Source: Bolinopsis microptera (taxonomy: Eukaryota; Ctenophora; Tentaculata; Lobata; Bolinopsidae). From it: DNA of 64,000 nucleotides. A program made the position numbers and the translations under genes. The notes below the pieces were generated by a model. The model was not told the origin of the DNA. It made no database searches and saw only the letters and a program-made list of their open reading frames with translations. The stretch lies in contig NC_087078.1 of the NCBI RefSeq assembly GCF_026151205.1, forward strand, positions 16,449,118-16,513,117, in the 5' to 3' direction. The first letter of the stretch is position 1; the number at the start of each line of letters is the position of its first letter. Below are positions 1 through 64,000 of this stretch, in pieces.

Positions 1-837
1 AATTTAACAAAATTATTTGTTGCATAATCAAAGCTGTCGACAATATTGAAGGGTGCCCCCTCTCCGTCATTGAATAATGCACAATTTTTAAATTTATAGT
101 TCTCTAGTCCATCTATTCGGCGTTAAACTGCACAGCGATCAATAAATGTATGTTATTATAAAGCATACTGAGATTATTGTCATGCATCTCAAAGTCTTGG
201 TTATAAAGTAATCCTAGTATTAGCTGGCTGCCAAATTGTACACCCTTATCCTCCTCGTGGATCATCTCTCGGCATTGTCCTATAATCTTCATTAGCAGCT
301 ATCATGTTCTTAAAATGTAATCTGATATTTTGCTATGATGTTTGTTTACGTCTCTTGTCTTCAAATTGAAGGCTCTTTTACTATTTTGTAGTTAAAGAAT
401 TTACATTTATAGCGAATTCGATTTTGTTTTACGAGTTCATTTCGTCCGCTGGCTGGCGAATCCTTGTAATAGTCGTGAAATCTGGAGTCTAATTTGACCA
501 TGCAGCAGCTGCGGGGGGATCTATACATGATCAACATGTACATGCAGTGTACACTGTACACACGCGTATACATGCAAATCAATAAATATGAGGTGGGTCG
601 GAGCTTGTCCAACTTACACGTACTACACAGTCGACAAGCAGCAACATGTGACAATATGGCGGCCCTACCGATTGTTTACTTTTCACTTTTGTCAGCTATA
701 AGTTGCTAAGTATAAGCTATGACTCAGTTTCTGTGCCTGTTGTAGTCGTGCTCAATTGAGGGCTGTTAGTGTAAAAACGTTTGAATGTTTCCATCATGAA
801 TAACATCATGAGACAGTACTAATAACATGTGTTTAGC
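1..837. other. Intergenic DNA, no gene seen
   Basis: AT-rich sequence with short overlapping open frames on both strands (361-709). These lack splice-consistent partners and recognisable domains, so I see no gene here. Confidence 0.6.
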
Positions 838-938
838 CTGGGATAACTTTGTAATATCTTCTGTAATCTGTTTTGGTTGACCATGTGTGATAACTGGGAT
901 AACTTTGTAATATCTTCTGTAATCTGTTTTGGTTGACC
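838..938 (+). repeat. 56-bp tandem duplication
   Basis: A segment starting CTGGGATAACTTTGTAATAT at 838 recurs at 894. The shared core runs about 45 bp and is identical. It is a simple local duplication, with no coding potential seen. Confidence 0.85.
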
Positions 939-940
939 TG

Positions 941-1715
941 GTGAACTATAGTCCGCCAGTTCAACAGATGATTGACATAAACTGTGTTTATTGCAATAGT
1001 TCTAGATCATGTGTTTGTCCATAGACAATAAAAGAAAATGGAGAGAAATGCCAATTTGAGTAAAATGAACATACCAAGTTTCACTTTGAAGCGCCTAAAA
1101 GTAAATCTAAATTTGTTGGAAGATGGAAGTCAGATTAAAGTAGGCTTTGGTTCACAATTGGTGTGCAAGTGTATAGTAGATTTGTGTATAGTAGATTTGT
1201 GTATAGTAGATTTATGTATAGTAGATTTGTGTACAGTAGATTTCGGAGCTATTGGGCAAAGCCATTAATACTGATTACTGTTCAAGTACTCTAACATTGT
1301 CCATTTTAACAATTCCGATTTTTCTTACTTAAAATACGAGATATTTCGAGATATTATTCAGACGGGGAATCAAATTAAGTAAGTTTATTAATAGCAATGG
1401 AATGAGGTCATGGGCTGTTGTTCGGAGAGTTCCTGCGTCCTAATTGGTTCTACGGAATCTCCAAAGCTTTTCTGATTAGGTGGCTGCTCGTTTACGTGAC
1501 GGTCCTCATATCGAGGTAGATTTAGAGGGAGTTTTCATCAGCCAATAAGTATACAAGTATTGAGGAATTTGATCACGTGACTTCCAAAATATCAAATTGA
1601 GAGAGCTAACTGTGACCTCAACGTCAGACCTCTACTTTTATCATCTGTGTTTAGTTAGTTTTTTATCAGATTTTTCTCCAGTATTGAAATGAAGATTGTT
1701 TATTTACTTCTTTAT
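941..1715. other. Intergenic DNA with a 15-bp tandem repeat
   Basis: Five copies of a 15-bp unit (GTGTATAGTAGATTT and variants) lie at about 1169-1243. They make an open frame with a CIVDL repeat at 1038-1268. I treat that frame as a repeat artefact. The rest shows nothing identifiable. Confidence 0.6.
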
Positions 1716-1723
1716 CATCGAAG

Positions 1724-1922
1724 CAGTGGCGTAACGTTACATTTGGCACTTGGCGTCCCTCGTCGAAATGTTCTGGCGCACCTACAAATATTTTGTATGT
1801 CCTAAAATAAAAAATAAGAAAAGGTGAGACCTTTCGTAAAAAAGTCCTAAAATTCGGGAGGGGGGAAGCCCCCCCCCCCCCCCCCTTTGATCTCCCCCTG
1901 CAGGCCCTTTGTAACGTCACTG
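1724..1922. mobile_element. Short TIR element (hAT-like MITE)
   Basis: The left end CAGTGGCGTAACGTTAC and the right end GTAACGTCACTG are inverted relative to one another. The flanks CATCGAAG (1716-1723) and CACCGAAG (1923-1930) look like an 8-bp target duplication with one mismatch. CAGTG-type ends and an 8-bp duplication are typical of hAT elements. There is no transposase; a long C run (about 1868-1885) lies inside. Confidence 0.55.
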
Positions 1923-1930
1923 CACCGAAG

Positions 1931-2985
1931 TTGTGTGCCTCCATACAACCTACATACCATTGTGGCAGATAGATAAATCAAATTAATAAGGAAAAGCATG
2001 AATAACATTCCAGCTTTGTATATTCATAATCCATAATCTGATGAACAATTCTTATTCATCATTGTTATTAGATTATAGGATTATAATTATTACTTAAGAT
2101 TTTTGATTTTGTGATTTTATGCGTCCTCTTTTCTGTATTTGTAAAGTATATCACACAGTGGGTTCCGTTGTCACTTAGTCTGACGAATTCGCCTAAAAGT
2201 AAAACTTCCCGTTCAATTTCCGATCATATTCGTCCATGCTTTTGGTGTTAAATTTTTCTAGGAAGCCATATTGATTAGGGTCGGAAAGTACAGAAAGATC
2301 ATGAAATCTGTATAGTGTGTACGTGTACTGGATATGTGCGTGTGTGTAGTTCCCCATTTCTGCACTTGTATTTTAGTATCTGTTGTTTAACCTTATTTTG
2401 TAATTTTTCAGCGAAAGTATGATTTATTGTATAACACTCGTTATTGCTGCGTCAAAATCAACTCTTCACACATACCGTATATTTCTATCACAACATTTTG
2501 AGCTCCCCCTCATTTAACGTTGCCATAACAACACTGTGCCAGTTAGAGTTAATCTAGCAGCAAGAGGCGAGCTATTTTAGTAATAACTTCATTGTTGGTT
2601 GACTTGTAAATGTGTACAACAACAGCTGGTCTCATGCAAGTTGTCTGTAACAATTATTTGGATAGGTCTTTTGTTCTGGCACTAAAAATATCCACCACTA
2701 GGCTACCATAAGTATACTGCATGTAGACTGTAATTTATAGCCAGACTAGTAATAGCCAGGGTGGTAGCACCTAGTATTACTAGTCTAGAAAGGCAACATC
2801 GGCCTACCTGGGTATAACCACCTTGGTAATACCAGGGTATTACTATATAATTATATAGTCTAGAACAAACACGCTTACCATGGTAATACCCTGCCTCTTT
2901 GTGCATTCAAATTAGAGCATGCAGAGTGATACGTTGAAAGTGATTGTTACACCCTTAGTTTCTTGCACGCGGTTATCACGTGGGG
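1931..2985. other. Intergenic DNA, no gene seen
   Basis: AT-rich, no supported ORF. From 2740 to 2900 there are several scattered CCTGGTAATACC/GTCTAGAA-like words resembling the minisatellite unit that follows, possibly the degenerate ancestor of that array. Confidence 0.5.
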
Positions 2986-3166
2986 TGGTAGGCTGGTAAC
3001 ATATAACTAGTCTAGAAAGAGAGAGGTACTAGCAGCAGGCTGGTAACATATAACTAGTCTAGAAAGAGAGAGGTACTAGCAGCAGGCTGGTAACATATAA
3101 CTAGTCTAGAAAGAGAGAGGTACTAGCAGCAGGCTGGTAACATATAACTAGTCTAGAAAGAGAGAG
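2986..3166 (+). repeat. 47-bp minisatellite, left segment
   Basis: About four copies of a 47-bp unit containing GTACTAGCAGCAGGCTGGTA and ACATATAACTAGTCTAGAAA. The array is cut off by the foldback element that follows and resumes after it in the same unit. Confidence 0.95.
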
Positions 3167-4513
3167 GGGGGGGGGGGGGCCAATGGCATAAATGGAGAAA
3201 ATGGAGAATTACTCATAGGTTTTTCCATTTTCTCCATAGAAATAGTCTCCATTTTATGCCATTTTATGCCATTTTATGCCATTTTATGCCATTGAAAACC
3301 TGAAAAATTTAGAATTTCGAGGAAAATTATTTCAAAAAAAGATATTTTCGGCCAATAATGAACAGGGTAACATGAAACATGGAGAAAAGTGGTTTTTAGA
3401 AAAACTTTGAAAAATTTTGAAAAATGTTGACTTAGAAAATGTTCGGTCCGAGTCATTTTCGATACGTACCTCCCGTATCGAGAGCTCCCGATTCCGAGCT
3501 CGTGTTGCAAAGGGGAGGCCTGCCTTCCGAGATCGCATTACCTCGAGTCCAAAATTGTGTATCGAGGGGAAGGTGTGGACTTCGAAAAACCGAAAAAATA
3601 TTTTCGGCAAATAATGAACAGGGTAGCATGAAACGTGGAGAAAAGCGGTTTTCAGAAATTTGAAAAATTTTCAGAAATTTGAAAAATTTCGGCTTATAAT
3701 GAACAAGGTAGCATGAAACGTGGAGAAAAGTGTTTTTCAGAAAAACTTTTAAAAATTTTGACTTAGAAAATTACCCCTCGGGTACACAATTTTGGACTCG
3801 AGGCTCCCCCCTGGTAATGCGATCTCGGAAGGCAGGCCTCCCCTTTGCAACACGAGCTCGGAATCGGGAGCTCTCGATACGAGAGGTACGTATCGAGAAT
3901 GACTCGGGCCAAAAATTTTCTAAGTCAAAATTTTTCAAAGTTTTTTCTAAAAACCACTTTTCTCCACGTTTCATGCTACCCTCTTCATTATTAGCCGAAA
4001 ATATTTTTTGGTTTTTCGGTTTATCGAAGTCTACACCTACCCCTCGATACACAAATTTGGACTCGAGGCTTCCCCCTGGTAATGCGATCTCGGAAGGCAG
4101 GCCTTCCCCTCAGTGCGAGCTTGTTTCGACTTTCGAGGATGTAGGTCTCACTTCTCAGTGCCTATTACTCCCCTATTACTCACTCCTGCTGTAGCCTGTA
4201 GAAATAACTTTACACTAGGCTTGAGTAATTATGAGTTTGCCTGAAGTGTGCCTCTACTAACCTAGTATAAACATCTAGTAGCCTACTATGAGCTTTCATA
4301 AGCTTGTTACGCCCCTAGTAAGCGTAAATAAACATGTTAGGATGTCCAATTTAGGTGTTAAATGGTGTTAAAGATGAAATTTCGAAGACAAAATTCATGG
4401 CATAAAATGGAGAAAATGGAGAATTACTCATGGGTTTTTCCATTTTCTCCATAGAAAAAGTCTCCATTTTATGCCATTTTATGCCATTGGACCCCCCCCC
4501 CCCCCCCCCCCCC
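3167..4513. mobile_element. Foldback element inserted in the minisatellite
   Basis: The ends are inverted copies: G13-CCAATGGCATAAA on the left and ATGCCATTGGA-C22 on the right. The insertion is flanked by GAGAGAG on both sides (3160-3166 and 4514-4520), consistent with a 7-bp target duplication in the minisatellite unit. Each terminal block is itself a hairpin (TGGAGAAAATGG against CCATTTTCTCCA). The interior also folds back: about 3340-3690 is repeated inverted at about 3770-4080, so both strands carry open frames with the same peptide. No transposase is visible; the frames are by-products of the inverted repeat. Confidence 0.85.
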
Positions 4514-5812
4514 GAGAGAGGTACTAGCAGCAGGCTGGTAACATATAACTAGTCTAGAAAGAGAGAGGTACTAGCAGCAGGCTGGTAACATATAACTAGT
4601 CTAGCAAGAGAGAGGTACTAGCAGCAGGCTGGTAACATATAACTAGTCTAGAAAGAGAGAGGTACTAGCAGCAGGCTGGTAACATATAACTAGTCTAGAA
4701 AGAGAGAGGTACTAGCAGCAGGCTGGTAACATATAACTAGTCTAGAAAGAGAGAGGTACTAGCAGCAGGCTGGTAACATATAACTAGTCTAGAAAGAGAG
4801 AGGTACTAGCAGCAGGCTGGTAACATATAACTAGTCTAGCAAGAGAGAGGTACTAGCAGCAGGCTGGTAACATATAACTAGTCTAGAAAGAGAGAGGTAC
4901 TAGCAGCAGGCTGGTAACATATAACTAGTCTAGAAAGAGAGAGGTACTAGCAGCAGGCTGGTAACATATAACTAGTCTAGAAAGAGAGAGGTACTAGCAG
5001 CAGGCTGGTAACATATAACTAGTCTAGAAAGAGAGAGGTACTAGCAGCAGGCTGGTAACATATAACTAGTCTAGAAAGAGAGAGGTACTAGCAGCAGGCT
5101 GGTAACATATAACTAGTCTAGAAAGAGAGAGGTACTAGCAGCAGGCTGGTAACATATAACTAGTCTAGAAAGAGAGAGGTACTAGCAGCAGGCTGGTAAC
5201 ATATAACTAGTCTAGAAAGAGAGAGGTACTAACAGCAGGCTGGTAACATATAACTAGTCTAGAAAGAGAGAGGTACTAGCAGGCAGCAGCAGGCTGGTAA
5301 CATATAACTAGTCTAGAAAGAGAGAGGTACTAGCAGCAGGCTGGTAACATATAACTAGTCTAGAAAGAGAGAGGTACTAGCAGCAGGCTGGTAACATATA
5401 ACTAGTCTAGAAAGAGAGAGGTACTAGCAGCAGGCTGGTAACATATAACTAGTCTAGAAAGAGAGAGGTACTAGCAGCAGGCTGGTAACATATAACTAGT
5501 CTAGAAAGAGAGAGAGAGGTACTAGCAGCAGGCTGGTAACATATAACTAGTCTAGAAAGAGAGAGGTACTAGCAGCAGGCTGGTAACATATAACTAGTCT
5601 AGAAAGAGAGAGAGGTACTAGCAGCAGGCTGGTAACATATAACTAGTCTAGAAAGAGAGAGGTACTAACAGCAGGCTGGTAACATATAACTAGTCTAGAA
5701 AGAGAGAGGTACTAACAGCAGGCTGGTAACATATAACTAGTCTAGAAAGAGAGAGGTACTAGCAGCAGGCTGGTAACATATAACTAGTCTAGAAAGAGAG
5801 AGGTACTAGCTC
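4514..5812 (+). repeat. 47-bp minisatellite, right segment
   Basis: About 27 head-to-tail copies of the same 47-bp unit, nearly identical. Rare variants are AAC for AGC in the TACTAGC word, GTCTAGC for GTCTAGA, and extra GA dinucleotides. The homogeneity indicates recent expansion or gene-conversion-like turnover. Confidence 0.95.
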
Positions 5813-6266
5813 CTTACCGTGGTATTATGAGGTGGATACTCATTGTAATACCCTTGTACTATCAGTTTAGAAATAAACGGAGCATCCGATTACCACCCTG
5901 GTAATAACCCGTACTATTGCCAGTCTAGTCGTCTAGAATGGGTATACATTATACATTATACAAGTTGTCTGCTTGAACCTGGAGGCCGTGGAGGGCGTTC
6001 TTAAAGTTGGCTCCTTTATAATGTACGTTGTTTGTACGGACAACAGACTTATTTTTGGCTGTGGTTTTCGTCTGATATCTTATTAGATTACGAATCCATG
6101 CTTTGTGCATACTATAGCTACTAATAAAGGGTGTTCTTGTACAGTAAAATTGAGTCTTGCATCTGGATCTTGTTAAATAAGGAATATGTTGTTGTACTCT
6201 GTAGCTGTGTGTTTTATTGCCGTATTTTATGATCAGCGAAGTTATTCAATCGACGTATTTTTCAAA
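5813..6266. other. Upstream region of ITPK1
   Basis: Sequence between the minisatellite and the first coding exon. It has no clear promoter motif. An in-frame ATG at 6186 would add a hydrophobic extension that has no counterpart in known ITPK1 and is probably leader sequence. Confidence 0.4.
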
Positions 6267-8253
6267 ATGGTTAGCATGATTCAATCTTTAGGTTGTGGGA
6301 TGGGAAAGAAGAAAATAGGGTACTGGTTAAAGGAGGGAAAAGCTAAACGAATAGAAATCTCCAAAATAGAAGAAATCCTAGCTCGGAAATATGATTGCGG
6401 TAAGACTTTTGTTGCATTTCATTTGATACCATTAGTCAAGCCATCCTATCTCACACAATACTCTCTAATCTGCCGACTTTAAACAGCTATGTAATATGTA
6501 TCATCACCCCAGAATCACATACACCCAGAACCTCTCATATTAGCCCCCACTCCATCTTCACACTCTTCCCACCAGTAACCCTCCCTACCCCACAGATTTG
6601 GTTCCAATGGACGGCGAGCAGGACAACCTGCCCCGAGTTGACGCCATGTTTCACAAAATGAGCGACCTGATATTTGACGCTAGGCAAGGGAAGAGGGCGG
6701 CAATCGACCAGCTCGAGAAGTTCATGGTAAGCAGTCGAGCCGAATTGTTTGTGCTACGGGGTCAAGACTACAAAACCTAATTTTGACTATAACCGTTTTC
6801 CCAGAAATATTTCAAAGCTCACGAAGGACTACCAGTTTTTGACCCGCTCCCGAACATAGAAACCTTGCTAGACAGAGTGCTGATGATGGAGGCAGTTCAG
6901 AAGTGCAGCAACACTTGTCCAATAGGTGGGTGGAACTTGATCACGTGATCCATCACAAGTTTATTGATTTATTTTGTAGTTGGTTTCGACACGATCTAAA
7001 ATTATTTGAATTCAGTTGTGCTCTTATATTTCTGAAACTTCTGAACCTTACTATGTAAGTCCAAGTTAATTTAAGCTTTTTGCTGTATTTAATGTAACAA
7101 ACTTCAAATTATTTCAGATACAAAGTTCTATAGTTGTGGATATCACCTTGTAGAATCAGAAGATCCTATCAGTATTAATAAAGCTCTGGTAGCGAAGAAC
7201 TTTCAGTTTCCCGTCATTTGCAAGTCCAGGATAGCTCAAGGAGCTCTAGGGCATGATATGAGTATTATTTTTAGTGAAGGAGGGCTAAAACAAGTGAAAC
7301 CGAGCAACGTTATAGTCCCTTTTATTGACCATGATGCGGGTAAGTTCACATAATTTTGCCTCAATGCAATTATTTGTTCGCTTTTGTGCTACATATGATA
7401 TTATGTAGTGCACGGGACTGTCTCTTTGATCTGTTAAGGGTGATTCAGAATGTCAAATTGCAGATTATCTGAAGTGCCAAAACACGTCATCTTTCAGTTT
7501 TATACAAAGTTTTTGTGTGCGGAGACAAGTTCCACGTGGTGACGAGACCCTCCATCACTCTTAACAAGCTACTCAGCAACAACTCCCAGATAAACGTTTA
7601 CAATTTCCACAGTGATAACGTTTCTAAGGTTACTTCTGACTCATCTCGGGTTCAAGAGGTTCGTTGATGATGGTCAAATTTTATCCTTTGACTTAATTTA
7701 TTCAATCATTGAAATTTATTTAGTAGCTTTTGTAATTTTTTAAATCGCTGTGCTGTAACTGTAACTGGATAAATCCCATTTGTCGTTTAAAGTGGGCGTC
7801 CTTCGCTACATAGAATAAATAAATTAACTTTATAACTTATTCACAGTACTCACAGGATTTATGTAAAACATACGATTTGTCACCGCTGAGCGAGAAACAC
7901 ATGGCGTTGATACCCGAGTGGGTGAAAATAATGCGATCTGTTCTTGTAAGTTTGATTAAAATTAAAATTGTCAAAACTTTCACGTTATTCGAGTTTATTT
8001 GCTACTGTTTATTTATTCGTATGTTATGCCCAATCCAATAGCTTTTCTCTGCATTTGGTATGTCAAGCATGACATTTGAGTTTGACATAAACCTTATTTT
8101 CAGAATCTATCATTATTTGGATTTGACGTAATACTGGAAAGTGCCTCAAAAAAACCTGTAATCATCGACATTAATTACTTCCCTGGATATGATGGCTTCG
8201 AAAACTTTCACGAGATCTTATCAGACATGCTTTATCAAGCAGCAATATCTTAG
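6267..8253 (+). CDS. ITPK1: Inositol-tetrakisphosphate 1-kinase
   Basis: ATP-grasp kinase that phosphorylates inositol tris/tetrakisphosphates in the cytosol (family knowledge). Coding exons: 6267-6399, 6596-6726, 6805-6925, 7118-7339, 7498-7658, 7847-7945, 8104-8253. All junctions are GT/AG and the phases agree, giving 338 aa. The N-terminal KKIGYWLKEGKAKR matches the family KRVGYWLSEKKIKK. Further matches are VFDPLPNIETLLDR, FPVICKSRIAQG, VLYKVFVCGDKFHVV and IIDINYFPGY. The Mg-binding residues appear as D297, D311 and N313, with the same spacing as in the human enzyme. The start is uncertain: ATG 6267 (good context), 6300 (327 aa, closest to the human N-terminus) or 6186. The protein ends soon after the ATP-grasp core, lacking the long tail of the human enzyme. 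Confidence 0.93.
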
Positions 8254-9180
8254 TGTATCAACTAAAACAGCAGAAACTATCAATATGATATCTATATAAA
8301 TATAATAGAATTGTTTGAATTATATTTAAATGTCGGAGCTTTTTTACACCATTTTTGGTACTGGGTCTAATAATGATTTTAAAGATAAATTATGTATAAC
8401 AATTTTGGGTTGATTATTTTTCAAAAGTTGCAGATAAATTTTTGAATCAGTTGATTTCATTTGATATGAGTTGTGTTAATCAGTAAAAGAGCAAATCGCT
8501 GCATAACTTTTTTACCTTTACGTTAAGCTTTTGAATGGCGATGATTTGTATTGTGAAATGTGAATTGTAAAAATGAGGTTGATTTTAATTGCGGGTACCG
8601 TTAATTGTTAAAAAATACAGTTTTAAGAGGTTGTTTGCAAAGCCAAAATCTTGACAGACCTAATATATTGTTTTAACAGTATCATGAATTCCTGTGTCGG
8701 ATAAAGAGTTTTACGTACACTGGGTAAAACTTAACGTTAAGTCTGCTAAATATAAATCAACTTTTCCGATGCTCAGTTGCAGTGAATTTTCGCTTTTAAA
8801 AATTTAGGCCTCAGAATTTAAATTTAATGTGTTTTGAAAGTTTAGTTGTGGTATTAGTGGTTTACGTAATGTTTGTTTCAAGTTATTAGTTATGCAAACT
8901 TTGAACTTTGCAGCTTTAACCATTAACGTTCTAAATACATTTCAAGTTCAGTGTGATAATGTTATTGAATGAAAATGATATTGAATCATTTTTCTTTCGG
9001 TTAAATACTGATATATTATCATTAAATGACTTTGTAGATGGCTTAATTTAATAGTAATACACGTGTTTTACGGAAAACTTATTAATCTTCTGCATTTTGC
9101 GCGACATTGACGTGATCTAGCATTTAATTAAGGGATGATGATTAATCACTCTGGCTACACTCGACTGTCACGTAACATAA
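8254..9180. other. AT-rich intergenic DNA, nothing identified
   Basis: 3' flank of ITPK1. No ORF of note and no recognisable repeat. Confidence 0.6.
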
Positions 9181-10390
9181 TAGCCTGGGGTCCCCAGGTA
9201 CAAGTTGTCATACGTTGTAGACCTGCCGCGCACGCGTGACATGCAGATACAACAATAAGGGTCACGACGTGATACAAGTTACTGAGCCGCGCTCAGCCTG
9301 TCATTCCGCCGAACCTCTATATGTTAATATTGAACATAATAGCCTGAGGTCCCCAGATAAGATACAAGGTACGTACAAGGTATAACCCACCCTCCGTAAT
9401 CGAAATCAGTTTTACACATACAGTATAGCTTGTATCACGTCGTGACCCCCATTGTCGTTTAACCTGTATCGTGACGACGATACATTATATACAGCCGCGC
9501 GCAATCGTGCGCGGCGGGTCTACAACGTATGACAACAATAATAATATAGCTATATTGTGTCCAAATTGCACTATAAGCTTGACGTACGGATGTTACTCGT
9601 CTAAATTTATTCTACTAGTAACGCGCGCCGCTTTCTTCTCGAAATGTTGGCCCGACGGCAAGTGCTACGAAGTAGCGCGCGCCGGGCCAGATCATTAACA
9701 ATGGTCAAATCTATAAGCGTATAAATAATTTGCAATTTGGGAACCCCCCTACGTTGATTACGTAATATGTATAAACTTGTCATACGTTGTATGACCCGCC
9801 GCGCACGAAGTGCGCGGCTCCCCCTGTATCGTCAGGACGATAAAGGGACCGTGGGGGTCGCAACGTGATACAAGTATAAACGACCCCTAATTTTAGCTGT
9901 ATCACAATTGTAGATTAATATAATAATAACCTAAACAAACACGAACGCGCGCTGAGTTGGACTCTAGACTTAACTCGTTGATGGTCAATATTTGGATTTG
10001 CTGCAGACTGCTTGGCGCGGGCGGCGCTCAGCTTTTCATTCCGCCGAATCTCTATTCTATGAACATTACAGGCTGGCGTCGGGCGTCCCCAGGTAATATT
10101 TGCTTAATTTGGAGCCTAGTTTGGACTAAATATTTTACGGGTATCACTATCACCCGTTAAATGTTAATATCATTATTATATATATCACGGATGATAATTG
10201 ATTCACGGTGTCAATTCTTCGTAGCTCGGCGTGGCCCAATAGTGCAGCTTGCCGATCATAAACCGTTAAGATTTTGGTTGCGAGAAACATTATCTAATGC
10301 GCGGCGCGGCACAGTATATACAATGTACAATATACAATATATTGCATCGCACTACAACATACAAAAAATTATGTTTAAACTGACAGCCTA
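9180..10390. repeat. Dispersed GC-rich repeat family with inverted segments
   Basis: A word TTGTCATACGTTGTA followed by a GCCGCGC-rich block occurs at about 9208 and 9778, and inverted at about 9500-9535. A second word, GCGCTCAGCCTGTCATTCCG with a following GGTCCCCAG, occurs near 9290-9350 and in degenerate form near 10025-10095. It recurs at 51505-51570, and in part at 39555. The GC-rich blocks stand out from the AT-rich surroundings. The small open frames at 9471-10391 are unlikely to be genes. This is probably a degraded DNA-element family of unknown class. Confidence 0.6.
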
Positions 10391-10777
10391 ATTTATAAAG
10401 AGCCCATATTTCCACTCAGATATTACTGGCCTTAGTACATAAGCCATAATACTATAGGACCTCAAAATGCAAAATAAAATTGAACTCTACAAATTCAATT
10501 TATTTTTCAAAAAGCATAATCAAGTAAATTATTTTAACATATCTTTGAATAATTGAAATTGTTTAACTAAAATTATTTCAGAATTACAACTATTTATATT
10601 GTGTACTCAATTATTAATAAAGTAATTATCACTTTTGTATCATTTTATCCTTGCATCCTTGTATCCTTGTATCAGAATCGAAACAATCATAAATTCGAAT
10701 GGAAGAAACATTAAATCATGAAACCCAATAATATATAATAATACACGACTCAATCAGATTATGACTGGTTTGTTTTA
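10391..10777. other. AT-rich intergenic DNA, nothing identified
   Basis: Very AT-rich with scattered TTGTATCC-type words near 10650. No ORF or element boundary recognised. Confidence 0.5.
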
Positions 10778-11283
10778 ACTACCTTACAAGACATATTTAT
10801 ATTATTATAACGTACGAAATGTGGCGGTTTTCCGAAAATTTCGCCATATTTTTGGACCGCCAAAATTTCGGTCGTCGTAATAGAATCCGTCGCATTATCT
10901 TTTAGCTTATTTCAATGACTCTGCCTTCACTGCTTTATTTTGTTTCTAAAAAGTAATATCGAGTAAAATAAATAAATTCTGGCATCTTGGGACAAATTAT
11001 CACCAATTGAATGTCAAGCAATACAGTTTAAATTTGCATTAAAATACATGTATGTGCTAACATGAAAGTCTTACAGTCTTAATACAGACTAAGTTTGAAC
11101 ATGATTTTACCGAATTTCAGAAATTTCCTTACTGCTTACTGTCACAAAAAATGATGAAAAATACCCTTATTTTCTGTGACGTCCGAAATTTGACGGTTTT
11201 TGTTCAATTTCGCCATATTTTCGGACCGCCAAAATTTCGGTCGTCGCAAATTAGGCCGCCATAAATATGTCTTGTAAGGTAGT
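10778..11283. mobile_element. MITE-like TIR element
   Basis: The termini ACTACCTTACAAGACATATT (10778) and its inverse near 11262-11283 form inverted repeats. The subterminal block with TTTCGCCATATTTTxGGACCGCC and AAAATTTCGGTCGTCG occurs in direct orientation near both ends. No target duplication could be defined and no transposase is present. Confidence 0.65.
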
Positions 11284-11513
11284 ACTTTTTGATTGTAAAT
11301 TTCAGGATGACGATTAATCACTCAACACTTTATCACTTTATCAGAAGTCTTTTACAACCTCATCCCTGCCAATATGATGGAGTAGACGTGTATATATTTG
11401 ATTGTTAATATTTCATATATAATATTTGTAGCAGTGGACAATTTCTGTTACTTGTGTATTGTAATTGTGCTTTGCCAATTGTATCACTTGATTTAATTGA
11501 ATGTATATATATA

Positions 11514-12280
11514 CAGGGTGGGCCAAAAGTCAGTACCCATACGTTGGCCTTTATAGGTCAGTCACTGAGTGCCGAATTTAAATACTTCTTTCTGGTATGA
11601 CTTAGTACCACCACTGGTTCGAGGAATTTGTCAACTCGAAAAATATTCGCGTTCATTTTTTTCAAATGGAGGTTCATTTTCACATTTATTTGATAGTTTG
11701 GATAGTCGGATCAAGCTCAATGTTATTGAATTGTGTTTGGCCATTCGAATTACGTTTGTCCTGAAAGAATTAGAACTGTAGCTTCTCAGATGACCGAGAT
11801 ATGAAGCATAACGAGTTTATTCATTACGTGTGATCAGGTGATTGGTTTACCTAATCATGTGATAAGGTGACCCCGTTAACTACCCCGTTAAACATTATGG
11901 GAATTGTTAAGGGTGCCCAATTAAGGTGTCGTGTCACGGTGTCACATAATCACCCAGTCAATTTTGTTAACGAGATACACAAAATGCTTGATAACTTCGT
12001 CATTTCTAATCCGTTTTGCCTCATGTTTTCAGATCATATGCAACATTTGATAATCTACCATCTCTGAAAAAATTAGGCGTTCAGCATGTTCAGAGAAAAC
12101 AATATAGGTGTTTTAATATTGAATGGGCGTGATCTAAAATATTTGTATTTTCAAATTTTGACGACGGAATCCTCGAACCAGTAAGTACAGTATGCCATCT
12201 GCAAAGCAACAGCTCTCAAATATAAAACACGGTGGAGCTATTAAGGCCAACGTATGGGTACTGACTTTTGGCCCACCCTG
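11514..12280. mobile_element. Tc1/mariner-like non-autonomous element
   Basis: Left end CAGGGTGGGCCAAAAGTCAG continuing TACCCATACGTTGGCC; right end is its exact inverse, finishing GGCCCACCCTG. The element is flanked by TA on both sides (11512-11513 and 12281-12282), the target duplication of Tc1/mariner elements. Length is 767 bp. The inner open frames (11569-12067) show no transposase motif. Confidence 0.8.
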
Positions 12281-12579
12281 TATATGTAGTAGGAGTACAG
12301 CAACGAAATATATATATATATATATATTTATATTGTTTATGTTACACATTAGCAGCTGAATTCAAAATCATTCACAGTCAGTGTTACTGCCTTGACACTA
12401 CTGAGCTGAACACTCGACTATCACGCGACTTACTTCAGCATGTTCTCCAGGTAGCCCCAGGAAACCTTACCGGCTTGGGTCATCTCCAAGAGTAAAAGAG
12501 ATAGTGACTACCAGTATTTGCAAAATGCCCTTCTTGTAAAAATAGCGTTTCCTCCCTAGGAGGGAAATTGGAGACCTTG

Positions 12580-13030
12580 TAGATTTTGCGTTATTCAAAA
12601 AAGTCAAATAATATTCAAAATTTTCATTGCATCAAAGTTTTCTCCAGATATACTGCTTCCAGTACCTTGATGGCGACTTGTGTCCATCTCACCAACCTGA
12701 TTGATTGGTCAATGGTCAAAATTTCAGTCAAAACCGCAAAATTTGGGAATAGATTGTATTGTGCCATCCTCAGTGACCTTGTAAGATGGTCATTCAAGAA
12801 AAATCCAGTCAAAAGAGCGAAATTTGGGTCACGGAAAGCTGAAATTAAAATATGTCCTACTGGTAGGACATATTCAAAATTTTCATTGCATCAAAGTTTT
12901 CTCCAGATATACTGCTTCCAGTACCTTGATGGCGACCTGTGTCCATCTCACCGGTCAATGGTCAAAATTTCAGTCAAAACCGCGAAATTTTGGTCAAGAG
13001 GACGGCAGAATAGCTCCTCTTGTTTGTTTG
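12580..13030 (+). repeat. Tandemly duplicated dispersed repeat
   Basis: A segment with ATTCAAAATTTTCATTGCAT, AGTTTTCTCCAGATATACTG and TGGCGAC occurs at about 12612-12690 and again at about 12872-12950. A related segment (CCATCCTCAGTGACCTTGTA, GATGGTCATTCAAGAAAAAT) is shared with 14430-14510. The long open frame 12586-13137 runs across these copies and is not a convincing gene. Confidence 0.65.
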
Positions 13031-13036
13031 TTTGTT

Positions 13037-13776
13037 GTACCACTGTCCATTTTATCCCTGCACAAAAAAAACTGAAAAAAGACAAAGACAAAAGGGACAA
13101 AAGGGACAAGAGGGACAAAAGGGACAAAAAAAGATAATAGGGACAAAAAAGACAAAAAAGACAAAAAGACAGGGACAAAATGGACAAAATGGACAAAATG
13201 GACAAAAAGGACAGGGACAAACGAGACAAATGTTCAGGAAAAAGAGGAGGAATAAGAAAATCTTGATTAGAGGACGGGCATGCTTTTTCTCCTACTTCAT
13301 AGGAAAAAGCGAATACCCATTAGCTCGATATTGTCGGCATATTGTTAATGGAAAAGTAATTGTGTGGGTCTGGGTATCTGCTTCTGGCCGCTATGAGCGT
13401 TATGATATTAAAAGATGATGACTTTTTTGATATCACCACTTGATTAATGGGATTAATGAAATATTGACTGAACCGTGTACACATTTATTTATGTGATGCC
13501 GTTGATGAATTCTGCTTATTTCAGTCCCTTCAGTGGTTTCAGTTGATTCTAAGTACAGCAAAACACTGACATGAAAATCTAAATTGTTGATGTCGAGTAG
13601 AATATATACATTCTCTACATTTGAGCTTGTCTAATTTTTTGTCTCATTTGTCCAAAATTTTTGTCCCTTTTGTCCCTTTTGTCCCTAGTATTGTCCATTT
13701 TGTCCCCAAAACACTGTCCTTCACAAAAAAATGTAAAAAAAGACAAAGACAAAATGGACAAAATGGACAGTGGTAC
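13037..13776. mobile_element. Foldback-like element with GACAAAA repeats
   Basis: The ends GTACCACTGTCCATTTT (13037) and AAAATGGACAGTGGTAC (to 13776) are inverted copies. Internally, GGGACAAAAGG-type short tandem repeats occupy 13080-13230, and their inverse (TTTTGTCCC) 13655-13700. The right end also carries a direct copy of the left subterminal block (AAAAAAGACAAAGACAAAA). A C run follows the right end. Confidence 0.55.
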
Positions 13777-13779
13777 CCC

Positions 13780-14900
13780 CCCCCCCTTTGTTTTAAAGAC
13801 CCGAGGGCCACCCTTAAGGGCTTTGAAACCGGTTTATTGACAATGTAATATATAAATAAACTGAAATCGTAACATTCATGTCAATACTAACTGAAATAAT
13901 ATAATCTGTAGTTAAAATAATAATACTTACTGTCACTTAATTAAGATATATGATGTAATAAAATGAATCTCTTTTATTTCCACACTAATTCTCACACCAA
14001 GCTTTAATTCACACCAAAACTTTAAATTTTATCAGACTACAAATGTCCTAATATATACGTCTCTTATCTTTAGTTAAAAAGTCAGGGGTGCAGCCGTTTA
14101 ACTTCAATTAAAATTAAAACAATTGATCACGCTGGATCACGATGTTATTCTATCAAAATCGGCTTGGCGTTATTTGAATTGATTGCTGGGCTCTGTGTGG
14201 TACTGTGTAGTGGTAAGTGGGTGTGTGTGCGCGTGGTTGTTATTATGATGCGTTGAGATCAACTACGTTGATGATATGTGATTGTGCGTGTTGTGCTGAT
14301 AAGGCTTTAATTGAGCGATGGCCAGGAGTATTATCAGTAAACATAATCTCTTTTCATATTCTGATGATGTTCTGTTTATCAAAGCTTTCTTTGGGAATAG
14401 AACTTTGAGTACCTCAATGGTGTCTTGTGCCATCCTCAGTGACCTTGTAAGATGGTCATTCAAGAAAAATTCAGTCAAAACAATGAAATTTGGGTCGCGG
14501 AAAGCTGAAATCTGAACATGTCCTACCATTAGGAAATTTCAATAATTTTCCTTACATCAAAGCTTCCAGTACCTCAATCTGAATTTATCCTTTTTTGAAA
14601 TGTTTAACTTCATAATTAAAGAACCAAGTCGAATTTAAACTAAATTGCTATGTACCACTTTTCTAGATTTATTTACTGTCGATTTTTCTGGCGCAGAACA
14701 TCTCAGTGAGTTCATATTTTTATCTTTGTTTGTCTCCAGCAGTTCGATCACATATTATGTAAAAACAAAAAAAGTGATATCCCCCTCCCCCTAGCCTCTT
14801 GCTTTAACGTGAAATAACTCAACCATTTTCAATATGTTTGCATAAGATTTTCAGGTTTTACATGATTTGCAGGAAACTTGATTGTTTATAATTATTAACT
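13780..14900. other. Intergenic DNA with one dispersed repeat copy
   Basis: 14380-14520 is related to the repeats at 12580-12850. The remainder is AT-rich with no supported gene. Confidence 0.5.
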
Positions 14901-15012
14901 TATCATGTCTAGGTTGATGAGACAAGAAGAAAATAGTTAAAAATATATGAGAAAGGTGGACTCCCCATGACAGATATCTTCCTAGTTCATCTTTACAGTA
15001 TGAGACAGATTC

Positions 15013-15747
15013 ATGTATAATATATCATTAATTGATATGTTGCCTATTGAGGTCATCTCTATCATATTAGCCAATCTTTCTTTTTCAGAAATTTCAAGAT
15101 GCAGGCTTGTATGCAAAAAGTGGAACATAATCATATGGAATCGGCATTTTTGGCAATTAAGGATAAAAGTCATTTTGAAATCATCTTTAGCAATGAAATC
15201 ACTGTTTTTTCTCCCTGATAGGTGCTTGAAAAGTTTAGTTGGTATAAGCTATCACTTGGATAAACAAGATGGAAATGTTATTAAAAACAATTTCTTTACT
15301 AGTGGTGTATCTTGTTGGGCTACAACTCTTGGCTCTTATAAAGTTTCCTCCGATGGGATCATCAAAACTCGCAACAAAAGGTTCCTCAGATTGCAACATC
15401 TTCTTTTTGATGAAGGAGCAATCACTCAGAAGCTGATCACAGAATGTAATGTTTACTTAGTTTGGAGTGTTTGGATATCAGGAACCCAAGACTATCCTTG
15501 TACTTTCTCTGCCCGGTTGGTAAACAGACACAATAAAATCATAACAACGTTTGCCTGTCTTAATCCACCAAGCTCGTGGATTAAATTAAATAGCCGGTTC
15601 CTTCTCACAGATAAAATGGATTTGACTCAGTTGTATTATAAAGAAATCGGTTATTGTTTATCTTGCAAAGATTCTAGATTCACCGGGGTTCTGATCTTTG
15701 ATTCCAGGATTTTTATTGATATTTCAGAAATGGTCCATGATACATAG
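15013..15747 (+). CDS. F-box protein with an FBA-like C-terminal domain
   Basis: Single-exon ORF of 244 aa. Residues about 6-50 form an F-box: LPIEVISIILANLSFSEISR and CRLVCKKWN, then W and FWQL, the pattern that binds SKP1 in SCF ubiquitin ligases. The rest (about 70-240) resembles an F-box-associated domain: W-rich beta strands with VWSVWISG, CTFSARLVN, PPSSWIKLNSRF and FTGVLIFDSRIFID. In FBXO2/6-type proteins the FBA domain recognises N-glycans or other ligands; the substrate here is unknown. No paralogue is nearby. An AATAAA lies about 240 bp past the stop (near 15985). The F-box call is firm; the FBA call is by pattern only. Confidence 0.8.
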   Translation: MYNISLIDMLPIEVISIILANLSFSEISRCRLVCKKWNIIIWNRHFWQLRIKVILKSSLAMKSLFFLPDRCLKSLVGISYHLDKQDGNVIKNNFFTSGVSCWATTLGSYKVSSDGIIKTRNKRFLRLQHLLFDEGAITQKLITECNVYLVWSVWISGTQDYPCTFSARLVNRHNKIITTFACLNPPSSWIKLNSRFLLTDKMDLTQLYYKEIGYCLSCKDSRFTGVLIFDSRIFIDISEMVHDT

Positions 15748-16710
15748 GCATTGAATTAACTGCACAGGCCAGGGTTTTCGAGCATGCTGATGTTACCGTT
15801 TATCTTAACTTACCTCTAATTTGCATTATAGGTATCATTTGAATAGACAGATGAAGATCTTAATATCGCATGAAGTTACATTTATCATACATTTTATATT
15901 TTTTATCATACATTTTTTTGAAAAGGTTTGTAATTCCAAATTGTAAATAATTATTGTGGGTTGAAATATCTATTTTTGCATAGAGTGAAATAAAATGAAG
16001 AACCAAATTATGACACACAATTATAACAAATTATGACACAATTATAACTCTGTCAAATTGTAAATAGTTATTGTGAGTTGAAACCCCCTTTGTTAATATC
16101 GACTTGTTCACCTTGAGTTGTTTGAAGCCTACCATTCAATGTGTACCTCTATTTTCATCAAATGGTGGGGTTGTAAAGTTTTTATTAGATAGTTAAGCAA
16201 AAGAATAAAGCAAATATTGGATGTACAAATTTAATACCCGGTCAGCCTTTTATTCCGATGAGGGCTATTATTTACTTGGTCGTTCACTTTCTGTGCAGTA
16301 TTATATTCTTTAATTCATTTACCGTTCTCCAAGTTGGTAGTGTTCGTATTGTGTGTGTTATAATTTGGTCCTTCGATCTATTTCACAAAGAAATATGCAA
16401 AGAGTTAAATTAAAGTTTGACTGTTATAAAGTCACCATTTTTATTGAGTTATATCGTGTCGTGCACGTTAAATTAGAATATTCTGTATTATTATGTCATG
16501 AATAATTTACTTATTCAGTACATTTTGTGTTACATACTAACTTAGTGATAAATCGTGATGTTATTTTTTGTTTTGTACAAGTCGAAAATGTGAGCTTTTC
16601 ATGAAGAATTAAGACAACAAGCTTTGTTAATTGAACAAAATATGTTATATTTCATCCCAGAGGCAACATGTAGGTGTGATAATATTTTGTGGATAGTGCG
16701 ATTCCGCACT
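15748..16710. other. 3' flank of the F-box gene, nothing else identified
   Basis: AT-rich; a short direct repeat (AATTATGACACACAATTATAACAAATTATGACACAATTATAAC, about 16004-16047) is the only structure noticed. Confidence 0.5.
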
Positions 16711-17097
16711 TAGAGGTCGTTCACATATTACGTAATCAGCCGAGGGGGGAGGGGGTTCCCAAATGATTACGGGGATAATAACAATCCCTCTAGAATAATA
16801 ACAATTTGACAATATTTTAACTCAAATTCCACTCAATTTCACTCTGATAGTGATAAATTTTAGGAATGGATTGGGTATCCGGCTGCTAAAGTAAGTAGTT
16901 TGGAAGGTGCTTGGCCGGATATCATAACAATGATTTCGGCTCATAATGATCAGGGTAGCATGAAACGTAGAGAAAAAAGTCAAAAAGGGGGGGGAGGGGT
17001 CAGGTCATGATTACGTAATTTTGCTGTCAGAAGGGGGGGGGGGGGGGGGGTAAAAATTGCTAAAATGTTGATTACGTAATATGTGAACGACCCTGTA
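16711..17097. mobile_element. TIR MITE with internal G runs
   Basis: GGTCGTTCACATATTACGTA followed by ATCA near 16715 is inverted at 17071-17093 (TGATTACGTAATATGTGAAC, GACC), with TA just outside both ends. The middle holds long G runs (16985-17050). It shares a segment around TAGCATGAAACGT (16935-16980) with the foldback element at about 3690-3725. Confidence 0.75.
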
Positions 17098-17398
17098 CCC
17101 AAACGTTTTATGTGCGGCAAATTTGCAGCCTTTAAGTTCTTTCAGCTTGGATTATTCAACAGTGTAGTATATAAAGTTGTCTTACACGAAATTGTTTTTA
17201 AGACGACAATTAACTTACAAGGTCTCTTGCGTAATGTCTTAAACTGAGTTTCCTGACAATTGAAGATGTATAATCTTATAGAATTATCCTCATAGAAGGT
17301 TTTACAATTTAATGGGCAGGATAGTTGGGGCTAGTTGAGCTGGTGATGAGCCAAATTGAAGTATTCAATATTTCAACTTTATGACAACAATATAAGAT

Positions 17399-17545
17399 CA
17401 AGGGTCGACCGAGTCCTCGGCCTCGGTTTTACCGAGGAATAGCGATTTTTCCTCGGCCTCGGTCTCGGTCAGGAGGACAATTCCTCGGTTTGCCTCGGCC
17501 TCGGTTTTATCAAAGCAAAATTTCCTCGGCCTCGGTCGACCCTTG
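17399..17545. mobile_element. 147-bp MITE with perfect 8-bp target duplication
   Basis: Perfect 15-bp TIRs CAAGGGTCGACCGAG and CTCGGTCGACCCTTG. The flanks are TATAAGAT at 17391-17398 and TATAAGAT at 17546-17553. The interior is a CCTCGGCCTCGG repeat. The 8-bp duplication fits the hAT superfamily. Confidence 0.85.
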
Positions 17546-17629
17546 TATAAGATTCCAACACATTGTGTAATGTGTATAAGCGAATTACGTCACGACTAAA
17601 ATAAAGTGACATAATTTCAATCTGTCGAG

Positions 17630-17935
17630 GGATTGCGCTCCAAATTGATAAGTTAGGCATCATGTAGCCGGTGGGCCCGACATGATACGACATATCTCGA
17701 CACGTCGGGGTTTGTCAGGGTTTGTCGGGGTGTGTCGGGGTTTGTCGGGGTTTGTCGAGCCTGGAGTCTCCCAACAAAAAGCCGAGACGGAGTCATCAAG
17801 CTTTACGTGGAAAAACACTACACAAGAAGGCCTCAAGTAGCCGGTGGGCCCGAGGCCGGGGCCCGAGGCAAAACCCCTTGTCGGGGTTTGTCGGGGTTTG
17901 TCGAATCTGGAGGCTACATGATGCCTTAAGTCATT
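17630..17935. repeat. TCGGGGTTTG short tandem repeats with flanking duplication
   Basis: GTCGGGGTTT-type units run 17704-17756 and again 17878-17905. The segment GTAGCCGGTGGGCCCGA occurs at about 17651 and 17838. The small open frames here are repeat artefacts. Confidence 0.55.
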
Positions 17936-18248
17936 GTATCGATAGTATTAAAAATCGATGCATCTGGCATTAATATCAATGCAACTTACTATCTGATAAT
18001 AATAATACTTTCTGTAAATGTTTTTCCTGATTTTAAAAAGTAACACTTTCCGTGTGACCCTAGAGGCTAGAACCATAGTTATGGGCACAGGGTTGAAGTA
18101 TTCAAATCTAGTATTAGAACGAATAACGGCAGATGGTGCAAAAAAGTGCGGTGTTAGTTCAGTAGTGTGGTTCTGCACTTTAATATGTTGCCTCTCAAGT
18201 GATCTGTAGTCGGCTTTAACTGTCTTATCTCTCTAGGAATGCGGTATA

Positions 18249-21200
18249 ATGACCTTACCAGAATGGGAAGAGCAGGGGTATCATTTTGCAGGGATGCTGA
18301 TAACATTTTCCTTTGCCTGGCTTGGAATCTGCGTTGCTATCACAGTTGAAAAATGCAGTCCAAAAGCAACCTCTTGTCTGAATCTATTCGCCGGAGGAGG
18401 TAAGTTTATTATTTTACATTTGTATATGGCACAAGAAATTCCAATCGTCATTCGTCGTCATTAAAGTATCCCTGGCCTCATTCATTCAGCTAACTTTGAC
18501 TCAGGCCCTTCATCTAGCACTTAATGAACATAATTTGGAACAGCAACAATTAATATTTTTATAGAAATCTTTCCCTGCCAATTCTAACATTTATATTGAA
18601 ATGGTTTCAGACCTCAGTACTGTAATTTAAGATCACACAAATTACACACAGTATTTCCAGGCAAGTAATTCTTCGTGGCAGTGTACATGATATGACGTTA
18701 GTATTTCAAGATTACACGCAGTAATAGCCTAATCATCATAGCACACTACTCGGTATCTACCACTGTTTAAAACGAGCCTGTAATTATGTTGTTGTAATTT
18801 TACATCGTGAGCTAGAGTGTAATGAAGTAAGTTAATAATAATACTGTGATGGACAGTAGGTTAACAACTTAATTAGCAATCAGTCTCGTTAGTAATCAGT
18901 CACCCAGTAATTAACTCGTTAGTTTCTGATGAACAATCTTGTGGTGGTAATTGATCGGTGGTGGTTAATGTACTTGAAAAATGGCGGGAAGTTTTAAATG
19001 CATGTGACAGCGATTAACCAATCAGCTTTAAGAAGCGACCAATGAAACGGGCAACTCTGTGTCAGGTGCCACCTCCCATTTTAAAGCCCATGGATGATCA
19101 AAATTGTTCTCTGAAACACAATTATTGATAATTGTACAGCATCAGAGTGTCTATCAATAGATACTCTATAGCAAACGTTTATCACACTTATCATGCTTAT
19201 TACAATTAGGTGTTAATATCAACATTAGGTCCTTAAGGGGGGGTTCACCCTGATTTTTTTGTGAAACTTGGTTTCGAGATAGCAGACCAACAAACTAGGA
19301 CCGGTGACCGAACTTTTGAGGGGGTCCCGGACCCCAACCGCCAAACGGTGCCCGCGGGGCAGCCACGCCCATATTTGGTCCAAATTTGGCGGCCAAATTC
19401 TGAAAAATGCCCCAAATTTTTTTAAAGGCCTAACTCAAAATTCCATATTAAAACTTAAGGTCGAAATGCGATTCTACGTTGATTCTGAAAATTTCATGTA
19501 AAAATATGGAAACCCTATTGAGTTCTATTGTTTTGAACAAAATCAGTTTCGCAAATATCGCGAACTGAGATATGGGCGATTATGTTCATTTTTTGCGATT
19601 AATTGAACACAGAATCCACAGTTAGGTAGATACTGAGCTGATAATCATAGATAATGTGTAGTATAGGCTTACCTTCCATATAAAGTTGGTTTCATTCAAA
19701 AATATTGATATTTGACCAATTTATGGGCCAAAATCGACCAAATTTGGTGCGTATACCCAAATATGGGCATATGGTTTTTGGCTCATAACTCAGTCATTTT
19801 TTGTCCAATCTTGATGAAAATTCATATACGAGTTCAGGGGACCACTAGCTACAAGTAAAGCACTTAAAATCTGGGTTTTAGGCATGTTGAGGGTATTTGG
19901 CTAAATTGGGCCTAATTTGGACCAAATATGGGCGTAGCTGCCCCGCGGGCACCGTTTGGCGGTTGGGGTCCGGGACCCCCTCAGAAGTTCGGTCACCGGT
20001 CCTTGTTTGTTGGTCAACTGCTATCTCGAAACCAAGTTTCACAAAAAAATCAGGGTGAACCCCCCCCCCCCCCCCTTAATGCGATAAATTTAACATATTT
20101 ATACGTTTTACGTTTATATGTATTATATATCCAACAATTGGGTTGGCTACAGCTAGCAAGACGTAACATTGATACATCGATGAGAAAACCAAAGCCTTAA
20201 TGTTTTTGAGATTGGTTGTAGGACGCACTACCAATCTGCATGTTATAACTGGCATTATTACCTGATACAAACTAGCCCAGCGAGTTTTTAAACTTATTTA
20301 TCACACGCTCAACTGTTTGGCACATTTACAACTAACGTGATGTTGATCTTCACGTATGTATTATGATAGGTGTAGCTGTGTCTCGACCAACTAGTAACTA
20401 CAACTACATTCTGCGCACTGCATAGAAACTTAGTGTTAATGTACGAGTTGGTTGTATTACAAATGAACATCAGTGTGAAAATTAATCTCCATAGTTTGAT
20501 GCGTTTATATTTACAACTTTAGAAATAATATACACAGTAAGTAATACAGAGTAACGCTCAAAACCCTCACTGAAAGGGTCTTCCCAATATTTTTATGTAA
20601 CGCGCTTCAATGCGTTTTATAGATTTTGTGCGCAATTACAATTTTATGCGCGGTAAATTTCTCACCACATGACTTTTACTATCACGTGTCCCCTAATTCC
20701 TCACATCATTCAACAACTTACGACTGTGATTTAGTTTTAATAGCCTACCTGATCGATTAATTATCTGCACTGATTGATTAATGTTCTGTACTGATTTCAG
20801 TGTTGTTTGCCGGCGGGATGATCCACTTGCTGAGTGACTCTCTGATAATCTTACGACGGCACTCTGAAGAACATGGCCAGTTGCTGGCTCTGATCCTCAC
20901 TAGCACTACCTACATCTTCCTGTTCATCTTACATGTATCTGTCACCGGATACTTTGGAGAGAAGCTGCACAGGTACCTCTAAATTACACTCTTTGTGTGA
21001 TATTATATTCTAGAATATTAGACATTCGTGCGGTGTATTTTTAGGATCCTTTTATTACGATCATATCTGTAACCAGGAAGCAGAAGAAAACAGATGAGAT
21101 CCAACTGATACCAGATAATGACAGTGAAGATGAAAACACGGAGCCTTCACAAACAAACAGGCATACCGACGAGGGTGATATTTTCATCGCTTCACTCCAG

Positions 21201-22374
21201 AAATCAGGTCCGGAAGCTTTTCTTATGTTTATCACTATATTTCACTTTCATATTTAATTTGAGCATATTTCACTTTCACTTTTTTGTTTTTTTTTATTTG
21301 AAGCCTTTAATCTACAATCTTGAGGTTCTTTGTATTGCAGGTCTTAGATCTTCAGCTTTACTGATGGGAGTTCTCAGTATACATTCTTTCCTTGCGGGCG
21401 TAGCTTTTGGGAGTCAGCCCGATCCTGCTGAGGAATTTAAAGTATGGGACTATGACGATGCGATATAAATATTATGAATATTTGATTTACTCATGGAAGC
21501 CAATTCCTCTGTTTATTGTCTTAGCTAACTTAGCTGAAAAGTTATTTGCGTTATTCTGTAACTTTTTCACGTGATGGCAGTGAAACATCGACTATCAATG
21601 AGTCTGATAAGCGTGATTATGATAACAATTACCCGCAGATTATGATCCCGATATCTGCTCACAAATCTCTGGCAGCCATGGCCCTAACACTTACCTTCAG
21701 AGGTGCAAAAATAAAGAAATTCAACATGTTTATACTTCTGCTCATTTTTAGGTGAGGAAACTATATTATTTTTATTAATTACTCTTTTTAAACATGAGAT
21801 TGTTATTAAAACTGTCGAAGCCCCTAATTAACCAGCACCAGATATAGTTCTTTTGAAACAGCTGAATCTTTTAATCTCAAAACTAATTGATCGGTCCTTC
21901 TTAAATACGGCGAAAGAGAAAGTGAAAGTGAATATGTTACAGTTGCAGTACTCCCACTGGTACATTACTGGGTATGATAGTAAGTTCTCAAGTCAAATCC
22001 TCCCTCTGGTCTGGTATTTGTCTCTCCATTGCTGCAGGTTACTCTTCAATTATTTTCATCAGTCATGACATAGCCGCGAAAAGCTGACCTCTCAATTTTT
22101 AAGTTTTCATTTAATTCTATTACAATTTCGAATTTTAAATGGCAAGCTTTTCAAACACTAGCTGTTTCACGTTTACCCCCTCTAGCTAGGTCATGGGGAC
22201 TCTGAGATACAGAGTATTTAGTTTCACTCTCTATCTGCAGGAACGTTTATATTTGTCACAATAAACGACATCATACCTGACGAGATAGTACGAGATACAG
22301 AACTAATGGTTCCTAAATGCTTTTCTCTTGTCCTGGGGTTCATTCTCATGACTCTTCTTGCTCTGTGGATCTGA
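18249..22374 (+). CDS. ZIP (SLC39) metal-ion transporter
   Basis: Imports zinc or a related divalent metal across a membrane (family knowledge). Coding exons: 18249-18399, 20801-20972, 21077-21207, 21341-21441, 21639-21751, 21949-22037, 22241-22374. Phases agree throughout and give 296 aa, the size of the ZIP1/2/3 subfamily. TM1 is GMLITFSFAWLGICVAI; TM2 is GGVLFAGGMIHLLSDS, very close to the family signature; a charged, acidic loop follows TM3. TM4 carries H166 in SIHSFLAGVAFG, and TM5 H193 in SAHKSLAAMAL. TM7/8 is GTFIFVTINDIIPDE to the C-terminus. The usual TM4 HSxxEG glutamate is alanine, so metal coordination may differ. The first exon is preceded by an acceptor-like TCTCTCTAG 13 nt before the ATG, so a 5' UTR intron or trans-splice site is likely. 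AATAAA lies at 22473. Confidence 0.92.
19233..20079. mobile_element. TTAA-flanked long-TIR element in ZIP intron 1
   Basis: Flanked by TTAA on both sides (19233-19236 and 20076-20079), the target duplication of piggyBac-type elements. Long inverted repeats of about 150 bp start with GGGGGGGTTCACCCTGATTT on the left; the right copy ends in a 16-nt C run. They include GCCAAACGGTGCCCGCGGGG (left). No transposase is seen. Confidence 0.85.
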
Positions 22375-22379
22375 TAAAT

Positions 22380-24000
22380 ATGTTAGTTATTGAATCATAG
22401 GTATAATTATTACATATTTGATGATTTATTCACCACGGTGGTCCTTGTGGAACTGATAGTGAAGCTGGGAGGAATAAAATAATTGTTGAGTGTGACCTGT
22501 CGTGTAGCTGTGAACAGCGGCTTTACAATTATTTAAATGGTAATATTTACTGTTAGATATGACAAGTTACTACACATTACGGACAATGATTAACTTCCGG
22601 GGTTACATTAGAGTGAAGATATATTATATACATTATACATGATATTAATTGGGGATATGTTTTACATATGTTAGGGTTATTAGCTTTATACTTAAAACAA
22701 TTATCGTATAACTAATTATTCGATTATTTTCAAGAATTGGAAAATACTTGCGACCCGTGTCGTATCCGTGCATGTGATTAAAATATTTAATATGGCTGAA
22801 ATTTAAATTGATAATATTGATTAATCTACATTTACTTAAATTTGTTATTTGCTACATCGTTCATATATCAGTAAAATAAACCGTCCTTAGCTATTTGAAC
22901 ATTATTTTATTTCATGATTTAATGATGATTAATGATGATTAACGATGATTGAACATTTTGAAAATTGATGAATTATTATGAATTTCTTTTATTACGACGG
23001 TCACGGAGCATGGTTTTGTTTTATTTAAACTGCTATTCTGAAATATTAAGATTAAGATTATTGTGATCATTATTGATTTGAAGAATGATTTAAGTTATTT
23101 GAGCTATGTTTATTACCTAATTTTATTTTAAGATACTTGGAATTAAGTGCTCATAAAAACTGTAACCGTGTTTTCACAATCTAAAACATGCTTATTAACT
23201 GTTTCAAAAATTCTTAGCGAAAAAAATGTGGATTATAATGCAGAAACAGGCCGACAATTTTCAGTAATATCCTTAAATAGCATCCAATATTTCTGGGCCG
23301 ATAAACTGAGAATCACAAATTTAGTTTAAATCATAAATAATTTGATCATACTAAGTCACACAATTTAAGGATACAGTATGCCTTCCAGATTTGAGTTTGG
23401 ATGAGTTAATAAATTTTGCGTAAGATATAAGGTTGTAAAAGTGCGGTTGCAGAACATTTAGTTGATATTAGACACTTTTTGAATTTGTATCCTTATCGAT
23501 AACTAGGTTGCATTTTCATGTTATTTTCCATTATATGATACAACTTTGTGATGTTATTTCAATTTGATTCTATGCTAACTAATAGATAACTTTAAATAGC
23601 AGTTACTGATCAATAATATTTAACATGATATTAAAGTGATTTTAGTTACATTACATGATTTTGGTTACATTAGCATGATTAAGATATTTAATATTCCGTT
23701 TCTTGGTTATGTCATATTTAATATTTCATTTTTGTTTACTTTACATCAGAAGAGTAAATATTTTCCCGAATTTTCCAAACGTGTTTGTTTTTTACTTTGC
23801 TACGAAATAAGTAAAAAAACATGACAAAATTAATTTTTGATTTCACAATTTCTCTTCTATCTTCCGAACATCCTAATCATTTAATAAAACCTGATTGACT
23901 AACATCTAATACTTTTCCAAGCATGTACACCGTATAAAAGATAACGTACAGTCAGATGAAAGATGCGACCTAGAAGATGAGAAATGCAGTGTGATATCAC
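22380..24000. other. Intergenic region upstream of DTL
   Basis: AT-rich, with no supported ORF. CACGTG words occur just before and after the DTL start (23998 and 24031). Confidence 0.5.
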
Positions 24001-27000
24001 GTGATGTCGTACCTAGCCAGTGTTAGGTCACGTGAAGTGTATGGGTCCTGGGACAGTGAGGCCGTCAAGCCTCGTCTCACTCTTTACAGAATATTCGAGA
24101 ACTTTAATTGTTACAAAGTGGGTGGGAATAGGTCCTGTACAGATGTCTCAGACTCAGACTTAGACTCAGACTTAGACTCAGACTTAGACTCAGACTTAGA
24201 CTCAGACTCAGACTCTGATCGTTTTAGAATTTTAATCTATTTGACTTGCTCCTCCGGCCTCAAAGGGCTCAAAATATATTTTCTGTTTGAGGACACTAAA
24301 AACCGATTTTGGTACTCATGGTCGATACAATCACAGCCCAACCAACTATACTTGATCAGACCGATTCACCTACATGTGCATACGCCATCTGGGAGCCGTC
24401 AGTTGAGCTTGCTCTCTGACTCGTGGGTTGAAAACATCGTGTACAGTACTTCGTGAGCAGTACAGTACTTCACAACGATAACCCGCCTCCCCAACCAAAT
24501 CTCTTAAATTAATAACATTACACACAGTATGCACACTCACAAATATGGCAGTGAGTATCCCAGCTGCATATAATGCAGTGTACTAATAGCAGCAGATATG
24601 AGATAACAACACGATTGCTTACTGATAGGCGTGCAAGAAATTCCTGAGCTGAATAGGGCCGGTAGCTCAATTGGTAGAGCACCAGGCATGTAACTCGGAG
24701 GTTGGCGGATCATACCCGCCCCGGCACTATGCCGGCCCATGATTTTCCGAATCGCTTACCAGTGGAAATCTAGTCAATTCAAATATCTGCTTGCTTGGTA
24801 CTCATGGTCGATACAATCACAGCCCAACCAACTATACTTGATCAGACCGATTCAATGTTAATATCATCTTTTTCTGGCATTCACAATAAATCATTGGATC
24901 GTCTCCAAACCGTAATTTCGGTTAATTGCCGAATTATCTAATTAATGATCTGTTTCAGGAGGATGAGCACAACATGACAGCAGCAGAGGAGGGAGGGGTG
25001 GTTCCTCTTCCCTTTTCCTGCTCCTACTCCTCCCAATCAAACACACAGCATGTTGTAGCTGTAGCCAATGAGGACGGCAAGGTATTATTTTTAGTTTACA
25101 AATAATCAGGTAAAATAACACCTCATTCATCGTTAAGTCGGAAATAAGTAAAATAACACATCATTCATTGCTAAGTCAGAAATATTCAGGTAAAACTTGC
25201 TTATAATTTATCTCTAGGTCGCAAATTTTCAGGTTAAACCCACTCATTATTCTTCTTTAGGGTGTAAATATTTTAATACAAGTTCTCGTTACAGAGAAGA
25301 CAAAAAATAACGTTTGAGCAAAAGGGTAAGGTGGTAAGATTGGAGTTTAAAAAGGTAATAAACAATATACAATCCCGTTGATCTGAAGATGATTGCAGCT
25401 ACTCCGTTGTTGATGTATTTTGTTTGTCACTTGAGTCTCGACAAATGATACAGATCTACGATAAAGTCACTGACGATTTTTTTAAAGAGTCTACATGGAA
25501 ATTCGTTCCTGAAGTCAATTGAGGCAACTGTGTGTCGACAATTGTGTGTCTCTAACTTTCACTTTCTTGGCGAATGGGCACTACTTTATAGCGCACCCCC
25601 GAATTTAGATTTCCCTTTAAAAGCTGACAATACTAAACTCAACCTCTTCTTGTGTCCGGTCTGGAGAATCATCCTTATCGAGAAAATAACTGCTGCAAAC
25701 AGTGCTCCCAGGCTTGTGATAGTGGAGGACATTGCCATGTACAATTTGTCAGATTTTCCATCCAAAAGATCGCAGGTCTCACTGCGAAGTTCTGTGATAT
25801 ATTCGTATCCCCGATAACCACAGCAAAGGTTCACAATGAAGGATAAGAAAAACGCCAGGATCCCACGGGATGCTTTGTATTGTAGACCAGGAGATTTGAC
25901 TGCTTGTATCCCAGCGAGGATGACAGAGAGGATGACTAGCTCTATGGGGATCCCATAGCATCTCTTACCGTCCTGCCACGGTGATATTTCGTATCTCTCG
26001 TACGCTCTAAGCAGACAGACTCCTGTAAGTATAACCTCCGCGTCAGGCATGTGGGATATAATGGCAGGAGTTGGCCTATCATCTTCTGGTGGCCTCAGAA
26101 AGAAGATCACAGTGACGAAAACAGCCGCCAGAACAAGAATCACAGTCCCCATATAATCATGGGGGAAAGCGGTCTGAGCTCTTACATTACCGAAACATCT
26201 CACCGCTATCAATATAGTTGCGTCAGGAGCACTGGTGTTAAGGATGAGGGAACCAAAGAAAGCAAGGGCTCCTCTAACAGCTTTGTGACCAGGTTCAGTG
26301 TTGTGCACAACCAAGAGCGTCACAATAGTGGAGAAAGCCACGAACGGGATCCAGATGAAGTGGCATTTGTCACCTTGACACACAAATGGTGTGCCACACT
26401 TGTAATACACCACCAAACGGTCGTAAGTTAACTGAGCAAGGAGTCCTGCTAGTATTAGAGGGCTTTGTGGCAAGTACTGGATTATCTTCTTCATCTTGTT
26501 TGGTAGACCTACCAGACTGCACATTTGTCTATCTTGGCTGGTACAGTAGGTAGACCTATTGGATTGAAATTGTTTAAGTTATATTTATCTAATAGAAAAG
26601 ACCGATTTTATGCAGATTGAATATGACTTGTAGTCCTATCTAGGGTAACACTACTTAATTCTGCGTAGTCGGCTGAGTCGACCGAAAGAAGTTTTGGGCA
26701 GGATTGTCTTCGGGGCCGGGATTTGGCCGTTCTGGGAATTTAACTGGCCATGGTAACACTAGAATTATGGCCAATTACTAGGAAAGTTGTAAGTATTATG
26801 TACTGAGTAACGAGTATCCCTTTATTTTGAGATCAAATTATAAATCCGGTCAGAAGGCTATGATTTCCGCTGCAACTGTGTAACAAAAGCAACGATGTAG
26901 TGAACAGCTAGTTCTAGTGCTGGACAGAGGTTGTCGACATAATATAATAACTCATACTGGCATCTCAGCTATTTGAATGCCTCGTCTAATTATGTTGCTC

Positions 27001-30000
27001 ATTATTTTAAATTGGCTTGGACACCACTAAGACTGCACATTTGTTGGTTGGATTGTTGGTAGATTAAAATTCCTAGACTTAAAGAATGGCTAATGATGAT
27101 ATGAACAAAGAAGAGCAGGTTTAAAGACTAATGAAACTAACATTCAAAACAAATAAAAGATAATCGGACTAGGTACTTGTTCTAAACCCAATTACTCTTT
27201 TAAAACAGTCACGTGACGTGATCAAATGTGTGATTTACCTTTATGCCTTATGTATAATGGGACGCTAATAAAATCTTAATTTATAACCTGAAAACTTTGA
27301 ATATCGTTGTAACAAAAATAATGAAATCTATCAAGCAAAAACCTACTGCAAAGTTGCCAAATAAAAAGTCAATGTAACTTTTAGTTAAACTATACTCGTG
27401 GTAAGTTTAAAGTATATATCTGAGCAACGAAGTCTTATAAAGCGGGCAGTATTCTCCATTGTATTTTACTAAACTTATAATAAGTTAACGTAATTAGGCT
27501 AAGTATGGCTTTTAATGCTTTTAGTTAAATTGAAAGTTGCTGATTGACGCTTTAGAAAGTACCAGAGAATACAGCTAGAGGGATCTTCACCTTAACAAAT
27601 TTAGCTCCATTCATTGCTTATCTTTCTATTATTCTACCACAAAAGTAAACTTCTTCTCCAAATCACTCACCACATAACAGAATATTTCGTCAAATGTGGC
27701 AGGCATTTTATGTTGGGTATATTGATCTTAAACTTGTTTTCCCTCTATTAAACTTAAGCTGCTGACCACTTATTGTAACTAATTAGAAAGTAATTACACT
27801 AACTAGCAGGAACCCGTATAATATAACCCTAAACGGTGTCAAGACTCAAGAGACTAAAATAATTATTACCTATTTAATTCGCGTTTTTGACACCACTTGG
27901 GGTTTCAAATTTTGGGCTCTAAAATCACTATTCCTTGTCCAATTTTTTTTTTCATGCTGATTTGGAGGCCATTAAAGCAATTGACCCAGTCAAAAAAGTA
28001 TCAGTTGTATATCTTTTACGGTTTTTGCGGAAAGTCGCGTTAAAGTTGATGCCGAGGTGTCAGTAAAATGGCACGGAAAACTATCGTCTCGCTTTATATA
28101 TAGTAATATTAATTACTGTAATTTGTCAGGTACACCTGATAAACACTGAACGAAGAAAGGGAGGAAGTATAAAGACATGGCAAGCTCACGTTAACGCTGT
28201 GTTTGACATTGCTTGGGTTCCTACCGAGGATAAACTGGTCACCGGATCAGGTATTATTGGGATTATCAGCAGGATTATAGGATTAATATGTAATTAATTT
28301 ATGATTGATATGTGATTAGTACGTGATTAACATGTGATTAATATGTGATTAATATATGTTGTTCAGGCGATCAGACGGCTCAGTTGTGGGATGTTCCCAC
28401 TTCTAAGTGTATATCAGTGTTCAAGGGACACACATGTAGTCTGCGAAGTATCTCCTTCAAGCACAACCACTCTGCTGTGTTCGCTACAGGTTAGTGTCTG
28501 TTCATTGTGCCATTTAATTTATCTTTTAATACCAATAAATCTAATGAACATGTTATATATATAATGGTAATTTACCACTGCCAATTGTCGTCACTTATAC
28601 TAAACATTTGAAGAAGAAGGATGATGAAAATTAACTTTAAATCATAGATTAACAATAATTACACTCTCCACAATGCGCGTCACACTACAGGAGCACGTGA
28701 TGGTAACGTTATGATCTGGGACACGAGGACTCGGCCTCTAAAAGCTGGCCACTACAAACCAGTTAACATTCTACACGCAGTTCACACTACCCTGCCTACT
28801 ACTGGTCCCGCTCAAAACAGACGATCTAACAGGTGTGTGGGAAGCAAACCTTCCTTACTAAAGTCAAAGAGAGGGGGTCGTCGGTCAATTGTTACATTTG
28901 GCAACGATCCCCCACTCCAAAGGCCAAATCAACATATTCTTGATCCCTTTTTAAATGATAATAACTTTATTATACCTTAGGATGTAAGTGTATTGCTTAT
29001 ATATAATGTATAATGTATAATTTATAATGTATAATACACATCCCTTTTTCCAGCTCCCGTAATACAGAAGCACAACAGTCAGTGACCACTGTTTTATTTA
29101 AAGATGAGAACAACCTCTACTCGAGCGGTGCTGCGGACGGTACCATTAAAATGTGGGACATTCGCAGATACTACACTACAGCTAAAGGTGGGCTATTTGG
29201 TATAGTATTTGTTGGGGTCGAGGGAACAAGGTGTGTGGCTAGGAGGGGTAACGATGTGGGTAGATGGGAGGGAGAGGTGAGCTGGCCTCAGGGGGGACAG
29301 AGGAGCTGGCCTCAGGGGGGAGAGGTGAGCTGGCCTCAGGGGGAGAGGGGAGCTGGCCTCAGGGGGGGGGGGGGGAGCTGGCCTCAGGGGGGAGAGGTGA
29401 GCTGGCCTCAGGGGGGAGAGGTGAGCTGGCCTCAGGGGGGGGGGGGGGAGCTGGCCTCAGGGGGGAGAGGGGAGCTGGCCTCAGGGGGGGGGGGGGGGAG
29501 CTGGCCTCAGGGGGGGGGAGGTGGCCTAGGGGGGGGGGGGGGGGGGCTGGCTTCAGGGGGGGGGGAGCTAGCCTCAGGGGGGGGGGGAGCTAGCCTCAGG
29601 GGGGGGGGGAGGTGGCCTAGGGGGGGGGGAGCTGGCCTCAGGGGGGGGGGGGGGAGCTGGCCTCAGGGGGGGGGGGGGAGCTGGCCTCAGGGGGAGAGGT
29701 GAGCTGGCCTCAGGGGGGGGGGGGGGGAGCTGGCCTCAGGGGGGAGAGGGGAGCTGGCCTCAGGGGGGGGGGGAGCTGGCCTCAGGGGGGGAGGGGGGAG
29801 CTGGCCTCAGGGGGGGGGGGGAGCTGGCCTCAGGGGGGGGGACTGGCCTCAGGGGGGGGGAGCTGGCCTCAGGGGAGAGGGGGAGCTGGCCTCAGGGGGG
29901 GGGGGGGCTGGCCTCAGGGGGGGGGGAGCTGGCCTCAGGGGGAGAGGTGAGCTGGCCTCAGGGGGGGGGGGGGAGCTGGCCTCAGGGGGGGGGGGGAGCT

Positions 30001-33000
30001 GGCCTCAGGGGGGGGGGGAGCTGGCTTCAGGGGGGGGGGAGCTGGCCTCAGGGGGGAGAGGTGAGCTGGCCTCAGGGGGGAGGGGGGGCCGGGGGGGGGG
30101 AGCTGGCCTCAGGGGGGAGAGTGAGCTGGCCTCAGGGGGGGGAGCTGGCCTCAGGGGGGAGAGGTGAGCTGGCCTCAGGGGGGGGGGGAGCTGGCCTCAG
30201 GAGGGAGAGGTGAGCTGGCCTCAGGGGGGGGGAGCTAGCCTCAGGGGGGGGGGGGGCTGGCTTCAGGGGGGGGAGCTAGCCTCAGGGGGGAGAGGGGAGC
30301 TGGCCTCAGGGGGAGAGGTGAGCTGGCCTCAGAATAACCACGTTTGTTTTAAAACCAGAGTTGTTCTTTCTCTCTCCCGTGATGGAACTCACCACTCCTA
30401 TCCCGCTGTCAGGTGTCCTGCAGCCGAGGCACGTGTACCCGTACGTGGGATCAGCGTCCCGGAAACACGGGATATCAGCCCTGTCCCTGACGAGTTGTGG
30501 GTCCCGACTCTTCTCGAGTTGTACTGACGATAACATCTACATGTACAACACTCACCTGGACACCAGGTTAGAGTCTTGATATTGTGATTATATTTTTACA
30601 TTCCATAATTTCGATTGAAATGATGCCATTTGCAAAATTCCAATAACGATTTTAGTTTTATTCAATTGCAATCATTCCTAAAAATTTAACCTTTTTTATT
30701 TAAATCAGTATGAAGACTAAAATTACAATTACAATTACAATTACAATTACAATTACAATTACAATTACAATTACAATTACAATTACAATAAATTACAGGG
30801 ACCCCGTGGCAGTGTTCTCAGGCCACACAATCTCCACATTCTACGTTAAAAGCTGCGTGACACGTGACAACGAGTTCCTGATTAGTGGATCTAGTTCTCA
30901 TTCTCTGTTCGTGTGGGACATAAAACACCCGCTCCTACCACCCGTCAAACTGGACGGACATTCTGGTCAGTTTACTTACAATTACTTAGTTTAAATAGTT
31001 ATTAAGTTAGTTAGTTTACTAACACTAACTACTTTAGTTAGGAAACAATAATGTTAATAGGGGGCAGCTCAACAGAACGTCTCGAGAACTGGAGGAAGCA
31101 CTTCTCTGGATTACTTGGACAGCCACCCACAGTCCCTGACAATAATATTCCGATCAGGAATATACACCCTCCACTGAATATAGAGGATGGCCCGTTCACC
31201 ATTGAGGAACTACGTCTTGCCAAAAAGCAGATAGTAGAAGGTAAAGCTTATGGTGATGATGGTATCTCACCTGAAGTGATGAAGAGGGTGGACATTGATG
31301 ACGTCATCCTGAAGTTCTGCAACGATGCACTATGTGATGGTCTCATGCCCGATCAATGGAAGCTCAGTAATATTGTTCCTGTGCCAAAGAAAGGGGACCT
31401 CACTAAGACTGACAACTACAGAGGAATATCTCTGACATCGATAGTCAGTAAAACTCTGAACAAAATGTTGCTGAACAGGATGAAGCCAAGTCTTGAGGAA
31501 GTTTTAAGGGACAACCAGAATGGCTTTAGACCTGGGCGCTCTACAACATCGCACATTCTTGCTCTACGAAGAATTATGGAGGGTGCTAGAGCCAAGAACC
31601 TAAAGGCCACCATGGTTTTCATTGATTTCAAGAAGGCGTTCGATAGTGTGCATAGAGGCTTGCTCATGAAGATACTGAAAGCATATGGCATACCAGAAGC
31701 CATAGTGCGGCTCATTGAGGGTATATATACAAGCACAAAGGCTAAAGTAGTTACAGCTGATGGTATAACAGAGATTTTTGATATCCTGGCTGGAGTACTG
31801 CAAGGAGACACTCTTGCCCCGTACTTGTTCATTATCGTGATTGACTATATCATGACAGTGACTATAGACGATGATGACTCGGACTCTGGGTTCACTCTCA
31901 GGCCTGCACGGAGTAGAAGGATTGGTGCCGAGAAGATCGCAGACGTCGAGTTTGCAGATGATGTTGCCCTTATCACTGATACCATTGAAGGGGCAAAACT
32001 ACTCCTGGACAGGCTTGAGAAAGCAGCACTGAGTGTTGGGCTAGCCATGAACGACACTAAAACTAAGTTCATGACTCTGAACATGACAGAGGAGGCGAGT
32101 AGTCTCAATAGTTGTGGTGGAAACCAGCTGGAAAAGGTGACAGACTTTGTTTACCTTGGAGCATGGATAGCAACAACTGAGAGGGACCTGCGGGTCAGAA
32201 AAGCTAAGGCTTGGGCAGCCTGCCACAAGTTAAAGAAGATGTGGAAGTCTGACCTTAGAAGAGGACTAAAGATCCGTCTATTTGTTGCTACTGTGGAGTC
32301 AATACTTCTTTATGGTTCTGAAACGTGGACGTTGACAGAGCATTTGAAGAAACGCATTGATGGCTGCTACACCAGAATGCTAAGGATGGCACTAAATGTG
32401 GATTGGAAGCAGCGCAAAACCAATAAAGAAGTCTATGGCAACCTACCAAGAGCAACCATGAAGATCCAAGAGCGCAGGATGCGACTAGCAGGCCATATCC
32501 ACCGGCACCCAGAACTAGTCGCAAACCGCTTGCTACTCTGGGAACCAACTCATGGGGTGCGGAGTAGGGGGAGACCAGCCATGACTTATGTCGATAGCCT
32601 ACGAGCTGACACGGGTCTCAACGACACTGGAGAAATGGGCGGACTTATGGCGGATAGAGTTTTATGGAGACAGCGCATCAATACTCGGACGCCGAAGCCG
32701 CCTTAAGTCAAGTCAATAATGTTACTGCCGGTTTGAATAGAACAGTAACACATTTATTCAAACTATATCTATTCCGAACCGACTTGGTAACCTCCTTCCT
32801 TTTCACCAGTTACTTCACAACTTCCTGGTTAACCCTGTATTCTAATTGCTAACAGTGTCCTCTCGCCCCAGGAGAAGTAACGAGCGTAGCAAGCAGTTCA
32901 AGTGACCTGGGTCAGATAGTATCCTGTTCAGACGACAATACAGTCAGGATCTGGAGACTCAACGATCAGACCTCGCTTTGTAAGGACGGTTTCAAGTGTG

Positions 33001-36000
33001 GAACTGCCGACAGGCTGGCTACTCACACTCCTGTGTTGATGACGTCACTTAATCTGCTTGATAACAAGGAGCACAACACAACTCCTGTTAGACCTGCCAC
33101 CAGGTTCGTTTTATTGAGGTATTTCGTTATTTAAGTATGGTTGTTGTGCTTGAAGAACCGTGTTGACTTTATTTTGAATCAGAGACAACGCATTTTAAGG
33201 TTTGGCAATTTTAAAAATCAAACAAAATGTAATACGACAATAAATTACTAGAATATAATGAAGGGGGGGAGATAAAGTATTTTTTGTTTTTTTTGTTTTT
33301 TGTTTTTTTCAAAAAATCAATTCCACCTAAACAAAAAAAACAAAAAAAACAAAAAATTGTTTTTGGCTATTTCACATGAGATAAGGGTTAGATAAGGTTG
33401 ACAGCACTGTAACACAAATAGATGATAGTAATGAAACTTGAAGCGACAGTAAAATTAACAATTAAAGAATACGGTCTGTTGTTTTCACGAATTCCGAAAT
33501 ACAAATTCAGTAATATGAGGATTCTTCAGTTTTTGAAATTTTAGATAAGAAGGCGGAACATAATTTCAATTACTGCATCCACAGAACAGTCAATTCAACT
33601 ATAATAAGGTCACATTAATGCCTCAAAACAAACACCGTACATATTGCTTGGTTTTAAGATCGAAGATCCACACTGTGACACCTTCACTGTTGTGGATTCG
33701 GCAAGCACAAGAAACTGGTGTCAGATTCTTAGACATAAACCGGACAGTACCTCGTACACGGATATTTGTCGCACGTCCTCTAACGCACTTCTTCAGGACT
33801 GTAACATCTCCTCGATTGAGGGCCTCATTACAGCATTCGGTCGGGTCCAAATATTCTGAAAAAGCAGTATCTTCAAAAAGACGCCTTCTTGATTTGGTCG
33901 CAACTCTACCCTTTCTAGATTGATTATTGAAGCGGATTCCACCAGCATTCAAATATAGTCTATCAGCCTGTGACCAAGGCAGCTGGCCTAATGGGGTATT
34001 AGCAGTAGTTGTGGAATCTTCCTCATGCACCGGGTCGTCATGAGACATATCCTCTTCCTCACTGAAGTCATCCTCCTCCCCGTCATCCTTCTCCTCGTCA
34101 TTCTCCTCCTCCTCCTCCTCGATTCTTCTCCGTTTTCTCTGTGGGGCGTCGGAAACATCGTGATTAAAAAAGGAAAGTCCTGCTTTTTTGATGTCGCCAA
34201 GCAGTCCCTGGTTCCCTGGTTCAATGCATTAATCATTTCTTGTTTGGAGAAGGAGAAGGAGGCGGACTGAGAAAGAGGAGGATGAGTAGGAAGACTGAGG
34301 AGGATGAGGAGGAGAAGGAGGGGAGGAGGAGGAGGACTAAGGAGGAGGAGGAGGCGGACTGAGAAAGAGGAGGATGAGGGGGAGGATGAGTAGGAAGACT
34401 GAGGAGGGTAAGAAGGAGGAGGAGAAAGCATTTAAATGTTATTTCCGTAACAGTTTTTGTCCGTTATGTCCGTTCTAATTTTTGTCTGTTTTGAAAATAT
34501 AGGGTACCAAACGGACAAAAGACACAAACCTTTTTTGTTTTTTTTGTTTTTTTTTTTTTTTTTAGTTTTTTTTAGGTTTTTTTAGGTTTTTTCCCTTTTT
34601 TTCCCTTTTTTTCCTTTTTTTTGTTTTTTTGTTTTTTGTTTTTTCCAAAAAATTAATTCCACCTAAACAAAAAAAACAAAATATACATTATCTCCCCCCC
34701 CCCCCCAATGAAACTGGGCAAATATTCATGGAAAATTTTCAGAATACAGTTTTTAATACCCAATCCAGATTCCAGAGTTAGACTTTTAACGTGAATGCTA
34801 AAACAGATATTTCATACTTTGTTCAATCTATCTTTCATGGGGCTGTTATATTAATTAACTTCAATCAAATTTTTGCAAAATCTCTGTCAACCTCTGATGT
34901 TGATTGGGCAGTGGAACAAGAAGTGAATTGAAGATATCTTTGTAGAAGTGCCACACAGTAAATAGAAACAAGAATAGAAGGAGTGTCCGACTTGCAACAA
35001 CCTGAAAGTGAATAAAGATTATAGTCTGATATTCATATAAACGTCAATATAATGTTTCAATTTTTTACATTACCTAGAGCACTAATTTATGGGGTTATGT
35101 AATGACATTGGTGCGAGAGTTTGAGAATGTTTCTCGCGACGTCACACTCCCTCACGTGACCTCACACTCACTCACGCGACGTCACACTCCATAACGCTAC
35201 ATCACTAACCTGAGGAATAGCCCCACTGATGGCTGTAGAGCCCGGTTTAGGGCTACACTTTGGAGGGTCGTGGTCCCAGAACTGGCCTGATGTGCAGGTC
35301 ACGGAGTTTTGTCCTGATAGTTCAAAACCTTCCTTACAAACAAACTCCACAACATCTCCTGTAATACAAGGGAGCAGGTTAGAAGGAGAGAGATCTGTAA
35401 CGAGATCTATAACGAGATCTATAACGAGATCTGTAACGAGATCTATTACGAGATCTATAACGAGATCTGTAACGAGATCTATAACGATTAGCAGTACTGC
35501 TGGTTTAAGACTAGTAGAGTAGTAAGCTGTAGTAGTACCTGTAACGAATGGTGGTTTCCCAGCAGTGGTACTGGGAGCAGATAGAGTATACCCGTGATCC
35601 ACACTACTCGTGACGTCACTACAACCCGCCACACACTTGGGCCAGTACAACATGGCCGGTGACCAGCCAGCGTTTGTGCAGTACGCCTCTGAGGTTCCTT
35701 CGTCTGCAGTCGCCTGGGCGTACCCTGAAAGGTGGTGGTTTTGGTGAATGGTATTAGTCTTATATTAGGATGGATTGTGTTTTATCGTCAGTTCCAAATT
35801 AGCCACAGTAAAAATTCTTGGAATGGTCTTATTGATGACACACGTTCCAGTACGACGTCAATTTACAAAATATATCAAACTGCCAAAACCCCGGATATAC
35901 CTCGTCTACAGTGTACAATGACAGGATTGTTGATCTCTATGTTGACTGGAGCCTGGTCCAGTCGCCGGGTTATTGAACTGCTGGGGTAGGTTACCGTCCA

Positions 36001-39000
36001 GAACTTCTTAAAGTCCTCCGGGACTTTGTTACACCCTTGGGCGCACCACGTGGAGACTTCGTAACTGGGATGGAAACGAGCTCAGTGCTTTTGTGATTGA
36101 TAACTAAAAATGAATAACCATAACGAGTAGTGGTGCTCAATATTCTAGGCTTTTTGAATTCTCCACTCATTGACAGTGTCACATACCACTGTCACATACC
36201 ACTGCACTGTCACATACCTGAAGATGTCAGGAGTGAACTTGCCGTCCTTACACACCACGATGACCTCTCCCTGCTGACCTCTGGCCGTGGCAGAGTACTG
36301 ATCTATAGTCTCCAGATCCACTCCTTTCACCTGTAGAGTGTAGATGTTAACAAGATACTGCTACCCTCAATTATATATATGTAATTGTAAGGAAACCTAG
36401 ATGAACTACATTTACTAACACAACTACTATTTCAAGTACCACACTTACAGTTACACAGACATACCAAACATACCAAACATACCTAACATACATCTTACAA
36501 AACCTAATTGTCCATTACCGTTCTGATGTTGTTGCTCCATCCCATGGATATAATATCCTGCCTGCACTTCAAGATATAGCTCCCTTCAATCCAGGTCTTG
36601 TCCAGATCCAACATACTTCCGTCATTATTCCGGATGAAGTTAGCAGCTGTACGGAGACTGTCTGTAGGACAAGCTTTCTCTTCAACTGCAGATTTTAGTT
36701 GTTACAGAAACGTTCTACTTCTTTACTCTTTATGAAGTGATTGTGTTTTGTGAGGAGTCTAGAAAACCGGGGGGATAGTTATTTATTACTTCAACCATGG
36801 ATGGGAATATAGTCATTGTCCGGATCAGATTATTGGGGATTTAAATATCGTTGAGCAAAAACTTCCGTTGTATCATGTGTGCCCATTGAACATGTAACTG
36901 TTCTTTATGATTTACCTGTTGGTGTAAACAAGTAGACTAGCAAAGCAAGGAAACGTAAACCACACATACTTAAACTAATTACACTGATAAACTCTACACT
37001 GACTATGTAGAAGTCTCCCTGCTATTAGTAGGTCACGTGACTCCTGGCTGTCCGTGAGTTTTATACTATTTCCCATTTTGTGGGGTCTGGTACCTGGCTG
37101 AGATCTGTTCAGGTTATATTCCAAGTTAATAAAACTAACCTGCTTATAAAACTAACCTGCTTATAAAACTAACCTGCTTATAAAACTAACCTGCTTATAA
37201 AACTAACCTGCTTATAAAACTAACCTGCTTATAAAACTAACCTATTTATTTCAGGACGACCAAAATAACGAGATTAACACCACGAACAGATAAAAGTACC
37301 CCAAAAAGACCGGATAATAATAACCATGGTAACGATACAACTCTCACCCCTTCACGAGCTACTCCTAACTCCAAATTTACTCCTACTCCTAACAGACAAG
37401 GTAAGGAATGTACTCAGTTCTTTCAAGAAAAACTTCCAGTTTAAAAATGAAAATTACAATGACATGAATGAGAACGTAACAATAAAAATGTATTTCACTT
37501 CATGCGGCTATTGTGATTTATTGGTGATGCTGACAAGGAATTTGTTCAGATAAGAGTCGTCTCCGAGCAATTGTTGAGGATGAAGAAGCACCCTCTTCAA
37601 GTCAAGATCTCAGCAGCAGTTCTAAGACAATTGGTGAGGAGAGGGCTAATTTCACTTAAACGCTAGATTTAAACTTAGTTATATTAGTTATCTTACTTAT
37701 ACACAACATTTAAACTTATTTACATTACTTGCGATATTTGATTTAGAGTAGACAGAACATTGTTCATTGATATAAGTAATTTTGTCTTCATGTCAATCAC
37801 TTGTGGCGTACAACCCTAAACGAATTTTTTTGAATTAATCAATATGTTAATTGATTCGATAGCTAATTAATAAATAATTAATTACAGATAAGACCCCAGT
37901 GAGGTCCCCTGTTCGCCAGTCCCCGAGGAACCTCATTCCTAGTTCCAGCTCTACAGCACAACAGAAAACACCAGGAAAGATCTCAGCTTACTTCAGATCA
38001 AACGGTCTGCTATCTTCTGAGAAAAGAAAGACCGATCAGTCTCCTCTAAGACAATCACCTCGACTGAACAAGACCAAAGTAACAAACTTGAAGATTCAGT
38101 GTATCTTGACAATTAATTAGTTCTGATTTCGTCATGATGATTTCTTAAAGCATTAGAAAAATATCTAACATTTGCTGAAAGTGAATGCATTTTCACTTCA
38201 GGTTTCAAGAGGTGGAAGACGAATCAGCACTCTTGAACTAGAATCTGCAAACAAGCTCATGACTTGGAAGACGGTCGAGAGTAAACATGTTGACGAGCTA
38301 TCGAGCTCACCTAAAGTACAAAACGTCCCCAGCCCTAAGAAAAAACCGAAGAGAAAAGAAAAAACCAACAAAAACTCAACTGAACTCATCGCAACCCCAA
38401 CTAAAAGTAAACCTGAGGATGATCTAATGTCTACATCAGGGCCAAAACAACAAATAAAAAGTCCGGTAAAGATAAGTTCTCCTTGCAGCAGCCGAACCGA
38501 TCAAGACTTATTACCTGATCTGAAGGGAACAAGTGTGGCAACTCAGAGCGGTTCCACGGTGGGATGCAGTGTTGGAACACAGACCTTATCTCCACTGGAA
38601 TGTACCAGCTTATGCAAGAGCTGCTGTAGAAACTTCCCTCCCCTCTACTGTGCCCCCAAATCTCACACACCCGCAAGTACCGTGGGAGTGGGGGGCAGTG
38701 TGTGTACTCCATCTACTGTTGCCACAGATCTGACCCCCCGCAGCTGCTCCAACTCTTCAATACCTCGTCCCAAGAGAATACACGCTCAGTCAGACATACC
38801 AACCACGCCCACTAAGGGTCACGCTCAGGTCTTAAAACAAACTTCTCCTGAAAATAAGGAGAACTCCGAACAAAGAGTTAGGAGAAAGTTTACAAAAACA
38901 GGAACCCCAATCCACCGCGGTAACTGTCGGTGTAAGTTCTGTGTCTCATCAGCGACTGAGTTTTCCGAGCTCTCAAACTCGCCCATCCTTGACATGCCAT

Positions 39001-39389
39001 CCCGACCCAGGAAACGACTGCTCAGCCACGAGTACAGCGCTGAGAGTGTACCTAAGAAAAGGAAGTCGTTGTTCAGGTCTGGTTCGGAGGTGGGCTCCGA
39101 TCACACAATGAGAAGCTGTAGTCCGTACTTGGACAGCAAAACGGACTGTGAGGAGAAAAAACAGGCGGGTGATGAGGCCATCACGGTTACGCGGTGGCTT
39201 GGAGGCAAAATAGGGGACGCTAGACCACTTGATACTGAGGAAGGAGAGGAAGATATAGAACAAGGAGCTCATGATCAGGGTGAAAATGATGGCATAGAAA
39301 ACGGAACAGTTTCAGGACACTATGATCATGATCACAGTCAGTGTTCTACTTTACATTGTATACGGTCTTATTTCACTAAGAAATCTTGA
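24001..39389 (+). CDS. DTL: Denticleless homologue, CRL4 substrate receptor CDT2
   Basis: WD40 substrate receptor of the CUL4-DDB1 ubiquitin ligase that destroys CDT1, p21 and SET8 on PCNA-loaded chromatin (family knowledge). Exons: 24001-24117, 24959-25081, 28130-28250, 28367-28489, 28691-28832, 29054-29187, 30359-30566, 30799-30965, 32872-33103, 37255-37400, 37550-37633, 37888-38078, 38202-39389. Total 2976 bp, in frame, 991 aa against 730 in human. WD repeats include QTAQLWDVP, GNVMIWDTR, GTIKMWDIRR, SHSLFVWDIK and NTVRIWRLN; WDTR and WDIR are DDB1-binding WDxR boxes. The long disordered tail has repeated SPxR sites (CDK-like) and two PIP-like motifs: PGKISAYF (561-568) and a C-terminal LHCIRSYFTKKS, the latter like the C-terminal PIP box of vertebrate CDT2. 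Exon 1 is the least certain exon. Introns hold two antisense genes and several repeats. Confidence 0.93.
24118..24958 (+). repeat. DTL intron 1: short tandem repeat, 60-bp direct repeat
   Basis: AGACTCAGACTT units (about 24147-24210) give a DSDLDSDL open frame that is intronic. A 60-bp block, starting TTGGTACTCATGGTCGATAC, is identical at 24309-24368 and 24795-24854 and brackets a tRNA-like SINE head. Confidence 0.75.
24659..24737 (+). mobile_element. tRNA-derived SINE head
   Basis: GGCCGGTAGCTCAATTGGTA followed by GAGCACC is a clear RNA polymerase III A box. GGCGGATCATACCCGCC is a degenerate B box/T arm. The anticodon stem pairs poorly and the T loop departs from TTCRANN, so I read this as a SINE head rather than a working tRNA gene. 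The 60-bp direct repeat flanking it may belong to the same unit. Confidence 0.5.
25586..26524 (-). CDS. Multi-pass membrane protein nested in DTL intron 2
   Basis: Uninterrupted ORF of 312 aa on the strand opposite DTL, wholly inside its second intron. It has about seven or eight hydrophobic segments separated by short charged loops, and a basic tail. I do not recognise the family. The two halves look like a repeat: residues about 75-95 contain GHKAVRGALAFFGSLILN and about 215-235 contain LQYKASRGILAFFLSFIVN, with similar spacing of the preceding helices and a preceding cysteine-containing loop in each. Met11 is an alternative start. Codon use and the long open frame support a real gene. Function is unknown; a duplicated four-helix transporter- or channel-like fold is only an inference. 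Confidence 0.7.
   Translation of the reverse strand: MCSLVGLPNKMKKIIQYLPQSPLILAGLLAQLTYDRLVVYYKCGTPFVCQGDKCHFIWIPFVAFSTIVTLLVVHNTEPGHKAVRGALAFFGSLILNTSAPDATILIAVRCFGNVRAQTAFPHDYMGTVILVLAAVFVTVIFFLRPPEDDRPTPAIISHMPDAEVILTGVCLLRAYERYEISPWQDGKRCYGIPIELVILSVILAGIQAVKSPGLQYKASRGILAFFLSFIVNLCCGYRGYEYITELRSETCDLLDGKSDKLYMAMSSTITSLGALFAAVIFSIRMILQTGHKKRLSLVLSAFKGKSKFGGAL
26530..28129. other. Rest of DTL intron 2, nothing identified
   Basis: AT-rich, without a supported ORF. It includes the 5' flank of the nested membrane-protein gene; no core promoter motif is obvious. Confidence 0.5.
29260..30334 (+). repeat. G-rich minisatellite in DTL intron 6
   Basis: About 40-50 copies of GAGCTGGCCTCAGGGGGG, with a G run of 5 to about 17 nt. 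The array fills most of the intron between exons ending at 29187 and starting at 30359. The non-template strand is G-rich, so the transcript could form G-quadruplexes. All open frames with SWPQGG or ELASGG peptides are products of this repeat. Confidence 0.95.
30718..30790 (+). repeat. (ATTACA)n repeat abutting DTL exon 8
   Basis: About 12 copies of the hexamer ATTACA directly precede the acceptor AAATTACAG at 30798, taking the place of the normal pyrimidine tract. Confidence 0.9.
31051..32706 (+). mobile_element. 5'-truncated LINE with intact reverse transcriptase ORF
   Basis: A 551-aa open frame in DTL intron 8, same strand as the host gene. Non-LTR reverse transcriptase motifs in order: VPVPKKGDLTKTDNYRGISL, NGFRPGRSTTSHI, VFIDFKKAFDSV, LQGDTLAPYLFIIV and the catalytic FADDVAL, then the thumb and the C-terminal region with RRMRLAGHIHRHPE. 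The upstream endonuclease domain is missing, as expected from 5' truncation during target-primed insertion. The uninterrupted frame suggests a fairly young insertion. No poly(A) tail was recognised. Confidence 0.92.
33263..34706. mobile_element. G-tract-ended foldback element in DTL intron 9
   Basis: Left end G7-AGATAAAGTAT followed by (T)nG runs and AATTCCACCTAAACAAAAAA; right end the inverse, finishing ATTATCTC-C13. The flanks AATGAA at 33257-33262 and 34707-34712 look like a 6-bp target duplication. Inside lies a broken ORF on the minus strand. Confidence 0.8.
33623..34257 (-). pseudogene. Frameshifted ORF carried by the foldback element
   Basis: A 141-aa minus-strand frame (33623-34048) is open upstream as an acidic stretch (a KRRRIEEEEEEN-like segment followed by EEDD) to about 34165. 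There it loses frame at a run of six T; one extra T would connect it to a frame with EMINALNQGTRDCLATSKK. The protein is basic, then acidic, then a KGRVATKSRRRLFED region. I do not recognise it; it may be an element-borne gene fragment. Confidence 0.4.
34861..36967 (-). CDS. Three-sushi-domain membrane protein nested in DTL intron 9
   Basis: Seven exons on the strand opposite DTL (5' to 3'): 36916-36967, 36519-36685, 36218-36330, 35901-36064, 35539-35724, 35210-35358, 34861-35001. All splice sites are consensus and the phases agree, giving 323 aa. Layout: signal peptide (MCGLRFLALLVYLFTP); three CCP/sushi-like modules at about 22-118, 122-196 and 200-262, the last with VEFVCKEGFELSGQNSVTC and PPKC; then one TM segment (about 283-297, LLLFLFLFTVW) and a short cytoplasmic tail. 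Sushi domains mediate cell-surface recognition, for example in complement regulators and adhesion receptors; the ligand is unknown. The first module diverges most. No other domain is present. Confidence 0.87.
35395..35490 (+). repeat. 12-bp tandem repeat in an intron of the sushi gene
   Basis: About eight copies of AACGAGATCTAT/AACGAGATCTGT, which contain the BglII-like palindrome AGATCT. They lie between sushi-gene exons 5 and 6. Confidence 0.85.
37130..37245 (+). repeat. 17-bp tandem repeat before DTL exon 10
   Basis: About seven copies of AAAACTAACCTGCTTAT, ending within the acceptor region of the exon at 37255. Confidence 0.9.
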
Positions 39390-40373
39390 CAGATTGGGGA
39401 TATTTCAGTTTTAATTATTTATTTTAACTTTTTAAAGGATCTTATAGTTATTGTTTTTAAGTTTGAAAAGGTTGACATGATTATTTTAAAATTAATTTAT
39501 AACGAAGCGTTTAGTTTTAAAAAGGAGATTATTACTTGTCCTTAATCATACTGGGCGGCACTCAGCCTGTCACTCGGCCACACATTCGTTAAAAAAATAC
39601 ACACATGAATATTTCCACACGTATGAAATTATCTATTGAACAAGCTGCTGACGATTTATTATTTCGGCTTCTACTATTATTCACTCGCCAGCGCGGTATC
39701 AGTATCACGTGACTTGAAATTTGTGTTTTTACCGTTTTGTTAGTGTTACCGAAAGAAACGGTCTCACCGAAACCCTAACCCCAACCATAACCTCGAAGCT
39801 AACCATAACCCTAATCCGAGCCCTAAAGTTAAACAATCGAATTCGTATATTGATATGATATTCGAATATCGGAATCAGTATACAAAATCCATCGAATAAT
39901 GCTAATTTCACATGCCGTTATGTAAAAATAAAAATCCTTCAAGGTGATTTAGTGGGTCTGAATAACAAGACTTTTTGCCATTTCTAGCAGTTATATTGAC
40001 ACGATAACAAATAAAACGATTGGAGTTTCAAAAGTTGATCATACAAACACTGAAGTAAACTTCATACCAATAACAAATAAATAGGCTGTTATACGCAAAT
40101 TTTATAATTGATAATATTACTTCTTTACTTTACAAAAAATATTATGGTTAATTTAAATGCTGGAAAAATATGTTGATATAGGCAGATCTGAAAGAAACTT
40201 ATAAATAACATGCTATATAATGAATTAAGTTATGTGCATTGAAAAATTTGTCTATTTACATTGTTCAAACTCTGAACCTTTCATTTACAACAACATCTTA
40301 AATCTAGAGTTTAACATTTGAGGTACAGGGTAAATAGAATAAAATATTCGTTTTAAAATATCCGTGAAAATGG
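39390..40373. other. Convergent intergenic region between DTL and MAP10
   Basis: Both genes end here. A fragment of the dispersed repeat (GGGCGGCACTCAGCCTGTCA, 39553) is present, plus an ACCCTAACC-like stretch (39773-39825) too irregular to be telomeric. Otherwise AT-rich. Confidence 0.5.
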
Positions 40374-42866
40374 CTAGAAAGTGTACATGAACCTGTTAAC
40401 AGCCCGAGCCTCACTTGGACTACAGAGTTTCAGCAAACTAGTGGGCTGGTCCTCATCAGAGAACTGTACTGACTCCGTGCTGAGCAGATAACTCAACTTT
40501 AAAGGGTCCTCCTCTTCCTCTATCTCAGTGTCACTCCCAATATAAATACTCCCAGACTCCAGACTACTGTGAGAAGAGATCACGTGATCACTGTGCATGT
40601 CACGTGTGGGTGATGGCAGCACGGTTTGAACCGAGCACTCGCTGTCACTGACCGCGTCTGTCTGAGTGCTGAGGCTACGTGGTGGGGCTGGGGTTTGGCA
40701 GGCTTTGCTAGTTGACACGTTGGAGTTTGAGCTGTGTGACCGTCTGGTGAGTTGGGATGTGGAAGGAGAAACAAGGGAGGTTTGGGACTTTTTGGATGTT
40801 GATTTAGAAGATTTGGACCTGCGGAAAAGAATACTGTTACTTGCTGCAGTAGAGGTAGTAGAAGAAGAATCATCTTGTTCGAGGAGAGAAGACGTCTTGA
40901 TTGAGCTGCTTCTTCTTTGATAGCGCATGTTCCGGGAAGAAGAAGACTTTTTGAAAAAAGCTGGTTTTCTTCTAAAAACCTCTCCTTCTGAGGAATCTTC
41001 CTCTGAAAACTCATCTTCCGGTACTGTTTTAACTGGAGACCGCGATGACAGACGGGAATTTGCAGCTCGACTAATTGGCCTACTGCGAGGAGATCCAGCA
41101 CTCCGAGTCAGGCTGATACAAGACGGCTCCTCGAAGTTATCTGAGTAGTCCAAGTTGGAGTTAGCTCTGCGGAGTGAACTGTGTCTGGAGATTCTTGAGT
41201 GAGGCTCTCTTTCTTGAGACATAGTGTTCTGGCCTAGAGCTTGCATGGCTGCTAGAACTTGAGCCATGGTAGCACTACCAGTACTCTGAAATGGAGTGGA
41301 ATATGTTAGTCCATCTTGGGGCACGGAGAAGGGGGCTGTCCCTGCAAGAGTCTGGGAGAATCCGTCTGCCAAAGCTTCTCCGGTATGAACGCATATTCTC
41401 TGTTGACTTGCAATTGGTGATTGATCTTGCCAAGCAACTTTAGGTACAGGAAGAGGTGCTTCGTTTTTATCTGTTTGACACTCTGAGTTTATTAAGATGG
41501 GTTTTGTTTGTAATTTTAGTGCAGGTCTGTCTATGGGGTGTTTCCTCACTGGGCTAGGGCGGTCATTAAATCTATTATCAACAAAGTTGGAAGCTGACTG
41601 TTTACCCATGTGTTTAGATAGGACATCTAATGCTTTATCAGGACCAAGTTTACTTAGTCTGAGGATGTAACTGTTCGTGAGACCGTATCTAGCTTTGGAC
41701 TTTGGTGTTTTTACGGATAAGGGTCTCGGGTGGCGTGGCGGGTGCGGTTTCTGGGGAGTTTTGTTTTCGTTTTGTCTAGGAGTCTCATTTTCTGCCGGGT
41801 CTATATTGTTGACAAGGTTCGGATCCAGGAAATCTGTTAGGTATGTTAGCTCAGTAAGGACGGCTCGAATCAGATCAAACCGTTTCGGATCATACCCTCC
41901 TTCAATCATTTCGTTTACCTCTGAGTCAGGAGAAAGCTGTCCTGTTTTACTGAATTTTATCAGTTTTTCAAGACGGGTAGCACTACCGACGTCACTGTCG
42001 CCGGATTTTGACCGAAGACGTTTCGGGGAATCATCCTTTGGTTTGCTGATTTGTACTTTCTTTCTTTGCAAATCATTTTCGTTGACTTTTTGAGGCGGCA
42101 CGGCTTGGTAAAACAGCGGTGGAGGATTTAGGTTAGTTTCAGATTCGTCCTTCTCCTTATCAGAATCTGACTCTTCTGGACTGAACAAGTCTGAAGTTTT
42201 ATTGATAAGATCTGACCCCACACAGTCTGTAAGCTCCGCCATTACTGAGGTTATGGCTTCGTTTGATGCCAAGTGATCTGAAGAACCTAAAGATGCATCG
42301 TGCTTCTTTTCAGCTACATTGTTTAAAGCTGGAATATGGTTCACAAGATTAGAGCCATAGTAGTATAGTTTCACTTCTACAGCAAGTTTAGCTATTCTTG
42401 TACCCATCAAGTTTTTAATTGGGAAGCTACCCCGAAGTGACTCGTTACAAATAGTCTGTGGATCCCGAGTGATTTCCTCCTTTAATTTGTCCATGATTTT
42501 GACCAATGAAATTCCTATAGAGCCAAGGAACTTGGGAGATTTTACTATGTTCTCTGTTAAGACAACGTATAAAGGGATCTCTGTTAATTGGGATTGTGCT
42601 GACTCGAAGGATAGTGGGAACAAGCATGATTTCCCTTTGTTAAAGATTACGTCCCCTTTAGAGTTCTTCAATTTACCCAAATCTTTGACATATTCAGGGT
42701 TTTCGCTGATTTTGCCTTGAATTTTAGCAATTCGTTCGCTATCAGTGATGTGGATAGTCTGCGAAGGAAAGTCCAACAATCGGAATGAAATCGAAGGGAG
42801 ATGACAGGTTACATCGATACTGTAGATCTTCCTCACAAAAACCTCTAATGAAAACAGTTCGTCCAT
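40374..42866 (-). CDS. MAP10: Microtubule-associated protein 10 homologue
   Basis: Single-exon ORF of 830 aa (human MAP10 is of similar size). The N-terminal region (about 1-185) matches the conserved MAP10 head: MDELFSLEVFVRK, SFRLLDFPSQTIHI, FNKGKSCLFPLS, TEIPLYVVL, LGSIGISLVKIM, and GSFPIKNLMGTRIAKLAVEV with KLYYYG. The rest is low-complexity, serine-, arginine- and lysine-rich and probably disordered. MAP10 stabilises microtubules at the spindle midzone and midbody (family knowledge). The start at 42866 fits the family N-terminus. Tail-to-tail with DTL. Confidence 0.85.
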   Translation of the reverse strand: MDELFSLEVFVRKIYSIDVTCHLPSISFRLLDFPSQTIHITDSERIAKIQGKISENPEYVKDLGKLKNSKGDVIFNKGKSCLFPLSFESAQSQLTEIPLYVVLTENIVKSPKFLGSIGISLVKIMDKLKEEITRDPQTICNESLRGSFPIKNLMGTRIAKLAVEVKLYYYGSNLVNHIPALNNVAEKKHDASLGSSDHLASNEAITSVMAELTDCVGSDLINKTSDLFSPEESDSDKEKDESETNLNPPPLFYQAVPPQKVNENDLQRKKVQISKPKDDSPKRLRSKSGDSDVGSATRLEKLIKFSKTGQLSPDSEVNEMIEGGYDPKRFDLIRAVLTELTYLTDFLDPNLVNNIDPAENETPRQNENKTPQKPHPPRHPRPLSVKTPKSKARYGLTNSYILRLSKLGPDKALDVLSKHMGKQSASNFVDNRFNDRPSPVRKHPIDRPALKLQTKPILINSECQTDKNEAPLPVPKVAWQDQSPIASQQRICVHTGEALADGFSQTLAGTAPFSVPQDGLTYSTPFQSTGSATMAQVLAAMQALGQNTMSQEREPHSRISRHSSLRRANSNLDYSDNFEEPSCISLTRSAGSPRSRPISRAANSRLSSRSPVKTVPEDEFSEEDSSEGEVFRRKPAFFKKSSSSRNMRYQRRSSSIKTSSLLEQDDSSSTTSTAASNSILFRRSKSSKSTSKKSQTSLVSPSTSQLTRRSHSSNSNVSTSKACQTPAPPRSLSTQTDAVSDSECSVQTVLPSPTRDMHSDHVISSHSSLESGSIYIGSDTEIEEEEDPLKLSYLLSTESVQFSDEDQPTSLLKLCSPSEARAVNRFMYTF

Positions 42867-44046
42867 CCAAAATCAATATCGCATGCTAATCTGTAAAAGT
42901 GAGAGGGGTTAGTAAAATCTACATGCGCGCGCTATGTGCCGGCGTGAATTTCGGTAGTGATAACGACATTAAATAAGAATCTTTTCTCAGCAAAATAAGC
43001 GTCCCGTGTTCCAAAAGAATCACAACCGTTGGCTGCATTTTGCGAAGTTAGCTGACACCACTAAAAATCGTGTTTAAGACTTGTGACTAGAAATCTGCAC
43101 AGGGACGATAAAAGAGGCCCAACATGTCCTCTGTCAATTGCCGCGAGCTTAAAGCTGATTTGTAAATGTCATCCAATAAGAAAGTAACATCATGTGGGTT
43201 ACGAAATAGTTTGTAAGGGAAATATTCTTGAGTTCATGGTTTTCTATGCACCATTTCTAGGGCCTGACGTGCTTTAGCATTTTAAAGGCCTGGCGTGTTT
43301 TCGCATTTGAAGCCCCAGTCGGTCAGCCGTGTCAAGTTACGCAACTCTCGGGAGATAAAAATGTCAGTCATCATGTGAACAAGATTAGAGAACAAAAGGG
43401 AACATCTGTGCATAAGTAGTATCTTGAGCAATGCAATAAAAATTTGAAATTGTTGAGATATGAAATCTGGCGTTGATGTCGCTATCACGGGTTATGAAAG
43501 TTTCTGAATATTAGAAATATGATATCGGATAAAACGGATAAAACGGAACGGTATAAGATAAAAACAGTTCATACCACATTTCTAAAATTGATACCTAGGT
43601 TTAGCAAACTTTTCTAATTTCTTATACAGCAACTATTCATGTTCAACCATTAATAAAATACGACTTGAACTAAAATAATAATATTCAGTATTCAATAAAT
43701 TAATATCAATGAATAAATACGAGAAAAATATAAAGCATATCTATAAAACTGAACCGAGAAGTATGATCTGTAAATTGCTCTCGCCTCTCATTAAATTAAA
43801 AACCCGGCCAACATTTTAAGCTCGATATGAAACGAATGGAAGGAGTCATAGTCAAGCATTAAATTTAAACTATGCATACTGATCACTAGTAATGGCCGGC
43901 AAGCATCAATTGGACCACGTCCAACTCTTAACGCATGCTTAAGACCGTCTATATCCGTAATCCCACATATAGCAATTACTCCGCCGTTAAAATGGGTTTC
44001 GAGTCACGTGGTAACTTTACTGTACAAACTTTATAACAGCACCTTG
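42867..44046. other. Intergenic region between MAP10 and TIMM22
   Basis: 5' flank of MAP10 and 3' flank of TIMM22. A short duplication is seen at about 43258-43310 (GCCTGACGTGCTTTAGCATT and GCCTGGCGTGTTTTCGCATT). No gene supported. Confidence 0.5.
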
Positions 44047-45265
44047 CTAGCTCTTCATGTAAAAGTCAATAGCAGCAGAGAAGGCAGCAAAGCCAGCACA
44101 ACCCAAACAACCTGGCACGACACCAGCTCTCAGGCCCATCCCCCCGCCCACCAAACAGCCACTATACAAACTGTTCTTCAGATCACTCCGTGCACGGTAC
44201 GACTCTATCACACACTCGGAACCAGACAGTGCTAGTCCAAGGAATGCAAAACTTTTGCCGTACGATTTACTGCGGGACAACATTTCTTTGTAAACATCCC
44301 TCGCTGTTTGAGGCTTGTCCGATATAGATGTCATATTGGGGTCTATAGCTGCCGTGAAAAGTCCGAAAAATACCCCCATTGCACCTCCGATCACGGTTGC
44401 CATGCCACCCTTGAATGCGCATGATTCTGCTATCTGTTCTATCTTTTTCTGAAAAATTCAAATCAAGTTACACTCAGAGCAAAAAATTAAATGTAATTTA
44501 ATGGTTGAAAGAGTAATCGTTAAATGTTATTTAATTAATAAAAATGCACAATTAGAAAACTGCCACTATACATAATAATATCGGGCCTGCCTAAAATATT
44601 CTCACCTTTAAATTTAAATATTTAATAAAATAAATACAAAATATATCTCACCTCAGCAGGGTTGATACTGATAGGTTTACTAAATATATCTCACCTCAGC
44701 AGGGTTGATACTGATAGGTTTACTAAATATATCTCACCTCAGCAGGGTTGATACTGATAGGTTTACTAAATATATCTCACCTCAGCAGGGTTGATACTGA
44801 TAGGTTTACTAAATATATCTCACCTCAGCAGGGTTGATACTGATAGGTTTACTAAATATATCTCACCTCAGCAGGGTTGATACTGATAGGTTTACTAAAT
44901 ATATCTCACCTCAGCAGGGTTGATACTGATAGGTTTACTAAGTATATCTCACCTCAGCAGGGTTGATACTGATAGGTTAACTAAGTATATCTCACCTCAG
45001 CAGGGTTGATACTGATAGGTTTACTAAGTATATCTCACCTCAGCAGGGTTGATACTGATAGGTTTACTAAATATATCTCACCTCAGCAGGGTTGATACTG
45101 ATAGGTTTACTAAATATATCTCACCTCAGCAGGGTTGATACTGATAGGTTTACTAAGTAGTCCAGGTTTACTAAGACTCTCCGGTGACCCAACTCTAGCC
45201 TTCATTCGGTCTATCAGGTACACAGGCGAGACTTCAGACCAATCATCATCCTTTTCTTTAGACAT
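44047..45265 (-). CDS. TIMM22: Mitochondrial inner-membrane translocase subunit Tim22
   Basis: Channel-forming subunit of the TIM22 complex, which inserts carrier proteins into the mitochondrial inner membrane (family knowledge). Two exons: 45125-45265 (47 codons) and 44047-44448; total 180 aa against 194 in human. The second exon begins KKIEQIAESCAFKGG and continues GGAMGVFFGLFTAAID, SYGKSFAFLGLALSGSECV, IESYRARSDLKNSLYSGCLV and GCAGFAAFSAAIDFY, all close to Tim22. The donor after INPAE (GTGAGA, just below 45125) is repeated in a 43-bp minisatellite filling the start of the intron. Only this first donor keeps the frame: reading on gives VRYT and a stop. Confidence 0.92.
44647..45162 (-). repeat. 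43-bp minisatellite of the TIMM22 exon 1 end
   Basis: Twelve near-identical copies, spaced exactly 43 bp (44647, 44690 up to 45120). On the coding strand each holds the last codons of exon 1 (KPISINPAE) plus the GTGAGATAT donor and a short intron piece. The copy nearest the ATG is the working exon end; the other eleven are intronic. Confidence 0.95.
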
Positions 45266-45955
45266 ACACTATATCGAACTAAGCTACAATAGGTGAATTA
45301 TTAGAGGTGTTGTTATAAGACGGACGTTGTTATTTTAAAATGGTTAGAGTTAAAGTTCGATGGTTTTGAGTTTGATATCGAAGATTTCAAATGTTTTTTA
45401 GAATTCAAATATCAAAGATAGATTGATAAAGGATTCCCCACGGTACATGGCCATGGTAGATGTCTATTTTCTTGAAATAAATTAATATTTGAGACAGTAA
45501 AAGTCATTGATAACATGAAATAAATTATATTATAATTAGAAACATAATTAATCATTAAAATGTCACCAATATTCATACGTTTGACGATGTATATTCTGAT
45601 TTAAAAATTGAGTTAATCATAACATTTCGAAGTGTCTGAAACCACTAAAAATCGGGATGCATCGTATATAATACAGTCAAATTCATACAGTTAATCATAA
45701 CCTCCATAATCCACACACAACACTCTGAACTCTCTATCAATAACATGCCACTATTAATAGTTTAAAATTATTCCCATCTAACTTATATTCGGCTAAATGT
45801 GGTTACTTTCGCTGTACAGTGTACATGGTCGCGTGTTACATGGGTCCTTCAGTTCAACATGATGAAATGTCTGAGATCGGGGTTATCCTCTGACTTCTTC
45901 ACAAGCTGTAATAAGTTACACCATCAAGAGTGAAAAGGGTTGAAAACCAAACGGT
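45266..45955. other. Intergenic region, TIMM22 promoter side
   Basis: 5' flank of TIMM22 and 3' flank of the first carotenoid oxygenase gene. AT-rich, with nothing else identified. Confidence 0.5.
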
Positions 45956-47632
45956 TCATATTCCATCAAACCACAGCCCATGAAGCGTAAAAGGTACAAT
46001 AACAGGAGTGTCCACAATCGCAACCACCTCTAGATTCTTAGCATTCCAAATGTAAAGTGAGGTGGAGTTATCTGTGGAATCTAGGACAGGTGACATGACA
46101 ACTCCGTCATCTTCGTCAGTAGAATCTGGTCGGGGAACAAAAATCGGCTCAACAGGAAACTTGTTCTTCTCTTCCCATCCAATACTTTCTTCTTTACAAA
46201 GGTCCAGTTTTATAATCCCCATAGCACCTCCTAGATCCCGATTAGAGACCTGCAAGTAAGTGAAACAGTAGGGGGCTCCTCTAAAGTTAGGGTTGAATGT
46301 GGGAAATTCAATTCCTGAATATTTTGGAGCATTCCACATGACGGGGAAATCCTTGTCTCTCCCCTCACCAGTCACAGTGTTCAGTATAAATCGTGTGATA
46401 CGAGCCCTGTCGTTGATCCTTATCTCTTCCTCACTTTGTTTCCAATTTGGGTCTTTTATCTTGTCGATATTGAGCATATCGTATACAGTTTCCTCATGAA
46501 AACTTACTGGGTAAACTCTAGTTGGAAAGTCAAGGACAATCTCCAGCTCTCCCTTGCTATTCTGCTGTTCGAATGAGTTTATAATGTGCTGAGCTTCGTA
46601 AGCGGTGAACTTAAACGACAAAGTTTCCTTCGTTTCCAGGGATAAGATGTCAAAGACTGTTGGTCTAGTAGCATCCCAATAAATGTTAGCTCCGATGGAT
46701 ATGGGATCTTTACGGTCAAGGAACATGTTAAATCTTGGTAATATCACATAATGCCCTGTTACACCAAATGAGTGTACAATTCTAAGGTCATCTGAAGGAA
46801 CAGAGATATATCCCAATGATTTAGTCACAATCTCTCCAGCCGAATTAGTTTCATACTCGTAGAAATGATAGGCCGGAGAGTTTTTACCACTAAAAATGCC
46901 CATGTCAAAAGGAAGGTGTATCTTGTAGTTGATACTAGCATCAGTTGTTGGATGTCTGTTAAAATGGCTTGCTGAAAGGAACTCCATTTCAAATAGACTC
47001 TTGTCCCAGGAAGGAGGAACATATTCCCGCAAGAAGTCCAATGTAATGTAGTCATTATCAATGTACCGAGGTTGTTCTGTTGTTGTTGTCACACCTAACG
47101 AGCCAAGGTCCCAAACTGCCACATTGGTGTTGTCATTGGGCGGATCATAGAACAGAATTTTGAGCTTTTCGGTAAGCGGTGGATGTATCTCACCCATGTA
47201 TTGGATCGGAGGTAGTTCCTGGGCAGCAATAGTTCTGTTATACACATCACTCCTCACAAATTTAGAAGATACCCTCACTTTCCCTGTCTCTTTGTTAAAC
47301 GACCATCTGTGAAGCTTTGCCAGCCCGTCAATGAGATTATTAACCCTTCTTTCACCACCAAGAGAGTAAAGTGCAGGTCCCACCCGGTACAAGGACCCAT
47401 GAAGATATTCTGGCAGGGATCCAAACTTTACTGTCACCTCCACATCAGTAACTTCATTAAGCTGGTTAGAATATAGAGCCAGAGGAAGCTCCCAGCCTTT
47501 GAAGTCAAACTGAGCGTATTTAGAGCGGCAGCTGCTTTCTGGCGAATCTGCTGAGCATGTCTCCTCACTTTTTGTCAATGAAGCAAGACAAACGAGGAGG
47601 AGATGAAACATAACCATACTACACTGTAACAC
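45956..47632 (-). CDS. Carotenoid oxygenase (BCO/RPE65 family), secreted-type, copy 1
   Basis: Fe(II)-dependent enzyme family that cleaves carotenoids or apocarotenoids, or isomerises retinyl esters. Intronless ORF, 558 aa. The four iron-binding histidines can be placed: H227 (NRHPTTD), H287 (IVHSFG), H349 (EAQHIINSFE) and H551 (VPFTLHGLW). Other family motifs are LHGSLYRVGPALY, DGLAKLHRW and AMGIIKLDL. The N-terminus MVMFHLLLVCLASLTKS is a typical signal peptide, followed by a cysteine-containing stretch (CSADSPESSC) not seen in the cytosolic or mitochondrial vertebrate enzymes; NRT and NST sequons fit secretion. The substrate is unknown. Tandem with the next gene, same strand, 0.7 kb apart. 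Confidence 0.92.
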   Translation of the reverse strand: MLQCSMVMFHLLLVCLASLTKSEETCSADSPESSCRSKYAQFDFKGWELPLALYSNQLNEVTDVEVTVKFGSLPEYLHGSLYRVGPALYSLGGERRVNNLIDGLAKLHRWSFNKETGKVRVSSKFVRSDVYNRTIAAQELPPIQYMGEIHPPLTEKLKILFYDPPNDNTNVAVWDLGSLGVTTTTEQPRYIDNDYITLDFLREYVPPSWDKSLFEMEFLSASHFNRHPTTDASINYKIHLPFDMGIFSGKNSPAYHFYEYETNSAGEIVTKSLGYISVPSDDLRIVHSFGVTGHYVILPRFNMFLDRKDPISIGANIYWDATRPTVFDILSLETKETLSFKFTAYEAQHIINSFEQQNSKGELEIVLDFPTRVYPVSFHEETVYDMLNIDKIKDPNWKQSEEEIRINDRARITRFILNTVTGEGRDKDFPVMWNAPKYSGIEFPTFNPNFRGAPYCFTYLQVSNRDLGGAMGIIKLDLCKEESIGWEEKNKFPVEPIFVPRPDSTDEDDGVVMSPVLDSTDNSTSLYIWNAKNLEVVAIVDTPVIVPFTLHGLWFDGI

Positions 47633-48321
47633 ATGTTAAAATTCCAATAAGATCAAAAGTTGACATCTGGCTCCAGATAAAACCAGTTCTCATGCTAATT
47701 ATGATTTGATTGAAGACAAAAATGTTCAAGAAAGGGTGATGATTTGACTCTTAATAGTCATCAATCAAAAATCAGTCATTCTAAATTTAAGAACAAATAA
47801 CAAAAGTATAAAAAGAGAAACAAAACTGAAAAATATGATTAAGTACTTGAAATTTTAACATGCACATTTCGAAAAATTTCATATTATTCAAGATCAAAGC
47901 GGGTCAAACTTTGTATCAAGAACACACTTTCGTGAAACACCATTTCGTTGATTAATTTACAGCAAATCGAGCAAAATAACGAGTAACAATGAGAATAATT
48001 GTCTGAAATTATATTTTCTGGATCTGTTAGCGAATTATACAAAATTAAATCCTTAAAAATCATAATAAATCCCATTACATAGATTCCATTTCATAGAAAA
48101 TCAGTAAACTGCATCAAAAGATGATAAAATATTTCAACTAATTTATTCATTTACAACATTATACCATACAGCACGAATAAGTTTGATGTGTGCATGATTA
48201 TTTGGTACACAGATTATGGTACTGTATGGTATATCGAAGTAATTTGTCTATTTTGTTAAGATCCTGTTCAAATTTCTGAATCAAAGAACAAGTTTGATAC
48301 TGTAATTTGAAATTTTCAAGT
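47633..48321. other. Spacer between the two carotenoid oxygenase genes
   Basis: AT-rich, no supported ORF; it must contain the promoter of copy 1 and the polyadenylation site of copy 2. Confidence 0.5.
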
Positions 48322-50064
48322 TCATACCCCATTGATCCAAACACCATGTAGAGTAAAAGGTACCGTAACTGGAGTGTTCAAAATCGTCAGAACTTCCAGA
48401 TTCTTTGCATCCCAAATGTACAGTGCAGTTGAGTTAGTGGTTGAGTCAAGAACAGGGGACATGATGATTCCATCATCTTCATCAGTTGCACCAGGACGAG
48501 CAGCAAAAACAGGTTCAACAGGGAATTTATTTACTTCCTGCCAGCCAATACTTTTTTCCTTGCACATGTCGACCTTCATGATTCCCATTGCATTATGTGC
48601 ATCTTGGTTCCATGTTTGAAGGTAAACATAGCAATATGGCAGTCCCCTGTAAGCATCATTGATGTATGGAAACTCCACTTGCAGATTTAAGGGTGACCAC
48701 ATTTGGGGGTAGTCATATATGTGACCAGTTCCAGTGTCCATGTTGAGAATAAATCGACGGATCCTAAATGTTGTGTAGGCTTCCCAGTGTTCTTTGTATT
48801 GAAAGTTGGGATCAGTCAACGTTTCAATGTTGAGTAGTTCGAATATGTTCTTGTCAGGAACATTATCAACGCTATCCAAAGTAGGGTAGTCAACAACAAT
48901 CTCAAGTTCATTTTTATCATTGTATCGTTCATATGAATTGAAAATATGTTGAGCCTCATGTGCTTTGAAAGTAAATTGCTTTCGGCTTCCATCTTTCAGA
49001 GAAACAACGTCCATAAAGACTGGCTTGGATGAGCTAAACTTTATATTTTGTCCAAGTTCTACAGGGTCATTGAAATCGACATACAAGCTGAAGCGAGGTA
49101 AAACAATGAAGTTTTCTGTAGCCCCAAGAGTGTGAACAACCCTGAAATCCCCTTTTTCAATCGGTACTCTTCCCACAAATTTAGCATCAATTTGTCCTTC
49201 TTCATTTTCTTTGTATCTGTATAGATGATAAGCAGGACCTTCATTTTTGCTGATAAACCCTTTATCTAGAGGTATGACAATCTTATAGTTGATACTATCA
49301 CCAGAAGAAGGATGCCTCCAAAAGTGACTGGCTGACAAAAACTCTTGCTCAAACATTCCAGTGTTATCAGATTTTGCACTATATTTCTTTTGAAATTCCA
49401 AAGACTTAAAGTCCACATCGATGTACACATGGCTTTCAGCTGTAATGGTGACCCCAGACTTTCCTAACTCCCAGGCAGCAATGTTGTTGTTATCAGGCAA
49501 GCTGTCATAAAACATGATTTGAATCTTTTCCATAGTAGTAGCTGGAGGGTGCATTTGCCCAAGATGGCGAATGGCAACAAGCTCTTCATTTTCTTTTGTT
49601 CTGTTGTAAATACTGCTTTTCAGAAAGCTTGTAGAAAAAGTTGCCTCACCATTATTAAATGACCATCTGCAAACTTTGCTTAATGCATCGACCATATTAT
49701 TAACCCTTCTGTTTCCAAGTTCGTAAAGCCCTGGCCCAACTCTGTAAAGTGTTCCATCAAGCCAGGATGGGATATTCCCAGAAATCACTCCCAAATTGGT
49801 ATTTGCAAGTTCCACAAGGTTTGATTCAAATAAAGCATTTGGCATAATCCAATCATCAGCATTATCAGAAAATTTTGCATTATCACTTTCTGTTGGACAA
49901 CCACTTGCATCACATGTTCCTCCGTTATCAGCAGATGATATGGTTTGAGTAACAGACGATATAAAAAGACATGATAGGAGTACAGTTGTTGTAAGAATCC
50001 ACAGATTAGGATAACAGCTCATCATACCAATACCCTCTCTACACAGTCTTTTAACAAAATCCAC
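48322..50064 (-). CDS. Carotenoid oxygenase (BCO/RPE65 family), secreted-type, copy 2
   Basis: Paralogue of the preceding gene; intronless, 580 aa. Iron ligands H251 (WRHPSSGD), H311 (VVHTLG), H373 (EAQHIFNSYE) and H573 (VPFTLHGVW) are all present. Shared sequences include LYRVGPGLYELG, NKFPVEPVF and TDEDDGIIMSPVLDST. The N-terminus has basic residues, then a hydrophobic segment (LWILTTTVLLSCLFISS) and a cysteine pair (CDASGC): a signal peptide or type II anchor. NRT and NST sequons are conserved with copy 1. Divergence over the whole length, with conserved catalytic sites, indicates an old duplication with both copies under selection. Substrate unknown. Confidence 0.92.
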   Translation of the reverse strand: MDFVKRLCREGIGMMSCYPNLWILTTTVLLSCLFISSVTQTISSADNGGTCDASGCPTESDNAKFSDNADDWIMPNALFESNLVELANTNLGVISGNIPSWLDGTLYRVGPGLYELGNRRVNNMVDALSKVCRWSFNNGEATFSTSFLKSSIYNRTKENEELVAIRHLGQMHPPATTMEKIQIMFYDSLPDNNNIAAWELGKSGVTITAESHVYIDVDFKSLEFQKKYSAKSDNTGMFEQEFLSASHFWRHPSSGDSINYKIVIPLDKGFISKNEGPAYHLYRYKENEEGQIDAKFVGRVPIEKGDFRVVHTLGATENFIVLPRFSLYVDFNDPVELGQNIKFSSSKPVFMDVVSLKDGSRKQFTFKAHEAQHIFNSYERYNDKNELEIVVDYPTLDSVDNVPDKNIFELLNIETLTDPNFQYKEHWEAYTTFRIRRFILNMDTGTGHIYDYPQMWSPLNLQVEFPYINDAYRGLPYCYVYLQTWNQDAHNAMGIMKVDMCKEKSIGWQEVNKFPVEPVFAARPGATDEDDGIIMSPVLDSTTNSTALYIWDAKNLEVLTILNTPVTVPFTLHGVWINGV

Positions 50065-52208
50065 CCTAAATCAGAATTGGAATTAGAATTTCGATCAAAT
50101 CTAAAAAGTGATTAACAAAATGAAATTAACTGATACAGTATAGTAAAACCCTGGTTTAATGCGGACTTTGGCGAAAGAGAAGACCCGTGGTAAAATATGG
50201 TTTGTTGTAAATCAGGGGTTTTGGAGTCCTAAATTGGTCAGCAATGAGTGGATACTGGATAATTAAGGCCTGCATTCCATAAAAACGATATCTTTATTTT
50301 TGTATTATATTGTAAACCATACCAAGACCTAAATATCAATATTGTACTAGTATGCTCAGATCAGATCACATATTCTCCTGTAGCACAAACCAATCCTTCT
50401 CAAACACAATCGTGCCCTATCACATAAAAAATGCTGTCCACTATCACAGTAGCAAAGGCATTGAATACAAATTCTAATAAGTAACTTTTTGAAACTCTTT
50501 GCACAAGAACATAATTACGTAATTCGAGACGCAGTTATGAGCACAAGCTAACGAGCTAATAGCATTATGCACTGGCTATTAATTGAGTGGAAATTTCGGC
50601 TCTTATAATAAGGAAAACAACATTTTTAGGAAAACAAAATTTAAATTTGATTGCCATTACAATGAATAATAATATCATAATAAATATAAGTAAACATCCG
50701 ATGATAAATTTGTTAGAACCAGTATAGCACAAGATGCTCTACTAACAAATAAAAAGAACTCACAGGTTCATATCATGGTCCTTCGAACGTGCATACATAG
50801 CTTAGGCCACATCTATCTATAGATATATTGTATTTGATAAATAATTAATGTTGGTGGGGAAATATTTATTACATATTTTTTCACATAGTGCGATGATATT
50901 TTGTAAACATGTGTGATGATGTGATGTCATAAATTTTACTTTACTTTACTTTAGCTTTATCTAGCTATTATAATTCTACGTCGTAGTAGAATATCATATT
51001 ATAAACACTCTACATCATAGGCTGTTCATTCACAAAGAGAATTGCATGGATTTCTTTTGCTGTGGCAGTAAATTTAGTAGGGCCTACAATTTTTTTGGAG
51101 AGCAAAATGGGTAAATTTGCAACAATGCACTGCCACTAAAACATAATGCCCAATTAATAATTTGGTGAATGACTTGGAGGACTTCGCCGTGCCGCGCAAA
51201 CTAGCATTCTTGCTTCGCATCGAAGCATTCTTGCTTCGCATCAAAGAATTTTTGCTTCGCATCGTTTCACATAGCCATGTGCCTACGCGTACTGCGTGAC
51301 GCGCTTGTTTCTTCGGCGGTCGCGCGCTACTGCAAGTGAGAGGGCTCTGGTTAGAGCAATCGCATCGTCAATCGTTGAGCTCTGCTTCGCAGAACAACGA
51401 TCTCGATGAAGTTGACACGTCAATCAAGTGAATGACTATTTCCTATTTGTCCTGATAGATAGAGCGTGCTAAATTACTTTACATTCGATCTTCCTTACTG
51501 GGCCGCGCTCAGCCTGTCATTCCGCGCCGCCGAATTTCTATTATGAACTTGATAGCCTGAGGTCCCCAGGTAAGATCTTCCCACGATGGGACCACTGGAA
51601 GCGCATTGCACTACAGATTTTTTCGCGCGCTGAGTGTTGCCACGCAAATATTTCATCATGATTCCTATTGACCACCAGCCCTATCTTTACTTAGCATATC
51701 ACTAGTTCATGTTTCAGTTTTAAAGAGAATCCTTTGTTCTGCATCCCAGTATAAATTTGATTAGTTAACTTTTTTCATAAAGTCGACTATTAAATGTGCG
51801 CAAAGTAACCAATTTTCGACAGACCACTGCAAGTGAAGCTTACATAGTAGGCTCCCAGAAAACTTTGATTCACGATGTCAATCCTTCGCAGCTCGGTGAG
51901 GCACAGTGGTGCATCTCGCCGATCTACCGAGAAGCATTATTTGATGCGCGCGCTACCCAGTAGTGCATCGCGCTACAAAGAAAACTTAGAAGATATTAGA
52001 CATCATCTCAACTGTATGTGTGCAAATTTTCAGGATGCTACTTTGTGATCGTTTTGAGATAGAGATGATCAAAGACGATGTTTCTGTGTAATTTTAATAC
52101 ATTCGCGTGCAATTTTTAACGCCAATTCTACCAATATAAGAATTGAAACTATTATTAATTTGATCGATTAGTGCATTGTAGCACAATATAATAACACATA
52201 GTATCAAA
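50065..52208. repeat. Gene-poor region with a dispersed-repeat copy
   Basis: About 51490-51980 is related to 9285-10350 (CGCTCAGCCTGTCATTCCGC, CTGAGGTCCCCAGGTAAGAT, then a GATGCGCGCGCTACCCAGTA block). About 51200-51262 holds three copies of a 21-bp unit with TTCTTGCTTCGCATCGAAGC, which makes a RSKNASM repeat frame. No gene seen in the rest. Confidence 0.55.
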
Positions 52209-53697
52209 ATGATCAGTTACCACAATGGCTTGATCATGAGAGCAGAGGACTACTCCAAAGAACAGATACTAGTAAAAGTTAGACCGGATGCTTTTGCTCT
52301 ATCTATATTATTTATAAATATAAGGTAAATACAATATCTTATTGAAATAAACAAATAAAGTCAGTAGTTAGATTAAAACACGAACACCGATATAATCATT
52401 GACATTATTACTAACACGTTATTTGCCATAACTCCGGATTAGAACTATGTTCCCAAGACCTAATTATTCTCAAACCCCATCGGTATTGAAAGTCTGAAAA
52501 TAATTCAAAACGACCACTACTTAATATCATTCTGTTAAACAAACAGTAAAAAGAGTGATGTGAATCCTATCTCAGAAAATGGATTCCATGATGCGTTTGA
52601 TATTGGTTACGCGAACCAGGATTTGCTCCTTGATGAGCATTGTAGCGTTTCCCTTCAAAAAGCATTACTGGCCAGTGCGAAAAGCCTGCTGGCTTTGGAT
52701 CAATTCATTATATTATATTCGACCGACCATATCATGCATATTCAAATTTTAACTCTTAACTGACAATTATTGCTTTTTTTACAATTCATAGATTTTACAT
52801 TCGCGCCTTCCGTAAAGTAGAGCAAGATTCTGAAATTTCAGCAGGCAAACTGGACTTTATCAATGTTGTTGAAAGAGTTTCTAAAGATGATCAAGAAAGT
52901 TACTGAAACGATTCCGTCTATCCTACATAACAGTCTATCCTACATAACAGTATTTTAGGCCTCGTTTGCAAAATTTTAGCGCACAGAATTAAACCAAGTT
53001 CTGCTGTGTTGCGAGCAGCGATAGAAGGAAGTTTTCTCCAACAGTTGAAGAGCGAGGGGTAGTGTGAACGAGTTCATCAGTTCATTCTTTTCTTTTGTGG
53101 CAGAATTAACTCCCTGTCAAAGATTAATAATGTGAAACGAATTTGAAACATAACCTCAGCAAGTCGTGAGTTGTGTCAAAATTGTATGATAGATAATAAT
53201 CTCAGAACTTTCTAAATCTTAATAACATTTTTTCATCAGCATTGGCAAATAATTGGCAATAGTAATTTTGCTTCAACTTACATTTGTTCTCGGAGAAGGA
53301 ATGTTACACTTTTACATGGTCCTGGCCTGATCGGCAATACTATTCGCTACTTTTCAGGATTTAATCCCTGAAATTTTGTACAATGCTAGCAGGAATTACG
53401 AAATCTATTCGAAGGTTATTTAGTTTGTTCCTCAAACCGCTCCACAAAATACTCCACAACTCCCTCTCTACTTCTCCCGCTCCCCCATCAACATTTCACT
53501 ACCACTCCTCCCCCGCCCCCGAAGAGGAAAGGTCACCATTTCTACTCACACTCACAACACAGCACTCAGTCTTGGTCCAAGAAAGCAAAAGATGATCTAC
53601 TCGCTACGGTACAGGAGAATATTTCTGCAATGGCCATCAATCTACGTTGGAAAGAGTTATTTGCTAACACTCAACCGACACTCTCAACAAACATTTG
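52209..53697 (+). CDS. Unresolved possible multi-exon gene or pseudogene
   Basis: 52209-52324 reads MISYHNGLIMRAEDYSKEQI and onward to a GT donor. It is phase-compatible with an acceptor at 52546, whose exon reads SKKSDVNPISENGFHDAFDI and on to a stop at 52761-52763. Further coding-like pieces lie at about 52803-52906 (FYIRAFRKVEQDSEIS), about 52961-53061 (LVCKILAHRIKPSSAVLRAA) and about 53400-53697, which is proline-rich then SWSKKAKDDLLATVQENISA, ending in TGA. I could not connect all of these with consistent phases and do not recognise a domain. It may be a real gene with misread junctions, or a decayed one. Confidence 0.3.
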
Positions 53698-53966
53698 AAG
53701 TAGACTTACACCTGTGCTCCACGTCTAGTAGACCAGAGAAATCTGGGCCAAGACTTCTGAAATAGAGGAGATACCACATCCAGAGGATTAATACAAGCTT
53801 CTTTTAGCTTATTTAATCTTTTTGCCATCTCCAAGAATAAGTGGCTGTTATGATTTCTTTTCACTGTCGCTAAACGTGTAAACAATTTTATAGATATTCA
53901 TGCCATACAATTGCAGTACCTACCTATTGAACCTATGAAAGTATTTTTACCTAGCAGCAGTAAAAT

Positions 53967-53969
<3 letters not shown>

Positions 53970-54001
<32 letters not shown>
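53970..54001 (+). repeat. Poly-G tract
   Basis: About 32 G in a row, followed by CCGGGGG. A likely site of assembly error or length polymorphism. Confidence 0.9.
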
Positions 54002-54003
<2 letters not shown>

Positions 54004-57000
54004 GGGGGTAAGGGATCATGTATTAACTGTTTTTAGGATAATAATTAAGACACCCACCCCCTTTTACCGTCTTTTGTGGTACTAACTGTTGAGAAATCAC
54101 TGTACTATGTCTTGGTTTATAAAATAAGATACCCACCCAGAAATTGCTTTAAACAGCTCATTAAATATGACTTTTTAGTTTTAAAAGGATCCGATATTGA
54201 ATGTAAACAATGAAACTAACAGTTGAGATATCTATGCTTAATTAAAAACATACACTAACACACGCCCACATGTTTACAGATTACAATTACACACATGGCA
54301 TGTATGTAATGTGTACTATACATATCACACATCATTTAAGAACCAGTAGTTGAAATACATTTTAAAATAAATTAAACACTGCACCTTCTCAAACGGAAAA
54401 GTCAACAAAGCCAAAGGCCACTTTTTAAAATTATACAAAAGATCAATCGCACTCTGTATAATAAATTATATCTTAATTTACTAACTGTTTTTGGGCAAAT
54501 TAGACCTAAGACTCACTATTTAGTAGCATACAGTACAAACTGTTTTTCTGGGAAATGAGCAGCAGATCCACCACTTAGTACAAAAGTACTAACTGTGTTT
54601 TGGAAGAATATATGACACACCACCCCAACGTCACGTACAGTTAACAGTACTCAGTACCTGATCCCGGGGTCCCCCCTCCTCCCCCGGTAAAATATGACCA
54701 ATATTTATTTATCTAAGGACGTATTTAAAATAGTATTACAGTACTTACTAAACAATGTGTGTCAGAGGGAGTTGTAAGGGCTATCAAACTAGGAATTTTA
54801 AGATGTTGCACAGATTTGTATTTCTGAGTTCTCCAGTCACCACTATTTCAGTCAGCACAATCTCTCTCTCTCTCTCAGTCTCTCTCTCTATTCTACGATT
54901 TTGGTATCATTAGCACAACAAATAACAATGTAGCCATTACAGCAGCTAGCGACAAGTAAGTTTATCCTAAAAGTAACGAAGCACATGCTCATTTAAAAAC
55001 CTTCATTTACTGAGAATATGATCAAGCTTATTAGTAAAGATACAATAAGTATTATAAGCGTGGCTTGCCTCAAATTAAATAGATCAGAAGATAACTATAA
55101 ACTGATCATGATAAGAACAAAAACAACACAGTGCTTGGTCGTTGTTTTAAAGTTTGAAAACAGTGCATGTGGCCTTCCATCAAGAACACGGAATTATGTG
55201 ATCATACAAGTCACAAGAAAGACAGATCTTAATAATATTTAACATCATTTGCATCAGGCTTAGTTGTTTGAAATAAATTACCTCATACAGCTGAAGACCA
55301 ACAATGATTGGAGAGGAGGAAAAAATATCAAACAGAATAATCATATGTATTGTGAGCCAACCAGGGGTAGATGAGGCATCCATCTCTCCAACGGTTTTGA
55401 GATCATCGAAATCATCTTACCGTCATCTGAATAAAGGTCATGTTAATTATCTCAATTATACATTAGCCAGTTGCAGTATTAAATTAGCCAGATGCTTAGC
55501 AATGCGCATAAATGTGCTCAGTGCATTCTTGGAATTTTCACAAGTTTTATTTCAGCCCGACAATGAAAATAATATCAGATCAGTGGTACTTAGATCGAAT
55601 CCAAATAAAATCAACAAAGTGGCCGCTTTTTATGCACAATTTTTAAAAAAATGTATATTTGGACTATTCATATGTGCACAGATAACTGCATCAAGGTAAT
55701 GATAATAATAATCCTATACATTTGCATAATTGAAACAATGATGGCCCCTTATTGTGGGCAGAATATGTGTTTTGTTGAAGTGTCCTGGTATAAAACTTAT
55801 CTGAGTGACTGCATAGGGATAAATACTAGGACCTACTAAACTCAAAACAAAATGCAGCCACCTAATTAAGATACTGAATTATTTACTTCACTTTAATTAT
55901 GATGGCCAAACGTGACAAGCTTGTATCTAAACAAATAAAAACATGATCAATGATATGACGTACATGTAGCGCGTGGTCAAGCGCAACTAGCAGAGCCAAA
56001 CGGAATAGAAATAGCGCAGTGCTTTTCAACAGTCCCAGTTAATTATCAATCAAAATAACTGACCACTGATCAGCCCTACATTACATGACAAACACCCAAC
56101 ACTCATACTTTAATCAGAAACACTCACTGAGTGAAAAATGTAATACCTTGGGAACAAGAAATTTGGGATACATAACATTTTGATGCATAAGTGCATCCCT
56201 TTCTGATCTTCTGGATCAATTTTACAAAATTCAGAGAACAATTCCAACACTATACCGGTTTTACATTATACAACTAATAGAATTCTAAGGATAAACACAA
56301 TAATCTATCTTTCTAATTGCTATGTTAATTGTTAAATAGCAACATTTCGGGGTTGATTCATACTCTGCACTGCAAGGTCACAGTTTCATTTTAATAGAAA
56401 TTTGAGTAATAATGCCTGTAACAATGTTTTAATAAATCATAGTGTGTTAAAGGATACAAATGGAGTGATGTGCTGTATGGCTACCATCATTGAGTGCATT
56501 GAGTTATTTAACCTAAAAGGTGTCCAGTTTTGGATTGGGAATTGAGTGGGGCAGTGCAGTATCTGTGCAGCCCTAAAACCAAGAGTAGACTTGGTTGTGG
56601 GGCTTCACAGATACTTCCCATGTATTATAGAACTATGATCATAATAAACTACTTTTAGGATAAGAGTGAGAAATGGTGAAACAAACTTTTCAGTGAAACA
56701 AATTTAAAATAATGCAAGGGTAGGGGTTACAGATAGTTATTATGACTTTAGGAATCTTAACCTTATTCCTAACCAAACTGTTGAGTACTCAATTTAAATG
56801 TCTAACTAGCCTTTAATAATGGTGGGTTGTCTTGGATACTGCATTTCCAACTTGGTGCACGCCAGGTTTAAAATAAAATTATTTCCCTCACTTGCTTGGA
56901 TTAGATTGGCTCACTCCAATGTTAAGACTGCGTCGTCACCACTAACCAGTAGATTCATCATTATACATGAACTGTAGGCACCTAAATTGAATTGATTAGA

Positions 57001-57538
57001 ATAAGTATGTCAAAGATTTCGTTTTCCCTAATAGAAGTTTCGATAGTAAATAAAAGGAAAAATGTGTCAAAATGTATTTAATATACATTCAATTAAATCA
57101 AGTGATGCGATTGGCAGAGCACAATCAAATTTTTAGTGTTGCAATTGGCAGAGCACAATATTTTAAATCTTTAACAATCTAATATATAAAAGTTTCAAAA
57201 CGCATGATCTGCTCCATTATTTAGACTCCATTAAAGGGGCAGGGATGAGATTGTAGGAGACTTCTGATAGATGGATCTCATGTTTGGTGTCCACCTTCTT
57301 TCCCCGGTACTTAATTAAAAGAATATCCATTTGAGCATATATATTTTTACAATTGGTCAAAATATGGGTAAAAAGAAACAATAAACATATAATAACATTT
57401 ATTGGAATGCGAGAATTTGTATTGTGGCAAGTGGTTGATTTAAGTGCTCCAAGAAATAATTTTACTTTACAATAGGCAATGATGAGTGGCAGGATTTTGT
57501 AGCCCACTAATAAACATTCATCTTCAAATCTTTCGAAA
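54002..57538. other. Gene-poor AT-rich region
   Basis: Open frames such as 55304-55699 (131 aa) and 57217-57507 on the minus strand have no recognisable domain or splice context. A (CT)n tract lies at 54861-54888. A short duplication, GGCAGAGCACAAT, occurs at 57112 and 57149. I see no supported gene. Confidence 0.5.
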
Positions 57539-58041
57539 ATGGCATTATCTCATAGAGCAATATATTCTTGGTTTAAAAAGACAACAAAGAAATTTTCAAA
57601 AGAAGCCTATAGAAGAAATTCTGCTTGTGTGCTTGTAAGAAATATCAATCATCTATACGATGGGAGTTGGGACATAAGATTAAAGGCTCATAATGTTAAG
57701 TTATAGAAGTCAAGCACATTGATGCATTTGGGACAAGCCATTAGAACTCACTGTACGGCCTCAAGTAAGAAAAATTGTGTACTTCGTCATGGAGATGGTA
57801 TGTGAGAATTCATAGACCTGTGATCTACAACAATCAATATGTTACCAATGATTTGAATATCTTTTTCACTTTATATCAAAGAATAGGTGATATGATGTTC
57901 TATTCTTCATATATGTATTTACAAAAGGTCGTGAGCATACAGTCTCAAGTCTACAAACATCATTTCCCGAAACTTGTGGACGATATCAAATTTAAAGCTG
58001 GAAAAATATCAGTAGTCAGAGACGAAACGGAATCTCGTTAG
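57539..58041 (+). pseudogene. Two coding-like fragments, possibly element-derived
   Basis: 57539-57706 reads MALSHRAIYSWFKKTTKKFS and on to a stop. 57775-58041 reads WRWYVRIHRPVIYNNQYVTN and continues into the start of repeat copy A. Neither is recognised. Their position next to the repeat cluster suggests a decayed transposable-element gene. Confidence 0.25.
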
Positions 58042-59417
58042 CTTTTCGTGTTAAAAGCGATTTCTCAACGGTTATCACCTCTCTAGATGATTCTTAAAAC
58101 ATTTGGACTTCATTGCATTTTTGAAATAAATGCAATGAGGGCGTTTTCGGCCACACCCTTTTTCAGGGTTTCGCGGTCACTCGAATTTTTCTATTTCAGC
58201 CCAGGAAGGTCTTAAAGACTATTTCGATACACCAAAATGTGCCTAATAGCCACATTTATATACAACTTATGAAGCAACATATACCTTAAAATGCTTCGTT
58301 TCGGAAATATGGCCGAAAAACGGTTTTTGGCTTGACGCAGTTCATAATTTCCATGATTTTTGGCATTTCCGCCTAGGAAGGTCGTAGAGACTATTCTGAT
58401 ACACTAAAATGTACATAATGGCCACATTTATATACAACTTATGAAGCAACATATACCCTAAAAGGCTTATTTTCGGAAATGTGGCTGAAAAACGGATTTT
58501 TGCCGAGCGAACAATGACAATATTCACAAATGGGCTATTGGACTGTTAACTAGAAAGGTCTTAAAGACTCATGAGCAACACAGCATTTGTCACAAGATGT
58601 AAGATGACTCACTTTGTGTCCAGAAACACCTACAAAAATTGGAGAATGATCTACTTTATTGGGCATCTCTCTTAATGGGCCAGGCCAGCAGCATATTTGT
58701 GTCTTACGAAATGGCAATTTTTCAAAATTACGGTTTCTTTAGTAAAGGTCAATGGGTCAGTTGCTAACAGCAAATTGTTCGCAATTGCCGACTCATGCAC
58801 ATCATATACTCAAAAACGCTCACTTTAGGAGTCATTAGTAAATAACTACTACATGATTTGTGAAAACTCCAACAATTTTTCCTTGGTACCAATTTAAATA
58901 AAATGTGTGACGTGCCAGACCAAAATTCAACTTCAAACTTTTTATTTATTCATGCCATGAAACCATAATATATGTACTAAGAATACCGGACCTAAAATAA
59001 ATCGGCACTGGATCCGGGTCAGATTGTTGCTTGACCGCTGACCAGTACCCCACTTTATAATTATGATTGATTTCGCTGCCTCGACCAATATTGGTCTGTA
59101 ATCCCTGGATTGAGATCTGTTGGCCGCAGTTTAATTTAGCTAATTTCCTATAATACCGCAGTGGTCTGGTTCCCACTTCAGAATGACCCCATATTATTTT
59201 TTTCAGTCGCATAGATTTTCCCATCGTATGATAATGTGTGTCATTCCCTCGTTTTTAATCAAGTGGTGACTGGCTATTTCTTCTGTTATTACAGCTGTGA
59301 GCTGCCTCGAGATCTTATCTGGGGCATGGGCACAAATACTAGAACATTAGAACTGTAATTCTAGAACTTCAGATTAAGGTTACTTGGCAGAATAGCATTA
59401 GCAGGGTTCGAGATTTG
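58013..59417 (+). repeat. Repeat copy A
   Basis: 58013-59184 is nearly identical in direct orientation to copy C (62321-63505). On to about 59417 it matches copy B in inverted orientation. There is no intact protein; the 61-aa frame in each copy (58342-58527 here) is conserved only because the copies are recent. Confidence 0.9.
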
Positions 59418-59510
59418 ACTGAGGGCATTCAGGTAACATACCAGGTTCACATCACCAGTTGAAGTGAATCTTAATTTCGGCATGCAATGCCTTTATGCCT
59501 TACAAGTTAT

Positions 59511-59870
59511 AAGGCCAGGTAGCGTAGTTGGTTAATCATCGGATTTGTAATCGTGAGATTGCGAGTTCGAAACCCACTGCCTGCCTAGTCGTGGGGTGAG
59601 TGTCGTCGACATTCAGCTAAAGATCCTGAGTGGTCTATGCAGCCCCCCGGTCTACTCAGCCGAATATTCGAGAAATCGTGTGTGAGGGTTGAATGAGAAG
59701 CTGTCCATTGCAGCGAAGTCTCGGGCGAAGAAAGTTTGGTACACACTACCTTAACCGTCACTGGCCTAATTAAATCCTTCGGCTTCCTGTAATTGGCTAG
59801 TTACACTTGTGTAACAATGTGGCTGTTGGAATACTCCGAAGTAAAATAAGTGTGAGATAAAAAAAAGCTT
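59511..59870 (+). mobile_element. tRNA-derived SINE
   Basis: The head has an A box (TAGCGTAGTTGGTTAATCAT) and a B box (GCGAGTTCGAAACCC) with the right spacing. A poor anticodon stem and poorly matched acceptor ends rule out a functional tRNA. A body of about 280 bp follows, ending in GTGAGATAAAAAAAAG, a typical SINE tail. It sits between repeat copies A and B. Confidence 0.8.
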
Positions 59871-60659
59871 ATAGTAGGATCACGGGGTTTTTATAATAGA
59901 AGGTCTCGAGATGCTGATTTAGCTATTTAGGTTTCACATGTGAAATTTTTCCAGCTTTGGGTAAAGTGGATTTTAGAGCGGGGAGGGGGTCTAAATGACC
60001 AAAATCTGAACGATCTCTTACTTACGGGACACTACGGGACAAGGGACGGATCTCGGGCCTAATACTTGTTTTTTAATGAAAGGCTGGAGTTTGGACCTAG
60101 ATGGTCAACGTGAGGATAGCATGAGGATTTAGGATGCTCTGGCAGCCTTTCGTGGGGTCTTGTAACCCCGAAAGCTGGTATATCTTATCTAAATTAACCT
60201 TGGTTACATCCCGTGCTGTTTCGAATATATAATTAGATTTATAGGTTCAATATCAAGCAAAAAAGTCTGATCTCATGTACTGATGTTACACTTACATGAT
60301 CTCCGACGCGAAGATCTCCGAAGTCTGATCTTAAAGTTGGATCTCAGAGCCAAAAAGAGGAACGTAAGCCTTGGTTCCTCTCTTTGAGAGTCAAACAGGA
60401 AATTCGGTGTTATCAACTCAAACTCGGATTCGTAGCACAATTAAAAAACCAAAGAATAAAAATCTTAATGAATTTCCCGACATCCTAAAATTAATATCAG
60501 GTCGTATTCAATTCAGTGGCCCAAACTCCAGTAGGTTACAAGACTTAAGTTCAAGTCGAGGAACACTTTGATTAAGCATGATCCTTGTCTAGTTGGAGTT
60601 TTCGCATATCATGCAGTAGTTATCAACTAATCACTCCTAAACTGCAACTGAGCGTTTTA
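59871..60659. other. Spacer between SINE and repeat copy B
   Basis: Includes a run of GATCTCCGA- and TCTGATCT-like words (60270-60350). No gene supported; the 66-aa open frame at 60371 has no recognisable feature. Confidence 0.45.
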
Positions 60660-62293
60660 GAGTCGAATCTCGAACCCTGCCATTCGGCAAAGTAATCTTA
60701 ATCTGAAGTTCTAGAATTACAGTTCTAATGTTCTAGTACTAATGTATTAGTGCCCTAGATAAGATCTCGTGGCAGCTGTAATAAAAAAGAGCTAGCCAGT
60801 AACCACTTGATTAAAAAACGAGGGAATGACACACATTATCATACGATGGGAAAATCTATGCGAACCAAACCACTGCGGTATTACTATTATGGTAAATGAG
60901 CTAAATTAAACTGCAGCCAACAGATCTCAATCCAGGGATTACAGACCAATATTGGTCGTGGCAGTGAAGTCAATTATGATTATAAAGTGGGGTACTGGTC
61001 AGTGGTCAAGCGACAATCTGGCCCGGATCCAGTGCCGATTTATTTTAGGTCCGGTATTCTTGGTACATATATTATGGTTTCATGGCATGAATAAATAAAA
61101 AGTTTGAAGTTGAATTTTGGTCTGGCACGTCACACATTTTATTTAAATTGGTACCAAGGAAAAATTGTTGGAGTTTTCACAAATCATGCAGTACTAGTAG
61201 TTAAACTTATTTATTAATGACTCCTAAAGTGAGCGTTTTTGAGTATATGATGTGCATGAGTCGGCAATTGCGAACAATTTGCTGTTAGCAACTGACCCAT
61301 TGACCTTTACTAAAGAAACCGTAATTTTGAAAAATTGCCATTTCGTAAGACCCAAATATGCTGCTGGCCTGGCCCATTAAGAGAGATGCCCAATAAAGTA
61401 GATCATTCTCCAATTTTTGTAGGTGTTTCTGGACACAAAGTGAGTCATCTTACATCTTGTGACAAATGCTGTGTTGCTCATGAGTCTTTAAGACCTTTCT
61501 AGTTAACATTCCAATAGCCCATTTGTGAATATTGTCATTGTTCGCTCGGCAAAAATCCGTTTTTCAGCCACATTTCCGAAAATAAGCCTTTTAGGGTATA
61601 TGTTGCTTCATAAGTTGTATATAAATGTGGCCATTATGTACATTTTAGTGTATCAGAATAGTCTCTACGACCTTCCTAGGCGGAAAAGCCAAAAATCATG
61701 GAAATTATGAACTGCGTCAAGCCAAAAAACCGTTTTTCGGCCATATTTCCGAAACGAAGCATTTTAAGGTATAAGAGTATTATACCCAACATTGACCGGC
61801 GAACTGATAGCTACTTCAGAAGCAATGAAACTACAATCTTCTAGATAAAATGAGTCATAGTACTTTCAGCCGGAGCCATCATAAGTGACATAAATCTAAA
61901 AGATAGTATGGTTAGTTTCTAAATATAAACTCAAACTCTGAAAAGGAAACTGCCGTGAAATATGAAACATCAATAAAAGGACCAATTATTTAAAAAAATA
62001 ATTTATGGAAAGCCCCTCAGGCAAAAAGGTATATGTTAAGGTATATGTTGCTTCATAAGTTGTATATAAATGTGGCTATTAGGCACATTTTGGTGTATCG
62101 AAATAGTCTTTAAGACCTTCCTGGGCTGAAATAGAAAAATTCGAGTGACCGCGAAACCCTGAAAAAGGGTGTGGCCGAAAACGCCCTCATTGCATTTATT
62201 TCAAAAATGCAATGAAGTCCAAATGTTTTAAGAATCATCTAGAGAGGTGATAACCGTTGAGAAATCGCTTTTAACACGAAAAGCTAACGAGAT
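60660..62293 (-). repeat. Repeat copy B, inverted, with a 265-bp insertion
   Basis: Reverse complement of copies A and C. Relative to them it carries extra sequence at about 61772-62037, bounded by an AAGGTATA word on both sides, and it lacks a 35-nt piece near 60865. Its end at 62293 faces copy C across a 27-nt spacer. Confidence 0.9.
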
Positions 62294-62320
62294 AGCCTTT
62301 TAGAACGGTTGGGATCCGAC

Positions 62321-63505
62321 TAGTCAGAGACGAAACGGAATCTCGTTAGCTTTTCGTGTTAAAAGCGATTTCTCAACGGTTATCACCTCTCTAGATGATT
62401 CTTAAAACATTTGGACTTCATTGCATTTTTGAAATAAATGCAATGAGGGCGTTTTCGGCCACACCCTTTTTCAGGGTTTCGCGGTCACTCGAATTTTTCT
62501 ATTTCAGCCCAGGAAGGTCTTAAAGACTATTTCGATACACCAAAATGTGCCTAATAGCCACATTTATATACAACTTATGAAGCAACATATACCTTAAAAT
62601 GCTTCGTTTCGGAAATATGGCCGAAAAAACGGTTTTTGGCTTGACGCAGTTCATAATTTCCATGATTTTTGGCATTTCCGCCTAGGAAGGTCGTAGAGAC
62701 TATTCTGATACACTAAAATGTACATAATGGCCACATTTATATACAACTTATGAAGCAACATATACCCTAAAAGGCTTATTTTCGGAAATGTGGCTGAAAA
62801 ACGGATTTTTGCCGAGCGAACAATGACAATATTCACAAATGGGCTATTGGAATGTTAACTAGAAAGGTCTTAAAGACTCATGAGCAACACAGCATTTGTC
62901 ACAAGATGTAAGATGACTCACTTTGTGTCCAGAAACACCTACAAAAATTGGAGAATGATCTACTTTATTGGGCATCTCTCTTAATGGGCCAGGCCAGCAG
63001 CATATTTGGGTCTTACGAAATGGCAATTTTTCAAAATTACGGTTTCTTTAGTAAAGGTCAATGGGTCAGTTGCTAACAGCAAATTGTTCGCAATTGCCGA
63101 CTCATGCACATCATATACTCAAAAACGCTCACTTTAGGAGTCATTAATAAATAAGTTTAACTACTAGTACTGCATGATTTGTGAAAACTCCAACAATTTT
63201 TCCTTGGTACCAATTTAAATAAAATGTGTGACGTGCCAGACCAAAATTCAACTTCAAACTTTTTATTTATTCATGCCATGAAACCATAATATATGTACTA
63301 AGAATACCGGACCTAAAATAAATCGGCACTGGATCCGGGTCAGATTGTTGCTTGACCGCTGACCAGTACCCCACTTTATAATTATGATTGATTTCGCTGC
63401 CTCGACCAATATTGGTCTGTAATCCCTGGATTGAGATCTGTTGGCCGCAGTTTAATTTAGCTAATTTCCTATAATACCGCAGTGGTCTGGTTCCCACTTC
63501 AGAAT
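62321..63505 (+). repeat. Repeat copy C
   Basis: Same orientation as A and almost identical. With B it forms a near-perfect palindrome. It lies about 190 bp upstream of the gag-like ORF, so it could be, or contain, the LTR or 5' region of that element; no clear TG...CA ends or primer-binding site were found. Confidence 0.85.
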
Positions 63506-63694
63506 TGTTAGTATTCTCACTGAGCTGCGAGGGCCACATCGCTGCAGTGTTTCTATTTCTATTATGGATTGTATTTGTATTTATATTCATTTATTTATTT
63601 ATTAAGATGACTAACCATCTATCTCCATAGGAGTGGTGGGGCTGTTTTTACACTACAATTACTGCCTATCATTGCACCGTCTAACCAATAAAAC

Positions 63695-64000
63695 ATGGTA
63701 AACAGTGAAGATGAAAAAGAAAGTAATCCACCACCTGATACAGCAACATCATCAAATGTTCAAGGAGCAGTACTGCAACCAGAGCCAATACAAGTGCAGT
63801 ACCAACAGCCAGCAGCCCGCCTTACAGCCCCACCGCAATGGAAAGCATCTATGAGTTATGAGGAATGGAGACTACAAGTTGAGATGTGGGACAAATTATG
63901 TGCAGTCAGAAAAGTAGACCCCGCAGAGCAAGGGTATGCCTTGTTCAACCTAGTATCTCAACACACTGATCATAATATCGTATCAAAGCTCAACTCAGCA
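63695..64000 (+). CDS. Retrotransposon gag-like ORF, truncated by window end
   Basis: Open from ATG 63695 to the last base (102 codons so far). After a glutamine- and proline-rich leader it reads YEEWRLQVEMWDKLCAV and QGYALFNLVSQH, resembling the tryptophan-containing N-terminal gag segment (YxxWKxEVxxW...KQgxALxLSL) of animal LTR retrotransposons. The zinc knuckle and pol would lie beyond the window. Confidence 0.6.
   Translation, partial: MVNSEDEKESNPPPDTATSSNVQGAVLQPEPIQVQYQQPAARLTAPPQWKASMSYEEWRLQVEMWDKLCAVRKVDPAEQGYALFNLVSQHTDHNIVSKLNSA

Follow-up and report, generated by a model that had tools for sequence, protein, structure and literature searches.

How the spliceosome chooses among equal donors that lie close together is an old question, and it has been studied mostly with built constructs. 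In human IFI6 (also G1P3 or 6-16), the repeat unit measures 12 nt, and a splice-donor minisatellite was reportedly described in this gene by Turri, Cuin and Porter in 1995 (NAR 23:1854). According to PMC4526556, the 130-aa form of human IFI6 predominates, and two downstream repeat units provide further donors. Dual-specific AGGT splice sites, forming a tandem array in the human polyubiquitin gene UBC, are described in PMC10809524. Furthermore, PMC4974935 presents an intron of a potato RdRp gene gained by tandem duplication across an intron–exon border, and PMC4039745 reports that a minisatellite is over-represented close to sites of alternative splicing in C. elegans. Within the openly licensed literature, as represented by titles and abstract openings, no report of donor-spanning minisatellites recurring in a ctenophore genome was found.

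The present study concerns the TIM22 gene of Bolinopsis microptera, located in a stretch of 64,000 nucleotides analysed as a whole (hereafter, the window), in which the donor of exon 1 is repeated in tandem. In keeping with a ctenophore source, an ionotropic glutamate receptor ORF found the ML032222a receptor, from Mnemiopsis, as its top PDB match. The nearest precedent is the donor minisatellite of human IFI6, followed by the dual-specific AGGT arrays of UBC. As in IFI6, where according to PMC4526556 the main product stems from the first donor, a minisatellite lies at an exon end and carries a donor in each unit. However, later donors lengthen the protein in IFI6, whereas in TIM22, with its 43-nt unit, they lead to a stop after 51 aa, and here a single genome shows the pattern in several genes. 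With UBC (PMC10809524), the locus shares AGGT at constant spacing (12 of 12 units in TIM22, 43 nt apart); in contrast, the units of UBC are coding monomers kept or removed in frame, while those of TIM22 are intronic, would shut the reading frame, and carry at position −3 a base that is poor for an acceptor. In an array of the UBC type, the intron length would be expected to be a multiple of the unit, which the 676-nt intron predicted for TIM22 is not. The potato RdRp case resembles TIM22 in that a border-crossing tandem duplication copies splice signals, but that duplication lies on the acceptor side (PMC4974935), whereas the one in TIM22 lies on the donor side. Moreover, TIM22 is predicted to have gained no new intron, its anatomy fitting a lengthened old intron with the old acceptor kept. 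New here are the recurrence within one genome, the out-of-frame units and the involvement of an import gene for which no second copy was found. TIM22 taken alone is a variant of the IFI6 kind, and of greater interest is that the pattern recurs across the genome. This genome appears to provide conserved genes with natural series of near-identical donors, from 7 to more than 40 in number, for which the protein tells which choice is right.

Structure of the TIM22 Gene and Its Donor Array

The features of the locus, together with the arrays discussed below, are compiled in Table 1. Exon 1 ends at 45125 with ...AACCCTGCTGAG, followed directly by GTGAGA, and the 43-bp unit (TAGTAAACCTATCAGTATCAACCCTGCTGAGGTGAGATATATT) is composed of 31 nt of the exon 1 end and 12 nt of the intron. 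The program TRF called the array at 44635–45156 with a period of 43, 12.1 copies, 98% matches and 0% indels, and GAG|GTGAGA was present in all twelve units, the last exon-side bases being 45125, 45082 and so on to 44652 at a spacing of 43 nt. The units differ by one T/C change common to copies 3–5 and one A/T change in copy 5, neither of which affects a donor. Beyond the array, intron 1 continues to ttgaatttttcag, and exon 2 begins at 44448. On the intron side, donor 12 of the array is followed by a further strong site, the 13th, and so is not itself the most intron-proximal one.

Table 1. Features of the TIM22 locus (positions in the window) and tandem arrays fetched from elsewhere in the genome.
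Feature	Position or locus	Strand	Description
TIM22 exon 1, coding part	45125..45265	minus	ATG at 45265, 141 nt, phase 0 at end; frame open between ATG and donor 1
Array, 12 copies of 43-bp unit	44640..45155	minus	TRF and copy-by-copy listing
Donor 1, GAG|GTGAGA	45119..45127	minus	per-donor translation: sole donor yielding full-length Tim22
Donor 12, final array donor	44646..44654	minus	copy-by-copy listing
13th donor-like site AAG|GTGAGA, outside array	44600..44608	minus	46 nt beyond donor 12, exon-side base 44606
Predicted TIM22 intron 1	44449..45124	minus	676 nt if donor 1 is used; bounded by donor 1 and by the acceptor tttttcag preceding 44448
TIM22 exon 2, Tim17/Tim22/Tim23 domain and stop codon	44047..44448	minus	Pfam PF02466, joined protein
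ADAM disintegrin gene	L005		straddles coding-exon donor
MRPL49-like gene	L006 with L027		straddles coding-exon donor
ABHD17-like gene	L021		straddles coding-exon donor
RNASEH1	L024 (C2:10654300-10656500)		straddles coding-exon donor
Unnamed exon ...LMIALFTQ	L009	opposite to search word	straddles coding-exon donor
Coiled-coil exon	L035		straddles coding-exon donor
Putative coding exon	L036		likely donor-straddling array
Array at intron start	L008	opposite	begins at first intron base
Array inside intron	L007	opposite	begins ~13 nt inside intron
Array before acceptor	L025	opposite	branch point and pyrimidine stretch repeated before acceptor
Array at acceptor	L037		abuts acceptor

Chance would hardly ever produce a perfect array with 12 copies such as this one, although tandem arrays as such are common here, since they make up about 11% of 174 kb of sampled sequence. 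A genome search with the 873-bp stretch 44458–45330, performed with a method that skips simple repeats, returned the stretch itself as the sole match.

Joining exon 1 from donor 1 to exon 2 yields a protein of 180 aa, which scored 78.6 bits against PF02466 (cut-off 32.7). Its top relatives in the PDB were Tim22 chains (7cgp, 9wv1 and 6lo8), human Tim22 in 7cgp being the best (E 3.6e-39), with an alignment running from residue 23 on. These similarities point to the Tim22 branch of PF02466 rather than to Tim17 or Tim23. A search of the genome for a second TIM22 gene with PF02466 gave three matches and no such gene, the matches being TIM22 itself, one whose best solved relative was Tim17, and a third (L001) that we take to be Tim23-like. 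Upstream, TIM22 is adjoined on the minus strand by two genes of the RPE65 family (45956–47635 and 48322–50070), each reading as a single frame without interruption (559 and 582 aa).

A preliminary description of this DNA had named the gene TIM22, identified its first exon and reported twelve tandem 43-bp copies with equal donors, all of which was borne out by the PDB matches, the open frame leading to donor 1 with its 180-aa joined product, and the TRF and donor counts given above. Its span for the array, 44647–45265, covers exon 1 and most of the array, which itself ends at 44640.

Predicted Outcome of Each Donor Choice in TIM22

Translation of the product expected from each donor gave the 180-aa Tim22 for donor 1 and one identical 51-aa product (...NPAEVRYI) for the other eleven of the twelve donors. 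The codons of the first intron piece are GTG AGA TAT ATT TAG, and because this TAG stands in frame, every later-donor product ends early, whatever the period of the array. It had been proposed that only the first donor keeps the frame. Donor 1 alone indeed gives Tim22, but donors 4, 7 and 10 preserve the frame as well, and their products end at this same TAG; that 43 is not a multiple of three, offered earlier as one reason, is thus incidental. Under the 50-nt rule for nonsense-mediated decay, the mRNA from donor 2 would escape decay, its stop lying 28 nt before the joint, and those from donors 3–12 would be targets.

Donors 1–11 have an identical unit on both sides, and donor 1 therefore carries no local mark. 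Masking of the inner donors by RNA folding was considered and rejected: the fold of 44600–45265 had a z-score of −0.06, and 9 of 20 shuffled sequences folded equally well or better. The earlier statement that the cell must choose the outermost donor follows from the anatomy; its use in RNA, and the rule behind the choice, are what we infer from it.

Recurrence of Border-Straddling Arrays in the Genome

The array had been presented as a single oddity, but other genes of this genome show matching anatomy. The window and 11 arbitrary 10-kb stretches (174 kb in total, G+C 38.6%) were sampled for units of at least 10 bp, and 95 arrays covering the share of sequence mentioned above were recorded. 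Three donor octamers were looked for genome-wide as triple tandem matches, and the loci were read by eye among the matches listed (7, 8 and 6 loci). Fifteen distinct units were fetched with their flanks, the six loci left out either sharing their unit with a fetched locus (four) or consisting of 9-bp units (two). A coding-exon donor was clearly straddled by 6 of the 15 fetched arrays, a proportion that refers to loci chosen by donor words and is not a rate per junction. One further likely case and four arrays at intron edges are also listed in Table 1, and the other four of the 15 showed no exon edge (L022, L023, L026 and L038).

Exons were called by reading open frames, supplemented for some genes by family matches. 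The matches to Disintegrin (ADAM) and RNase_H (RNASEH1) were clear, the ABHD17-like exons matched alpha/beta hydrolase families, and the MRPL49-like gene matched Img2 with 32.4 bits, below the cut-off of 34.4; the names ABHD17 and MRPL49 and the label coiled-coil are our own reading. The family search gave no match for the exons of L009 and L034. Unit lengths in seven donor arrays were 43, 44, 44, 35/37/39, 36/35, 32 and 43 nt, mostly not multiples of three, which fits later donors being seldom used.

Reversed words served as controls. For the reversed word TGAATGGA, one array with 11 matches was found in the whole genome, and this lone array (L034, C13:2434600-2437900) straddles a donor on the opposite strand, with the exon ending ...GRDPWTNK|GTAAGAG. 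For the reversed word AGAGTGGA, six loci were found among the matches listed, and none of the three fetched had a donor-spanning edge; L032 and L033 of this control were viewed without the far array end, and the loci left out of the fetch were one with a unit already fetched and two heptamer arrays. Raw counts of triple-donor matches (1260 for AGGTAAGT vs. 11 for its reversal, 1857 vs. 31 for AGGTATGT and 662 vs. 955 for AGGTGAGA) were discarded as a measure of enrichment, since matches overlap and long arrays dominate, and loci were counted instead. Counted by eye among the matches listed, these amounted to 7 loci in 29 Mb for AGGTAAGT, 6 in 17 Mb for AGGTATGT, 8 in 50 Mb for AGGTGAGA, 6 in 50 Mb for AGAGTGGA and 16 in about 190 Mb for the acceptor word TTTTCAGG; TGAATGGA had its one locus in 265 Mb. 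Occurrences of the same words in the 174-kb sample numbered 4, 8, 22 (12 of them being the TIM22 array), 1, 19 and 2, respectively. Set against these word counts, the locus densities indicate that donor-word arrays are not explained by the commonness of donor words, although the contrast between AGGTGAGA and AGAGTGGA is small. Within the 174 kb, donor words occurred in the units of 8 of the 95 arrays, compared to a permuted-word mean of 1.7 (P 0.003), and reversed words in 5 of 95, which makes for a weak difference.

Position of the Working Copy in Other Genes

For six genes with the next exon in hand, the product was translated for each of 121 pattern-matched donors. Donor 1 was open in all six, and later donors were open in RNASEH1 alone. 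It was the only open donor in TIM22 (12 donors), the MRPL49-like gene (42), the ADAM gene (8), the ABHD17-like gene (24) and the coiled-coil gene (20), while in RNASEH1 donors 1–3 of 15 were open; counting by unit chaining instead gave 43 donors for the MRPL49-like gene, 7 for ADAM and 19 for RNASEH1. The alignment of RNASEH1 with human Ribonuclease H1 runs without a gap across the donor-1 joint, and the disintegrin domain of the ADAM gene is likewise continuous across its donor-1 joint. The RNASEH1 unit is 36 nt long (some copies 35), and use of donor 2 or 3 would, as in IFI6, yield a longer protein without a frame change.

For the acceptor side, 7 of the 16 loci found with TTTTCAGG were retrieved. 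L044 straddles an acceptor, its upstream exon (...SISKKDE) seemingly ending in phase 0, and with that phase the last of four in-array acceptors alone is open. L042 is likewise an acceptor-straddling array; of its four acceptors, the final two share an open downstream frame, and the last copy, presumably the one used, gives a long open exon. The array of L040 ends 17 nt before the acceptor, and the other four fetched loci gave no clear picture (L039, L041, L043 and L045). On its opposite strand, the 15-bp array of L045 (598–794) encodes a repeated VGPEN peptide that would extend an open frame, and it may be a coding repeat.

Across seven arrays, all 264 of 264 GT bases were intact, compared to 83 of 5037 other bases varying, at a nominal P of 0.035 for copies that are not independent of one another. 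Only units of modal length were scored, and unit chaining slightly favours intact starts; the TIM22 chain ran one 46-nt step onto the 13th site, and that of L034 followed 25 of about 41 units. The TIM22 array has too few changes to judge constraint on its donors alone.

Origin of the Array and Choice of the Donor

We consider it probable that the array is an expanded donor-straddling duplication, that the gene works through its exon-proximal donor and that the other eleven are passive or, to a minor extent, leaky. A tandem duplication across the donor of TIM22 exon 1 would have grown into the 12-copy minisatellite within intron 1, and splicing would take the exon-proximal donor, being the first transcribed and 5'-most, so that TIM22 stays functional. 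The remaining donors would be passive duplicates or, if leaky at all, little used, their mRNAs meeting an early stop. Exon definition is the likely rule behind this: the shortest exon would win and, for a first exon, the cap would pair with the nearest donor, captured early by U1, possibly with help from the order of transcription. Where an array spans a donor, the same rule would select the first copy, and where it spans an acceptor, the last; the two acceptor-side arrays L044 and L042 fit this mirror form. With so many arrays in the genome, some border-straddling cases are expected without any special drive. Most likely, exon-border duplications are tolerated, nearly silent and able to grow into minisatellites because the exon-proximal copy is spliced; near silence of a splice-site duplication, as suggested here, is a step needed to model how introns are gained and how minisatellites grow. 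Several observations count against this reading: in some classic experiments with duplicated donors, the intron-proximal site was reportedly favoured, donor 1 of TIM22 carries no local mark, the next-to-last acceptor of L042 is also open in the same downstream frame, and the intact GT bases hint that inner donors may be not wholly passive.

The intact GT bases would suit a reading in which the inner donors compete for U1 and give a sizeable share of early-stop mRNA, array length thereby setting TIM22 output as a copy-number rheostat, in line with the tuning of productive splicing put forward in the preliminary description. Twelve identical strong donors, of which every inner one leads to an early end, are in keeping with it, as is the prediction that donors 3–12 would feed decay with donor 2 escaping. 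However, matching anatomy in unrelated genes suits tolerance better than the regulation of one gene, and we regard such a rheostat as rather unlikely. Less likely still is a self-erasing, dual-specific AG|GT array, in which an inner donor would first be joined to exon 2 and the retained units, a multiple of 43 nt with GT and AG at their ends, would be removed in a second splice, in any order, to give the same mRNA. The AGGT core is indeed present in every unit, and removal of any number of whole units would leave the donor-1 product. But a G at position −3 of an acceptor is poor by consensus, and G is the base found there in TIM22; the −3 bases of the seven arrays (G, G, A, T, C, C and A) include three pyrimidines in seven, about what donors alone would be expected to show. 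An intron of a single unit would measure merely 43 nt, and the predicted 676-nt intron is no multiple of 43 (676/43 = 15.7).

The copy number, or even the whole array, might also be an assembly artefact or a rare allele in the reference. According to PMC10232365, the B. microptera genome, presumably the assembly used here, was built with wtdbg and purged of haplotigs, so that the copy number may be off and one haplotype is visible. In contrast, the same source gives a PacBio coverage of more than 70x with Illumina polishing, the array of about 520 bp is short for long reads, and like anatomy with different units is present at several other loci, which together make an artefact very improbable. 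Libraries of the PacBio CLR, HiFi or Iso-Seq type are listed there for the species covered, including B. microptera, with their allocation unstated.

Extending the preferred reading of exon-proximal splicing, one could imagine a genome-wide class of border-straddling minisatellites, perhaps hundreds, with 7 to more than 40 intact donors, a strict exon-proximal rule on both sides and residual use of inner copies as a fast-evolving dial on gene output. This broader view is doubtful. The figure of hundreds genome-wide is a rough extrapolation from loci chosen by donor words.

Other Repeats and Genes in the Window

Further structures were noted in the window. In a sushi-domain gene (36174–36218, minus strand), the exon ends at 36218 with the donor CAG|GTATGTGACA, and three copies of GTATGTGACA lie at 0, +18 and +31 nt, the second of which would add six amino acids in frame, while the third would shift the frame. 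At 37129–37254 on the plus strand, in a gene that we take to be DTL-like, seven 17-bp copies carrying CTAAC, probably a branch point, stop 11 nt short of the acceptor AG at 37254. An imperfect array of 38–41-bp units with CAGGTAAAA and TAAGTCAG (25082–25195, plus strand) starts about 19 nt past the apparent exon end at 25081 (...GAGGACGGCAAG).

One 47-bp unit forms two arrays of 3.8 and 27.3 copies (2990–3167 and 4514–5810), about 1.3 kb apart, and a G-rich array of about 1 kb (GAGCTGGCCTCAGGGGGG..., 29279–30332) keeps long frames open on the plus strand. A retroelement reverse-transcriptase frame of 554 aa, uninterrupted, lies at 31042–32706 on the plus strand (PF00078, 3.5e-32). Finally, two minus-strand ORFs (58946–59254 and 63267–63590) have about 80 identical residues in common (SEVGTRPLRYYRKLAKLNCGQQ...), and the underlying DNA looks repeated.
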